41,346 nt of DNA from a virus. Within the stretch, counting starts at the first letter, position 1. Each line of letters starts with the position of its first letter. The notes beneath the pieces were generated by a model, which had not been told where the DNA came from, did not search any database, and saw nothing but the letters and a program-made list of their open reading frames with translations. The DNA is taken from IMG/VR virus record IMGVR_UViG_3300042691_013257, positions 1 through 41,346 of that record; one strand, given 5' to 3'. The position numbers and the translations under genes are program-made. Below are positions 1-41,346 of this stretch, piece after piece.

Positions 1-1
1 C

Positions 2-784
2 GCAACCATTCCGACCGAAGCGCCGGAACAGCTTGACCCGGACGGCAACGCTCCTGTCGACGAGGCCCCCGCAGAAGCGCCCAAGCGCGAACGCGGCAAG
101 CCTTCGCAGGGCCGCTCGCGCCGCACCAAGGAAGAAATCGCCGAGGACGAAGCGGCTGACGCAGCCGACGCGGCGAAGCAGACGGCAGCCGAAGAGGCCA
201 ATCTGACGGATGACGTCAAGCCGGCCATCTCGACCGGCGGCGAGCGCATCAGCCCGGAAGACGAGCAAGACGCCGCCGACGAAGCGGCCGAAACCGAGAA
301 GGTCGGGCTGGCGTCCATCGACGTTCTGCGTCGTCTCGTCGGCGACTACCAGAAGAAGCACGGTATGCCTGCTGCGGTGAAGCTGTGCCAGGAAGGCGGT
401 CTGATCGGCAAGCCGATCCACGAGCTGGACGACGCCGGCATCGAAGTGGCCATTGCGGCCATGACCGAAGGCACCGGCGCCTACACGCAGAAGATGACGG
501 AAGAGTTCACTGCGGAACAGGCTCTGGCGGAAGAGCCTACCGCGCCATCTCCGAAGACCAAGGCCGATCTGGTCGAGGCGATGATGCGCTACGCCGACAA
601 GTTCGACGGCACACGCGATCAGGCCAAGATGACGCACACCCTTGCCGACATGCCGAAGGTGTTCGTCGCGACGTTCGGCGAGGGCATCGACAAGCTGTCG
701 AAAGTTCCCGAGGACCGTTACGCCGAAGCGGTGGCCGCTGTTGAAGCTGCCATCAAGGCCGATCCGTATGGGAGGGCGAAATGA
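2..784 (+). CDS. Acidic phage protein, 5' end cut by window edge
   Basis: The reading frame is open from base 2, so the start codon lies outside the window and the first internal ATG (365) is not a credible start. The visible 260 residues are strongly charged at the N-terminal side (runs of Glu, Asp, Ala and Lys with an Arg-Ser-Arg-rich patch), followed by a more ordered C-terminal half rich in predicted helix. It overlaps the DUF2800 nuclease by 4 nt (ATGA), so it is translationally coupled to a recombination/replication operon. I do not recognise a family. Its place directly before a RecB-like nuclease and an ssDNA-binding protein suggests a DNA-metabolism partner, but this is inference only. 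Confidence 0.75.
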   Translation, partial: ATIPTEAPEQLDPDGNAPVDEAPAEAPKRERGKPSQGRSRRTKEEIAEDEAADAADAAKQTAAEEANLTDDVKPAISTGGERISPEDEQDAADEAAETEKVGLASIDVLRRLVGDYQKKHGMPAAVKLCQEGGLIGKPIHELDDAGIEVAIAAMTEGTGAYTQKMTEEFTAEQALAEEPTAPSPKTKADLVEAMMRYADKFDGTRDQAKMTHTLADMPKVFVATFGEGIDKLSKVPEDRYAEAVAAVEAAIKADPYGRAK

Positions 785-2061
785 CGGCTCACGCTGACAG
801 GGGACACGCAGCCTGGTCAGCCTCGGCCACGTCTCGCCGGGCCTATTGCCTTGGTTCTCTCGTTATGGAGGCCCAAGTGCCGGGCGAGGACAACGAGACG
901 ATCCACGCAGCGCGCGGGACCGCCGCTCATACCGTCGCGGAGAAGTGCCTTCGCGACGGGTCGGACGCCATCGAACACCTCGGCCTCGTCGTCAAGACCA
1001 AGAAGTTCGAGGTCGGGATTGACGAGGAACTGGCGAACTCTGCGCAGGTCTTCGTCGACTACGTGCGGGGCCGGCTGGCGAAGTACAAGGCCGAGACGCG
1101 CCGCGACGACGCCATCCTGGTCATCGAGCAGAAGTTCTCGCTGAACGAGCTTGGCACGCCGTTCGATGCGGGCGGCACGGGCGACGCGGTGATGTATTTT
1201 CCTGCGTGGCGCTTGCTGGAGATCGCGGACTTAAAAAATGGCCGTGGCTACGTCTCCGAAAAGGAGAACATGCAGTTGCGGTCATATGCGACCGGGGCGC
1301 TGCTCGCCAATCCGCAGCACGAGGTCGACGAGGTCTGGTCGACGATCGTTCAGCCGCGGCTGCCCGGTCATCCGCCGGTTCGGTACGAGCCGATCTCGAC
1401 GGGCGAGCTGATCTCGTGGACTGCCGAACTGCTCGGCACGATGCAGAAGGCGAAGCAGGCCGAAGTCGAGTTCTATCAGGCCGGGGCGAACTCGATCCTG
1501 ATGGACGAGTGGGTCGACAAGTGGCTGAAGCCGGGCAATTGCACCTTCTGCAAGCGTGATGGCAACTGCCCAAAGCAACGGGCCGAAGCACTGGCCGTTG
1601 CCAGCGTCTGGTTCGAACCGGACACCGGCGAGGCCAAGATCGGCAACCAACCGGCCGACATGTCACCGGAGAAGCTGGCGGAAACGCTGGACCTTCTCGA
1701 CATGCTGGAAGGCTTCGTAAGCGCGGTGCGCGCTTATGCCCATCGGCAGGCTGAAAACGGGATCGAGATCCCTGGCTACCAGCTTGTCGAAAAGATCGGA
1801 AACAGGAAATGGAAGGACGACGAAGACGCGCTTGCTGTGTCTCTTTTGTCTCCCGAAGTGGGGCTGTCCGAAGACGAAATCTACGATCGCAAGCTGCGGT
1901 CAGTAGCCCAACTTGAGAAGGTTCTCGGCGCGAAGCGCAAGGGCCTGATCGAGCACCTGTGGGAACGGCCGATCACAGGCACCAATCTGGTGAGCCAGGC
2001 CAAGTCAACCCGACCCGCGACGAAGTCCAAGGTCGAAACATTCTTTGAACAACAGAACTGA
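781..2061 (+). CDS. DUF2800 family RecB/Cas4-like PD-(D/E)XK exonuclease
   Basis: A 426-residue nuclease of the DUF2800 family, related to Cas4/RecB exonucleases that process DNA ends for recombination. The RecB-type motif His sits near residue 50 (HAARGTAAH), an acidic residue at D135 (GTGDAV), and the D-x-K core at D150-L151-K152 (IADLKNG). It is followed by the QLRSYA segment typical of RecB-like nucleases. Cys23 plus C254, C257 and C263 could hold an iron-sulphur cluster as in AddB/Cas4 proteins. The start is the ATG overlapping the upstream stop. In many phages DUF2800 is followed directly by the DUF2815 ssDNA-binding protein, exactly as here. Acts in the host cytoplasm on phage DNA. Confidence 0.88.
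   Translation: MTAHADRGHAAWSASATSRRAYCLGSLVMEAQVPGEDNETIHAARGTAAHTVAEKCLRDGSDAIEHLGLVVKTKKFEVGIDEELANSAQVFVDYVRGRLAKYKAETRRDDAILVIEQKFSLNELGTPFDAGGTGDAVMYFPAWRLLEIADLKNGRGYVSEKENMQLRSYATGALLANPQHEVDEVWSTIVQPRLPGHPPVRYEPISTGELISWTAELLGTMQKAKQAEVEFYQAGANSILMDEWVDKWLKPGNCTFCKRDGNCPKQRAEALAVASVWFEPDTGEAKIGNQPADMSPEKLAETLDLLDMLEGFVSAVRAYAHRQAENGIEIPGYQLVEKIGNRKWKDDEDALAVSLLSPEVGLSEDEIYDRKLRSVAQLEKVLGAKRKGLIEHLWERPITGTNLVSQAKSTRPATKSKVETFFEQQN
1838..1852 (+). promoter_or_regulatory. Dispersed 15-bp motif, copy 1
   Basis: TGTCTCTTTTGTCTC. This copy is unusual in lying inside the DUF2800 coding sequence, about 230 bp upstream of the ssDNA-binding protein gene. An 18-bp stretch around it is identical to the copy at 4926. 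Confidence 0.5.
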
Positions 2062-2073
2062 AGGAACAAATAA

Positions 2074-2751
2074 ATGGCCCGTGGACACAGCGAAAACTTC
2101 CGAGCCCCCGATTGCCGTCTCGGCTTCGATCTCTTCCTGCTTCAGCCGCAGAAGAAGACCAACGATGCCGGTCAGCCTCTCCTGGACAAGTCCGGGAAGC
2201 AGGTCGAAGAGTGGGGCGCGACCTTCATTTACCCGAACTCGACGCCGAAGACCGTCTTTGAGAAGGCCATCATCGAGGCGTGCGTAAACGCCAAGTGGGG
2301 CAACGAAGAAGAGATCAAGAAGCTGATCGGCGCCGGCATGATCAAGTCGCCTTTCCTGAAGGGTGACGGCAAGGAGGCCCGTTTCAAGAAGGGCGACAAG
2401 GCCGGCGAGATCCAGCCCGGCTACGGTCCTGATGTGTGGTTCATCCGCACGAACACCCGCATCGCCCCGCCGGTTCGCTACAAGGATCCGAACATCCAGG
2501 CGACCAAGGATGACGTCTATGCGGGCTGCTACGGCTTCCCCGTGCTGAACGCCTATACCTGGGAAGGCAATACCGGCAAGGGTGTGACCTTCGGCCTCCA
2601 GTACTTCCAGAAGCTGCGGGACGGCGAACGCCTGTTCAACGGTGGCGGCGCTGCGGTCGATCCGAACGAGTTCTTCGAGCAGATCGAAGACACCGGCTCG
2701 GCCCCGGAAGAAACGAAGGGCGGCGCTGGCGCATCCGGCCTTTTCGGCTGA
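2074..2751 (+). CDS. Enc34-type ssDNA-binding protein (DUF2815)
   Basis: A 225-residue protein of the DUF2815 family, now associated with the phage Enc34 single-stranded DNA-binding protein, an OB-fold protein functionally comparable to T7 gp2.5. It would coat ssDNA during phage replication and recombination. Conserved stretches include the early GFDLF segment, WGATFIYP near residue 50, and the Tyr/Trp/Gly-rich block VYAGCYGFPVLNAYTW around residues 150-165, which suits nucleic-acid stacking. The tail is Gly/Ala-rich and ends in Gly-Leu-Phe-Gly. The start ATG has an AAGGA box 9 nt upstream. It follows DUF2800 by 12 nt, the usual pairing. Confidence 0.88.
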   Translation: MARGHSENFRAPDCRLGFDLFLLQPQKKTNDAGQPLLDKSGKQVEEWGATFIYPNSTPKTVFEKAIIEACVNAKWGNEEEIKKLIGAGMIKSPFLKGDGKEARFKKGDKAGEIQPGYGPDVWFIRTNTRIAPPVRYKDPNIQATKDDVYAGCYGFPVLNAYTWEGNTGKGVTFGLQYFQKLRDGERLFNGGGAAVDPNEFFEQIEDTGSAPEETKGGAGASGLFG

Positions 2752-2757
2752 CCTGAA

Positions 2758-2772
2758 TGTATCTTTTGTCTC
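2758..2772 (+). promoter_or_regulatory. Dispersed 15-bp motif, copy 2
   Basis: TGTATCTTTTGTCTC in the gap between the ssDNA-binding protein and the GapR-like gene, on the strand of the downstream gene, 45 nt before its start. Confidence 0.65.
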
Positions 2773-2795
2773 GCGTCGATGGTCGGCGCGAGACA
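2767..2795 (+). other. Inverted repeat overlapping motif copy 2
   Basis: Perfect 9-bp arms TGTCTCGCG (2767-2775) and CGCGAGACA (2787-2795) with an 11-nt loop. There is no following T-run, so it is better read as an operator or mRNA hairpin than as an intrinsic terminator. Confidence 0.55.
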
Positions 2796-2817
2796 GTTCA
2801 ACCTGATGGAGACGACT

Positions 2818-3090
2818 GTGGACAATCCAGACATCAACGGCGGTGACAACGCGCATCGCGTGGCGGCCGACGAGCTTCGGACCTTCTGTGAGCGCATCGA
2901 GCGCTTGGAGGAAGAGAAGAAGACCATCTCCGACGACATCAAGTCGGTGAAGGACGAGGCCGCTGGCCGCGGCTACGACAAGAAGACCCTGAACGAGATG
3001 ATCAAACTGCGGGCCATGGACAAGGCCGAGCGGGAGGAACGGGAGGCGCTTCGATCTGTCTATGCCGAAGCGTTGGGGGTGTTCGGATGA
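2818..3090 (+). CDS. GapR-like DUF2312 DNA-binding protein
   Basis: A 90-residue protein of the DUF2312 family, whose alphaproteobacterial chromosomal member GapR is a nucleoid-associated protein binding overtwisted AT-rich DNA and supporting topoisomerases. The signature runs DELRTFCERIERLEEEKK, then a charged helical segment, then IKLRAMDKAEREER near the C-terminus. I place the start at GTG 2818 because GGAGACGACT precedes it, the same ribosome-binding context seen at 9474, 9725 and 17374; ATG 2806 and ATG 2779 upstream are in frame but poorly placed. It ends in Gly-Val-Phe-Gly and overlaps the next gene by 4 nt. A phage copy may manage supercoiling during replication (inference). Confidence 0.85.
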   Translation: MDNPDINGGDNAHRVAADELRTFCERIERLEEEKKTISDDIKSVKDEAAGRGYDKKTLNEMIKLRAMDKAEREEREALRSVYAEALGVFG

Positions 3091-3398
3091 TCGAGATCGC
3101 CGCACTGCTCATCGCCGCCCATTTCGTTTCGGACTACCCGCTTCAGGGTGACTTTCTCGCCAAGGCCAAGTTCGACGGCCCGCTGCGGATTTGGCACCTG
3201 TTCGGCCACAGCGCCATTCACGGCGGGGCGGTCCTGCTCGTTACCGGGTCCGTCACGTTGGCCTTGCTGGAGACGATCGCGCACATGGCGATCGACGAGG
3301 CCAAGGTCCGGGGTTGGACAACATTTGCGCAGGATCAGGCACTCCACATGATCTGCAAGGCCCTGTGGCTCGTGCTGATCGGGCTCGGCTTGTCATGA
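3087..3398 (+). CDS. DUF3307 small membrane protein
   Basis: A 103-residue hydrophobic protein matching the DUF3307 family: HFVSDYPLQ near residue 11, HSAIHG near residue 37, HMAIDEAK near residue 66 and DQALHM near residue 82. The spaced His and Asp residues lie next to membrane segments, so a metal-binding membrane enzyme or scaffold is possible, but no function is established to my knowledge. Three hydrophobic stretches are visible (about residues 1-15, 40-65 and 85-103). It is coupled by ATGA overlaps to the genes on both sides. Expected location is the inner membrane of the infected cell. Confidence 0.8.
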   Translation: MIEIAALLIAAHFVSDYPLQGDFLAKAKFDGPLRIWHLFGHSAIHGGAVLLVTGSVTLALLETIAHMAIDEAKVRGWTTFAQDQALHMICKALWLVLIGLGLS

Positions 3399-3505
3399 GC
3401 AAAGGGGTCCTCCAAGCCATCCTGATCGGCGCAATCGTCCTGCTCGTGATCGCAGGCTTTCCCGGTTGGGCCACCTTCTTCGCGATTTTGCTGGTGCTGG
3501 CATGA
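3395..3505 (+). CDS. 36-aa single-span membrane protein
   Basis: A very short gene tied to its neighbours by 4-nt ATGA overlaps at both ends, which is the main reason to believe it. After MSKG the product is almost entirely hydrophobic (two aliphatic blocks separated by a Gly-Phe-Pro-Gly-Trp turn), so it would be a single transmembrane helix or a tight hairpin. No family is recognised. The preceding gene is also a membrane protein, so the two may act together. Confidence 0.65.
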   Translation: MSKGVLQAILIGAIVLLVIAGFPGWATFFAILLVLA

Positions 3506-3741
3506 GCAAGATGACCCTCGAAGAAGCAATCACCGATGCGGCCCGAAAGGGCCGTGTCAGGATCACCGTCTGGCCCGCCTCGGAAGGCTACCAGGCCAAT
3601 CTGTCCAGCGACGGCGATGCCTGGCGTGTCGAGATGGGTCCAGACCCGCTGACCGCGCTGAAGAAGGCCCTTGGTCTGCTGCCGGGTGCTTCCGGCCCGC
3701 TGCGCAACTCACCGCCCGAAGAAGAGGACGTGTTCTCATGA
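3502..3741 (+). CDS. Hypothetical 79-aa protein with -EDVFS tail
   Basis: The start ATG overlaps the stop of the upstream membrane peptide. The middle of the protein has alternating hydrophobic residues (VRITVWPASEGYQANL, then WRVEMG) suggesting a small beta-sheet domain, followed by a helix (PLTALKKALGLL) and an acidic linker ending EEEDVFS. The last residues match the C-terminal tip of the methyltransferase encoded two genes downstream (TEDVFS). No family is recognised. It overlaps the next gene by 4 nt. Confidence 0.7.
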   Translation: MSKMTLEEAITDAARKGRVRITVWPASEGYQANLSSDGDAWRVEMGPDPLTALKKALGLLPGASGPLRNSPPEEEDVFS

Positions 3742-3911
3742 AACGCTATGACTACGAGTGGAGCCCGCATCACGGCGTCTACTACATCCTGGACCGGACG
3801 CGCGGCACGGATGTCTATCAGCCCTACCGCAAGGCACTGGCGAAGACGTCCAGCGCGGCCGACGCGGAACTGATCGTCGATGCGCTCAATGCTGCGGAGG
3901 TGTCGGTATGA
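3738..3911 (+). CDS. Hypothetical 57-aa protein
   Basis: A short gene with ATGA overlaps on both sides (3738 and 3908), which supports it despite its length. The product begins MKRYDYEWSPHHGVYYILD and continues with an Arg/Lys-rich stretch and an acidic amphipathic helix at the C-terminus. Tyr content is unusually high (7 of 57). No family is recognised; position within the operon suggests an early or middle accessory protein. Confidence 0.65.
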   Translation: MKRYDYEWSPHHGVYYILDRTRGTDVYQPYRKALAKTSSAADAELIVDALNAAEVSV

Positions 3912-4963
3912 GCAAGCCTCGCGCGTACTATTCGGAATGGGACCCATACGCGGCGCAATGGCTGCGCAATCTTATCAGCGCCGGCCATATAGCGCCGGGC
4001 GACGTGGACGAAAGGAGCATCGAAGATGTCCGACCAGACGACCTTCGCGGATACACCCAATGCCATTTCTTCGCCGGGATCGGCGGCTGGAGCCTCGCAG
4101 CAAGGCTCGCAGGATGGCCCGACGACAGGGAACTCTGGTCGGGCAGCGAACCCTGCCAGCCCTACAGCGTCGCGGGCAAGGGCCTCGGTGAAGCAGACGA
4201 ACGTTTCCTCCGACCGCACGTCCACCGCCTCGTCGCTGCACGACGCCCGGCTGTCTACGTGGGAGAACAGGTTGCGGCAGCGGCTGGCAAGAATTGGCTC
4301 GACCGAGTGCATTCTGACATGGAAAGCATCGGCTACACCTGCCGGTCTGTCGTTGTTCCGGCTTGTGCCGTCGATGCGCCCCATCGAAGAGATCGATTGT
4401 GGTTTGTGGCCGACCCCGACGAGCCTTGCGCCGGCGCGCAACGGGAGCAACGAAGCCGGGAACTCAGCCGGACTGGTGGCGATCCGGGAGCACGCGCTGG
4501 CGATGTGGCCTACCCCGACAGCATCGTCGGACAAGTCGATCAGAACGCCCGAAGGGGCGAGGACGGAAGTGGCTCGCGGCAAGTCGCCGGATCTAGCGGC
4601 GCACGTCATGGCGCTGTGGCCGACGCCAATGGCGCACGAGGCGAGGCTCGGCTATCAGAGGCGAATGGGCGACACGAAGGGCTCGCAGAAATCGCTGACA
4701 ACAGAAGCAACCGACGCGCTGGGGCTTGGGGAGAACATCACTGGCTCGCGGGAGCAGACGGAAAAGCCCGGCGCGTTGAACCCGGCATTCGTCTGCTGGC
4801 TCATGGGGTTCCCGCCCGAGTGGGAAAGCTGCGCGCCTACGGCAATGCCATCGTCCCGCAAGTCGCGGCCGAAGTCATCGGGGCCTACCTCGACGCCCTC
4901 GACGAGCGTTTTCGATTGACCGACGTGTCTCTTTTGTCTCCCACGGAGGACGTATTCTCATGA
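3908..4963 (+). CDS. C5 cytosine-specific DNA methyltransferase (Dcm-like)
   Basis: A 351-residue C5-methyltransferase that would transfer a methyl group from S-adenosylmethionine to cytosine in phage or host DNA. Motif I is HFFAGIGGWSLA (about residues 53-64); motif IV is PCQPYS with catalytic Cys83; motif VI is the EQV variant of ENV; motif VIII is RDRLWFVA; motif X is YGNAIVPQVAAEV with Asn313. The start ATG overlaps the previous stop and gives a short N-terminal extension. The region between motifs VIII and X is low-complexity (Ala, Gly, Arg) and is exactly where a second gene runs in another frame. The C-terminus is TEDVFS. Modification may protect phage DNA from host restriction. Confidence 0.9.
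   Translation: MSKPRAYYSEWDPYAAQWLRNLISAGHIAPGDVDERSIEDVRPDDLRGYTQCHFFAGIGGWSLAARLAGWPDDRELWSGSEPCQPYSVAGKGLGEADERFLRPHVHRLVAARRPAVYVGEQVAAAAGKNWLDRVHSDMESIGYTCRSVVVPACAVDAPHRRDRLWFVADPDEPCAGAQREQRSRELSRTGGDPGARAGDVAYPDSIVGQVDQNARRGEDGSGSRQVAGSSGARHGAVADANGARGEARLSEANGRHEGLAEIADNRSNRRAGAWGEHHWLAGADGKARRVEPGIRLLAHGVPARVGKLRAYGNAIVPQVAAEVIGAYLDALDERFRLTDVSLLSPTEDVFS
4026..4919 (+). CDS. Methyltransferase-overlapping protein in +1 frame
   Basis: A 297-residue frame lying wholly inside the cytosine methyltransferase gene. It begins at ATG 4026 with a strong ribosome-binding site (AAGGAG at 4012-4017, 8 nt spacing), which chance overlap would not supply. The product has recognisable content: ECILTWKASATPAG and SLFRLVPS around residues 94-115, repeated LWPTPT/MWPTPT blocks, and a C-terminal LNPAFVCWLMGFPPEWESCA followed by Ser/Arg-rich residues. 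I know this arrangement from phage proteins that accompany Dcm-like enzymes; some resemble the target-recognition end of C5 methyltransferases. It ends in Ser-Val-Phe-Asp. Its function is unknown; a methyltransferase partner or specificity protein is plausible. It should be annotated as a dual-coding gene. Confidence 0.72.
   Translation: MSDQTTFADTPNAISSPGSAAGASQQGSQDGPTTGNSGRAANPASPTASRARASVKQTNVSSDRTSTASSLHDARLSTWENRLRQRLARIGSTECILTWKASATPAGLSLFRLVPSMRPIEEIDCGLWPTPTSLAPARNGSNEAGNSAGLVAIREHALAMWPTPTASSDKSIRTPEGARTEVARGKSPDLAAHVMALWPTPMAHEARLGYQRRMGDTKGSQKSLTTEATDALGLGENITGSREQTEKPGALNPAFVCWLMGFPPEWESCAPTAMPSSRKSRPKSSGPTSTPSTSVFD
4926..4940 (+). promoter_or_regulatory. Dispersed 15-bp motif, copy 3
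   Basis: TGTCTCTTTTGTCTC, just after the stop of the internal frame and inside the last codons of the methyltransferase, 19 nt before ATG 4960. Confidence 0.6.
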
Positions 4964-5268
4964 CAAAAGTCCATGTCTCCGATCACGCGCTGGTGCGGTG
5001 GCTGGAGCGCGCACAAGACATCGACATGGAGGCGTGGCGGGCGAAGCTGGCCGAGATCGCGCAGCCCTACGCCGATCTCAAGGTCAAGCACGCCTTCGTC
5101 GGCGGGGTGTGGCTGGTCTTCCAGGACAACGTTCTGGTGACGGTCACGCCCGAGAAGCCGGTACGGGACGCCTACGTCAAGCACGACCGGCACAGCGTCA
5201 ACGGCACGGCGACGTGGCAAGGCGATCCGAGACACTGGAAACACAAGAAACGGAGGGGCGGCAAATGA
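4960..5268 (+). CDS. Hypothetical 102-aa phage protein
   Basis: Start ATG overlaps the methyltransferase stop by 4 nt and has GGAGG at 4945-4949 upstream. The product opens VSDHALVRWLERAQDIDMEAWRAKLAEIAQPY, a helical segment seen in small phage proteins I cannot name, followed by beta-rich HAFVGGVWLVFQDNVLVTVTP and a basic tail (HKKRRGGK). The alternation of helix then antiparallel strands is reminiscent of RelE/DUF4258-like folds, but I see no diagnostic residues, so no function is assigned. It overlaps the HNH endonuclease by 4 nt. Confidence 0.75.
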   Translation: MTKVHVSDHALVRWLERAQDIDMEAWRAKLAEIAQPYADLKVKHAFVGGVWLVFQDNVLVTVTPEKPVRDAYVKHDRHSVNGTATWQGDPRHWKHKKRRGGK

Positions 5269-5801
5269 GCGAGATCTGGAAAGCGGTGCCTGGCTTTGAG
5301 GGCAGCTACGAGGTTTCGAACATGGGCCGAGTTCGATCCGTGGATCGTTTCGTCGACCTGATCGGACGGTGGGGCAAGCCCGAAAAGCGTCGGTACAAGG
5401 GCCGGATCAGAAAGCCGTTCACAAGTCCGTGCAATAAGTATCTTATGGTTCTTTTGTGCGTGAACAGTCGGAAGACATCGAGGACAATTCACAGCCTAGT
5501 CCTAGAAGCTTTCGTCGGCCCTTGCCCGCCCGGTGAAGAGGGGCGGCACCGCAACTGCAAGCACCATGACAACCGGCTCGAAAATCTCACCTACGGCACC
5601 CGCAAGCAGAACCGCGAGGATAGTCGTCGCGAAGGTACGCTGGCCGTTGGCGAGCGCATCGCGCAGCACAAACTGACCGCGAATGAAGTGCTGAAAATCC
5701 GGTCAACGCCGGCTGACCATCAAACCCTTGCTGACATTTACGGCGTTAGCCGCTCGCAGATCCGCCGCATCAAACGCCGGGAGAATTGGTCTCATGTGTA
5801 A
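5265..5801 (+). CDS. NUMOD4-HNH homing endonuclease
   Basis: A 178-residue free-standing homing endonuclease. NUMOD4 DNA-binding motif is at residues 4-24 (IWKAVPGFEGSYEVSNMGRVRS). The HNH region runs from His76 (HSLVLEAFVG) to NRLENLTYGT, with RHRNCKHHDNR supplying the catalytic His and Asn. The C-terminal part (LADIYGVSRSQIRRIKRRENW) is a helix-turn-helix that would guide target choice. The start overlaps the upstream stop and the end overlaps the DNA polymerase start by 8 nt, so the element sits flush against the polymerase gene. Such genes spread by cutting homologous phage genomes lacking them. Confidence 0.88.
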   Translation: MSEIWKAVPGFEGSYEVSNMGRVRSVDRFVDLIGRWGKPEKRRYKGRIRKPFTSPCNKYLMVLLCVNSRKTSRTIHSLVLEAFVGPCPPGEEGRHRNCKHHDNRLENLTYGTRKQNREDSRREGTLAVGERIAQHKLTANEVLKIRSTPADHQTLADIYGVSRSQIRRIKRRENWSHV

Positions 5802-8031
5802 GGTAATTCACGCCGACGTGGAAACGAGAAGCCCGGTCGATCTCCGCAAGCAGGGGGCCTTCGTATATTTTGAGCACCCGGAAACAACCGTCCTGATGAT
5901 GGCCTATCGTCTCGATGACCAACCGATCCGCATGTGGACCTATGACCGGCCTTGCCCGGATGACCTGCGGGCCGCTCTGGAAGGCGACGCTACAATCGTA
6001 GCGTACAACAGCCAGTTTGAGACGTTGGCGTTCGATTTGTTGGCGGATCGAAAAGGCTGGCCGCGCGTCAGCTATGACCGCTACGTGGACACGGCCGCTG
6101 CTGCGGTCGCGATGGGCCTGCCTCGCGCACTTGGCGATCTAGCGGAAGCCCTCGGGTTGCCCGTCCAAAAAGATAAAGAAGGCGGGCGCTTAATCCGGCT
6201 CTTCTCCATGCCGCGCCGCCCGCGTAAAGGCGAAGACCCAACCGGGCTGTATTGGAACGAACCCCAAGACCACCCGGAAGACTGGCAGAAATTTCTCAGC
6301 TATTGCGCGCGGGATGTAGAAACCGAGGAAGCGGCAGCCGAGCGGCTGGTCCCGCTATCCGACTTCGAGCAACAAGTCTGGCTTCTCGACCAGAAGATAA
6401 ATAGGCGCGGCGCGCGGGTAGACAGGATCAGCGCCGTCGCCGCCACGAACCTTGCCGAGAAAGCGAAGAAGGCCCTTGATCGGGAAATGCGGATCGTCAC
6501 AGGCGGCTATGTCCCGGCCTGTTCCAACCCCGGAAAGTTGATTGAATGGGTCCAAGCCCAAGGCGTTGCGCTGGACAGCGCAGCGAAAGCCGAGATCACC
6601 GATTTGCTGGAACTCGACGACCTGCCTGACCATGTTCGCCGAGCGCTGGAGATCCGACAGGAAGCCGCGAAAACGTCCGTTGCCAAGTTGACGTCGATGA
6701 TATCCCGCGCCAGCCCCGACGATCGTATCCGCGGTGGCTTCATGTATCACGGCGCGTCAACGGGGCGTTGGGTGTCGACCGGAGTTAATCTGGCGAACTT
6801 GCCCAGGCCGCGCAAGATCTTCGACGACACGAAGCCGAACCCCGAGCAACTGTTCCAGGCGTTCCGGCAGGAAGACCCCGACCTTTTGCCCTTCCTCTAC
6901 GGCCCCGAGCTTGGCCGCCCGCTGCATCTGCTCTCTGACGCGATCCGCGGCTTCATCATCGCCGCGCCGGGCCACGAGTTCGTTCAGGCCGACTATTCCA
7001 ACATCGAGGGCAACGTCATCGCGTGGTCGTCGAACGAGGAATGGAAGCTGAAGGCAATCCACGAACTGAACGCCGACCCGTCTTTGCCGGATATGTATCG
7101 GCGCACCGCCGCCGCGATCCTCGGGCTGACCACGGAAGAGGTAACGAAGAAGCATTGGGCGCGTCAGGCCGTAGGCAAGCCGGCAGAGCTTGGTCTCGCC
7201 TACGGCGGCGGTGTGATGGCCTTCGTCACCTTCGCGCGGGCCTACGGGGTGAAGCTCGACAGCATCGCCGCGAATATCATTGCGCAGGCCGATCAGGAAC
7301 GCATCGAAAAGGCGACGAAGCGCTACGAGGGGCAGGCCAAGCGCGGCCTGTCTGGAACGGTCGAACTGTCCCGCGACGCCTGGATCGCCTGCGAGATCGT
7401 CAAGCTTGGCTGGCGCACGCAGAACGCGGCCATCGCGCAGTCATGGAAGGATCTGGAGAACGCGGTGCGCGAGGCCGTTGCTTCGCCGGGGCGGATCGTG
7501 GGTGCTGCCAAGGTCGACTACCTGTTCAAGAACGGCTTCCTGTGGGCGCGGCTGCCGAGTGGCCGATGCCTCGCATACGGAACGCCGAAGCTGAAGGCTC
7601 AAGTTTGGGCCAAGGTCAAGCTGGACGACGGAACGTGGTCGGACAGCGAGGTTATGGACAAGGAAGCCGCCGAGGCCGGCGAGGTGAAGGGGACGGTCAA
7701 GATCGAGGGGGCCACCTCGGACAAGGTCACGGTTCTTGGCGTCGACAGCAAGACGAAGAAGTGGCGGCGCTATGGGCTCTACGGCGGCCTTCTCGCCGAG
7801 AACAATACCCAGGCAATCGCCCGCGACATTCTGGTCAACGGCATGTTCAAGGCGGAAGCTGCGGGCTATCCAATCATCGCGACCGTGTATGACGAAATTC
7901 TAACGGAAGTGCCGATCGGCTACGGCGACCTGGCCGACTTCGAAAGACTGATCTGCGAGCTGCCGTCGTGGGCTGCCGGGCTTCCGCTCACTGCGGGCGG
8001 TTTCCGATCCAAACGTTACAAGAAGGATTAA
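5794..8031 (+). CDS. Family A DNA polymerase with 3'-5' exonuclease
   Basis: A 745-residue phage replicative DNA polymerase of the Pol I family. The N-terminal proofreading domain shows exo I (HADVETRS, D8 and E10), YNSQFETLAFD for exo II and YCARDVETEEAA for exo III. Polymerase motif A is QADYSNIEGNVIAW (D400), motif B is RQAVGKPAELGLAYGGG (K462), and motif C is ATVYDE (D700, E701), in which Tyr replaces the usual His of VHDE. Start is ATG 5794, overlapping the HNH gene stop; upstream in-frame ATG codons would lie inside that gene. Length matches phage DNA polymerase I proteins of the DUF2800-DUF2815 replication module. Confidence 0.95.
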   Translation: MCKVIHADVETRSPVDLRKQGAFVYFEHPETTVLMMAYRLDDQPIRMWTYDRPCPDDLRAALEGDATIVAYNSQFETLAFDLLADRKGWPRVSYDRYVDTAAAAVAMGLPRALGDLAEALGLPVQKDKEGGRLIRLFSMPRRPRKGEDPTGLYWNEPQDHPEDWQKFLSYCARDVETEEAAAERLVPLSDFEQQVWLLDQKINRRGARVDRISAVAATNLAEKAKKALDREMRIVTGGYVPACSNPGKLIEWVQAQGVALDSAAKAEITDLLELDDLPDHVRRALEIRQEAAKTSVAKLTSMISRASPDDRIRGGFMYHGASTGRWVSTGVNLANLPRPRKIFDDTKPNPEQLFQAFRQEDPDLLPFLYGPELGRPLHLLSDAIRGFIIAAPGHEFVQADYSNIEGNVIAWSSNEEWKLKAIHELNADPSLPDMYRRTAAAILGLTTEEVTKKHWARQAVGKPAELGLAYGGGVMAFVTFARAYGVKLDSIAANIIAQADQERIEKATKRYEGQAKRGLSGTVELSRDAWIACEIVKLGWRTQNAAIAQSWKDLENAVREAVASPGRIVGAAKVDYLFKNGFLWARLPSGRCLAYGTPKLKAQVWAKVKLDDGTWSDSEVMDKEAAEAGEVKGTVKIEGATSDKVTVLGVDSKTKKWRRYGLYGGLLAENNTQAIARDILVNGMFKAEAAGYPIIATVYDEILTEVPIGYGDLADFERLICELPSWAAGLPLTAGGFRSKRYKKD

Positions 8032-8033
8032 TT

Positions 8034-8048
8034 TGTCTCTTTTGTCCC
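8034..8048 (+). promoter_or_regulatory. Dispersed 15-bp motif, copy 4
   Basis: TGTCTCTTTTGTCCC immediately after the polymerase stop codon, 62 nt before the nucleotidyltransferase start. Confidence 0.6.
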
Positions 8049-8110
8049 TTTACAGCACGGTACAAACGTAATACGTTTTGAACCAGACCAAGCCAACGAA
8101 GGAGACAATC

Positions 8111-8758
8111 ATGCAGACCCATAACTTCGCCGATTTCTTTGCCCGCTCCAGTGACGTGCTGCCGGAAGAACACGAACTTCTGAAAGCGCTGGAGCGACTT
8201 CCCGCTGTCAGCGACGTCGGCCCTTGGCTGGCGGGCGGGGCGCTCAGGCGCACGCTGCTGCGGCAGCCTCTCGACAGCGACTTCGATTTCTTCTTCGCCT
8301 CGGAAGGCCAGTTCAATCTGTTCTGCGAACGGATCAAGGCCGCTGGCGGCTGGCAGGTGTCGAAGAATGATCACAACACCACGTTCCGGCTGCCATCGGT
8401 CGCGCCGAAGTCAGTTGGCGAAGACGAGTTCAGCGAGTACCAGCCTGAGATCGAAGTCCAGGCGATCACGACGCAGTGGTACGACAGCCTTGAAGCGGTG
8501 CTGGACAGCTTCGACTTCACGCTCTGCCAATTCGGCTTCGACGGGGTTCGGCTGGTCTGCGGCGACTATTCACTGTGGGATCTCGGCCGCAAGCGGCTTG
8601 TGCCGCATCGCCTGACCTTCGGCACGGCCAGTATGCGCCGCCTGCTGAAATACACCAATCAGGGCTATACCATCTGTGCCGGCGGTCTGTCCGAGATCCT
8701 GCGGCAAGTGGTCGAGAAGCCCGACATCATCCAGGCTGAGACACAATACCTCGACTGA
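8111..8758 (+). CDS. CCA-adding/poly(A) polymerase-like nucleotidyltransferase
   Basis: A 215-residue protein with the catalytic signature of the Pol-beta nucleotidyltransferase superfamily: GGALRRTLL at residues 42-50 followed by LDSDFDFFF with D57 and D59, the GG...DxD pattern. A later FDFTLCQFGFDG (D135) resembles the DFTINALAYD element of CCA-adding enzymes and poly(A) polymerase head domains. I place the start at ATG 8111, preceded by AAGGAGACAATC; the upstream ATG 8078 lacks a ribosome-binding site. It could add nucleotides to tRNA or other RNA, or act as a defence/toxin-type NTase; the substrate cannot be read from sequence. A ribbon-helix-helix protein follows after 14 nt. Confidence 0.7.
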   Translation: MQTHNFADFFARSSDVLPEEHELLKALERLPAVSDVGPWLAGGALRRTLLRQPLDSDFDFFFASEGQFNLFCERIKAAGGWQVSKNDHNTTFRLPSVAPKSVGEDEFSEYQPEIEVQAITTQWYDSLEAVLDSFDFTLCQFGFDGVRLVCGDYSLWDLGRKRLVPHRLTFGTASMRRLLKYTNQGYTICAGGLSEILRQVVEKPDIIQAETQYLD

Positions 8759-8772
8759 CAACAGGAGCACCA

Positions 8773-8976
8773 ATGCCCCGCAAGAAATCCAAAGCCCCGC
8801 AATACGGGGTTCCGACCAATTCCGTCACGGTTCGCATCCCGGCCAAGCTGCACGAGGCCATCAAGGTCCGGGCAAAGAAAGACCGCACGACCAAGAGCCG
8901 CAAGATCGTCGAGCTGTTGAGCGACGCGATCGGGCCGGTTGAACCGCCGACAACGGCAGAAAGCGTGTTCGAATGA
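8773..8976 (+). CDS. Ribbon-helix-helix DNA-binding protein
   Basis: A 67-residue Arc/MetJ-type protein. The beta strand NSVTVRIPAKL, then helices HEAIKVRAKKDRTT and KSRKIVELLSDAI, follow the ribbon-helix-helix plan; the N-terminus is basic (MPRKKSK). AGGAG lies 7 nt before the ATG. It would dimerise and bind DNA in the major groove as a repressor or antitoxin. Adjacent to a nucleotidyltransferase-like gene, it could form a regulatory pair, although in known toxin-antitoxin operons the antitoxin more often comes first. The tail ends Glu-Ser-Val-Phe-Glu, matching the shared tip seen in several proteins here. Confidence 0.8.
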   Translation: MPRKKSKAPQYGVPTNSVTVRIPAKLHEAIKVRAKKDRTTKSRKIVELLSDAIGPVEPPTTAESVFE

Positions 8977-9065
8977 GCAAAACAGTCTTCGTCATCTGCC
9001 CGCTTTGCGGCAAAGCAAACGGGCATCGTTACGGCTGTAGTGGCGTCGGAAAGGTGCCGTCATGA
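8973..9065 (+). CDS. 30-aa Cys-rich mini-protein
   Basis: A gene of 31 codons fixed by ATGA overlaps with both neighbours (8973 and 9062). The product contains CPLCGKANGHRYGC, a CxxC knuckle plus a third Cys and a His, enough for a small zinc-binding knuckle. No family is recognised. Its retention in a perfectly coupled gene string argues that it is translated. Confidence 0.6.
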   Translation: MSKTVFVICPLCGKANGHRYGCSGVGKVPS

Positions 9066-9463
9066 TCATCGACGACATCCGCGCCCGCTACCCGGCTTTG
9101 TCCGGCGCGCTGTATTTCTACGAGCCGGGCCAGCCCGTCACGCTGGAAATGATCGACGCCCAGGGCAAGAGCTTTTCGTTCACGGCGCCGACCGTGGCCG
9201 AAGTGATTGCCCAGGCATTCCCTGAACTGACACCCACGGAGCCCGAGCCGACATTATCGCGCGAAGCGACGATGCGGGTCATGTCTAGTCTGGCCGCAGC
9301 GATCAGTCTGTTGGAGCGTTCGCCGAAGAAGGCAGCCGCTTCGAACAAGATGTTTGATCAGATGCTGGACGATTACCGCAAGGCCCTCGCCGCGGCCCGC
9401 GCCGAGCTGAATGAACCCACGGAGCCCGAGCCGGAAGCACCGGCGGCTTCAGTTTTTGATTAA
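9062..9463 (+). CDS. Hypothetical 133-aa protein with -SVFD tail
   Basis: The start ATG overlaps the mini-protein stop. The N-terminal half (residues 1-55) looks folded, with alternating strands and helices. An acidic Pro-Glu linker (PTEPEPTL) leads to a long helix with heptad-like spacing (about residues 68-115), and a second Pro-Glu linker ends in Ala-Ser-Val-Phe-Asp. The layout, domain-linker-helix-linker-tip, suggests an adaptor that docks by its C-terminus. No family is recognised. Confidence 0.72.
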   Translation: MIIDDIRARYPALSGALYFYEPGQPVTLEMIDAQGKSFSFTAPTVAEVIAQAFPELTPTEPEPTLSREATMRVMSSLAAAISLLERSPKKAAASNKMFDQMLDDYRKALAAARAELNEPTEPEPEAPAASVFD

Positions 9464-9473
9464 GGAGACGACC

Positions 9474-9683
9474 ATGACTGACAAACCTGATGTTGAATGC
9501 ACCGAGATCGGAGAGATCGGCAACTACTACGGCGGCCTGTCCGTCAAGCGAGAAGGCGGCAAGTGCTACTGGTCCATTGAGAATTGGGACGGTGATCACT
9601 GGCACGAGATACCCGACTCGCTCTTTGTCGAGCTGCTGAAGCACGAAGAGGATCGGCCGAAGTCGAAGTACCTCACGCGCTGA
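9474..9683 (+). CDS. Hypothetical 69-aa acidic protein
   Basis: Start ATG 9474 is chosen because TAAGGAGACGACC directly precedes it; the GGAGACGACC context recurs before other genes here. The product is small, acidic and aromatic (YYGGLSVKREGGKCYWSIENWDGDHWHEIPDSLF), typical of a compact beta-sheet fold, with a helical C-terminus. No function can be assigned. Confidence 0.75.
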   Translation: MTDKPDVECTEIGEIGNYYGGLSVKREGGKCYWSIENWDGDHWHEIPDSLFVELLKHEEDRPKSKYLTR

Positions 9684-9699
9684 TTTTCCACGCCCTCAC

Positions 9700-9714
9700 T
9701 GTATCTTCTGTATC
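9700..9714 (+). promoter_or_regulatory. Dispersed 15-bp motif, copy 5
   Basis: TGTATCTTCTGTATC in the 41-bp gap before the gene at 9725. Only 10 nt separate it from the start codon, and the ribosome-binding GGAG begins at the base after the motif. That limits where a transcript could begin if the motif is a promoter. Confidence 0.6.
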
Positions 9715-9724
9715 GGAGACGACC

Positions 9725-9961
9725 ATGAAATTCTTCACACTGATCCGCACCGGGACGCTGCAACGCGAGCGTTCCCGCATTGCTGCCAAGCGTGGCCGGC
9801 ATCTTCGCCGTGTCATGCAGTTGGACGCGCAGATCGCCGCGCTCCAAAACGAGCGCAACGAACACTTCGCGGCGGCCTCGGCCTACGTGGACGCCGAGAA
9901 CACGCTGGATCTGCAATCCGGCGCGATGATCGACGTCGAACTTCTGGAGGACGCACGATGA
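9725..9961 (+). CDS. Hypothetical 78-aa coiled-coil protein
   Basis: Start ATG preceded by GGAGACGACC. The product is basic at its N-terminal side (RERSRIAAKRGRHLRRV) and then carries hydrophobic residues at heptad-like spacing up to about residue 50, predicting a coiled coil, with an acidic C-terminus. It could be a small nucleic-acid-binding or adaptor protein; no family is recognised. Overlaps the next gene by 4 nt. Confidence 0.72.
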   Translation: MKFFTLIRTGTLQRERSRIAAKRGRHLRRVMQLDAQIAALQNERNEHFAAASAYVDAENTLDLQSGAMIDVELLEDAR

Positions 9962-10389
9962 CCTATGAAAATTACCGGGAGCCCGGTGAGTTCGGTGAAG
10001 GCGCGACTGTTCGCCAAGTCGAGCCTGTAATCGGCTGGAACGCGCACTGCGACAACCTGATGAAGATCATCTCCAAGCTTGAACTGGAGGTGTCAAATCT
10101 GAAGCAGGATCGTTACCGGCTTGGCCTGGCTATCACCGGCGGCGAGGATGCACCGGGCCTGATCGACAGCCTGCCGACGGATCAACTGGTCGAGATCGCG
10201 CGGGACAACGTCGCCCGGCACATGGGCGACATCGACAGGCTTGTGGCCCTCGAAGACGCCCTCCGCAAGATCGCCGCCTACGACGACGCGGCGGCCAATG
10301 CGTATCTGCGCGCCACCGGCAACTATCGGTGCTTCGACGAGCCCGGCGCCGTTGAGATGGCCCGTGGTGTTTTGGAGGGCGGCTCGTGA
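9958..10389 (+). CDS. Hypothetical 143-aa protein
   Basis: ATG 9958 overlaps the stop of the upstream gene. After an extended N-terminus, residues 25-50 form a likely coiled coil (NLMKIISKLELEVSNLKQ), followed by several amphipathic helices. Composition is ordinary for soluble cytoplasmic protein. No conserved catalytic pattern is visible. It overlaps the next gene through a GTGA junction. Confidence 0.72.
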   Translation: MTYENYREPGEFGEGATVRQVEPVIGWNAHCDNLMKIISKLELEVSNLKQDRYRLGLAITGGEDAPGLIDSLPTDQLVEIARDNVARHMGDIDRLVALEDALRKIAAYDDAAANAYLRATGNYRCFDEPGAVEMARGVLEGGS

Positions 10390-10637
10390 GGAACAAGTAC
10401 GCTGGCACTTGCTATCGCTGCGGCCTGCGCGTCGATCCAGGCGACGGCCATTTCGAATTGTTCCGAGGTGCCTTTCGGGTGCAGCACGCCATCTGCGCGA
10501 TCCAGTACCGGGGAACGCCCGACCCGGAACGCGATGCTGACCGCCAGCGCAAGCTGCGCCATCTCGCCGCCGGGACCGGAAAGTCTGCGCAGCGCGCCCG
10601 GCGGATCCTGCGCAAAGAGTATGGAGATCAGCCATGA
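10386..10637 (+). CDS. Zinc-knuckle-like 83-aa protein
   Basis: Start GTG 10386 overlaps the upstream stop; no better ATG exists. The N-terminus carries CYRCGLRVDPGDGHFELF, a CxxC motif, then QHAICAIQYRG supplying a His and a further Cys, so a single zinc ribbon or knuckle is likely. The C-terminal half is strongly basic (RQRKLRHLAA, RARRILRKEY), compatible with nucleic-acid binding. The family is not recognised. It overlaps the dCMP deaminase by 4 nt. Confidence 0.7.
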   Translation: MRNKYAGTCYRCGLRVDPGDGHFELFRGAFRVQHAICAIQYRGTPDPERDADRQRKLRHLAAGTGKSAQRARRILRKEYGDQP

Positions 10638-11077
10638 TTGACTGGCAGGAATACTACATGGGCTTCGCGCTGCACGCGGCGAAGAAGTCGAAGGACAGCA
10701 CACAGGTCGGCGCGGTTCTCGTCGGCCCTGATGGCGAGATCCGGTTGAGCGGATACAATGGCCCACCGCGTGGCGTGGCCGATCTGCCCGAGCGGCGGGA
10801 GCGGCCGGCGAAGTATCTCTTCGCCTCTCACGCCGAAGCAAATCTCGTCGCCTTTGCCGCCCGTGAGGGTATCCACACCAAGGGCTGCACGGTCTACGTG
10901 ACCCATCATCCATGCTCATCATGCAGTCGCTCGCTGATCCAGGCAGGGATCGTCTGCGTCGTGGTCGGCCCCGGCAAGACGTCCATGCCGGCGGATGAGT
11001 TCGAAGCGGCGGCCACCATGTTCGAAGAAGCGGGCGTGCAGACGTGGTTGCTGGACGAGGGAGGTATTGATGAGTGA
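10634..11077 (+). CDS. dCMP deaminase (zinc-dependent)
   Basis: A 147-residue deoxycytidylate deaminase, converting dCMP to dUMP for thymidylate synthesis during phage replication. The zinc ligands and catalytic Glu are clear: His66-Ala-Glu68 in SHAEANL and Cys94/Cys97 in HHPCSSC. The upstream GYNGPPRGV loop is characteristic of dCMP deaminases rather than tRNA or cytidine deaminases. Length is normal for the family. The start overlaps the zinc-knuckle gene and the end overlaps the next gene by 8 nt. It supplies the nucleotide pool side of the replication module. Confidence 0.92.
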   Translation: MIDWQEYYMGFALHAAKKSKDSTQVGAVLVGPDGEIRLSGYNGPPRGVADLPERRERPAKYLFASHAEANLVAFAAREGIHTKGCTVYVTHHPCSSCSRSLIQAGIVCVVVGPGKTSMPADEFEAAATMFEEAGVQTWLLDEGGIDE

Positions 11078-11423
11078 CCTAGTAGAACGACTTAACCGCA
11101 TCTGGCGCGAAGATCATGACCGGGGATGCCAAGGTCGAGAATATACTTGCACCTGCGGCTTTGACGAAAACGCTTTCAAGACGGCGAAGGAAGCGGTTGA
11201 CGAGATCGAACGCCTGACAGTCGGTCAGCCGATCAGTACTGCGCAGCCTGGTCAGCAGATGCTGGCGTATGAGCCGGGCTATGGCTGGCTTATCGTCTCG
11301 AAGCAGATGGACGGCTCGTTCTTGCAGAAGAGCAGCGGCAACTTTTGGATGGAGGTTCCGGTATCGGTGCAATTCACGCACTGGCTGCCATATCCGGGTT
11401 TTCTCAAGGAGAAGGCGCAATGA
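11070..11423 (+). CDS. DUF551-like 117-aa protein
   Basis: Start ATG lies inside the end of the deaminase gene (8-nt overlap). The N-terminal part contains TCTCGFDENAF with two Cys and a helix; the C-terminal part (MLAYEPGYGWLIVSK ... FTHWLPYPGF) has the HW-x-P-x-P ending typical of DUF551 domains, found in many small phage proteins of unknown role. It overlaps the next gene by 4 nt. Confidence 0.7.
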   Translation: MSDLVERLNRIWREDHDRGCQGREYTCTCGFDENAFKTAKEAVDEIERLTVGQPISTAQPGQQMLAYEPGYGWLIVSKQMDGSFLQKSSGNFWMEVPVSVQFTHWLPYPGFLKEKAQ

Positions 11424-11674
11424 CCACGCCGAGAAAGAAGCTGGACGCCGAGGTCGAAGCGATCGCGGCGAAATACGGGCTGACGGCCCACGAGGCTATC
11501 CATGTCGGGCGACGGGCCAAGCGCATGATCGTTCGGTTCGAGATCTATGCTCATGTGGTGGCGCACTACGGCAACATCGCAGCGGCGGCCCGGTATCTGG
11601 GCAAGGACAAGACGACGGTGCTGAACGGCATCAACAAACGAAAAGGGCAAGCTCAGTGTCAGATGGAAGAGTAA
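11420..11674 (+). CDS. DnaA domain IV-like DNA-binding protein
   Basis: An 84-residue protein starting at ATG 11420, which overlaps the upstream stop and follows AAGGAGAAGG. The C-terminal two thirds (VVAHYGNIAAAARYLGKDKTTVLNGINKRKG) resembles the helix-turn-helix domain IV of DnaA, where the DHTTVLHA signature contacts the DnaA box; here it reads DKTTVLNG. There is no ATPase part, so it is only a DNA reader. It may recognise an origin or compete with host DnaA (inference). The last codons overlap the following HTH gene, whose GTG start is at 11656. Confidence 0.72.
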   Translation: MTTPRKKLDAEVEAIAAKYGLTAHEAIHVGRRAKRMIVRFEIYAHVVAHYGNIAAAARYLGKDKTTVLNGINKRKGQAQCQMEE

Positions 11675-11937
11675 ACAATGGCCGTCCTGCGGGACGCGCC
11701 GGGTATGCGTTGCACAGCGTCAAGAAGCCGGCCGAGACAGCCAGCAAGGTAGTGCGGGAGTTGTTCGACATCATCGACCGCACCGACTTGCCGGCTGCTG
11801 CGGTGGCCCGTGAAACGGGATGCCATCGGGTCAGCCTGTCGCGCTGGAAGCACGGACTGTCTTCCCCGACGATCCTGGACGTCGAAGCCCTCGCGGAAGT
11901 TCTCGGGTATGAGCTGGTCCTGAAGCCGCGCGAGTGA
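11656..11937 (+). CDS. XRE-family helix-turn-helix regulator
   Basis: A 93-residue protein with a Cro/CI-type HTH: LPAAAVARETGCHRVSLSRWKHGLSSPTILDVEALAEVLGYELVL. The frame has no ATG; GTG 11656, inside the end of the DnaA-like gene, is the most plausible start, though its ribosome-binding site is weak and coupling probably drives initiation. The C-terminal EVLGYELVLKP ending is typical of small XRE regulators. It is the only candidate transcriptional repressor of this class in view and sits directly before motif copy 6, so it could bind there. Confidence 0.75.
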   Translation: MSDGRVNNGRPAGRAGYALHSVKKPAETASKVVRELFDIIDRTDLPAAAVARETGCHRVSLSRWKHGLSSPTILDVEALAEVLGYELVLKPRE

Positions 11938-11952
11938 TGTATCTTTTGTCTC
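11938..11952 (+). promoter_or_regulatory. Dispersed 15-bp motif, copy 6
   Basis: TGTATCTTTTGTCTC, identical to copy 2, starting at the base after the XRE gene stop. The next start codon is 122 nt downstream. Confidence 0.65.
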
Positions 11953-11971
11953 GTCCGTGATGGACAGACAA
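11946..11971 (+). other. Hairpin overlapping motif copy 6
   Basis: TTGTCT-C-GTCC, loop GTGAT, GGAC-AGACAA: ten base pairs with one bulged C. There is no T-run after it. The same motif-plus-inverted-repeat arrangement occurs at 2758-2795. Confidence 0.55.
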
Positions 11972-12011
11972 GACGGGGCGGGGTTATAGTGGTCATCTTC
12001 TGAAAAAGAAG

Positions 12012-12041
12012 GAGCGGCGCACCGGCAAGAATGCGCCGCTC
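12012..12041 (+). other. Strong GC hairpin in leader of zinc-finger gene
   Basis: Perfect 10-bp arms GAGCGGCGCA (12012-12021) and TGCGCCGCTC (12032-12041) with a 10-nt loop. It lies in the 137-bp leader before GTG 12075 and lacks a T-run, so an mRNA structure or processing site is more likely than an intrinsic terminator. Confidence 0.6.
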
Positions 12042-12074
12042 AATAACGGATCACGCTATGAAGGAGCGATCACC

Positions 12075-12383
12075 GTGACTACAATATATGACACCTTACT
12101 GTCTGGCAAACCCCCACATGCTGCTTTCACGTGCCGCCCGTGCAAAGGTACGGGCATCGACGAGAACCTGTTCTTCGTTGAAGCACCGCACTCGTGCAAG
12201 AAATGCGACGGCGTCGGTTATGTCTCGCGAGAGACGGCAATCGAGCAGGCTGACGTGTATTGGGACCATGCTTCCCTGCTCGTCGAGTGCAATCTCATGC
12301 CAATTTCTGCGGATAAAGAGACACGGGACGAATTGCGCCCGCTCTACGACCTCGTGGGCGTCAAAGCACCCTGGAACCGCTAA
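12075..12383 (+). CDS. DnaJ-type zinc-finger protein
   Basis: A 102-residue protein starting at GTG 12075 with GAAGGAGCG upstream. It carries two CxxCxGxG-like motifs, CRPCKGTG (about residue 20) and CKKCDGVG (about residue 41), which together would bind one zinc ion as in half of the DnaJ cysteine-rich domain. There is no J domain. Such single-zinc-finger proteins are frequent in phages, usually without known role. Strong GC hairpins lie on both sides of the gene. Confidence 0.75.
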   Translation: MTTIYDTLLSGKPPHAAFTCRPCKGTGIDENLFFVEAPHSCKKCDGVGYVSRETAIEQADVYWDHASLLVECNLMPISADKETRDELRPLYDLVGVKAPWNR

Positions 12384-12397
12384 CCCGTAAACGCGGA

Positions 12398-12427
12398 AGC
12401 GGCGGTGCCGTCCGACAGCCCGCCGCT
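12398..12427 (+). other. GC hairpin after zinc-finger gene
   Basis: Arms AGCGGCGG (12398-12405) and CCGCCGCT (12420-12427) with a 14-nt loop in the 75-bp gap before the next gene. No T-run follows. It resembles the hairpin at 12012-12041 in stem sequence (both contain GCGGCG). Confidence 0.5.
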
Positions 12428-12458
12428 CCCATAGTCCCCGCTGAATAGGAGCGAAAAC

Positions 12459-13250
12459 ATGACCCAACATATACCGCAGCACGGTGCGGCTGGAAAGCCC
12501 CGCGCCATCGAAACCGTCTATAAGAATTACAAATTCAGGTCACGCCTAGAAGCGCGATGGGCAGTCGCCTTTGATAAACTTGGTCTTGCGTGGACCTACG
12601 AGGAAGAGGGCTTTGAACTGCCTTCCGGGCGTTATCTGCCCGACTTTTTCTTCCCCGACTTGGACACCTACGTTGAGATCAAAGGCCGCATGCCTACACC
12701 CGGTGACAACGATATGGAGCGGCTGATGGATCTGTCAGTCGCGAAGAATTGCCCGTGCTTTCTATTTGCAGGAGACCCGATCGACCTGCTGGAGAAGCCG
12801 CAGACTGAATGCTTCACCTACAGTGTTCCCGCCGGACACGCCTTCATAGGCGACCCGCACATCGTCAAATATATGCTCGACGCAGCCGGAGCGCGCGGGA
12901 ACATCGCGGCGCTCACCAAGCAAGATGCGCACGAACTTCTCACCAACATCCTGGCTCTTGCTTTCGAGATAATGAAAAATCTCAAGTGGCAGCCTAGCGA
13001 AGACGGATCAGACATAACCGATATCATCGCCACCGCGCTGCATACAACGCCAGGCGTTGCGCCGGTGAACTGGGTGGCCGCGATGCACGAAGAGGGCGAA
13101 AAAGCGCGGGAGCACATAAAAGAAGATGATCCGCATTTCACGGGCCTGATGTCCGCGATGCGTTTCGTTAGCAGTCTTGGCGGTGAGCGCATGGACGCAG
13201 CGGCCAAAGCAGCCCGGCAGGCTCGCTTCGAGTTCGGAGCCAAGCCGTGA
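12459..13250 (+). CDS. PD-(D/E)XK nuclease domain protein
   Basis: A 263-residue protein whose first 90 residues form a compact PD-(D/E)XK nuclease: YKNYKFRSRLEARWAVAFDKLGLAWTYE gives E31, GRYLPDFFFP gives D62, and YVEIKG gives E73 and K75. The same layout is found in phage and plasmid nucleases encoded beside replication proteins, where it probably fills the place of the Holliday-junction or VRR-NUC nuclease. The remaining 170 residues are helical and unassigned. Start ATG has AGGAGCG upstream. It overlaps the primase-helicase by 4 nt. Confidence 0.8.
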   Translation: MTQHIPQHGAAGKPRAIETVYKNYKFRSRLEARWAVAFDKLGLAWTYEEEGFELPSGRYLPDFFFPDLDTYVEIKGRMPTPGDNDMERLMDLSVAKNCPCFLFAGDPIDLLEKPQTECFTYSVPAGHAFIGDPHIVKYMLDAAGARGNIAALTKQDAHELLTNILALAFEIMKNLKWQPSEDGSDITDIIATALHTTPGVAPVNWVAAMHEEGEKAREHIKEDDPHFTGLMSAMRFVSSLGGERMDAAAKAARQARFEFGAKP

Positions 13251-15460
13251 AGCACGAAAAGATGGACAGCTTCATGCTGCAAGCCGACGAGGCGCACACG
13301 CGCCGTTTTCTCAATACAATCTTCAAGCACTGCGCGGGCATAGAGGGGTGGTTCACCCTTCGAGCCTTCGAGCACGCAAGGGAAGGGCGCCCGCCTGTCG
13401 TGAACAAGTGGGTGCCTTTCGACCGCAATCTGGTCAGCGAGACGGTCGCGGTCGCAACGCTGGTGGCGAACCTGACCGGGGAGGACAGGGCGGTTTTCTC
13501 GCCGCCTGTGGCGATCTTCGGCAACGAGCTGAACAAGAAGGGCGACAACCGCTTTGCCGGCGAAAGCAACGTCGTTGCTGCGCCCGCATTGGCCGCAGAA
13601 CTGGACAAGAACCCGCAAGCCGCTTTGGCCGCGCTGGTCGAGATCCTGGGCGAGCCGACAATCCTCGTCGCGTCTGGCGGCATGTGGGAGGGTCAACCGA
13701 AGCTGCACGCCTACTGGCGCCTAGGCGAGCCCGCCCGATCAAGGGAGGATCTTGCCGCCCTGAAGCACGCACGGCGCGTGGCGGCCAAGCTGGCCGGTGC
13801 AGACCACACAGGCATCACGATCTCGCACCCTATGCGAATGCCTGGGTCATGGCACACGAAGGGTGAGCCGCGGCTGTGTGAAGTGATCGGCGGCAGCCCG
13901 GCGCGTGATATCAAGCTGTCATGGGCCGTCGAGGAACTGGAACGTGCAGCAGAAGCCGCCGGGGTGGAAATCGACCGGCGCACCTCAGCGGCGCGTGAAA
14001 ACGGCGAAGGTTTCAAGACCGAAAAGGCATGGTCGCGCGAAGACCTGATGCGGGCGGCCGAGTTGATCCCGAACGACGAGCGCGTCGAGTGGGATGGCTG
14101 GTCAAACACGCTCATGGCTTTTTATGACGCTTCGCACGGTTCGGTTGACGGGCTGGATGCCGGCACCTTCTGGAGTGAGAAGAACCCCAAAGGTGACGCC
14201 GACGCCGTGGCCTACAAGTGGGACCACATTAGCCGATACCCGCCCAAAGACATTTCAGCCGGAACGCTGGTCAAGCTGGCGCGCGGGGTGGATCCTGACT
14301 TTCTGCCCGGCAAGGTGAAGCCGGAAGAATGGTTCGATCAGGACGAAGCCAGCAACCCGGAAAACGACGTACCCCCTCCGCCCGAAAAGTTGCCAAATCG
14401 TTTTGAAGAGATCCAGCAGAAAGCGGCCAAATTCGTTTTCGAGCCCTTCTATGATGCTGCGGCCACGGCGCTCACAACGGCTGCTGCGCCACTGATCAAG
14501 GGCCTTTTGGATCAAGGGGCCATGTCTGTGGTCTATGGTCAATCGAACGTTGGCAAAACCTTCCTGACGGTCGATATCGGCTATCACATCGCGACGGGGC
14601 TGTCTTATGCCGGCATGAAGACGACAAGGGGCCATGTCATCTATCTGTCCGCAGAAGGTGGCCGCAGCATTACCAAGAGGCTTTCCGCGCTCTGCATGAA
14701 ATACGGCACGACGGCGGATGTGGACTTTCATCTGCTGCGCAGCTCGATCGATCTGCGGCGGCCGGATGCTGACCTTGTGCCGTTGATCTACGCGATCAAG
14801 AGCCTTGGGGTTCCCGTGTCGCTGATCGTGGTCGATACGCTGTCCAGGGCGCTTGCAGGGGGTGATGAAAACTCGTCCGTCGATATGGGCCAGATCGTCA
14901 CCAACTTCGACAAGCTGCGAGAGCACACCAACGCGCATTTGATGGTGGTGCATCATTCCGGCAAGAACCAGGCGGCGGGCGCCCGTGGTCATTCGCTGTT
15001 GAGGGCGGCAACGGACACGGAGATTGAAGTGTCCGAAGGCGTCATCGCGGCGAAGAAACAACGCGATCTGGACAAGAACTGGTCCAGCCCGTTCACGCTC
15101 GACGTCCACACGTTGGGTGTGGATGCGGACGGTGATCCGGTCACATCGTGCTCTGTGAGGCTCATCAGCCATGCAGAGGCTACGGCCGTGCAAGTGGAGG
15201 CGTTGACCCCATCGGAAGCAATAGTCGCTGCGGCCGTGGCGGAACTGGACGCCTTTAACGAGGATGAAAACGAAGGCGTTGGCGCGTCCGAATTGATCGA
15301 TTTCTTGGCAGGCAAGCTGGAAGATATTTCGCAAAATTCCGTAAGACAATTGTTGAAAAGAGGCGTCCAGAAGGGCGCTTTGACAAAATGTCGGCGCGGA
15401 CGGTGGAAATCAGCCAATTTGCAAAGTGGTCAGACGAGTGGTCAAAGCGTTTTCTCTTAA
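13247..15460 (+). CDS. Primase-helicase (RepB-like primase plus RepA-type ATPase)
   Basis: A 737-residue replication protein. The N-terminal 230 residues resemble RepB-type/bifunctional primase domains (ILVASGGMWEGQPKLHAYWRL, then a His-rich ITISHPMRMPGSWHTKGEPR). A PriCT-like segment follows near residues 265-350. The C-terminal half is a RecA-fold helicase: Walker A GQSNVGKT (431-438), Walker B LIVVDTLSRAL (D530) and VVHHSGK (H569-H570). A winged-helix-like tail (SELIDFLAGKL ... VRQLLKRG) precedes the end, Gly-Gln-Ser-Val-Phe-Ser. The last codons encode the first two iterons of the array that follows, so the protein may bind or open that site. It would prime and unwind phage DNA for the polymerase. 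Confidence 0.88.
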   Translation: MKHEKMDSFMLQADEAHTRRFLNTIFKHCAGIEGWFTLRAFEHAREGRPPVVNKWVPFDRNLVSETVAVATLVANLTGEDRAVFSPPVAIFGNELNKKGDNRFAGESNVVAAPALAAELDKNPQAALAALVEILGEPTILVASGGMWEGQPKLHAYWRLGEPARSREDLAALKHARRVAAKLAGADHTGITISHPMRMPGSWHTKGEPRLCEVIGGSPARDIKLSWAVEELERAAEAAGVEIDRRTSAARENGEGFKTEKAWSREDLMRAAELIPNDERVEWDGWSNTLMAFYDASHGSVDGLDAGTFWSEKNPKGDADAVAYKWDHISRYPPKDISAGTLVKLARGVDPDFLPGKVKPEEWFDQDEASNPENDVPPPPEKLPNRFEEIQQKAAKFVFEPFYDAAATALTTAAAPLIKGLLDQGAMSVVYGQSNVGKTFLTVDIGYHIATGLSYAGMKTTRGHVIYLSAEGGRSITKRLSALCMKYGTTADVDFHLLRSSIDLRRPDADLVPLIYAIKSLGVPVSLIVVDTLSRALAGGDENSSVDMGQIVTNFDKLREHTNAHLMVVHHSGKNQAAGARGHSLLRAATDTEIEVSEGVIAAKKQRDLDKNWSSPFTLDVHTLGVDADGDPVTSCSVRLISHAEATAVQVEALTPSEAIVAAAVAELDAFNEDENEGVGASELIDFLAGKLEDISQNSVRQLLKRGVQKGALTKCRRGRWKSANLQSGQTSGQSVFS

Positions 15461-15572
15461 TAATCAATGGCCTAGCGAAAGTGGTCAAAAGTGGTCAAAA
15501 GTGGTCAAGCCGCTGCGGGCAAAAAGTGGTCAAGTGGTCAAACATCCTTTAGGTTTGACCACTTTGACCAAT
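15425..15572 (+). repeat. AGTGGTCA iteron array, candidate replication origin
   Basis: AGTGGTCA occurs seven times directly at 15425, 15437, 15480, 15490, 15500, 15525 and 15533. It occurs once exactly inverted at 15556 (TGACCACT) and once nearly so at 15565. The three central copies are spaced exactly 10 bp, one helical turn. The final direct and inverted copies form an arm pair (15529-15572) with a 9-nt loop. The array begins inside the 3' end of the primase-helicase gene and fills most of a 212-bp gap before the leftward operon. The position and repeat geometry fit an iteron-type origin; autoregulation of the replication operon is an alternative. Confidence 0.7.
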
Positions 15573-15635
15573 GCCCCGGTTTTGTCACGTGTTGAAAGCC
15601 GAATTGAAGACACGAAAGAGAAAGGGCCCTCTGTA

Positions 15636-15666
15636 AGACAAAAAGAAAAGGCCGCACGTGGCGGCC
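15636..15666 (-). terminator. Intrinsic terminator of the leftward operon
   Basis: On the minus strand GGCCGC, loop CACGT, GCGGCC is followed by TTTTCTTTTTG. This stem and T-run lie just past the last leftward stop codon (15673), so it should end leftward transcription before the iteron array. Confidence 0.75.
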
Positions 15667-15672
15667 ATTCAG

Positions 15673-15780
15673 TCAGCGGCGGGATCTCTGCACGATCAAT
15701 TCGATCAAGCGCCCGAACATGAGGGCCGGTGCCGCGACCACGAGGACCACGGCGGCGGCAAACAAGATCAGGTAGGTCAT
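15673..15780 (-). CDS. 35-aa single-span membrane protein
   Basis: The start ATG (15780) overlaps the stop of the upstream leftward gene in an ATGA junction. The product is a hydrophobic helix of about 22 residues (MTYLILFAAAVVLVVAAP onward) followed by a basic end (VQRSRR), the layout of a small inner-membrane peptide with its positive tail in the cytoplasm. The family is not recognised. It is the last gene before the terminator. Confidence 0.65.
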   Translation of the reverse strand: MTYLILFAAAVVLVVAAPALMFGRLIELIVQRSRR

Positions 15781-16238
15781 GCCGCCTCGCTGATGCTCAG
15801 GTCGATGATCTCAGGCGTGAAGTCCCAATGCGGAACGTCAACCCAATCCCGGTCAAGGTCTGTGAAGACATAGCGGACCCGGCGCGAGCCATCAGGGGCA
15901 ACGTCAAAGCGAACGTTGCGAATGTGGTGATAGCGGCCTTCCTGAAAGCCTGTCTCACGGCCACGCATTGCGGCCATGTACTGAAAGGCTCGCATCGCTT
16001 GCCAATCCTTATCGCCCGGCGTCCGTTCAGGGGTGAACGTCGAATGCGCTTTGCGGATCGCGGCGAAGGTCCGGCCTTTCGGCGGATCCACCCGCAACGG
16101 GTCAAGGCCATGCTCCCGCAGGAACTGCGACGCGCAATAAGCTTCATTGGGCTTGCTTGGCAAATGCCACTCGCCTTTCTTGTTCTGAACAGCGCCAGCG
16201 GCTTCACAAGGGGCGACGAAATCGAAATAGGCTTGCAT
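15777..16238 (-). CDS. Hypothetical 153-aa protein, leftward operon
   Basis: The start is set at ATG 16238, preceded on the minus strand by CCGGGAG with 8 nt spacing; an in-frame ATG at 16292 would run through the intergenic sequence and lacks this site. The product is soluble, with many aromatic and charged residues (EWHLPSKPNEAYCASQFLREHGL, RKAHSTFTPE, RYHHIRNVRFDV) and an acidic C-terminus (DLDRDWVDVPHWDF). No family is recognised. It is coupled by ATGA to the membrane peptide downstream. Confidence 0.72.
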   Translation of the reverse strand: MQAYFDFVAPCEAAGAVQNKKGEWHLPSKPNEAYCASQFLREHGLDPLRVDPPKGRTFAAIRKAHSTFTPERTPGDKDWQAMRAFQYMAAMRGRETGFQEGRYHHIRNVRFDVAPDGSRRVRYVFTDLDRDWVDVPHWDFTPEIIDLSISEAA

Positions 16239-16260
16239 GTTGAAAACTCCCGGTGACGGC

Positions 16261-16338
16261 TCAAAGGCCAATGAGGACGAAAGACAGGCCAACGATAAAC
16301 ACGGCCATGGCTGCGGCGGATGCGAGGGTGTGGATCAT
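16261..16338 (-). CDS. 25-aa membrane peptide
   Basis: A gene of 26 codons accepted because its ATG (16338) overlaps the stop of the upstream gene (ATGA) and the product is a clean hydrophobic helix (about residues 5-25) with no charged residue after His3. It is one of two tiny membrane proteins in this operon. Function is unknown; interference with a host membrane complex is a possibility that the sequence alone cannot test. Confidence 0.5.
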   Translation of the reverse strand: MIHTLASAAAMAVFIVGLSFVLIGL

Positions 16339-16826
16339 GCGCCGTCCACCGCGATTGCGTACCCGCCACAGTGATCCGGTTCGCCGTTGCGCGTGCCATG
16401 GGCTTCCGGCGTGCCGTTCGGCCACAGAACGTTTCCGAGCGAATAGCCGATCTGGAATGACTTTGAGTAACCGCAACCGCCCATGACGATCTCGTCGTCC
16501 TTGGACAGACGGAAACCGACGAGTGCTGCGACCTGTCGCGTGATGTTGCGAATGTAGGTGCGACCTTCAGGCGATACGGCGGGAATGAAAACCTTGTATC
16601 GGGCAGATCCGCTGTTGCGGTTGTAGTGGGTGCATACGGCGGTCAGGGTGGATCCGACCTTCACGATGTCGAGCAATTCGGCGCGGCGGTACTCGTGCAA
16701 GGCAGTTTCGGCTTCCTTGCCGAACAAGGCGACACATTCGCCCGCTGCAATGGCGCGGTCCCAAATGTCGGAATAGGCGTAAACGTTGCCATCATTGAAG
16801 CGGACGGCTTTGGGGTTCTTGGTCAT
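16335..16826 (-). CDS. Conserved phage hypothetical protein, 163 aa
   Basis: The start ATG 16826 has AAAGGA 10 nt upstream on the minus strand. The C-terminal half contains IVMGGCGYSKSFQIGYSLGNVLWPNGTPEAHG, and then DHCGGYAIAV. I recognise this Gly-Cys-Gly ... Leu-Trp-Pro ... His-Cys-Gly-Gly-Tyr pattern from uncharacterised phage and plasmid proteins, without a known activity. The N-terminal half (SDIWDRAIAAGECVALFGKEAETALHEY) is helical. A motif copy lies 16 bp upstream of the start, on the same strand. Confidence 0.75.
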   Translation of the reverse strand: MTKNPKAVRFNDGNVYAYSDIWDRAIAAGECVALFGKEAETALHEYRRAELLDIVKVGSTLTAVCTHYNRNSGSARYKVFIPAVSPEGRTYIRNITRQVAALVGFRLSKDDEIVMGGCGYSKSFQIGYSLGNVLWPNGTPEAHGTRNGEPDHCGGYAIAVDGA

Positions 16827-16842
16827 TTGGGTTGGTCCTTTC

Positions 16843-16857
16843 GAGACAAACGAGACA
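16843..16857 (-). promoter_or_regulatory. Dispersed motif, reversed copy 7
   Basis: Minus strand TGTCTCGTTTGTCTC, in the 42-bp gap before the leftward gene starting at 16826. Its orientation follows the leftward gene. Confidence 0.65.
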
Positions 16858-16868
16858 GTGAGGGCAAA

Positions 16869-17093
16869 TCAGGCGGAAAAGGCGTATTCGGTGCCGTTGC
16901 GGGCAAGGTTGGCGGCAAAGGCGTCACGGTGCGCCACGTCGTTGAACGACCATTCGTCAAGATCGCCTGTTTCGCCGATGAATTGCACGTTCAAGCCAGC
17001 GGCGCGATTGCGGTAAAAGGCGCGATCCATCAGCAGCACGATATGGGGTGACAGCTTGTCGCGGTTGGGTTTGTGGGTGGTATCGAAGGTCAT
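16869..17093 (-). CDS. Hypothetical 74-aa protein, leftward operon
   Basis: Start ATG 17093 has TTGGAG with 8 nt spacing on the minus strand. The product (DRAFYRNRAAGLNVQFIGETGDLDEWSFNDVAHRDAFAANLARNG) has a beta-strand then helix layout typical of tiny regulatory or inhibitor proteins. No family is recognised. It is separated from neighbours by short gaps that each hold a motif copy. Confidence 0.7.
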   Translation of the reverse strand: MTFDTTHKPNRDKLSPHIVLLMDRAFYRNRAAGLNVQFIGETGDLDEWSFNDVAHRDAFAANLARNGTEYAFSA

Positions 17094-17128
17094 GGTGATT
17101 GCTCCAATCATGCAAGGGGTGAGTGTGG

Positions 17129-17143
17129 TGGACAAACGAGACA
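17129..17143 (-). promoter_or_regulatory. Dispersed motif, reversed copy 8
   Basis: Minus strand TGTCTCGTTTGTCCA, 35 bp upstream of the leftward start at 17093, in the 62-bp gap. Confidence 0.6.
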
Positions 17144-17155
17144 GTGCGGGCGTGG

Positions 17156-17374
17156 TCAGGCGGGAAGCACTCGGGCAGGATGCCACCGCATATCGAAGTT
17201 CGGGCCTGTCGATCCATATCCGGTCAAAACCTCATTGGCCTTGGCCGTTGCGAGGTAAAGCGGTTTCTTGAACGGATTGGCCGCATAGAAGGCGGCGAGG
17301 GCTTCATCGCGTGACGGGAAGGGACCAACGATGGTCTTGCCGCGCTTGGCCCAGAACTGAGGTTGATCGGTCAT
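17156..17374 (-). CDS. Hypothetical 72-aa protein, first gene of leftward operon
   Basis: Start ATG 17374 is preceded on the minus strand by GGAGACGACCA, the same ribosome-binding context used by several rightward genes; this overrides a longer in-frame extension. The product contains FWAKRGKTIVGPFPSRDEALAAFYAANPFKKPLYL and FDMRWHPARVLPA, suggesting a small alpha/beta fold. No family is recognised. It would be the first gene read from the divergent control region. Confidence 0.72.
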   Translation of the reverse strand: MTDQPQFWAKRGKTIVGPFPSRDEALAAFYAANPFKKPLYLATAKANEVLTGYGSTGPNFDMRWHPARVLPA

Positions 17375-17442
17375 TGGTCGTCTCCGGTGCGGGTTGAAAT
17401 GTCTTACAAGTGCAAAATGTCTTACGTTGTATCGGAAGTCAA

Positions 17443-17457
17443 GAGACAAAAACGACA
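17443..17457 (-). promoter_or_regulatory. Dispersed motif, reversed copy 9
   Basis: Minus strand TGTCGTTTTTGTCTC, directly followed by TTGACT (17437-17442), a -35-like hexamer. A 17-bp spacer then leads to CATTTT, a weak -10. Confidence 0.55.
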
Positions 17458-17465
17458 AAGATTGC

Positions 17466-17488
17466 AATTAACCAGATTTAGGTTAATT
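17466..17488. promoter_or_regulatory. Shared palindromic operator, copy A
   Basis: AATTAACC, seven bases, GGTTAATT: perfect 8-bp arms. The same arms and spacer length occur at 28487-28509, and TTGCA lies just left of both. It is a likely binding site for a dimeric regulator. Confidence 0.7.
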
Positions 17489-17549
17489 TGCGGAAACTGT
17501 TGGCAACGGCTAACATGTTATATCGTAACATCGATACGGAGGTTCGGCC

Positions 17550-18026
17550 TTGCCGTATGTTTCGGGACGGTTCACGCCAGGCGAAAGGGCATTTATTCAC
17601 CACATGGGCGAAACCAATGATCCACACATCGCCGCGATGAAAGCGGGGTACAAGCAACCCGCCGTCGCTGCGAACAAACTGATGAAGCGGCCTGAGGTCG
17701 CAGAAGCGTCCAGGGAGGCCGCTGCAAGGTTCCTGCATGAGAAAGCGGGGGCCATTGGTGTGATGGTAGCAACCCGCATCGCGCTAGACACCACATTGCC
17801 GGCAAACACGCAGCTACGCGCCGCCACTGAGCTGATGAAAGCCTCAGGAATGTACGTAAACGACGGCAACGCGCCGATGAAAGAGCCGCACGAAATGACG
17901 GCAACGGAGCTGCGAGAGCACGCCTCAAAGCTGGAACGCCAGCGTGACGCGATGCTGAAGGCACTGAGCGAACAAGCCACCGTGATCGAGGGCGAAACGC
18001 CGCAATCAGGCAGTGCTTTTGACTGA
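17550..18026 (+). CDS. terS: Terminase small subunit
   Basis: A 158-residue protein starting at TTG 17550, with ACGGAGG and 7 nt spacing. The N-terminal region (FTPGERAFIHHMGETNDPHIAAMKAGYKQPAVAANKLMKRPEV) is the DNA-binding HTH typical of small terminase subunits, including the A-x-x-AGY and rP-x-V ending. A helical oligomerisation region and a charged coiled coil (LREHASKLERQRDAMLKAL) follow. It would recognise the packaging site and hand DNA to TerL. TerL is unusually far away, almost 6 kb downstream. The end is Gly-Ser-Ala-Phe-Asp. Confidence 0.8.
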   Translation: MPYVSGRFTPGERAFIHHMGETNDPHIAAMKAGYKQPAVAANKLMKRPEVAEASREAAARFLHEKAGAIGVMVATRIALDTTLPANTQLRAATELMKASGMYVNDGNAPMKEPHEMTATELREHASKLERQRDAMLKALSEQATVIEGETPQSGSAFD

Positions 18027-18106
18027 AAGCTTGCAAAGCGCTACCAAACAACAGCCCGGAAGCCCTGCAAACCAAGGCGTGTCCACTACGTTGTGCACGT
18101 AGTTAG

Positions 18107-18137
18107 CGCGCCATCCTCGACGATCGACGAGGGCGCG
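18107..18137 (+). other. Hairpin downstream of terS
   Basis: Arms CGCGC and GCGCG enclose CCTCG/CGAGG with a small bulge. No T-run follows, so intrinsic termination is uncertain. Confidence 0.4.
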
Positions 18138-18312
18138 AAGGCCGGGACCGGCTTGACGAGGGCCGCCCCACCCCCTGCCGACAGTCCGAACCGCGACCCG
18201 GAGACGGCGGCGGGCACCGCTACAAATTTGCAGCCGAAAAACCAATCCAGACACCCCGTCCTGACCATCCGAACCGGGTTTCGGCGTCTGCAACGCCCTT
18301 CCACCCTCCAAT

Positions 18313-18327
18313 TGTCTCGTCTGTAGC
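18313..18327 (+). promoter_or_regulatory. Dispersed motif, degenerate copy 10
   Basis: TGTCTCGTCTGTAGC, followed at once by GTCTGTTCC. It matches the consensus except at the end. Confidence 0.35.
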
Positions 18328-18481
18328 GTCTGTTCCGGCCACAGACAGGCCCTCAGCACGCGTTTCGGTATTTTCCGGTACCCGACAGCCCGGAACCCCC
18401 ACCCCTGCCGTCACCGGGCTTCTACGACCGAAATTGAAACGAGGGCCATTTTTCAATTTTTCCGGCCAAGATCGATCTGGG

Positions 18482-18496
18482 CGTATCGTCTGTCTC
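18482..18496 (+). promoter_or_regulatory. Dispersed 15-bp motif, copy 11
   Basis: CGTATCGTCTGTCTC, abutting a TTGACG -35 element. Confidence 0.6.
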
Positions 18497-18525
18497 TTGA
18501 CGCGGCATCCAGACAGGGCGATAAC
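18497..18525 (+). promoter_or_regulatory. Sigma70-like promoter
   Basis: TTGACG (18497-18502), 17-bp spacer, GATAAC (18520-18525). The motif copy just upstream occupies the position of an activator site. It would drive the gene at 18638. Confidence 0.55.
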
Positions 18526-18637
18526 TGACCGGGACGGGGCAATTGTTCAAGGCCAGCCCCGGCAATACGGATGGCGGTAGACCGTTGACGCAAACCAGAC
18601 CCGCCCGCGCTTAGACGACCAACGGAGGCCAACTGAC

Positions 18638-18919
18638 ATGAGCCACACGGAAATCTACAACCCAGGCCACACCGAGCGCGTTATCGCCAACGAGATCAAT
18701 CGCGCAGTCCGGCGTTGCCGGATCGGCAAGACCCGCTGGAAGCGCGCCGCAACGTCGCCGTTTGCCCCGGTTTTGCCGAGCCCGCGCATCTTCGGGCCGT
18801 ACATCGACCCGCTTCGCACGCCTCTTCCGACACCGATCCCGTCGACAGGCACGCCCTATCGGCCGAACTGGTGGGATCAGGTGACATGCGAGGCCCCCAA
18901 TCGTGTCGGAACCGTTTGA
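18638..18919 (+). CDS. Hypothetical 93-aa protein
   Basis: Start ATG has CGGAGG 9 nt upstream. The N-terminal half is helical and basic (ERVIANEINRAVRRCRIGKTRWKRAA); the C-terminal half is rich in Pro, Thr and Arg with little regular structure expected. Such composition is common in small nucleic-acid-binding or structural linker proteins, but no family is recognised. Its end overlaps the next gene by 17 nt in another frame. Confidence 0.65.
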   Translation: MSHTEIYNPGHTERVIANEINRAVRRCRIGKTRWKRAATSPFAPVLPSPRIFGPYIDPLRTPLPTPIPSTGTPYRPNWWDQVTCEAPNRVGTV

Positions 18920-19100
18920 CCCGGACGCACCGGACTTTCTGCCCTATCCGGGGATCGGCTACGCCGTGCCGATCATCCACGAAGAAGAGAACCGCTGGCT
19001 GCTGTGCGATGAAGACGGCGATCCGATCCTGATTTCCAGCCTGGAGGGTGTTCGGGCGGTTGCGCGGGAAGCCGGGATCGAGCTTTGCAGCGTGCACTAG
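18903..19100 (+). CDS. Hypothetical 65-aa acidic protein
   Basis: Start GTG 18903 lies inside the end of the previous gene. The product (FDPDAPDFLPYPGIGYAVPIIHEEENRWLLCDEDGDPILISSLEGVRAVAREAGIELC) has a regular strand-strand-helix pattern and strong acidity, which supports a genuine folded protein. No family is recognised. Confidence 0.62.
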   Translation: MSEPFDPDAPDFLPYPGIGYAVPIIHEEENRWLLCDEDGDPILISSLEGVRAVAREAGIELCSVH

Positions 19101-19110
19101 AGGAATTTTC

Positions 19111-19335
19111 ATGACCGCAGAGATCGTTCAGCTCAATCCCGAGACCGTCGGCGACGAGTACCGCTTCGACCCGGATCAGGTGCTGGAAGACGCCAAGGGT
19201 CAGGGCTTTGTGACGCTCATGGTGCTGGCACAGAACGAGGACGGCGATATCTGGATCACCGGCAACGCCAATGTGGGCGAAACGCTGGTGCTGATGGAGC
19301 GCGCGAAGCACCATCTCGTGTTTGGCGACGACTGA
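19111..19335 (+). CDS. Hypothetical 74-aa phage protein
   Basis: Start ATG 19111 has AGAGGAA upstream. The C-terminal part (WITGNANVGETLVLMERAKHHLVFGDD) is a pattern I have seen in small rhizobial phage and prophage proteins without a defined role. The N-terminal part is acidic with alternating strands. It is the last gene before a terminator. Confidence 0.68.
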   Translation: MTAEIVQLNPETVGDEYRFDPDQVLEDAKGQGFVTLMVLAQNEDGDIWITGNANVGETLVLMERAKHHLVFGDD

Positions 19336-19346
19336 TCGTCTGTATC
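19332..19346 (+). promoter_or_regulatory. Dispersed 15-bp motif, copy 12
   Basis: CTGATCGTCTGTATC, starting just before the previous stop codon and abutting TTGACG at 19347. Confidence 0.55.
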
Positions 19347-19375
19347 TTGACGCGAGAGACAAAGGGTCGCAAAAT
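19347..19375 (+). promoter_or_regulatory. Sigma70-like promoter ahead of a terminator
   Basis: TTGACG, 17-bp spacer, CAAAAT. The spacing is ideal but the -10 is weak. A strong terminator begins only 5 bp downstream. Confidence 0.4.
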
Positions 19376-19379
19376 GAAC

Positions 19380-19415
19380 AAAGGCCGGACAGCGTTGGAG
19401 CGCTTCCGGCCTTTT
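19380..19415 (+). terminator. Intrinsic terminator
   Basis: Stem AAAGGCCGGA (19380-19389) with TCCGGCCTTT (19405-19414), extended inside by AGCG/CGCT, ending in TTTT. It closes the operon 18638-19335 and insulates the HNH-AP2 gene. Confidence 0.75.
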
Positions 19416-19441
19416 AACCTCGAACGCGACGGAGACGCGCT

Positions 19442-20008
19442 GTGGCTTATCAACCTCTACCACCCCTATCGTTTTTGGTCGAGTGCTTCGTGTACGAAGC
19501 GCATACCGGAAATTTCTTTTGGAAGCGCCGACCGGCGCACCACTTCCGGGACGCCGGCTACGCAGAAAGCTGGAACGCGCGGTATGCAGGAACTAGAGCG
19601 TTTACGGAAACCAACGAGAAAGGCTACCGCCGAGGCGAGGTTCTCTACAGGGGGCGTCGATACAAGCTTCGCGCGGGCCGCGTAGCCCTTCTGATGGCAT
19701 ACGGGATAGAGGCAGAAACCGTCGATCACATAAACCAAAAGCGAGACGATGATAGGCTCGTCAACCTGCGTCCTGCCACCAACTCGGAGAACGCTCAGAA
19801 CCGTACTTTCCGCGGCCCTCAGGCCAGAAAACTTCGAGGAACACGGTCGACAGGCCAAAAATGGGTCGCCTACATCAAACACGACGGCCGGCGCCTCAAA
19901 ATCGGCCTGTACGACACGGAAATTGAAGCACACCGGGCCTATGAAGCTGCCGCAAAACGGCTTCGAGGAGATTTTTACGCCGCAAGAAGCGTATCGTCCG
20001 TCGCTTGA
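19442..20008 (+). CDS. HNH-AP2 homing endonuclease
   Basis: A 188-residue endonuclease starting at GTG 19442 with GGAG and 7 nt spacing. The central HNH region is ETVDHINQKRDDDRLVNLRPATNSENAQNR (DHI plus DxR-x-x-NL). The C-terminal domain (TGQKWVAYIKHDGRRLKIGLYDTEIEAHRAYEAAAKRLRG) is an AP2 DNA-binding domain, a frequent partner of phage HNH nucleases. It stands alone between two terminators, as expected of a self-contained mobile gene. An overlapping open frame that starts at 19374 has no recognisable content. Confidence 0.88.
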   Translation: MAYQPLPPLSFLVECFVYEAHTGNFFWKRRPAHHFRDAGYAESWNARYAGTRAFTETNEKGYRRGEVLYRGRRYKLRAGRVALLMAYGIEAETVDHINQKRDDDRLVNLRPATNSENAQNRTFRGPQARKLRGTRSTGQKWVAYIKHDGRRLKIGLYDTEIEAHRAYEAAAKRLRGDFYAARSVSSVA

Positions 20009-20084
20009 CAAATCAGTTCCGACAACGCTACAAGAGACACGCCCTCCCAGGGCAACTTCGGGTGGCTTGGTCGTCTCCCAATTG

Positions 20085-20119
20085 AAAACCCTCCGCTGTC
20101 CTCCCGGCGGAGGGTTTTT
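20085..20119 (+). terminator. Intrinsic terminator
   Basis: Perfect 12-bp stem AAAACCCTCCGC (20085-20096) with GCGGAGGGTTTT (20107-20118), then a T-run. It separates the homing endonuclease from the tail-fibre operon and is the cleanest terminator in the window. Confidence 0.88.
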
Positions 20120-20133
20120 GTTTGCCTTTTCGA

Positions 20134-20148
20134 CGTATCGTCTGTATC
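20134..20148 (+). promoter_or_regulatory. Dispersed 15-bp motif, copy 13
   Basis: CGTATCGTCTGTATC, 15 bp after the terminator and 34 bp before the tail-fibre start. GTCTGT (20141-20146) pairs with ACAGAC downstream. Its position just after a strong terminator supports promoter function. Confidence 0.65.
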
Positions 20149-20182
20149 GTGCAACGCGAAACAGACAGCCGGAGCCACGATT

Positions 20183-21319
20183 TTGAGTGACCCCTCGAAA
20201 TACACCCGCGATTATTCCTTTACCGACTACCAGGCCAGCAACCCCTCGGCCCCACTGCCGGGCTTGCAGGTCGATGCCGAGCTGGAGGACGTCGAGGCGT
20301 CGATCGGCGAGATCGTCGATGCGATCAAGAACGTGCGCCGGTCTGACGGTGCGCTGAAGAACGAGATCGTGACGTTGGATAGCCTGGACGCGACTGTCCG
20401 GGCCGGCGTGGGCTCCGGCGCATTGGCTTCAGCCGAGGCCGCTGCTGCGTCTGCTGATGCCGCATCGGACAGCGCGGTCGCCGCAGCCGCATCAGCCACG
20501 GCAGCTTCCGGGTCTGCAACGGCTGCCTCTGGCTACGCCAGCAACGCGCTGACATCGCGGAACGAGGCCGACGGTTTTGCAGACGACGCAGCGGCCGCTG
20601 CCAGCCTCTCGGCAACGGCCCGCGACTACGCCTATCAGTGGTCAAGCGCGGCATCCGGCGTGGACGTCAACGACGGCGTGAACCCGGTCAACAAATCGGC
20701 CTACCATTGGGCGCAGGTCGCGCTGGCGGCGGCGGCCGGTTCTGTTGCCGATGGCTCGATCACAACGGTGAAGCTGGCCGACAACTCGGTTACATCGGCC
20801 AAGATCGTAAACGGTACGATCGTTACGGCTGATCTTGCGGACGGGTCCGTGACGTCGGCGAAGATCGTCGACGGTACGATCGCGACGGGCGACATCGCGG
20901 ACGGAGCGATAACTTCAGCCAAGATCGCGGACGGCACGGTCGCCAACGCGGACTTGGCAAACATGACACAGGCGACCATCAAGGGCCGCGCGTCCGGCGC
21001 AGGAACAGGCGCTCCTACTGACCTTGACGCAACTGCCGTGTATACGATCGTTGCCGGTCTGGTCGCGCCGCTGCCAAAGACGGCGGCTGGCGTTGGCCAG
21101 ATCTTCGACTTCAACTCAATTTCGACTGGGTCTGCCGCGGCATTGCCTGCGGGTGGCACATGGTTTTACTCCATCCAAAGGCTCAACAATTCAACCGCGC
21201 AATGGCAAGTTCCTAGTGGAGATGTCGGCGGTGCAACCGGTATAGCCTCTGGCGGCACGACAATCTTCACCGGCGCAGCAAACGTAAAATTTACTGGTTT
21301 TGCCATAAGGATATCGTAA
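20183..21319 (+). CDS. Tail fibre / receptor-binding protein
   Basis: A 378-residue protein starting at TTG 20183 with CCGGAG upstream. The N-terminal 65 residues (YSFTDYQASNPSAPLPGLQVDAELEDVEASIGEIVDAI) form a tail-attachment region known from phage fibres. Residues 75-155 are Ala/Ser-rich with coiled-coil character. Residues 190-255 hold tandem repeats of about 20 residues (SVTSAKIVDGTI, LADGSVTSAKI, IADGAITSAKI) typical of trimeric beta-structured shafts. The C-terminal 110 residues would form the tip. It is followed with no gap by an SGNH hydrolase, so fibre and enzyme may work together in host recognition. Confidence 0.82.
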   Translation: MSDPSKYTRDYSFTDYQASNPSAPLPGLQVDAELEDVEASIGEIVDAIKNVRRSDGALKNEIVTLDSLDATVRAGVGSGALASAEAAAASADAASDSAVAAAASATAASGSATAASGYASNALTSRNEADGFADDAAAAASLSATARDYAYQWSSAASGVDVNDGVNPVNKSAYHWAQVALAAAAGSVADGSITTVKLADNSVTSAKIVNGTIVTADLADGSVTSAKIVDGTIATGDIADGAITSAKIADGTVANADLANMTQATIKGRASGAGTGAPTDLDATAVYTIVAGLVAPLPKTAAGVGQIFDFNSISTGSAAALPAGGTWFYSIQRLNNSTAQWQVPSGDVGGATGIASGGTTIFTGAANVKFTGFAIRIS

Positions 21320-22030
21320 ATGAAACTGGTCGCGGCATTCCTCGCGTCTATCGCACTAGCGGTTCAGGCTTTCGCCGCCAATTACTGGCAAGTTCATTTT
21401 GACAATCGACTTGCGATTATTTCGCAGCAAAATGGACTGCTCGGAACTGGGGATGTTGTGATCTACGGCGACAGTAACACCGAGGCGTTCTGGTGGAATA
21501 CAGTCGCCAATTGCCATTTAGTCAACGCCGGTTTTGGTGGCGCTCGCATCCGCGACCTCGCGATAATGGCTCCGCAGATCGCCGGCATGACAAAGCCTAA
21601 GCTCGTTCACATCATGGTCGGGACCAACAACATCGACCATGGTTTTATTGCATCCGCGGGTTATGCCGCCGAACGGGCAACCGTTGTTCAGGACATGCAG
21701 ACGATTATTAGCGCCTTCAAGGCGCAAGGCTCTAAAGTCGTCGTGTGGCCCGTGCCTCCAGCCTCGGCGTCGTTTGGAAACTCTGCCGAGCGTGACGCGT
21801 TGAACGCAGCATTCTACCCGCTCACGTCAATCTCCAATAATATTTTTTGGGATTGGTGGTGGCCGAATACCTTCACAAACGCCGCGCCTGCTGTTGGGGG
21901 TACGGTGGCTTCTGGAGCGCCAACGTCAGGTTCGATGCTTGGTGACGGCGTGCACGTATCGCCCGCCGTCCAGGCTTCTCGGCTCGCCCGTATGCAGGTT
22001 TGGCAGAACTACACCGGAACCTCTTGCTGA
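21320..22030 (+). CDS. SGNH/GDSL hydrolase with signal peptide
   Basis: A 236-residue esterase-like protein whose ATG follows the tail-fibre stop directly (TAAATG). Block I is VIYGDSNTE (Ser52), block II is the Gly in GFGGARI, block III is VGTNNIDHG, and block V is DGVHVSP (Asp209, His212), giving a complete catalytic triad. The first 20 residues are a basic-hydrophobic signal peptide with an Ala-x-Ala cleavage region (FAA). SGNH enzymes in phage tails typically deacetylate capsule, O-antigen or exopolysaccharide; the signal peptide is unusual for a virion protein and suggests export to the periplasm. Confidence 0.85.
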   Translation: MKLVAAFLASIALAVQAFAANYWQVHFDNRLAIISQQNGLLGTGDVVIYGDSNTEAFWWNTVANCHLVNAGFGGARIRDLAIMAPQIAGMTKPKLVHIMVGTNNIDHGFIASAGYAAERATVVQDMQTIISAFKAQGSKVVVWPVPPASASFGNSAERDALNAAFYPLTSISNNIFWDWWWPNTFTNAAPAVGGTVASGAPTSGSMLGDGVHVSPAVQASRLARMQVWQNYTGTSC

Positions 22031-22051
22031 TACGGACCAAAGAAAGGCCGT

Positions 22052-22103
22052 TTCTTGCCTTTCGCGCCCCCGGTTGTGTATCTTTCGTCATCTCCAGCGC
22101 GAG
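22052..22103 (+). repeat. Leader repeat, copy 1
   Basis: About 52 bp beginning TTCTTGCCTTTCGCG and including TGTATCTTTCGTCATCT. It recurs about 131 bp downstream at 22183-22233 with a one-base indel and a few substitutions. Confidence 0.7.
22077..22091 (+). promoter_or_regulatory. Dispersed motif variant, copy 14
   Basis: TGTATCTTTCGTCAT, inside leader repeat copy 1. The second half-site is altered. Confidence 0.5.
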
Positions 22104-22182
22104 GCTCGAATTAATCTTTCCGATACCGTTTCCCGCGCCAGTCGCCCGCCGTCAACGGCAGACCATCCGCCCAGGCCGGGAG

Positions 22183-22233
22183 TTCTTGCCTTTCGCGTCC
22201 CGGCTGTGTATCTTTCGTCATCTTCAACGCGAT
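22183..22233 (+). repeat. Leader repeat, copy 2
   Basis: Second copy of the TTCTTGCCTTTCGCG ... TCATCTTCAACGCGA block, ending 12 bp before the endolysin start. Confidence 0.7.
22207..22221 (+). promoter_or_regulatory. Dispersed motif variant, copy 15
   Basis: TGTATCTTTCGTCAT, inside leader repeat copy 2, 24 bp before the endolysin start. Confidence 0.5.
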
Positions 22234-22245
22234 ACAGAGCGCAAC

Positions 22246-23016
22246 ATGCAGCTATCAGCACCCGGAACAGCGTTCTTTGGCGCCGTCAGAAAAGCGCCGT
22301 TCGGCGGGCGCATGTCTGCCGAGCAGGTCCGCGGCGTCGAGGCGATCCTGCGCGCCTGTCATAAATATCGCGTCACCGATCCGCACCACATCGCCAACAT
22401 TCTCGCCCAGGTCTTCCACGAGACCGGCACGTATATGCTGCCGATCAAGGAAACCGTCTACGCATCGCACAAGGACAAGAACCCGTCCGACGCCGCCGTT
22501 ATCGCCCGGCTCGACGCGGCCTGGAAGAACGGACAGCTTTCGTGGGTGAAGACGCCGTACTGGCGCGACGGATGGTTTGGCCGTGGCCCGATCCAGCTCA
22601 CGCACCAGGCCAACTACGAGAAGATTGGCAAGGCCATCGGCGTCGATTTGGTCTCCGACAAGAACCGCATTCTCGACCCCGATATCGGCGCGGCAACCGC
22701 AGTCGTCGGTATGAGAGACGGCCTGTTCACCGGCAAGAAGCTGGACGACTATGATTTCCCAGCGGCCTTGAACGCCCCGACCAAGAGCCACCCGCGCCGC
22801 ATCGTTAACGGCAACGACGGCACCGACGCCAAGATCAGCGGCTATCACCGCGACTTCCACAAGGCCCTTGTTGCGGCGGGCTACCAGCCGCAGCCGTTCG
22901 TCGTCGATGATCCCGGCCCGAAGACACCGCCAGCACCGCAACCCGTTCCAGCCGCGCCGGTACAAAGCTTCTGGACCGTCCTCGGGGCGGTTCTGGCGCG
23001 CTTTTTCCGAAAGTGA
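22246..23016 (+). CDS. GH19 chitinase-like endolysin
   Basis: A 256-residue muralytic enzyme of the glycoside hydrolase 19/lysozyme-like fold. HHIANILAQVFHETGTY carries the catalytic Glu59, and WFGRGPIQLTHQANYEKIGKAIG is the substrate-groove segment shared with chitinases. A Pro-rich linker (about residues 218-240) leads to a short hydrophobic and basic C-terminal helix (FWTVLGAVLARFFRK) that could bind membrane. The start is ATG 22246 rather than upstream in-frame codons because those run through the repeated leader. It would degrade peptidoglycan at lysis. Confidence 0.9.
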   Translation: MQLSAPGTAFFGAVRKAPFGGRMSAEQVRGVEAILRACHKYRVTDPHHIANILAQVFHETGTYMLPIKETVYASHKDKNPSDAAVIARLDAAWKNGQLSWVKTPYWRDGWFGRGPIQLTHQANYEKIGKAIGVDLVSDKNRILDPDIGAATAVVGMRDGLFTGKKLDDYDFPAALNAPTKSHPRRIVNGNDGTDAKISGYHRDFHKALVAAGYQPQPFVVDDPGPKTPPAPQPVPAAPVQSFWTVLGAVLARFFRK

Positions 23017-23231
23017 AACCAATGTGGCAGCGCATCAGAGCATTTTTCAAAGACAGCGAAACGATCTTTTGGGCTCGGCTCCAGATGGCTGTCGCGGCGG
23101 TAATCACCGTCTTGGCGACGTTCGATCCGTCCCTGTTCGCCTCGTATGTTCCGGCGGAATACCTGCCCATCTACCTGTTCGTGTCCGGTGTCATCACCGA
23201 AATGGCCCGGCGGTCGAGGGCAAACCTGTGA
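23013..23231 (+). CDS. Small membrane protein, holin candidate
   Basis: A 72-residue protein starting at GTG 23013, overlapping the endolysin stop; ATG 23022 is an alternative start. A basic amphipathic N-terminus (WQRIRAFFKDSETIFWARLQ) leads into one hydrophobic segment (about 24-40) and a second (about 51-62), ending in basic residues (ARRSRANL). Size, two spans and position between endolysin and spanins fit a class II holin, but no sequence family proves it. Confidence 0.6.
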   Translation: MKPMWQRIRAFFKDSETIFWARLQMAVAAVITVLATFDPSLFASYVPAEYLPIYLFVSGVITEMARRSRANL

Positions 23232-23503
23232 TCGGCCTGCTTGACTGGCTGAAGCTCGGCGTCGGCGCGGTTGTTGGCCTGGCGCTTGGCTATCAGGTCG
23301 GACACTGGCGCGGCGAAAGCGCCGGCTACGATCAGCGGATCGCGGAAGAGGCCGTTGCGACGGCGAAAGCAGATGCGGAAAGGCGAGGCGACGATGCGAA
23401 GCTCCAGAGCATGTCTGATTATGATCTGTGCGTTGCTGGCCTTCGGTCTAGCCGGATGCCAATCGAGCCCTGCTCAGTCTTGCGCGGGGTGGGCGCGGAA
23501 TAA
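23228..23503 (+). CDS. i-spanin (Rz-like)
   Basis: A 91-residue protein starting at GTG 23228 (GTGA overlap). It has an N-terminal transmembrane helix (about residues 5-24) followed by a charged periplasmic coiled coil (DQRIAEEAVATAKADAERR). The C-terminal MSDYDLCVAGLRSSRMPIEPC segment is seen in phage Rz-like proteins. The o-spanin gene is nested in its second half in another frame, as in classical Rz/Rz1 pairs. Together they would span the periplasm and fuse inner and outer membranes. Confidence 0.78.
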   Translation: MIGLLDWLKLGVGAVVGLALGYQVGHWRGESAGYDQRIAEEAVATAKADAERRGDDAKLQSMSDYDLCVAGLRSSRMPIEPCSVLRGVGAE

Positions 23504-23606
23504 CCTTTCGCCCGCCGGCACGGTCGCGCTGATCCAAGCGGATCGTCCGGGGTACGAACGAGTGATCGGCAACGATCGAAACGGTGAGCGACTTAAGTGC
23601 TGGTAG
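23394..23606 (+). CDS. o-spanin lipoprotein (Rz1-like), nested gene
   Basis: A 70-residue lipoprotein encoded out of frame within and beyond the i-spanin gene. The start is ATG 23394 with AGGCGAGG upstream; ATG 23373 is possible. The signal sequence ends in the lipobox LAGC (Cys22). The mature part contains CAGWARNNLSPAGTVALIQADRPGYERVIGNDRNGERLKCW, matching phage Rz1-type proteins that keep paired Cys residues. It would sit in the outer membrane and bind the i-spanin. Confidence 0.8.
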   Translation: MRSSRACLIMICALLAFGLAGCQSSPAQSCAGWARNNLSPAGTVALIQADRPGYERVIGNDRNGERLKCW

Positions 23607-23623
23607 ACGGAATGGAGCAGCAA

Positions 23624-23953
23624 ATGCCCGAGACAATGGATACGCTGCTTCGCAGGATGGACGGTGTGGAACGCAATTCGAGCGACATCTCTCGAATGAT
23701 TACCGAACTCGTCGCCAACTCGGCCGCGATGGATGCGCGCGTGAAGACGCTCGAAAGCATCCAGCAAGATCGTCGCGTCTCCGACGTGACCCGCTCGGCG
23801 CGGGAAGAGGCCATGGAAAAAGACATCAAGTCGATCGAGAACCGCATCACCAAGATCGAGAGCGGCATCAACAAGCTTCTGTGGGGCTTCGCGGGCGCCT
23901 TTATCGTCGCGGTTGTCGGTTTTGTCGTGGGCGGCGGCCTCAGCAGTGGCTAG
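23624..23953 (+). CDS. XhlA-like membrane protein (lysis accessory or holin)
   Basis: A 109-residue protein; ATG 23624 is chosen because GGAG lies 6 nt upstream, whereas GTG 23597 overlaps the o-spanin end. Residues 1-85 form a helical coiled coil (VERNSSDISRMITELVAN ... KDIKSIENRITKIESGINKLL). A single C-terminal transmembrane segment (WGFAGAFIVAVVGFVVGGG) follows, the layout of haemolysin XhlA proteins that assist holins. It lies directly before terL. Confidence 0.75.
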   Translation: MPETMDTLLRRMDGVERNSSDISRMITELVANSAAMDARVKTLESIQQDRRVSDVTRSAREEAMEKDIKSIENRITKIESGINKLLWGFAGAFIVAVVGFVVGGGLSSG

Positions 23954-23962
23954 GAGCCGATA

Positions 23963-25597
23963 ATGCCGAACCCCAACAGCATCAATCCCCGCACGGGCAA
24001 GCGCTACAACTTCGTCGACCCGCAGAAGATGGCGGAAACCTTCGACCGCCAGTTGGAGGCGGTGAAGCGCCAGGAAGCGGCTCTTCTCGCGCGGGACGAT
24101 TTGCTGGCATTCACCAAATTTACGATGCCGGATCCTGAGCACATAAACGATGTGTCGAAGACCCGATACGAGGCCGCGAAGTTCCACATTGAGGTCGCGA
24201 AGGTGCTGGAGCAGGTAGAGCGCGGCGAGATCACGCAGCTCATCTTCTGTATGCCACCGCGTCATGGGAAGACCGAGCTTGCGACCAAGCGCCTCGCCGC
24301 CTGGTATAGCGGCCGCCATCCAGAGCACGACATCATCATCGCAGCCGCAGGCGACGACCTGGCGCACGACTTCGGCGCCGATATCCGCGCCATCATGAAC
24401 ACCCCGCAGTACAAGCAGGTCTTTCCGCACCACAAACTGCGCAAAGGCGGCACCGCGAAAGACAATATCGTCACGGATAAAGGCGGCCGCATCATCAGTG
24501 CCGGCCGCGGCGGCCAGATCAATGGCAGAGGCGCACATCTACTTCTGGTTGACGATCTCTACAAGGACGCGGATGAGGCGAGATCGGAAACGATCCGCAA
24601 CAAGGCGTGGGACTGGTTCACAAAGGTCGCGCTCTATCGCCGTATGGGCAAGCGCTTGACCGTCATTACGATGACCCGGTGGCATTCTGACGATATCATT
24701 GGCCGTCTGACAGACCCGGACAATCCGAACTACAACGCGCAGGAAGCGGCCGAGTGGAAGATCATTCGTCTGCCCGGTCTCGCCGAAGAAAACGATCCGC
24801 TCGGCAGAAAGCCAGGCGAAGCACTGTGGCCCGAGGCTAGACGCGACGGCACACGTTATGATGTAACGTACCATCTCGCCAACCAGCGGCGCGATCCGCT
24901 CGGCTTTGCCGCGCTGACGCAGCAGCGGCCCACGGTCGCGGACGGTATTTTGTTCCGACGCGAGACGATCCAGTACTATACGCCGTCAGAGCTGCCAGAA
25001 GAATTGCGCATCTACTGCGCCAGCGACCACGCGGTCAAAACCGGCCAGCGGAACGACCCGTCATGCTTCGTGAAGGTCGGCGTCGACAAGCAGAATAACA
25101 TCTACATTCTAGACTGCATTTGGGCCAAAATGCCGACAGACGTTGCGGTCGAGCGCATGATCGAATTGGCAAGCGGCAACATGAAACCGCTGCTGTGGTG
25201 GGCGGAACGAGGCCACATTTCAGGCTCGATCGGGCCGTTTCTCTACAAGAGAATGCAAGAGACTGGCAACTTCATCAACATCGTTGAGGTCACGCCGAAG
25301 GACGACAAGGAGCAGCGCGCACAGTCGATCGCCGCTCGCGTCGCCATGGGCAAGGTCTACTTCCCGAAGCAGTCCTGGTGGACGGAAAAAGCGGTTGACG
25401 AACTGCTCGCGTTCCCAAACGGCAACCATGATGATTTTGCCGACGCCATGGCCTACATCGGCCTCGGGCTCGGAAACCAGTTCGGTCCTTCTGCATCCAG
25501 CACCAAGCCTAAGCCCAAGGAGGGTTCCTTCCAATGGCTGCGGGAAAATGATAAAGCTTGGGAGCGGGCGAAGCGCTCCGCGTCCGTTGCCTTTTGA
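23963..25597 (+). CDS. terL: Terminase large subunit
   Basis: A 544-residue packaging motor. The ATPase domain has Walker A MPPRHGKTE (97-105), Walker B LLLVDD (D197, D198) and a coupling motif VITMTRWH. The RNase H-like nuclease domain supplies CASDHAVKTG (D355), WWAERG and HDDFADAMAY (residues 489-498) as acidic metal ligands. Start ATG has TAGGAGCC upstream. The PPRHGKT-type Walker A is common in podovirus and headful-type terminases. It translocates DNA into the prohead through the portal encoded next and cuts it. Confidence 0.95.
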   Translation: MPNPNSINPRTGKRYNFVDPQKMAETFDRQLEAVKRQEAALLARDDLLAFTKFTMPDPEHINDVSKTRYEAAKFHIEVAKVLEQVERGEITQLIFCMPPRHGKTELATKRLAAWYSGRHPEHDIIIAAAGDDLAHDFGADIRAIMNTPQYKQVFPHHKLRKGGTAKDNIVTDKGGRIISAGRGGQINGRGAHLLLVDDLYKDADEARSETIRNKAWDWFTKVALYRRMGKRLTVITMTRWHSDDIIGRLTDPDNPNYNAQEAAEWKIIRLPGLAEENDPLGRKPGEALWPEARRDGTRYDVTYHLANQRRDPLGFAALTQQRPTVADGILFRRETIQYYTPSELPEELRIYCASDHAVKTGQRNDPSCFVKVGVDKQNNIYILDCIWAKMPTDVAVERMIELASGNMKPLLWWAERGHISGSIGPFLYKRMQETGNFINIVEVTPKDDKEQRAQSIAARVAMGKVYFPKQSWWTEKAVDELLAFPNGNHDDFADAMAYIGLGLGNQFGPSASSTKPKPKEGSFQWLRENDKAWERAKRSASVAF

Positions 25598-25603
25598 GGA
25601 AAG

Positions 25604-25618
25604 TGTCTCTTATGTCTC
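25604..25618 (+). promoter_or_regulatory. Dispersed 15-bp motif, copy 16, over the portal start codon
   Basis: TGTCTCTTATGTCTC. The ATG inside it (25612) is the portal start codon, so here the motif overlaps translation initiation, which a plain promoter would not need. Confidence 0.5.
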
Positions 25619-27786
25619 TCGACATCACCGAACAAATGACCGGCGCAGAAGACAATTCGCCCTTGCCGAACCAGGACCAGACTGGTGAGGTGCAGCCGAG
25701 CGCGTCTGAAAAGAACCTGGTCAAGACGATCCTGAAGCGCATTCGGGCCGACAAGCAGCACCACAAGAAGGCATTCGCGCAGATGCGCGAGGACATGTAT
25801 GTCGCCCGCCACGGCCACAAGCCGGGCTATCCGGTCGACTACTACAAGGCCAACATCACCGGCCGCCACATCAAGCAGAAGACCGCTTCGCTCTATGCGA
25901 AGAACCCGAAGGCCGTCGCGCGCCGTCGCGAGACCATTGATTATCGCGTTTGGGACGAGAAGCCGCAGAGCTTGCAAATGGCAATGCAGATCGTCATGCA
26001 GGCGCAGCAGATGCTGGCGATGAACCCCGGCGCCGATCCGTCCACGATCCCGCCGGAGATGATGCTGGCGTTCGAAGAGGCGCAGGCCACCGTTCAGGAC
26101 TTCCAGGAAGGCACGAAGCGCAGGCAGGAAATCGGCAAGATCGGCAAGACGCTGGAGATCCTGTTCGCCCAGGCGCTTCGCGAGCAGAAGCCGCTCGACT
26201 TCAAGACCGGCATGAAGCAGCTCGTGCGCCGCGCCTGTACAACCGGCGTCGGCTACATCGAGATCGGCTTCCAGCGCGAGACCGGCCCGAAACCCGAACT
26301 GACACAGGCCCTCGGCGACTTCCGCACCCGTCTGTCGCACCTGAAGTCGCTGGCTGAGAAGATCGGCGACACCGAGAACCCGATCGACCCGGACGACCCG
26401 GAAATCGCGGAGCTGGAGAAGGCCATCGCCGCGCTCATGGCAGAGCCGGAAATCGTGCTGCGTGAAGGCTTGATCATCGACTTTCCGCAGTCGACGAAGG
26501 TCATCCCCGACAAGCTGACCCGGCACCTGACGGGCTTCGTCGGCGCCCGCTGGCTGACGCTCGACTACATGTTCACGCCCGACCAGATCGAAGAGATCTT
26601 CGGCGTCGACATCGGCAAGAACTACAACGGCTACAACTATTCGGGCCAGCGCCCGGAAGAGAAGTCGTATGCGCAGGTTTCCGCCGAGACCGACCCGGAC
26701 TATGACAAGGTCGGCAAGGGTGAGGGCCTGGTCTGCGTCTCGAAGCACTACGACAAGACGTCCGGTCTCGTCTATTACGTCGCCGACGGCTACGACCGCT
26801 TTCTGCGGGAGCCCGCCGCGCCCGACGTCTTCGTCGAGGACTTCTGGCCGGTCTACGCGCTGACCTTCAACGCGGTCGAAAGCGAAGACGAGCTTTTCCC
26901 GCCGTCCGACGTGTTCCTAATGTACGACATGCAGCGGGAATACAACACTTCCCGCCAGGGCAAGCGCGAACACAGGAAAGCCGCTCGGCCGCGCTACTCC
27001 TTCTCCAACGGCGCGCTCGAAAAGGAAGACGTTCAGAACCTGGAGACGGCAGAAGCCTTCACGGCGACCGGCGTCAATCTACCGCCGAACCAGAAGCTTT
27101 CGGACATCCTCGACGTCATCCCGGTTCCGGGCGTCGATCCGAACCTCTACGACACGAACGAGATCTTCAGCGACGTCACGCTGGTCGTCGGCACGAACGA
27201 GAGCCAGTTCGGCGGGATCGCCCGCGCGACGGCCACGGAAAGCGCCATCGCGGCTAATGCCTCGGCCTCGTCTGACGGCTCGTCGATCGACGATCTCGAT
27301 GCCTTCCTGACCGCTGTGGCTCGCGCCGCCGGCCAGGTGCTGCTGCGTGAAATGTCGCCCGAGACGGTCATGAAGGTGGCCGGTCCAGGTGCGGTCTGGC
27401 CGCAGATGACGCTCGCCGACATCGCCGACGAGCTGTTCCTCGAAGTCGAAGCGGGCTCCACCGGCAAGCCGAACCAGGCCGTCGAAATCCAGAACTGGAC
27501 GCAGATGATGCCGTTCCTGCTCCAGATGCAGGGCATCGATCCGATCTGGCTGGCCCGCGAAAGCATTCGCCGTCTCGACGACCGCCTCGATCTGACGGAG
27601 GCCATCGCAGAAGGCACGCCGTCGATGATGGCCGCGAACCAGATGTCGCAGCTATCGACCGGCGACCCGACGACGGACCCTAACGCGCAGGGCGGGCAAG
27701 GATCGGCCAATGCGGCGCGTCCGACCGAAGAACAGGCAGGTTCTGACCCGGCCTGGGGCTCAAATCAGGTACAGCAAGCACTATGA
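25612..27786 (+). CDS. Portal protein
   Basis: A 724-residue protein starting at ATG 25612 with GAGGAAAG upstream. The N-terminal block DMYVARHGHKPGYPVDYYKANITGRHIKQKTASLYAKNPKAVARRRE is characteristic of podovirus-type portal proteins. It is followed by helical regions and a C-terminal disordered, Gln/Gly-rich tail (residues about 690-724). Twelve copies would form the vertex through which DNA is packaged and the tail attaches. It follows terL by 14 nt and overlaps the GIY-YIG gene by 4 nt. Confidence 0.9.
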   Translation: MSLDITEQMTGAEDNSPLPNQDQTGEVQPSASEKNLVKTILKRIRADKQHHKKAFAQMREDMYVARHGHKPGYPVDYYKANITGRHIKQKTASLYAKNPKAVARRRETIDYRVWDEKPQSLQMAMQIVMQAQQMLAMNPGADPSTIPPEMMLAFEEAQATVQDFQEGTKRRQEIGKIGKTLEILFAQALREQKPLDFKTGMKQLVRRACTTGVGYIEIGFQRETGPKPELTQALGDFRTRLSHLKSLAEKIGDTENPIDPDDPEIAELEKAIAALMAEPEIVLREGLIIDFPQSTKVIPDKLTRHLTGFVGARWLTLDYMFTPDQIEEIFGVDIGKNYNGYNYSGQRPEEKSYAQVSAETDPDYDKVGKGEGLVCVSKHYDKTSGLVYYVADGYDRFLREPAAPDVFVEDFWPVYALTFNAVESEDELFPPSDVFLMYDMQREYNTSRQGKREHRKAARPRYSFSNGALEKEDVQNLETAEAFTATGVNLPPNQKLSDILDVIPVPGVDPNLYDTNEIFSDVTLVVGTNESQFGGIARATATESAIAANASASSDGSSIDDLDAFLTAVARAAGQVLLREMSPETVMKVAGPGAVWPQMTLADIADELFLEVEAGSTGKPNQAVEIQNWTQMMPFLLQMQGIDPIWLARESIRRLDDRLDLTEAIAEGTPSMMAANQMSQLSTGDPTTDPNAQGGQGSANAARPTEEQAGSDPAWGSNQVQQAL

Positions 27787-28457
27787 GCGATTTAGGTATC
27801 ATTTACGGGATAAGGCTGCGCGGCTGCGAGACGATATTCTACGTGGGCCAGACAAGGCAGAAACTACAAGCAAGGGCGCGTAAGCATTTTCTCGACAGAC
27901 ATCCAGTTTCTCACGCACTTCGCTGCCTCGGCGAGGGCAACGTCGAGTTCGTTGAGTTGGAACGAGTTCCCTTGGATGTCCTTAACGACAGAGAGGCTTA
28001 CTGGATCCACACGTTGAACACGTTGGAGCCGGCTGGCATGAACTACATGGGCGCGTCTTCAATTCACGTGCATGGACGCGCCGCGAGAAAAAAGCTTTCC
28101 GCTTCTATGAAAGCAAAGTGCGCAGAGCCGGAGTATCTTGAGGCGATTAAGAAACGCAACAAGGCTCTGTGGCTGGACCCAGAATACCGCAGAAAACAGG
28201 CGGAGGGGCGCGCCGCCGTTACATGTACAGAAGAGTTCAAGGCTAAGATTTCAGCACGAAAGAAAGAGATGTGGGCTGACCCAGAGCGTAGGCGCGCCAT
28301 GAGCGAAAAAGCGAAAGCGCAATGGGCTGACCCCGAACAGCGGGCGTTAAAGAGCCAGAAGATAAGAGAGGCGAAGAGCACTCCCGAAAATAAGGTGCGC
28401 CAATCCGAGGCAGCAAAAGCAGGATGGGCCAGCTCAAAAAGGAAACGTGCTGTCTAG
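27783..28457 (+). CDS. GIY-YIG homing endonuclease with NUMOD3 repeats
   Basis: A 224-residue free-standing endonuclease inserted between portal and scaffold genes. The GIY-YIG core is IIYGIRLRGCETIFYVGQT (residues 6-24), with Arg and Glu supplied by LQARARKHFLD and DREAYWIHTLN. Residues about 95-220 contain several NUMOD3 DNA-binding repeats (ARKKLSASMKAKCAEPEY, then KKRNKALWLDPEYRRKQ, then RRRAMSEKAKAQWADPEQR). Its ATG overlaps the portal stop by 4 nt. Base composition is slightly less GC-rich than its neighbours, consistent with recent arrival. Confidence 0.9.
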   Translation: MSDLGIIYGIRLRGCETIFYVGQTRQKLQARARKHFLDRHPVSHALRCLGEGNVEFVELERVPLDVLNDREAYWIHTLNTLEPAGMNYMGASSIHVHGRAARKKLSASMKAKCAEPEYLEAIKKRNKALWLDPEYRRKQAEGRAAVTCTEEFKAKISARKKEMWADPERRRAMSEKAKAQWADPEQRALKSQKIREAKSTPENKVRQSEAAKAGWASSKRKRAV

Positions 28458-28459
28458 CG

Positions 28460-28474
28460 TGTATCGTCTGTATC
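28460..28474 (+). promoter_or_regulatory. Dispersed 15-bp motif, copy 17
   Basis: TGTATCGTCTGTATC, just after the GIY-YIG stop, 63 bp before the scaffold start and 12 bp before the shared palindrome. Confidence 0.65.
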
Positions 28475-28486
28475 GAGTGTCTTGCA

Positions 28487-28509
28487 AATTAACCGACAAA
28501 AGGTTAATT
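28487..28509. promoter_or_regulatory. Shared palindromic operator, copy B
   Basis: AATTAACC, seven bases, GGTTAATT, identical in arms and spacing to 17466-17488. It lies between the motif copy and the scaffold gene and could control scaffold and capsid expression. Confidence 0.7.
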
Positions 28510-28537
28510 CTGGTGCATCACAAACAGGAGATCGGCA

Positions 28538-29536
28538 TTGCCTGAGATCGAAAACACCGAAGAGCTTGAACAGGGCTTGCCGGTAACGGACGAAGCGGAT
28601 GCCTCGAAAGAGGCCGAGCAATCCGCAAGCGCGCAGTCGTCCGGCGCGGGAGACGTTAGCGAAACTGCCGAAGAAGGCACTCTTTCTATCGTTCGGGACG
28701 TCGTCTCGAAGAGCGAAGAAGCGCCGGTGGCAGCGGCCTCGTCAGCCAACGAAGCAGAAGGTCAAGAGACCGACGCACAACAGCCCACGGAACCGGACAA
28801 CGAGAACTTCTCAGACGTCCCGTTCAACAAGCATCCGCGGTTCCAGCAAGTCCTCGGGAAACTGAAGGCCGCCGAAACCGACGCGCAGCGCTACCGGAAC
28901 GTCGAGACGTTCATCGGTGAGCAGGGCCTCTCCGGCGATGAAGCCGCAGAACTCCTGCAAATCGGTGGTCTGATCAAGACCAACCCGGTCGAAGCGTGGA
29001 AGCGGGTGCTGCCGACGATCCAGCAGCTTGCAATCGCAGCCGGCGAAGTTCTGCCGGAAGACCTGCGACAGCGCGTCCAGGCGGGAGAAGTCTCCCGTGA
29101 AGTCGCGATGGACCTCAGCCGCCAGCGTGCCGCCAACCAGTCCCTGACTGCGCGGCAGGAATGGGAGCGTAAAAGCTCCGAAGAACGCCAGGTGGTCGAG
29201 CTTCAGCAGCAGATCGGATCAACGGTCAATTCGTGGGAAAGCGAGCGCCGGGCGCGAGACCCGAACTTCGAAGCAAAGTTGCCCGCCATCGAGCGCGAGG
29301 TGGCTTGGTTACAGTCGAAGCACGGAAAACCCCGGACCCCCGAAGGTGTCCGTGAACAGTTGCAGCAAGCCTACACGGCGGTTTCCGCCAGCTTTGCCGC
29401 TCCTGCCGCTCCGACCCCCAAGCCAGCAACCAAGCGCCCGGTCACAGGCGGGCAGGTGAACGGAAATGTTCGCCCTGAACCGACGTCCACCCTCGACATC
29501 ATCGAGCAGGTTGTGGCCGCGCGCAGGGCAGGCTGA
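28538..29536 (+). CDS. Capsid scaffold protein
   Basis: A 332-residue protein starting at TTG 28538 with ACAGGAG upstream. The N-terminal third is highly acidic and Ser/Ala-rich (disordered), the middle is helical (RFQQVLGKLKAAETDAQRYRNVETF; VVELQQQIGSTVNSWE), and the end is a Pro-rich linker followed by a short helix (LDIIEQVVAARRAG). Such an acidic, helical protein directly before the major capsid gene is the standard profile of a podovirus scaffold, which guides prohead assembly and then exits. Confidence 0.8.
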   Translation: MPEIENTEELEQGLPVTDEADASKEAEQSASAQSSGAGDVSETAEEGTLSIVRDVVSKSEEAPVAAASSANEAEGQETDAQQPTEPDNENFSDVPFNKHPRFQQVLGKLKAAETDAQRYRNVETFIGEQGLSGDEAAELLQIGGLIKTNPVEAWKRVLPTIQQLAIAAGEVLPEDLRQRVQAGEVSREVAMDLSRQRAANQSLTARQEWERKSSEERQVVELQQQIGSTVNSWESERRARDPNFEAKLPAIEREVAWLQSKHGKPRTPEGVREQLQQAYTAVSASFAAPAAPTPKPATKRPVTGGQVNGNVRPEPTSTLDIIEQVVAARRAG

Positions 29537-29550
29537 CAAGGAAAATCGCT

Positions 29551-30633
29551 ATGCCCTTTACGGCAGCAGAAATTCAGGACATCAACAACATGTCGCTGGA
29601 GACCTACCTGAGCAAAGGTACGGTCTTCAAGCAGGATATCGCCAACAAGCCGATGCTGGAAGCTTTCCAGTCGAAGGCAGGCCAGTTCCCCGGCGGTAAG
29701 GAAAACGTCTCCTTCCTGGTCGGTTCCGGCTACGGCGGCGGTGGCCTTCAGGGTTACACCGGCGACGATCAGCTCTCGCACTACAACCCGACCGGCTCGG
29801 TTCGCTTCCGTATGCCGTGGAAGGAACACTACATCGGCATGGTCGTGACCATGACCGAGCTGAAGAACGACGGCGTTGACGTCGTCGAGAATGGCTCCAG
29901 CCAGCGCACCCGCGAAATGAGCGGTCGCGAAGCACAGGCCCTCGCCAACATCTTCGACGAGAAGAACGAACGCCTCGGCGCCGACTACAACTTCTCGCTC
30001 GACCGCCTGATCCACGGTGACGGCTCGACCGACACCAAGGCTCTCGCCGGTATCAAGGCGTTCCTGCTGGCGAACCCGAACGTCGGCTCGACCGGCGCGA
30101 TCAGCCGCGTGGCGAATACCTGGTGGCGTAACGACGCCGCAACCGCTGCCTTCGGCGGCGCTGGCGGTCAGGGCGCGATCACCTCGGCTTCGGCCGGCGG
30201 CGGTGCGCTGATCACCTTCATGGACAAGGCCGCTCGCAAGCGCTCCAAGTTCGCCAACGGCCAGACCAACGTCATGTACTTCTGCGGTTCGGACTTCATC
30301 GATGCCTACAAGGCTGAACTCCGCGCCAACGGCTACTACACGCAGTCCGGTTGGGGCCAGGGTCGTCCCGACGGCTCCATGCAGGATCCGATGCACGGCG
30401 GGCTCCCGCTTCAGTGGGATCCGACCATGGACGACATCGGCGAAAGCAAGCGCTGCTATGCGATCGACATGGGCGCTCGCGGCCTGAAGCTGATGTACAT
30501 GGACGGCCAGAAGTACAAGAAGCACAACCCGGCCCGCCCGTATGACCGCATGGTCATGTACAACGGCATCTCCATGACCGCGGTCATGGTTGCTCGTCAG
30601 CTCAACACGTCCGGCGTCTACGACATCGCCTGA
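29551..30633 (+). CDS. Major capsid protein
   Basis: A 360-residue protein with AAGGAAAA upstream of ATG 29551. It is encoded directly after the scaffold gene. It is rich in Gly, Asn and aromatic residues and contains GSVRFRMPWKEHYIGMVVTMTELKNDG, NFSLDRLIHGDGSTD and a C-terminal DRMVMYNGISMTAVMVARQLNTSGVYDIA, features of HK97-fold capsid proteins of the N4-like/podovirus type. Codon choice is strongly biased to C-ending codons, as expected of the most expressed gene. A GC hairpin follows. Confidence 0.88.
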   Translation: MPFTAAEIQDINNMSLETYLSKGTVFKQDIANKPMLEAFQSKAGQFPGGKENVSFLVGSGYGGGGLQGYTGDDQLSHYNPTGSVRFRMPWKEHYIGMVVTMTELKNDGVDVVENGSSQRTREMSGREAQALANIFDEKNERLGADYNFSLDRLIHGDGSTDTKALAGIKAFLLANPNVGSTGAISRVANTWWRNDAATAAFGGAGGQGAITSASAGGGALITFMDKAARKRSKFANGQTNVMYFCGSDFIDAYKAELRANGYYTQSGWGQGRPDGSMQDPMHGGLPLQWDPTMDDIGESKRCYAIDMGARGLKLMYMDGQKYKKHNPARPYDRMVMYNGISMTAVMVARQLNTSGVYDIA

Positions 30634-30643
30634 TTGAACGTCG

Positions 30644-30661
30644 GGGCGGCGAAAGCCGCCC
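30644..30661 (+). other. GAAA-tetraloop hairpin after capsid gene
   Basis: GGGCGGC, loop GAAA, GCCGCCC: a very stable GNRA hairpin 10 bp after the capsid stop. No T-run follows, so partial termination or mRNA 3'-end protection is likely. Confidence 0.65.
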
Positions 30662-30691
30662 TGATCCTTCAACTCAACAAGGAGTAGGGCC

Positions 30692-31330
30692 ATGAGCTCT
30701 CTAGCAGTCACGACTTTCACTCTGGCGACTGCCGTTGCGAACAACGGCACCGTTGCCATCAACTACCCCACCGGCTCCAACGCGCAGGCTCTTGCCGGCA
30801 GCGTTGGCGGTAAGCTGGTTCTCGACGACGGCCGTCTCGGTTCTCTGAACCAGGCAGCCGGCGGCTTCTCGGCAGCGTTCGGCGCAACGACCATCACGAT
30901 CACCAACCTGTCCGGCTACACCTGGCCGGCTGGTACGGTCGTGACCGTGTCGTTCGACGACATGCCGCGTCTCGGTTCCTACAACCTGACGACGGGCGGT
31001 GCTCGCGGTCAGGCCCAGGCACCGACGCTTCGTTCGTTCGAACTGACTGCTTCGGGCGCAGTCCCGGCAGGCACCGAACTGATCGAACTGAACCACCCCA
31101 GCGTCATCGTCGCTGCCACCTACACCGTGGTTCCGAACAGCGTGCTCTACATCAAGAACACGTCTGCTTCCGGCACCGCCGCGCACCGCGTCACCCTTAC
31201 GGGCGGCACGTTCAACGGCACCAACACGATCGCCACCCTCGACGCTCGCGACGAGTTCCTGGCGGTTCTGTTCGACAGCGCCGGTCGCGGTCAGGTCATC
31301 GCCAACGTCGGCGCAGTGGCCCTCTCGTAA
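30692..31330 (+). CDS. Head decoration / capsid-associated protein
   Basis: A 212-residue protein starting with AAGGAG at proper spacing. Almost the whole sequence is short beta strands rich in Thr, Ala, Gly and Val (TFTLATAVANNGTVAINYPTG, TTITITNLSGYTWPAGTVVTVSF, HRVTLTGGTFNGTNTIATL), suggesting two all-beta domains. It lies directly after the capsid gene, between two strong hairpins, which fits a highly expressed decoration protein. No exact family is recognised. Confidence 0.65.
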   Translation: MSSLAVTTFTLATAVANNGTVAINYPTGSNAQALAGSVGGKLVLDDGRLGSLNQAAGGFSAAFGATTITITNLSGYTWPAGTVVTVSFDDMPRLGSYNLTTGGARGQAQAPTLRSFELTASGAVPAGTELIELNHPSVIVAATYTVVPNSVLYIKNTSASGTAAHRVTLTGGTFNGTNTIATLDARDEFLAVLFDSAGRGQVIANVGAVALS

Positions 31331-31332
31331 TC

Positions 31333-31365
31333 TTGAAGGCGCGGCTTCGGTCGCGCCCTCTTCAA
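31333..31365 (+). other. Hairpin after decoration gene
   Basis: GGCGCG (31338-31343), 8-nt loop, CGCGCC (31352-31357), flanked by TTGAA and TTCAA which extend the pairing. There is no strong T-run; it resembles the hairpin after the capsid gene in placement. Confidence 0.55.
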
Positions 31366-31384
31366 CCCCGGAGAAACGACCAAA

Positions 31385-31909
31385 ATGCAGTACGCAAACA
31401 TCATGCTCGCCCTCGGCGGCGACCGCGGGACGGTTGTTCCGAAGACCGAAGTTTCGGCCTCGGAAATCGCCGTTCTTCGCCTCCTTCACGGTCAGGACGC
31501 CGTTTTCGACGTTGAACCCTTGAAGGTCGACGAGGATCTGGCGAAGCGCACCAGCCGTCAGGAAATCCAGCGCCTCACGGAGCTTTACGGCCGCGCCCGC
31601 GTCCAAGGCCCCGATGGCAACGACGTCTCGGTCATCAACATTCTGTTCCCCGGTGCAGCCGCCCAGGCGATCAAGGAACTCGACGATCTCGACATCCCGC
31701 ACGAGTTCTTCAAGGCCAAGTCCCGCGTGACGATCGAAGAGGTCGCAGAAGACGAAGCCGATGACGGCCTGTCCAAGCTGACCAAGGCTGAACTGCTGGA
31801 AGAAGCGGAGAAGCGCGGCATCGAAGTCGATGCGTCCGCCAAGAAGGCCGAAATCCTCGACGCGATCCGCGCCGGTGGCGACAAGACTGAAGACGAAGTC
31901 TTCGCATAA
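31385..31909 (+). CDS. Virion protein with C-terminal SAP/HeH-like domain
   Basis: A 174-residue protein with GGAGAAACGACC before ATG 31385. The N-terminal 100 residues are alpha/beta. The C-terminal segment LSKLTKAELLEEAEKRGIEVDASAKKAEILDAIRAGG is a SAP/HeH-like two-helix DNA-binding motif often found in phage head proteins. The end is Asp-Glu-Val-Phe-Ala. Placed between capsid-associated and connector genes, it probably acts in head completion or DNA contact. Confidence 0.7.
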   Translation: MQYANIMLALGGDRGTVVPKTEVSASEIAVLRLLHGQDAVFDVEPLKVDEDLAKRTSRQEIQRLTELYGRARVQGPDGNDVSVINILFPGAAAQAIKELDDLDIPHEFFKAKSRVTIEEVAEDEADDGLSKLTKAELLEEAEKRGIEVDASAKKAEILDAIRAGGDKTEDEVFA

Positions 31910-31921
31910 CGGAAGTGAGCC

Positions 31922-32635
31922 ATGGCCCGCAAACAGACACTGCTGAAGCTGCTGGATGATTTGCGGGCCGAGGCACGCCTATCTCTCGATCCCGCCCACA
32001 ACCGCCAAGCCCGTCCCGTTCAGGTGAAGCTGCTACAGCGCGTGCAGGAACGCCTGTGGGAAGACTTCGCATGGCCGCACATGCGGGTCGAGCGGCAGAT
32101 GCAGGTCGCAGCAGGCCAGCGCTATTACGAGCCGCCGGAAGATCTGCGCATCGACCGCATCGAGAAGATCGAGGTCTTCTCCGACGCCTGCTGGCGCGAG
32201 CTTCAGCCAGGCATCGACGCACACAATTACAGCGCCTGGAACAGCGATCTCGACGAGCGCAACTGGCCCCCGCGCCGGTGGCAGATCTTCGAAGACGAGA
32301 CGGTTGAAATCTGGCCGATCTCCGACACCAACGCGGTCGAAGAGACCCGCGAGGGCTATCTCAAGTTCACCGGCATCCGCAATCTGAACCCGCTGGTCGA
32401 CGACGGCGACCGCGCCGATCTCGACGATCGTCTTATCGTGCTTTACGCCGCAGCGGAGATGCTGGCGGCCGGCGGTGCGAAGGACGCTCAGTTGAAGCTG
32501 GACCAGGCCAACGCGATCTATTCCAAGCTGCGCGGCAACCTCACCCCACGCAAGCAGTTCCGCATGTTCGGTATCGGCGAAGACATGCCGCCGCGCCGGA
32601 TCCAGATCTCGCAGTACCGTCGCCCGAGCAACTGA
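31922..32635 (+). CDS. Head-tail connector / adaptor protein (tail tube A-like)
   Basis: A 237-residue protein of the size and position of the podovirus adaptor (gp11/gp4-like) that binds below the portal. Visible features are an N-terminal helix pair, LQRVQERLWEDFAWPHMRVERQ, strand-rich middle (QRYYEPPEDLRIDRIEKIEVF; WQIFEDETVEIWPI) and a helical C-terminus (LIVLYAAAEMLAAGGAKDAQLKLDQANAIYSKL), which resembles tail tubular protein A and related adaptors. The next gene starts 1 nt after its stop. Confidence 0.75.
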   Translation: MARKQTLLKLLDDLRAEARLSLDPAHNRQARPVQVKLLQRVQERLWEDFAWPHMRVERQMQVAAGQRYYEPPEDLRIDRIEKIEVFSDACWRELQPGIDAHNYSAWNSDLDERNWPPRRWQIFEDETVEIWPISDTNAVEETREGYLKFTGIRNLNPLVDDGDRADLDDRLIVLYAAAEMLAAGGAKDAQLKLDQANAIYSKLRGNLTPRKQFRMFGIGEDMPPRRIQISQYRRPSN

Positions 32636-32636
32636 T

Positions 32637-34715
32637 ATGGCACTCATTCACGTCAAGGAATTTCTAGGCGGTCTGGACACGCGCCGGATGCCGGAAACGA
32701 CACCGGGCGGCGTGCTGATCGAGGCTGTCGACTGCCACATCACGGCGGGCGGTGAAGCCGAGAGCCGTGCCGCGTTCGTGGAAGCCTACACGCTCCCGTC
32801 CGGCACGATCGGCCTTGCTGCGACCCGTTCGCAGCTTGTTACGTTCGGCAGCGCCGCACCTCCGGCCATGCCGTCGGGCGTGGCGTATCAGCGGCTCCAG
32901 CACCCGAGCGGCAGCCCGACCCTTATCCGCACGCCGTCATGGGATCTCTACGCCGGCGTCGTATACGCGGTCGGCGTCTTCTCGGACGGTTCCAGGCACC
33001 ATTTCTACAACGGCACTCGCGTCACCGACTGGTTTGATGGCCGTGCGCGCGCTGTCTTTTCTGTCGTCTCCGGCGGAACGACACCGGCGACATCGGCAAC
33101 GGCCTCCTTCCGGGTAACAGGCGGAACGTCCGGCGCCGGAAACCAGATCACGTCTGTAACGACCAACGGTGTCGCCCTGACATCCGGTGTCGTCGCGCAC
33201 ACGGGCAACAACGTCACAACGGCTGCCGCAGTCGCTTCGGCCATCACTAGCCACACCTCATCGCCCGACTACACCGCCACTTCGGACGGTGACACGGTGA
33301 CGATCACGGCGTCTGTTGCAGGCACCGCCGCGAACGGCCGCGTTCTGGCGGTCACACCTGGCGGTAACGCCACGGTCGGCTCGGTAACGAATTTCGCCGG
33401 CGGCACGGCAGCGATCACGTCCAGCATCTCGAATATCCAGATCGACGGCGTGGCGATCATCTCCAGCCCGATCAGCTACAGCACCGACAATCCGACCACG
33501 GCAACCGCCATCGCCGCCGCGATCACGGCCGACGCTTCGACCCCGGAATACACGGCGATTGCCGTAGGTGAAACGGTGGTTATCACGGCAGCGACCGCAG
33601 GCACCGCAGCGAACGGACGGGCCGTTGTCATCACCACGGCGAACGGCTTCGTCGTCTCGCCGTCCTCGGGCTTGACCATGTCGGGCGGGGCAGTCACGGC
33701 CGGCACCTTCACACCGGGCTCTTACGTCGAGACAATCGGCTCGAAGATGAACTCGCTGTCCGGGCCGAACTGGCACTTCTCCGGTATCCGCGAACCGACT
33801 AAATGGACGACCGACGCTATCGGCGCCGGCTTCGTCGATCTGTCGACCTATTCGTCCGGCTCGGAAGAACTGATCGCGATTGCGCCATACCAGGCTAACG
33901 TTGCGATCTTCTCCGAAACGAACGTGCAGATCTGGTTCTCCGACCCAGACCCGGCGCTGAACACGCAGACGCAGATCCTGAACAACACCGGCACTTCGGC
34001 CGCCAATTCGGTCACGCAGTTCGGCGACAGCGACATCTTCTATCTGAACGAAAGCGGCATCCGTTCGCTGCGCGCCCGCGACAGCTCCAACGCGGCCTCG
34101 ACGTCGGACATCGGCGTTCCGATCGATGGCCTTGTGACGGAAGCGCTGTCGGCTGTCAGCGTGCTCGACCGCGACAAGATCTTCGGCCTGATCGAGCCTC
34201 GCGACGGCCGTTTCTGGATGATCATCGGCGACACCGTGTTCGTCCTGTCCTATTTCAGAGCGGAGAGAACGGTCAGCGCATGGACAACCTACACCCTCCC
34301 AGGCGAGATCGAAGCTGCGGTGGTCTTCAACCGAAAGGTCTGGCTGCGCGTTGGAAACAAGGTTTACGTCTATGGCGGAACTGGAGCAGACCGGACCTAC
34401 GACGCTACGGAGTGTGTCGTCCGCACACCTTTCCTCGATGCCGATAACCCGACGCAGCGGAAATATCTGCGCGGGATCGACGTAGCTGCTGAAGGCGAGT
34501 GGGAAGCTTACGTCTCCATGGACGTAAATAACCCCGACGTCGACGAACTGATCGGCATCTTCAAGGACAGCACGTTCCTCGACGGTCGCATCCCGGCAAT
34601 CGGCTCGACGTCCCATTTCTCCTTCACCTTCAGGAGCCGCGGCAACGGCCCGCATAAGCTTGGCTCGCTGATCGTGCATTTCCAGGTCGACCAGAGTGAC
34701 AAGAATGAGAGTTGA
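32637..34715 (+). CDS. Tail tubular/stabilisation protein with inserted beta repeats
   Basis: A 692-residue protein with the short-tail nozzle profile: N-terminal HVKEFLGGLDTRRMPETTPGGVLIEAVDCHITAGGEAESRAAF. The C-terminal half has beta-propeller-like strands (ELIAIAPYQANVAIFSETNVQIWF, DGRFWMIIGDTVFVLSYF, VWLRVGNKVYVYGG). Residues about 142-354 are a Thr/Ala/Gly-rich insertion made of two similar units. Each unit runs from a strand-rich start through TA..AAAITS/TAAIAAAITAD to TAGTAANGR, resembling Ig-like or fibre-type surface repeats. It probably closes the tail tube and holds packaged DNA. Confidence 0.78.
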   Translation: MALIHVKEFLGGLDTRRMPETTPGGVLIEAVDCHITAGGEAESRAAFVEAYTLPSGTIGLAATRSQLVTFGSAAPPAMPSGVAYQRLQHPSGSPTLIRTPSWDLYAGVVYAVGVFSDGSRHHFYNGTRVTDWFDGRARAVFSVVSGGTTPATSATASFRVTGGTSGAGNQITSVTTNGVALTSGVVAHTGNNVTTAAAVASAITSHTSSPDYTATSDGDTVTITASVAGTAANGRVLAVTPGGNATVGSVTNFAGGTAAITSSISNIQIDGVAIISSPISYSTDNPTTATAIAAAITADASTPEYTAIAVGETVVITAATAGTAANGRAVVITTANGFVVSPSSGLTMSGGAVTAGTFTPGSYVETIGSKMNSLSGPNWHFSGIREPTKWTTDAIGAGFVDLSTYSSGSEELIAIAPYQANVAIFSETNVQIWFSDPDPALNTQTQILNNTGTSAANSVTQFGDSDIFYLNESGIRSLRARDSSNAASTSDIGVPIDGLVTEALSAVSVLDRDKIFGLIEPRDGRFWMIIGDTVFVLSYFRAERTVSAWTTYTLPGEIEAAVVFNRKVWLRVGNKVYVYGGTGADRTYDATECVVRTPFLDADNPTQRKYLRGIDVAAEGEWEAYVSMDVNNPDVDELIGIFKDSTFLDGRIPAIGSTSHFSFTFRSRGNGPHKLGSLIVHFQVDQSDKNES

Positions 34716-35175
34716 CGTCACGACGCCGGACAACGTCCAGCACGTCGCGGAGCGGATGAGGGCCAGCGATTTTCGCGAGTTCTCGGCGCTGTCCTACGCC
34801 GACAGCCGGGAGGAATTGGCAGCCCTTCTCGTGCGCGACTACGGCGAGCACCAGAGCGGAATTTGCGCGTACGACGGCGACGAGCCGGTCGCGGTCGGAG
34901 CCATGGTTCAGGGACGCCCGAACGTGGTCACGCTGATGTTCTTCGCGACCGAAGAGTTCCCGAAGATTGCCCTGCCGTTGACCCGCTTCATCACGAAGAA
35001 CCTCTTCGAGAAGTACCGCACTGAGGGCGTGCATCGTATCGAGTGTATCTCGATCGACGGCTACGACGAGGCGCACCGCTGGATCAAGCTGCTCGGGCTC
35101 CATCACGAGGCCGTCATGCCGGGCTTCGGCAAGAACGGCGAAGCATTCCACTCCTACGCGAAAGTTTGGTCATGA
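34705..35175 (+). CDS. GNAT-like virion-module protein A
   Basis: A 156-residue protein with an acyltransferase (GNAT) fold pattern: VTTPDNVQHVAERMRASD at the start, then GICAYDGDEPVAVGAMV and a C-terminal LGLHHEAVMPGFGKNG. The acetyl-CoA pyrophosphate loop is poorly conserved, so it may be structural. ATG 34705 is inside the end of the tail gene (11-nt overlap); GTG 34696 is an alternative start. Proteins like this occupy the T7 gp13 position in podovirus virion modules. Confidence 0.7.
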   Translation: MRVDVTTPDNVQHVAERMRASDFREFSALSYADSREELAALLVRDYGEHQSGICAYDGDEPVAVGAMVQGRPNVVTLMFFATEEFPKIALPLTRFITKNLFEKYRTEGVHRIECISIDGYDEAHRWIKLLGLHHEAVMPGFGKNGEAFHSYAKVWS

Positions 35176-35636
35176 AGGTTCGTTTCGCGCAGGAACACGA
35201 CTTCGAAGAGATCCTGGCGATGGGCAAGCATAACTGCGAACAGACCATGCCCGGTTCGCCCTACGAGCCCGAGCGCGTGGCCCGGATCTATCAGGACTAC
35301 CTCGAAGGCGGCAATCCGAGCTTCTTTGTCGCCGAAAAGGACGGAAAAATCGTCGGTTTTCTGCTCGTGGGCTTCGGGGACTATGATTATCGGTCTGGAT
35401 TTTTCACGATACAAAAGGTACTTTACGTCAAGCCGGAAAATCGAGGGTCTCGGGCGTCCTCTCTCTTGATGAAACACTTGGTCAACTGGAGCCGTGAATT
35501 GGGCGCTTCAGAGATCATTGGCGGTAACGACAACGACTTTCAGTCGGACAGAACATCGAAGTTTCTTGAGCACTTCGGGTTCCGCAAAGTCGGTTACGCC
35601 ATGACAATGAATTTAGAGAGCGAGCATGGGCGGTAA
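35172..35636 (+). CDS. GNAT acetyltransferase B
   Basis: A 154-residue GNAT protein, second of a tandem pair, with an ATGA overlap to the first. Strand beta-4 and motif A read FFTIQKVLYVKPENRGSRASSLLMKHLVNW, close to the R-G-x-G-x-[GA] acetyl-CoA loop, and FLEHFGFRKVGYAMTMNLE is the usual C-terminal part. It therefore looks more likely to bind acetyl-CoA than its neighbour. Its substrate is unknown. The last 11 nt overlap the next gene. Confidence 0.8.
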   Translation: MKVRFAQEHDFEEILAMGKHNCEQTMPGSPYEPERVARIYQDYLEGGNPSFFVAEKDGKIVGFLLVGFGDYDYRSGFFTIQKVLYVKPENRGSRASSLLMKHLVNWSRELGASEIIGGNDNDFQSDRTSKFLEHFGFRKVGYAMTMNLESEHGR

Positions 35637-36249
35637 AAGCGGCAAGGCACAGAGCGCTGAAGCGGCACGAGCGAGGGCCGAAGAAGAGGCCCGTCAGCAG
35701 CGCATTCGTCAAGGCACTTCGGACATCAACTCCAAGTTCAGCCAGTTTGACGACACCTTCTATCGCGGCATCCGCGACAGCTACACGAATTACGCCCTGC
35801 CGCAGCTCACCGAGCAGCGCGACAAGGCGGCGAAAGATCTCACCTTCTCGTTGGCCCGATCCGGGCAGTTGGACGGCTCGGTGCGCGCGCAGAAGACCGG
35901 CGAGCTTCAGAAGCTGTTCGACCTGAACGAGCAGCAGGTTCGCGATCAGGCGCTGGCGCAAGAGAACCAGGCGCGCAACAACGTCGAGAACGCGCGGGCC
36001 GATCTGGTCGGAACGCTCAACGCGACCGGCGACAACCAGCAGGCCGTAAACTCGGCCCTGTCACGGGCCACCGTTCTGACGCAGCCGCAGGCTTACAGCC
36101 CGCTCGGCCAGCTATTCACCGATTTCACCGCAGAGCTTGGCAGCCAGGCAGCCCGCGAACGTGCCGCTGCGGCCAGCGGTGGCCGCTACGCCCCGACCAT
36201 AAACACCGGCCTGTTCGGTGGGCAGGGTCAAGTTGTGACGAGGTACTGA
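35626..36249 (+). CDS. Internal virion protein (helical)
   Basis: A 207-residue protein that is almost wholly helical and rich in Ala, Gln and Arg (AARARAEEEARQQRIRQGTSDINSKFSQFD; LTEQRDKAAKDLTFSLARSGQL; LNEQQVRDQALAQENQARNNVENARADL), ending in a Gly-rich stretch. Length, composition and position before another hydrophobic-N-terminus protein match the small internal core proteins of podoviruses that are ejected with the DNA. Confidence 0.72.
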   Translation: MGGKSGKAQSAEAARARAEEEARQQRIRQGTSDINSKFSQFDDTFYRGIRDSYTNYALPQLTEQRDKAAKDLTFSLARSGQLDGSVRAQKTGELQKLFDLNEQQVRDQALAQENQARNNVENARADLVGTLNATGDNQQAVNSALSRATVLTQPQAYSPLGQLFTDFTAELGSQAARERAAAASGGRYAPTINTGLFGGQGQVVTRY

Positions 36250-36250
36250 C

Positions 36251-36892
36251 ATGTGCTCGCCCATGGCAATCGCAGGGGTTGCATTATCAATTGGTTCAAC
36301 CGTAGCGAACACGATCGCCGCGAACAAGGTCGACAAGGCACGCGCAAACGCGATGGCCGCCGAGCGCGCACGGCAGGGCAAGCTGGATCAGGAAGCGGAA
36401 GCTCTGAACCTCGCATCGCGCAACCGCTACGACAACTTCGAGGGTCAGCAGGACGCGAGCGCGACGAAGCTCGGCGATTACTTCACCGAGAACGAAGCGG
36501 CCGTCGCACAGAACAATCAGTCGGCCGTTGACGCGATGCTGCCGACCAGCGGCTCGCAGATCACGGTCCAGGAGGCCAACAAGCAGAGCGGGCTGGCGAA
36601 AGCCTTCACCGATCAGCAGGGCAACGCGCTCGGCCAGCTTCGATCGTTCGGCGACGTGCTCGGCGGCATTGGTCGGGAGCAGGCCCGTGACGCCGGATCG
36701 GTCGGCCAGATCAATTCGTTCAAGCGGGCTTCCTCGGGCATAACGCCGCTGGAGCTTGAAGCGGCGAACAGCGCTGGCGCCGGGGCTCGCATGTTCGGCG
36801 ACATTCTTGGTGCTGCGGGTTCGCTGGCCCTGAACGGCGGTCTGAAAGGTGGCCCTGGTGTGAATTACTTCCCCCCGGTCCCGACGCGGTGA
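36251..36892 (+). CDS. Internal virion protein with N-terminal membrane helix
   Basis: A 213-residue protein starting 1 nt after the previous stop, with GAGG upstream. It opens with MCSPMAIAGVALSIGSTVA, a hydrophobic segment that could insert into the host membrane on ejection. Long Ala/Gln-rich helices and a Gly-rich C-terminus follow. T7 gp14-type proteins have this layout, starting with a Cys-containing hydrophobic N-terminus, and form the outer-membrane part of the DNA ejection channel. Confidence 0.75.
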   Translation: MCSPMAIAGVALSIGSTVANTIAANKVDKARANAMAAERARQGKLDQEAEALNLASRNRYDNFEGQQDASATKLGDYFTENEAAVAQNNQSAVDAMLPTSGSQITVQEANKQSGLAKAFTDQQGNALGQLRSFGDVLGGIGREQARDAGSVGQINSFKRASSGITPLELEAANSAGAGARMFGDILGAAGSLALNGGLKGGPGVNYFPPVPTR

Positions 36893-36910
36893 ACATAAGG
36901 AAACGCTAAA

Positions 36911-38227
36911 GTGGCCATCGCCCCCAACCGATATTTTAATGACAAAGGCATCGCGCAAGCTGCGGCGAACCTTAGCTCACTGTTTTCTCCGGTCGGAGCC
37001 GAAGGCGGGGCTGACGCGGCGAACTTTGCTTTGGCTGATGAACGTCGCGCCAAAATGAATAATCTGGGGCGACTTTTTGAAGCCGCGCAAGACCCTGCTT
37101 TTGATCAGACTGTCTTCGACAGGATGGGTCAGGCTACGGGGCAGTGGAACCCGGCCAACGGATACTACGGCGTTGACGTCAGCGCGGCGACGTCCCGCGC
37201 AAACAACGCGGCCGACAACCAGCGCATGCTGCAGACCAACGTGCTCGACAACCAACGTCAGGCCGTCACATCGCTGTATGGAACAGTGGCCCCCGGTGAG
37301 ATCCGCCCGGCGGTACCTGAAGATCTTATGAGCGTTCTTGGCTTGCCAGGTATCGATCAGGTGACAGGCGCTCCGAAGCCGCTGTCGGAAACCGAATGGG
37401 ACGCGCAGCAGAAATCGCGGCTTTTTAACAGCGGCCAGCTCACAGATCAGATGCTGCTGGAAACGATTATGGGCGAACGCACCCCTGTCCAAGCACTTGG
37501 CGAAGACGGGAAGCCTGTCTTCATGTCTCCGGGCGCAGCGGTAATGGGCGGCGCGCAGCCCGCTCCAAAGGACAATGGGCTGTCGATGTCTATGACGATG
37601 CCGGATGGAACAGTCGTGCAGATGGGCGGAAAGCCGCTCACCGGCGAACAGGCCCGTGGCGTCAATTACGCGGCCACAGCGGAGCAGATGCTTCCGACGC
37701 TGGACGCCCTCGGCTCCACGCTCACCAGCCTGACGGAGAAAAGCTCCGAGAGCATTCCGCTCGTCGGTAACTACTTCCAGTCCGAGGACTACCAGAACGC
37801 CCGCGTGCAGGGCGAGCGTTTCGTGCAGTCGGTTCTTCGCAACGAGTCCGGGGCCGCCACGCCGGACGCGGAAATCGCCAAGTATAATGCGACCCTGCTG
37901 CCGCAGCCGGGCGACAAGCCGAATACCATTCGCGTCAAGTCGTGGCTCCGTAAGGTCGCGGTCGAAGCGATGAAGGCCGGCATGACGGCCGATGCGCGTA
38001 AAGCGCAGATTGACGCAGCAATTGCCGCCGGGCCGCCGCCAGAGTTCCAGCCTGGCAGCATGGCGACGGCAGCACCCGCCAACGCTTCTGCCGCTCCGGC
38101 GCCGGCCGCGCCGCCTGCTGCACCAAATGCAAGCACGCCAACTGTCACCGACGGGACCATCATCGAAGATGACAACGGCACGCGTCTGATCCTGCGCAAC
38201 GGAACTTGGGAGCCTTACAATGGCTGA
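36911..38227 (+). CDS. Structural protein, likely internal virion component
   Basis: A 438-residue protein starting at GTG 36911 with ATAAGGAAACG upstream. The N-terminal 120 residues are helical; the middle contains a beta segment (LSMSMTMPDGTVVQMGGKPLTGEQA) and helices; the end has a Pro/Ala-rich linker and a short strand pair (GTIIEDDNGTRLILRNGTWEPYN). No family is recognised. Its place in the run of internal virion genes and its overlap of 8 nt with the next gene support a structural role. Confidence 0.68.
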   Translation: MAIAPNRYFNDKGIAQAAANLSSLFSPVGAEGGADAANFALADERRAKMNNLGRLFEAAQDPAFDQTVFDRMGQATGQWNPANGYYGVDVSAATSRANNAADNQRMLQTNVLDNQRQAVTSLYGTVAPGEIRPAVPEDLMSVLGLPGIDQVTGAPKPLSETEWDAQQKSRLFNSGQLTDQMLLETIMGERTPVQALGEDGKPVFMSPGAAVMGGAQPAPKDNGLSMSMTMPDGTVVQMGGKPLTGEQARGVNYAATAEQMLPTLDALGSTLTSLTEKSSESIPLVGNYFQSEDYQNARVQGERFVQSVLRNESGAATPDAEIAKYNATLLPQPGDKPNTIRVKSWLRKVAVEAMKAGMTADARKAQIDAAIAAGPPPEFQPGSMATAAPANASAAPAPAAPPAAPNASTPTVTDGTIIEDDNGTRLILRNGTWEPYNG

Positions 38228-40301
38228 TCTGCCGCCCGGCTTCCGGGTCGTTCAAACGCCGAAGACCGAAACGCCGCAGTCTCCCGCACTGCCGGCGGGC
38301 TTCCGCGTGGTGCAGGAAAAGCCGTCTGTCGGCTACGACATGGCCGCAGGCTTCGCCTCGGGCGTGCCGGAAGGCGCAGCCGAAACGCTGATGCTGCCGG
38401 TCTCGATGCAGCGCATCGGCACCGCCGCAGGCGACAAGATGGCCCAGGGTGCGGACTATCTGATGCGCGCCATCTTCGGCATGGACGAGCGCACACCTGA
38501 AATGGACGCCAAGGTCGCCGAAGCCCGTGCAGGATCGTGGGGTACGAAGCTCGACAATGTGATCGGCAGCGGACAGGACTACGTGCGCGGTCTGATGGAC
38601 AAATACCTGTACGAGCCGCAGACAACCCCCGGCGAGTTCACCAATACCATCGGCCAGTTTGTAGCTCCCGGCGCGCTCCCGTCGAAGGCCGCGCGCAACG
38701 CGCCTAACGCGGCCCGTATGGCCGGCGAGTACGCGACCGACCTCGTCGGCAACGTCGTTCTGCCGGGGCTGCTCTCCGAGGGAGCGGGCCAGCTCACCGA
38801 GGGCTCCGACTACGAAGGCGTTGCGAGAGCCGCTGGCGCACTGACGGGCAACCTGTCCGTCGCTGCGGGTCGCGCTTACAACGCACCGGAAAGCGTGATC
38901 CGTCGCGCCACAACGGAGATGAGCGACGCGGATTGGGCAAGAGCACAGGCTCTCCAGAATAATTCTACCGGCGTGCGCCTGACAGGCCCCGAGGCCATCG
39001 CGCAGGCCCGTGACGGTGCGAGCGCCTTGCCGAACATCCAGCGCGTCGTCGAAGGCTCGATTGAGGGCCGCGCCCGCACCGGCCCGTTCTTTGCGCAGCG
39101 CCCCGGTCAGGTCGACAATGCGGTCAACGACGTTCTGGACGCTATCGCGCCACAGAGCGTGCAGCCGTCGACACTCGGCCCGCGCGCCGCCGAAACGGCC
39201 CAGGGCGTCATCGACAGCACGCGCCAGAACATCAACGCTCAGACCCGCCCGCTGTACCAGCAGGCCGAGAGCTTTCAGATCGACCCGGCGCAGTTCGCGC
39301 CGATCGCAGCGGACCCGCGCTTCCAGTCGGCCTTGGCTCGTCTGCGCGCCAACCCGGATCTCGCGCCCGACTACGCCGGTCTGCCGGACAACTCGGTCAA
39401 GGTAGTCGACGCCGTGACAAAGGACATGCTGGCCCGAGGCGAGGCGATGGCGAACAAGGCCAACCCGCTCTATGGCCCGGAACTGGCGGCCAAGAACTCC
39501 GCTGGCGGCGTCGAGGCGCGCAACATCGCTCGTGATCCGGCTCGTGGTGGTTCGGCAGACTACGACGCCGCACTGTCCGAGCAGACCCGTTTACGTCGCG
39601 AAGTCCTGGAGCCCGTCGAGTATGGTCCGGTCGGTCGTGTCGCGGCGGCCAATAACACGCAAGGGGCCGGTGACGCGCTTCTGCCGCAGAACCCGTTGAC
39701 CGGGTCGGGCCAAGAGACGGCCGATGCTGTTGCGGCCTTGGTTGCCAAAGACCCGACGCTGATCCCGCAGCTCGTTCGGCAGAACCTGGCCGACCGCTAC
39801 AGCCGCGCCGCCACGGAAACGATGGAGGGTGGGCGAGAGTTCTCGGGGGCCAAGTTCCATAAGAGCGTGGCCGGCAACCCGCAGCGCGAGGAAGTGCTGA
39901 ACGCTGTTCTGAACTCACTGCCGGGCAACAGCACCGCGCCGCAGATGACCGAGCTTCTGGACGTGCTTCAGGCCACCGGCCGCCGCAAGCCCATCGGCAG
40001 CGCGACGGAGTTCAACCGTTCTATCAATGTGGAGCTTGGTGACGCCTCGCCGGTCGCCCGACTGTTCGGTCTCGCCCGGTCCCTCGGCGCCAGCTTCGTT
40101 ACGAACGCGGGCGATGCGACGCGCCGGGCGGCACTGCGCAACAACCTCGATACGCTGGCGGAAATGTTCATCGACCCGCAGTCAGTCGATCTGCTGCGCG
40201 CCGCTGTCAATCGCGGTGCGCCGGTAGTCTTGCCGGAAGCGGCAATTCGGACGGGCGCTCAGACCGCGCCGTTGTTTGACCGTGAGCGAGGCCCACGATG
40301 A
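38220..40301 (+). CDS. Large internal virion / DNA ejection protein
   Basis: A 693-residue protein beginning with two copies of LPPGFRVVQ/LPAGFRVVQ (residues 4-12 and 24-32). A small-residue segment (GYDMAAGFASGVPEGAAETLMLPVSM) may be membrane-active, and the rest is helical and Ala-rich. The size and position fit the large ejection proteins of podoviruses, although no enzymatic domain is seen; the transglycosylase is separate and encoded next. Its 3' end overlaps an antisense membrane gene by 43 bp. Confidence 0.7.
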   Translation: MADLPPGFRVVQTPKTETPQSPALPAGFRVVQEKPSVGYDMAAGFASGVPEGAAETLMLPVSMQRIGTAAGDKMAQGADYLMRAIFGMDERTPEMDAKVAEARAGSWGTKLDNVIGSGQDYVRGLMDKYLYEPQTTPGEFTNTIGQFVAPGALPSKAARNAPNAARMAGEYATDLVGNVVLPGLLSEGAGQLTEGSDYEGVARAAGALTGNLSVAAGRAYNAPESVIRRATTEMSDADWARAQALQNNSTGVRLTGPEAIAQARDGASALPNIQRVVEGSIEGRARTGPFFAQRPGQVDNAVNDVLDAIAPQSVQPSTLGPRAAETAQGVIDSTRQNINAQTRPLYQQAESFQIDPAQFAPIAADPRFQSALARLRANPDLAPDYAGLPDNSVKVVDAVTKDMLARGEAMANKANPLYGPELAAKNSAGGVEARNIARDPARGGSADYDAALSEQTRLRREVLEPVEYGPVGRVAAANNTQGAGDALLPQNPLTGSGQETADAVAALVAKDPTLIPQLVRQNLADRYSRAATETMEGGREFSGAKFHKSVAGNPQREEVLNAVLNSLPGNSTAPQMTELLDVLQATGRRKPIGSATEFNRSINVELGDASPVARLFGLARSLGASFVTNAGDATRRAALRNNLDTLAEMFIDPQSVDLLRAAVNRGAPVVLPEAAIRTGAQTAPLFDRERGPR

Positions 40302-40438
40302 GCCGCGAACTCCGCTTCACGTCGGTTGAGCCTGTTCGTTCTGCGCTGGCGGCGAACGCCTTCAAACAGCGGGGCGAACAGCGCGTGCAGGATCATGCAC
40401 GCCACGCCGAAGACCAGAAAGCCGATAAGCAGTTCCAT
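40259..40438 (-). CDS. 59-aa antisense membrane protein
   Basis: The only leftward gene in the virion region. ATG 40438 has a strong AAGGAG with 7-nt spacing on the minus strand. The product has one clear transmembrane helix (about residues 3-25, ELLIGFLVFGVACMILHALF) followed by a highly basic tail (VRRQRRTNRLNRREAEF). A possible promoter (TTGCGC, 17 bp, TACATT) lies upstream on the minus strand within the start of the transglycosylase gene. I prefer it to the opposing 66-codon frame, whose product looks like antisense composition. The function is unknown. Confidence 0.6.
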   Translation of the reverse strand: MELLIGFLVFGVACMILHALFAPLFEGVRRQRRTNRLNRREAEFAAHRGPRSRSNNGAV

Positions 40439-40487
40439 AGGTTTTCTCCTTTCACCAAATGTATGACGTTTGCAGCAGGGGCGCAAG

Positions 40488-41189
40488 ATGGCCGGTGATC
40501 TTAACGAACGACTGCGGCTTGGCATTCTTGAGACCGCGCGGGCTATCGGGGCCGATCCGCTCGATCTGGCGACCGCGATCTCCTACGAGACCGCCGGCAC
40601 GTTCGATCCGACGAAGCGCGGGCCGACGACGCAGTGGGGCCAGCACCGCGGCCTGATCCAGTTCGGCGAACCCCAGGCGCAGCAATACGGCGTGGACTGG
40701 AACGATCCGCTCGGTTCGCAGCTCGGCCCGAACGGGGCCATCGCCAAGTACTTTACGTCCTCGGGCTTCAAGCCGGGCATGTCCGGCCTCGATCTCTATT
40801 CGACGATCAACGCCGGTGCGCCCGGTCGATACGGCGCGTCCGACGCGAACAACGGCGGTGCTCCGGGCGATGTGCGGGACAAGTGGGAAAATCAGATGGG
40901 AGGCCACCGCCAGAAAGCGGCAGCCTTGCTCGGCGATCTCGCGGGCAGCCCGCGTTATTCGATGGCCGCTGCTTCAGCCGCTCCGGTCGGTCAAGGCCGG
41001 ATGCCGGGGCAGGGCGCGATGCCGCAGCAGATGCAGCAAATGGCCTTCGGTGATGTCGTCGCGCCTCAGGCGCCCGTCTCGTTCGGCAACGTGCTCGACA
41101 GCTTCAACCGTCGCCGCAGGCAGGCCGACGAAGAGGAACAGGCACGTCAGTCGAGACTGGCCGCGCTGTTCGCGTCGATGCCGGCCTGA
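40488..41189 (+). CDS. Lytic transglycosylase-like virion protein
   Basis: A 233-residue protein with ATG 40488 after CAGGGGCGC. The N-terminal 110 residues match an SLT-type transglycosylase: ETARAIGADPLDLATAISYETAGTFDP carries Glu34 as the likely catalytic acid, and QHRGLIQFGEPQAQQYGVD is the usual substrate-groove motif. A Met/Gln/Gly-rich linker and a basic helical end (FNRRRRQADEEEQARQSRLAALF) follow. As the last virion gene it probably opens a hole in the cell wall during DNA entry. Confidence 0.82.
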   Translation: MAGDLNERLRLGILETARAIGADPLDLATAISYETAGTFDPTKRGPTTQWGQHRGLIQFGEPQAQQYGVDWNDPLGSQLGPNGAIAKYFTSSGFKPGMSGLDLYSTINAGAPGRYGASDANNGGAPGDVRDKWENQMGGHRQKAAALLGDLAGSPRYSMAAASAAPVGQGRMPGQGAMPQQMQQMAFGDVVAPQAPVSFGNVLDSFNRRRRQADEEEQARQSRLAALFASMPA

Positions 41190-41207
41190 CTACCAAGATG
41201 ACTACCA

Positions 41208-41226
41208 AGTCGAAAATTTTTCGACT
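41208..41226. other. AT-centred palindrome after last virion gene
   Basis: AGTCGAAAA followed by TTTTTCGACT: near-perfect inverted arms with no real loop. It could act as a bidirectional terminator (T-run present) or as a recombination or regulator site. Confidence 0.5.
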
Positions 41227-41240
41227 GTATCGTCTGTCTC
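41226..41240 (+). promoter_or_regulatory. Dispersed 15-bp motif, copy 18
   Basis: TGTATCGTCTGTCTC after the last virion gene and before the tRNA. It points rightward out of the window, suggesting another phage gene or operon beyond the tRNA. Confidence 0.55.
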
Positions 41241-41277
41241 TGAGAAGCCGAAAACCCATGTTTTCCGGGGTGTCGGA

Positions 41278-41346
<69 letters not shown>

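Follow-up and report, generated by a model that had tools for sequence, protein, structure and literature searches.

A gene nested out of frame in a phage C5-cytosine methyltransferase gene, and its probable role as the recognition chain of the enzyme

The window, i.e., the whole analysed stretch of 41,346 nt of viral DNA (IMG/VR record IMGVR_UViG_3300042691_013257), carries a C5-cytosine methyltransferase gene (alpha) with a complete 297-codon gene nested inside it in the +1 frame. The nested ORF is real, and the data support both frames as coding and constrained. The nested protein is probably (probability about 0.8) the beta chain, responsible for DNA recognition, in a C5-methyltransferase of two chains whose genes occupy both frames of one DNA. 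We infer that the chains are initiated separately and form a complex, that the cassettes recognise DNA, and that the enzyme protects from restriction, as follows. Ribosomes starting at 3908 would produce alpha, with the AdoMet-binding and catalytic domain (motifs I–VIII) plus motif X, and with just a disordered linker in place of a target-recognition domain. Ribosomes starting at 4026, behind their own Shine-Dalgarno sequence, would produce beta, composed of a helix, a hairpin, WPTP cassettes, and a block resembling motif IX. Docked on alpha, beta would supply the missing recognition region, the cassettes would select DNA sites, and the enzyme would probably mark phage DNA against host restriction.

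The methyltransferase frame is open from 3758 to 4963, and the ATG behind GGAGG is most likely the start of alpha, giving a product of 351 aa. Motifs I, IV (PCQ), VI (ENV/GEQ), VIII (R.R), and X (GN..P) of C5-methyltransferases were all found in alpha, which matches Pfam PF00145 (E 7.8e-15) and PHROG_363 (E 3.9e-79). The first-pass annotation of this DNA had described the nested gene exactly as it is given in Table 1. The core motifs that it named, including PCQPYS and GNAIVP, were located in the alpha frame, all peptides that it quoted for the nested frame are present, and the AAGGAG that it saw before the nested start belongs to AAAGGAG. A short ORF (3739–3911) ends in ATGA and overlaps the alpha start at 3908; the ATGA common to both suggests translational coupling of alpha. 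Just downstream of the methyltransferase, an HNH endonuclease gene (5265–5801; PHROG_1492, 5e-47) sits between a small gene without known function and a DNA polymerase gene.

Table 1. Features of the alpha and nested genes in the window. M3/M1, ratio of substitutions at alpha codon position 3 to those at position 1.
Feature	Position	Strand	Basis and remarks
Alpha chain, C5-cytosine methyltransferase, 351 aa (most likely start)	3908..4963	+	Motifs I–VIII, unusual IX, and X in frame: HFFAGIGG (4064), PCQPYS (4151), GEQVA (4262), PHRRDRLWF (4379), YGNAIVPQ (4838)
Shine-Dalgarno of alpha, GGAGG	3896..3900	+	Sequence
Shine-Dalgarno of nested gene, AAAGGAG	4011..4017	+	Sequence; 8-nt spacer to ATG; AGG is read as Arg in alpha
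Nested gene (probable beta chain), 297 aa, ATG start	4026..4919	+	PHROG_1008, E 4.3e-29; open and homologous in all loci examined
Beta N-terminal leader, Ser/Thr/Ala rich, predicted disordered	4026..4220	+	M3/M1 2.9–4.2; pLDDT about 45–50
Beta helix and beta-hairpin, residues 75–117, RLSTWENRLRQRLARIGSTE / CILTWKASATPAGLSLFRLVPSM	4248..4376	+	pLDDT 73–91
Cassette 1, WPTPTSLAPARNG..., type 22	4407..4505	+	17 other modules with the same type, array positions 1–4
Cassette 2, WPTPTASSDKS..., type 23	4506..4616	+	5 other modules with the same type
Cassette 3, WPTPMAHEARLGYQRR..., type 60	4617..4727	+	12 other modules with the same type
Motif-IX-like block of beta, LNPAFVCWLMGFPPEW	4776..4823	+	Aligned with the actinophage EWMMGxPxGWVT block; M3/M1 0.62
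Alpha IX-like block and motif X, RRVEPGIRLLAHGVPARV...YGNAIVPQ	4769..4861	+	Sequence; M3/M1 4.5 at X

In a profile search, residues 4–274 of the nested protein were aligned with positions 9–286 (of 329) of PHROG_1008. The same family contains the nested proteins of phages K1ind2 (1e-64) and Tadhana (2e-74), the actinophage beta chains JangDynasty gp5 (4e-58), Peaches gp76 (2e-79), Float294 gp61, and Lilbooboo gp33, and also covers residues 196–388 of Rita gp76 (2e-61), a single-ORF C5-methyltransferase. The nested family and the set of actinophage C-terminal parts were aligned in hhalign with 97% probability (E 5e-11). In the single chains of Rita and Akhila, motifs I–VIII are followed by LLPTP cassettes, EWMMGWPAGWVT, and GNGVVPQ or GNGVCPQ, and the PTP cassettes thus occupy the place of target recognition, between VIII and IX. 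The catalytic chain of JangDynasty, Peaches, and Float294 ends just after VIII, and the remainder is an overlapping second ORF in the +1 frame. Furthermore, Gordonia phage gp61 has a cassette whose DNA has no open alpha frame, and this cassette shares 74% identity with a nested-frame cassette of locus L012 (34 aa, E 2e-12). Together, the PHROG_1008 match, the actinophage alignment, and the Gordonia cassette indicate that the nested protein is homologous to the part of C5-methyltransferases behind motif VIII. PHROG_1008, the family of the nested protein (that of alpha is PHROG_363), is labelled just "DNA methyltransferase", and the overlap, the cassettes, and the role are absent from its description. 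Neither Pfam nor NCBIfam has a credible model for the nested family, a sequence search of the PDB with the nested profile gave no credible match, and the family has no description in the literature searched, with most subscription journals outside its coverage.

A direct profile comparison of the nested family with three canonical C5-methyltransferases in hhalign reached 0.6% probability, the aligned block being motif IX. The position of the block in the fused relatives suggests that LNPAFVCWLMGFPPEW is a homologue of canonical motif IX. Alpha keeps an IX-like block of its own, and motif IX may therefore come from more than beta alone. The alpha frame may account for part of the hairpin similarity seen between distant groups. 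Of 44 fused loci of the actinophage type (L264, L302, L308, L169, and others), 29 also show the hairpin motif, often with the first PTP cassettes, in an open +1 frame within the catalytic part, and one of the 44 shows it in the +2 frame; cassettes can thus occupy both frames of one locus.

Among 92 loci examined for gene layout, 46 have alpha and beta fused in one frame, 34 partly overlapping, 5 nested, and 7 non-overlapping. Beta lies in the alpha+1 frame in all 34 partly overlapping loci and carries motif X in 33 of them; in all five fully nested pairs, motif X is in alpha and absent from beta. Tandem methyltransferase/nested pairs, two in one phage, were seen in L029 (=L090), L039, and L141. 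Pseudomonas phage Riah (L083) has both frames, with the nested match lacking an annotated gene. Among bacteria, the closest nested copy is that of Endobacterium cereale (L193), with 67% identity in its best-matching segment, and it points tentatively to a host in the Rhizobiaceae for the phage of the window.

The alpha model computed in AF2 has pLDDT of about 90 in the catalytic part and below 50 in residues 198–263, and its best Foldseek match is M.HhaI (2uz4). No structured target-recognition domain was found between VIII and IX of alpha, where the chain is of low complexity, has pLDDT <50, and shows nested-frame periodicity. The beta model is mostly of low confidence (mean pLDDT 57.6, pTM 0.26), being confident just at the helix-hairpin (about residues 71–116) and moderate around residues 250–270, and Foldseek found no fold match for it in the PDB. 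Alternatively, the nested protein could be expressed as a separate factor, e.g., a regulator or an anti-restriction protein, merely sharing the methyltransferase DNA. The largely disordered beta model and the lack of constraint on part of the nested protein would suit such a factor, but it seems improbable given the homology of the nested protein with motif-X-bearing beta chains of actinophages and with single-ORF C5-methyltransferases in their C-terminal half, and given that an alpha partner was present beside every nested homologue examined. The first-pass annotation, which gave no function, had seen in the nested protein a type accompanying Dcm enzymes; the protein is more than that, being itself homologous to the C-terminal half of C5-methyltransferases.

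The start signal bears on the route by which beta is made. The alpha Arg codon forming the core of the nested Shine-Dalgarno sequence is AGG in 31 of 112 homologues, vs. 7.5% for other Arg codons of the same genes (P about 1e-10). A +1 ribosomal slip inside alpha, instead of a start at 4026, would provide the recognition region in cis as an alpha-beta fusion, and the 46 single-frame fusions among the relatives are a precedent for such a product. This route is less likely again than a separate factor: a conserved and codon-biased Shine-Dalgarno sequence precedes the nested ATG, and a single slip would lose motif X, which in the nested type is in the alpha frame only. A beta chain initiated on its own is the preferred reading.

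To sample the family, 80 IMG/VR loci were fetched with the nested protein and 80 phage loci with the methyltransferase alone. In both sets, 80/80 loci carry a homologue of the nested ORF in the +1 frame, and 80/80 bacterial loci, which were fetched with the nested alignment, have this arrangement too. When synonymous codons of the window alpha ORF were permuted, the +1 frame was free of stops in 2% of trials, with 2.7 stops expected. In 74 of the 80 methyltransferase-fetched loci, stops were counted from motif I to motif X: the nested frame has 7, vs. 225 expected after synonymous permutation within each gene, and the third (+2) frame has 718. The nested frame lacks any stop in 69 of these 74 loci, most of the seven stops lie at the edges of the span or in a C-terminal insert, and the one in L119 looks like the sole true interruption.

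Substitutions by codon position were counted in 34 independent pairs of related loci, with motifs mapped by alignment. Alpha position 3 corresponds to nested position 2, and alpha position 1 to nested position 3. Upstream of the nested start and around motif I, M3/M1 is 2.9–4.2 as in an ordinary gene, and codon periodicity tracks the methyltransferase as far as motif VI. The ratio then drops to 1.45 and, across the 25 alpha codons preceding motif VIII, to 1.03; it is 0.68 directly after motif VIII, stays low at motif IX, and rises again at motif X. Between VIII and IX, alpha position 1 evolves at a rate of 0.258, vs. 0.156 and 0.150 at the other two positions; it is faster than position 3 in 33/33 informative pairs, and amino acid identity is higher in the nested protein than in alpha in 30/33 pairs. 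According to these rates, the nested frame owns VIII–IX, the stretch ahead of VIII is divided between the two frames, and motifs I and X and, for the most part, VIII belong to alpha. The third-position freedom of alpha is lost within the overlap. Constraint on the nested frame spans about residues 60–268, with little on the N-terminal ~60 residues and on the tail behind MGFPPEW; W258, L259, and G261 of beta are invariant in 80 homologues. The earlier proposal of dual coding is thus supported throughout, by the open frame in all homologous loci, the lost third-position freedom, and the enriched Shine-Dalgarno sequence, and its suggestion that the methyltransferase region between VIII and X yields to the second gene has direct support in the nested-frame periodicity there. 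Stop codons in the internal frame of homologous phages and unreduced synonymous variation had been named as observations that would speak against it; both were looked for, and the data are of the opposite kind. A nested ORF arising passively from GC-rich codons and from the conserved residues of the methyltransferase can practically be dismissed: GC is 64%, alpha forces some +1 peptide similarity (GMTRNG/GMMWNG opposite alpha GYDAQW/GYDVEW), and nested residues 1–60 behave as a by-product would, but the permutation and rate tests rule out that the frame is open by chance or through GC bias for residues ~60–268, and homologues are also encoded where just one frame is open.

In the nested protein, WPTP cassettes form an array that is followed by the motif-IX-like block. 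From 203 non-redundant proteins, 454 cassettes that open with WPTP or one of its variants were classified into 156 types, 50 of them recurrent, by complete-linkage clustering (single linkage had chained them into one large cluster). Common types occur at array positions 1 to 4 with 8–22 partner types each, and 10 type pairs were found in both orders. The type 60 cassette precedes SLAPARNG in L012, L023, and L183 and follows it in the window. Replaced patches are confined to VIII–IX in genes otherwise 93–98% identical. Such exchange, reordering, and patch replacement form the pattern to be expected of exchangeable recognition domains, and the location between VIII and IX suggests that the cassettes recognise DNA, each possibly its own site. 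It is conceivable, though held here with somewhat less than even confidence, that the entire specificity module of the enzyme is a plug-in array of shuffled WPTP cassettes on a separate chain, translated from the other frame of the catalytic gene, in which each cassette would have its own site, swaps would change the methylation pattern, and the catalytic frame would tolerate any sequence there as a disordered linker.

Dual coding over ~890 nt with selection switching frames inside one gene is rare. In this methyltransferase family it is ancient and occurs in 80/80 phage loci sampled. The claim that gene callers usually miss the nested gene holds in part: many annotations give one frame only, or both as "DNA methyltransferase", but K1ind2, Tadhana, and other records do annotate the nested gene, usually as a second "DNA methyltransferase". 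New here are the array of cassettes in an overlapped frame, the passing of selection from one frame to the other as measured by substitution rates, the occurrence across phages and prophages, and the connection with the fused and partly overlapping enzymes of actinophages. If the recognition role is true, the specificities predicted for many phage Dcm-like enzymes were looked for in the wrong frame, and alpha expressed alone would give an inactive or misread enzyme. With the cassette array, the correspondence of peptide modules to methylated sites would form a direct code that can be tested.

Several known enzymes resemble the pair in the window. The small chain of M.EcoHK31I (YGGCCR) is likewise encoded in a second frame within the gene of its large chain. 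Its large chain carries motifs I–VIII and X and its small chain motif IX (PMC3404938); compared by this described layout, alpha and beta in the window show the same motif split, with the beta IX block being weakly similar to canonical IX in direct profile comparison. However, the predicted target-recognition domain of M.EcoHK31I is on its large chain (PMC3404938), while the cassettes in the window are on the nested chain, and M.EcoHK31I belongs to a restriction-modification system, while the window gene is of a phage and without an evident nuclease partner. No restriction-enzyme partner was seen in the plasmid annotation of the matches, the sole place where partners were looked for. In M.AquI (CYCGRG), the catalytic part is split from a distal recognition part plus IX (PMC3404938). 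It is likewise an alpha/beta C5-methyltransferase with the catalytic part on one chain and recognition plus IX on the other, but its motif X is in the small chain, while that of the window is in the large one; the split pairs of actinophages are closer to M.AquI than the window is.

Streptococcus phages MM1 (L174:1752-2177) and P0093 (L177:1752-2171) have an ORF of ~140 codons nested +1 in a canonical C5-methyltransferase, annotated as "C5 methyltransferase beta subunit" or "DNA methyltransferase". These ORFs were set aside as relatives, since their alpha is complete and canonical and the +1 similarity can be forced by it. The HNH insertion that lies out of frame in mycobacteriophage ShiLan (PMC11855218) is a different phenomenon.

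The window family also resembles multispecific enzymes in having exchangeable modules between VIII and IX, a position that suggests DNA recognition. In the C5-methyltransferases of Bacillus subtilis phages SPR, phi3T, and SPbeta, the recognition region consists of exchangeable modules of ~40 residues. These phage enzymes are built of one chain in one frame and without WPTP cassettes, and the SPbeta-type enzyme (L262) was aligned solely as a canonical C5-methyltransferase. Exchangeable modules in a phage enzyme are what the two have in common, with those of the window family probably placed on a second chain.

Follow-up and report, generated by a model that had tools for sequence, protein, structure and literature searches.

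The six small genes that run leftward at positions 15673-17374 of the window, by which we mean the whole 41,346-bp IMG/VR virus record analysed here, probably constitute an accessory operon, in which exchangeable genes dedicated to host takeover or counter-defence occupy a fixed antisense slot in temperate phages of the Hyphomicrobiales. The same slot was found in 17 phages (the window and 16 others), being composed of a rightward helicase-primase gene, 3-11 small genes on the opposite strand and a rightward gene resembling a terminase small subunit (TerS), with a width of 1.4-3.3 kb from helicase-primase to TerS. Across these 17 slots position, direction and promoter are conserved, whereas the gene content is variable, and the slot is of more interest than the six genes which the window itself carries.

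The six leftward ORFs delimited by the initial annotation are real, as all have an ATG start and open frames, and a custom-written codon-usage gene caller, trained on the long ORFs of the window and run without annotation, returned exactly the same six ORFs and zero genes on the + strand between the helicase and the terminase. The possibility of spurious ORFs was rejected on the basis of codon usage, a pN/pS of 0.12 and the existence of homologues. In the order of transcription the genes encode, all on the − strand, a 72-aa protein (17156-17374), a 74-aa protein (16869-17093), a 163-aa protein (16335-16826), a hydrophobic microprotein of 25 aa (16261-16338, with an ATGA overlap), a 153-aa protein (15777-16238) and a distal microprotein of 35 aa with one transmembrane segment (15673-15780, with an ATGA overlap with the preceding gene). 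The five internal junctions thus comprise two 4-nt ATGA overlaps, a 22-nt gap and two longer gaps of 42 and 62 nt.

On the left, the block is flanked by the helicase-primase gene (13247-15460, +; phrog_906, E 1.7e-46, AAA_25 and PriCT_2), a flank present in all 17 slots. An iteron-like array at 15425-15565, with seven copies of AGTGGTCAAA/G and one inverted copy, is located between the end of the helicase gene and the terminator of the block and is a candidate replication origin; relatives have short repeats at the same position which differ from the iterons of the window, as exemplified by the many copies of ATCTCCGCC in Rhizobium phage RHph_N65. The terminator that had been proposed at one end of the block corresponds to a hairpin with six G-C pairs and a T run at 15666-15650 (−), which resembles an intrinsic terminator. 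The terminator scan proves nothing by itself, since it gave 12 sites per 7 kb against 8.8 expected; by eye, a hairpin with a T run is also seen 3' of the distal gene in several relatives. At the other end, the AT-rich divergent region is present as described (17375-17549) and is followed by the TerS-like gene (17550-18026, +; start at 17604 according to the gene caller), which matches phrog_641 at an E-value of only 0.003 and is also recognized by an HMM that we derived from the TerS-like genes of six of the phages themselves. The single further leftward gene noted near 40.3 kb has an open frame (40259-40525, 88 aa), but the gene caller favours a gene on the + strand at that place. Elsewhere in the window, a 103-aa protein encoded at 2779-3090 (+) has a GapR-like DNA-binding domain (PF10073, E 5.9e-26) and is conserved in relatives, being a phage-borne GapR, and a tail-fibre-like gene contains three 60-nt tandem repeats (20757-20936).

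Searches of Pfam and PHROGs gave no named function for any of the six block proteins, and neither did NCBIfam for five of them (all except the 25-aa one). PADLOC, whose models describe defence rather than anti-defence proteins, gave zero matches for the four proteins larger than the 25- and 35-aa ones. The 163-aa protein belongs to phrog_12365 (E 2.8e-14), a family of unknown function, its residues 83-159 aligning to positions 79-156 of the 160 in the profile while the N-terminal half is uncovered. It has tblastn matches in 20 phage records, and at least 79 viral loci are listed; a direct scan of viral contigs with this protein alone gave zero matches. The predicted structure has a pLDDT of 95, yet the best Foldseek E-value is 0.15 and the VIA-align Z scores, at most 3.6, are to reverse transcriptases; since these are far below a trustworthy match we draw no function from the structure, and the modelled protein may still have a known fold. 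For the 153-aa protein no relative was found in Pfam, PHROGs, NCBIfam, PADLOC, by tblastn in phages or in eight relatives of the window, and the same holds for the 74-aa protein in Pfam, PHROGs, NCBIfam, PADLOC and the eight relatives, in which the 163-aa protein has zero matches as well.

Relatives were found by scans with the large terminase subunit (TerL) and the DNA polymerase, and their core proteins are around 30-84% identical. Wider scans added IMG/VR phages and bacterial contigs, the latter from Nitratireductor soli (217 kb), Bosea lathyri (293 kb) and Pseudovibrio hongkongensis (746 kb), which likely carry prophages. Among the loci from these wider scans, 36 were listed as having at least one flank match; those with a single flank gene, or remote ones (such as L059, L074, L118, L119, L169, L172 and L174), were left out. 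The slot was examined in 19 records, corresponding to the 17 tight slots plus G022 and G013. Genes on the strand of the flanks are rare within the tight slots, with at most one per slot and a single short called ORF in each of G002, G007 and G012. The slot of G022 is mixed and 6 kb long, containing two genes on the strand of the flanks, and its helicase match is weak, while in G013 (Pseudovibrio) the opposite-strand block adjoins TerS and the helicase is located elsewhere. In L117 and L120, which are remote relatives by their helicase, only same-strand genes follow it. The 17 slots are not 17 independent observations, because several of the phages are close, including the pairs G006/G011 and G003/G016. 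The deposited GenBank annotation of the cultured phage RHph_N65 (MN988536.1), which is independent of our own, has the same slot and direction, with a helicase/primase at 32804-34927 (+), four leftward hypotheticals at 35308-36861 and a rightward gene at 37006. RHph_N65 and the window have in common the slot, its orientation and the promoter type, whereas the block genes differ. Among open-licence papers we found none on this slot, which is weak evidence of absence.

As a group, these phages are temperate and have Hyphomicrobiales (rhizobia and related bacteria) as hosts. Of the 17 records searched, 15 have a tyrosine integrase, two records being whole bacterial genomes. No integrase was detected among the 30 window ORFs scanned, and full-length relatives exceed the window by several kb. 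Microcystis phage Mae-Yong1326-1 (L292, OP028995.1, region 1-12000; TerL 45%) was considered as a further slot and not counted, as the gene caller favours the opposite strand at this place: at 871-8143 the deposited cobS/cobT lie opposite a RecA-family ATPase, codon usage supports the other strand, and the deposited annotation may merit a check.

The comparison of gene content that had been suggested for this locus gave the opposite of a block fixed and identical in relatives. In tblastn searches the window block proteins had zero matches in eight relatives, and in the wider set the 72-aa protein is the sole one with a homologue: it has a partner 81-84% identical among the block proteins of G011, against which its gene evolves at a pN/pS of 0.12, and a second relative in L288. 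The 101 block proteins (from the 17 phages, G013 and G022) fall into 83 clusters, 73 of which are singletons. When pairs of the 17 phages are compared (the proteins from G013 and G022 being clustered but excluded from the pairs), a block family is common to 27 of 136 pairs, against 121 pairs with a matching helicase-primase and 131 with a matching TerS. A structural role for the block was rejected, given fixed flanks and variable content. The description of these genes as oppositely oriented and of a dispensable, accessory type is thus borne out in part, by turnover within a conserved slot. The block of G001 contains a DUF3560 protein adjoining a DNA-methyltransferase-like protein, with a related pair in G013, and that of G002 a DUF7249 protein; the pair, as judged from its domains, fits accessory or anti-host roles. 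The number of singletons and the absence of named functions among the block genes of the window would also be compatible with neutral drift, in which small ORFs without a shared role pile up at a site that tolerates them between two transcription units. We regard this as very unlikely, as it sits badly with the strict strand bias in 17 slots, the conserved promoter and distal microprotein, the pN/pS of 0.12 (one gene) and a family that recurs in six blocks and in RHph_N65.

The DNA between the block genes has a different behaviour from the genes themselves. Over the 17 slots and RHph_N65, within-phage repeats cover 464 of 3,692 internal gap bases (12.6%) versus 200 of 27,160 coding bases (0.7%), the gap repeats being around 30-60 nt long and differing from phage to phage. 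In the window, a 36-nt stretch is common to the 42- and 62-nt gaps (83%), and one of these resembles a gap in G006 (90% over 29 nt). In related phages such repeats stand before genes of different families, as seen in G003/G016 and in G017/RHph_N65. At the DNA level, the promoter of G003 is 81% identical to that of G016 over 221 nt, two of their gaps are 79% and 86% identical and the distal end is 77% identical, but the genes enclosed by the common gaps are unrelated. In G006 and G011 a common gap is followed by a common leader of around 29 codons fused to different bodies, the body in G011 being the homologue of the window gene at 17156-17374. Because gap DNA is repeated within phages and common between phages around unrelated genes, cassette-like exchange of the genes seems to take place. 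From these sequences we infer that exchange may proceed by homologous recombination at the gaps; the gap similarity could instead result from recent ancestry.

A further recurrent feature is the last gene. In 14 of the 17 phages it encodes a protein of 35-46 aa with one hydrophobic helix followed by P-x(2,5)-G, mostly with an ATGA overlap, and the 35-aa gene of the window is a member of this recurrent one-helix type; in G001, G009 and G017 the distal position is taken by a different short hydrophobic ORF. The strict P..GR form occurs six times on the block strand and zero times on the opposite strand, against 0.06 per set in shuffles. The constraint is only moderate, with a pN/pS around 0.5 in two pairs. 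By eye, we also read a hydrophobic micro-ORF at the distal end in RHph_N65; it is of the G017 kind and lacks annotation in GenBank. Indeed, this microprotein is easily overlooked, being missed by gene finders, including our own caller in several relatives.

The predicted promoter of the block (17419-17459, −) consists of tandem TTTGTC half-sites, a TTGACT box, a 17-nt spacer and CATTTT. In 17 of 17 phages TTGAC lies 55-83 nt upstream of the start of the first block gene, usually with a TACAWW-like hexamer 17-18 nt after it, and in most phages tandem TTTGTC-like half-sites precede it. The −10 hexamer of the window is poor, and the best promoter score of the window is matched by 61% of shuffles (p 0.61). 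Single block promoters are often no better than shuffles, so that the weight lies in the recurrence, some of the promoters being homologous DNA. Searching six genomes for tandem half-sites with TTGAC on both strands gave one site each in the window, G001 and G007, in all cases the block promoter, two sites in G002 (one at the block), one elsewhere in G006 and none in G003; since the pattern was built from these promoters, this denotes rarity and not independence.

In the four relatives examined an HTH_3/HTH_31 protein adjoins the integrase, and in all four a palindrome of TGTC half-sites is located in the gap upstream of its gene. We infer that this integrase-adjacent protein could control the block. 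Neither such a palindrome nor a repressor gene was detected in the window, from which the integrase/repressor end may be missing. The sequence similarity between the promoter half-sites and the palindromes near the repressor gene suggests silencing in lysogeny, and this speaks against a lysogenic-conversion (moron) operon, one expressed by the prophage from its own promoter and serving the lysogen, for instance through superinfection exclusion by small membrane proteins. Such an operon would be in line with temperate relatives, with recurrent membrane microproteins and with a unit that is equipped with a sigma-70-like promoter and a terminator of its own and is oriented opposite to the lytic genes; we nevertheless consider it unlikely.

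The initial annotation had also placed a control motif in each gap of the block, which is too strong, as three of the five internal junctions, including the 22-nt gap, are without it. The motif is a direct repeat with period 9, TGTMTC-N3-TGTMTC. We have scored it with a position weight matrix trained on 11 sites outside the block, with 8034 and 19332 chosen by eye. The copy before the gene that starts at 16826 is strong (TGTCTCGTTTGTCTC, 16843-16857, −, 23.7 bits, in the 42-nt gap), being the strongest of the block and outside the training set. Those before 17093 and 17374 hold up less well: the former (TGTCTCGTTTGTCCA, 17129-17143, −, 14.9 bits, in the 62-nt gap) is degenerate in its second half, and the latter (13.5 bits) is degenerate and adjoins the −35 box TTGACT. 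Overall, 22 sites, including the 11 used for training, reach at least 12 bits, whereas 1.1 are expected from 30 first-order Markov sequences. Five probably meaningless hits within coding sequence score 13.3-16.2 bits, so that the score alone gives the two weak copies no significance; their support comes from the −35 box, conserved in relatives, which one of them adjoins, and from the 36-nt repeat in which the other lies.

All 14 sites of at least 17 bits are oriented with local transcription, and most are in gaps. The gap copies lie mostly 8-156 nt from the next called start, with a few copies farther off or within coding sequence, and some are just 8-34 nt upstream of a start, which is too close for a promoter. 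Rightward genes have copies at 2758, 9700, 11938, 18482, 20134, 25604, 28460 and 41226 (+), several of which have an inverted half-site after them; the copy at 25604 overlaps a start codon. The strict motif is nearly missing from most relatives, which counts against a shared sequence; a near-identical copy occurs in one gap of G006 and another at the promoter of G019. A count of exact period-9 repeats did not separate the window from its relatives, probably because codon periodicity dominates it. Phage-specific gap motifs are clear in the window and in G003, where GTTGATTNNGTWGAT occurs in 9 gaps versus 0.19 expected, and weaker in G001, G002, G006 and G007. G003 (L019-L021) has a period-9 motif of its own, GTTGAT-N3-GTWGAT, in many cases followed downstream by an ATCAAC half-site in inverted orientation, at record positions 2019, 9365, 10657, 27328, 32040, 38477 and 44097(−).

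This distribution recalls two systems of mycobacteriophages. According to the account in PMC3203893, the SAS/ESAS of Cluster K are short asymmetric repeats, mostly in one orientation and directly before gene starts, often accompanying genes whose families differ from phage to phage. The window motif is likewise oriented, a likeness at the level of sequence only, and most of its gap copies lie 8-156 nt from the next called start; on that account a single SAS is found cluster-wide, whereas here the dispersed motif differs by phage and longer gap repeats accompany the exchange of genes in one antisense slot. The Cluster A stoperators (e.g. those of L5), as far as PMC6550527 describes them, are many asymmetric sites spread over the genome and oriented with transcription, some at the early promoter, with a consensus that varies between phages. 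The window motif resembles them in its many asymmetric sites and in the codirectionality of the strongest 14, whereas it is a period-9 direct repeat known here from sequence alone. It is possible, if on balance somewhat improbable, that the motif, rather than being a set of promoters, is of the stoperator type or a start-associated element, through which a phage protein blocks elongation or acts at the transcript, the block simply carrying its share. The orientation of the strong sites, their location mostly in gaps and partly 8-34 nt from a start, the overlap with one start codon and the different gap motifs of other phages, such as that of G003, all suit this mechanism; the copies at 17457, 18482 and 19332, which adjoin TTGAC boxes, look instead like operators at promoters. 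Such a reading is compatible with an accessory operon, from which it differs mainly in mechanism.

Returning to the accessory operon as the preferred explanation, host RNA polymerase would read it from the sigma-70-type promoter at an early stage of the infection. The operon would be silenced in the prophage by a DNA-binding regulator of the phage, acting via the TTTGTC/TGTMTC half-sites at the −35 box, for which the integrase-adjacent HTH repressor of relatives is the likeliest candidate. New genes would enter via homologous recombination between the repeated gaps, and the products would target the host or its defences. A more elaborate form is rather doubtful: a dedicated exchange platform with a repressor-controlled antisense promoter and interchangeable anti-host genes, in which the phage-specific gap repeats provide both control sites and homology for swapping, and the closing gene encodes an ancient membrane microprotein of around 35 aa as the fixed partner or effector of the variable genes. 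In its behaviour the block is comparable to a variable accessory hotspot. The P2/P4-like hotspots of temperate phages, as presented in PMC9122126, carry anti-phage systems, and the likeness lies in exchangeable genes at a fixed locus with conserved flanks, whereas here the genes are unnamed and are accompanied by one antisense promoter, repeated gaps and a recurrent distal microprotein.

The slot thus looks like an exchangeable toolbox, because different small genes appear to be swapped between repeated spacers at a fixed place which usually ends in a tiny membrane protein, and its aim is probably the host. It shows gaps that are conserved while the genes change. For these phages, the interval between helicase-primase and terminase, on the opposite strand, is a predictable address for fast-changing small genes, and it supplies a list of candidate anti-host or anti-defence genes that can be tested at once.
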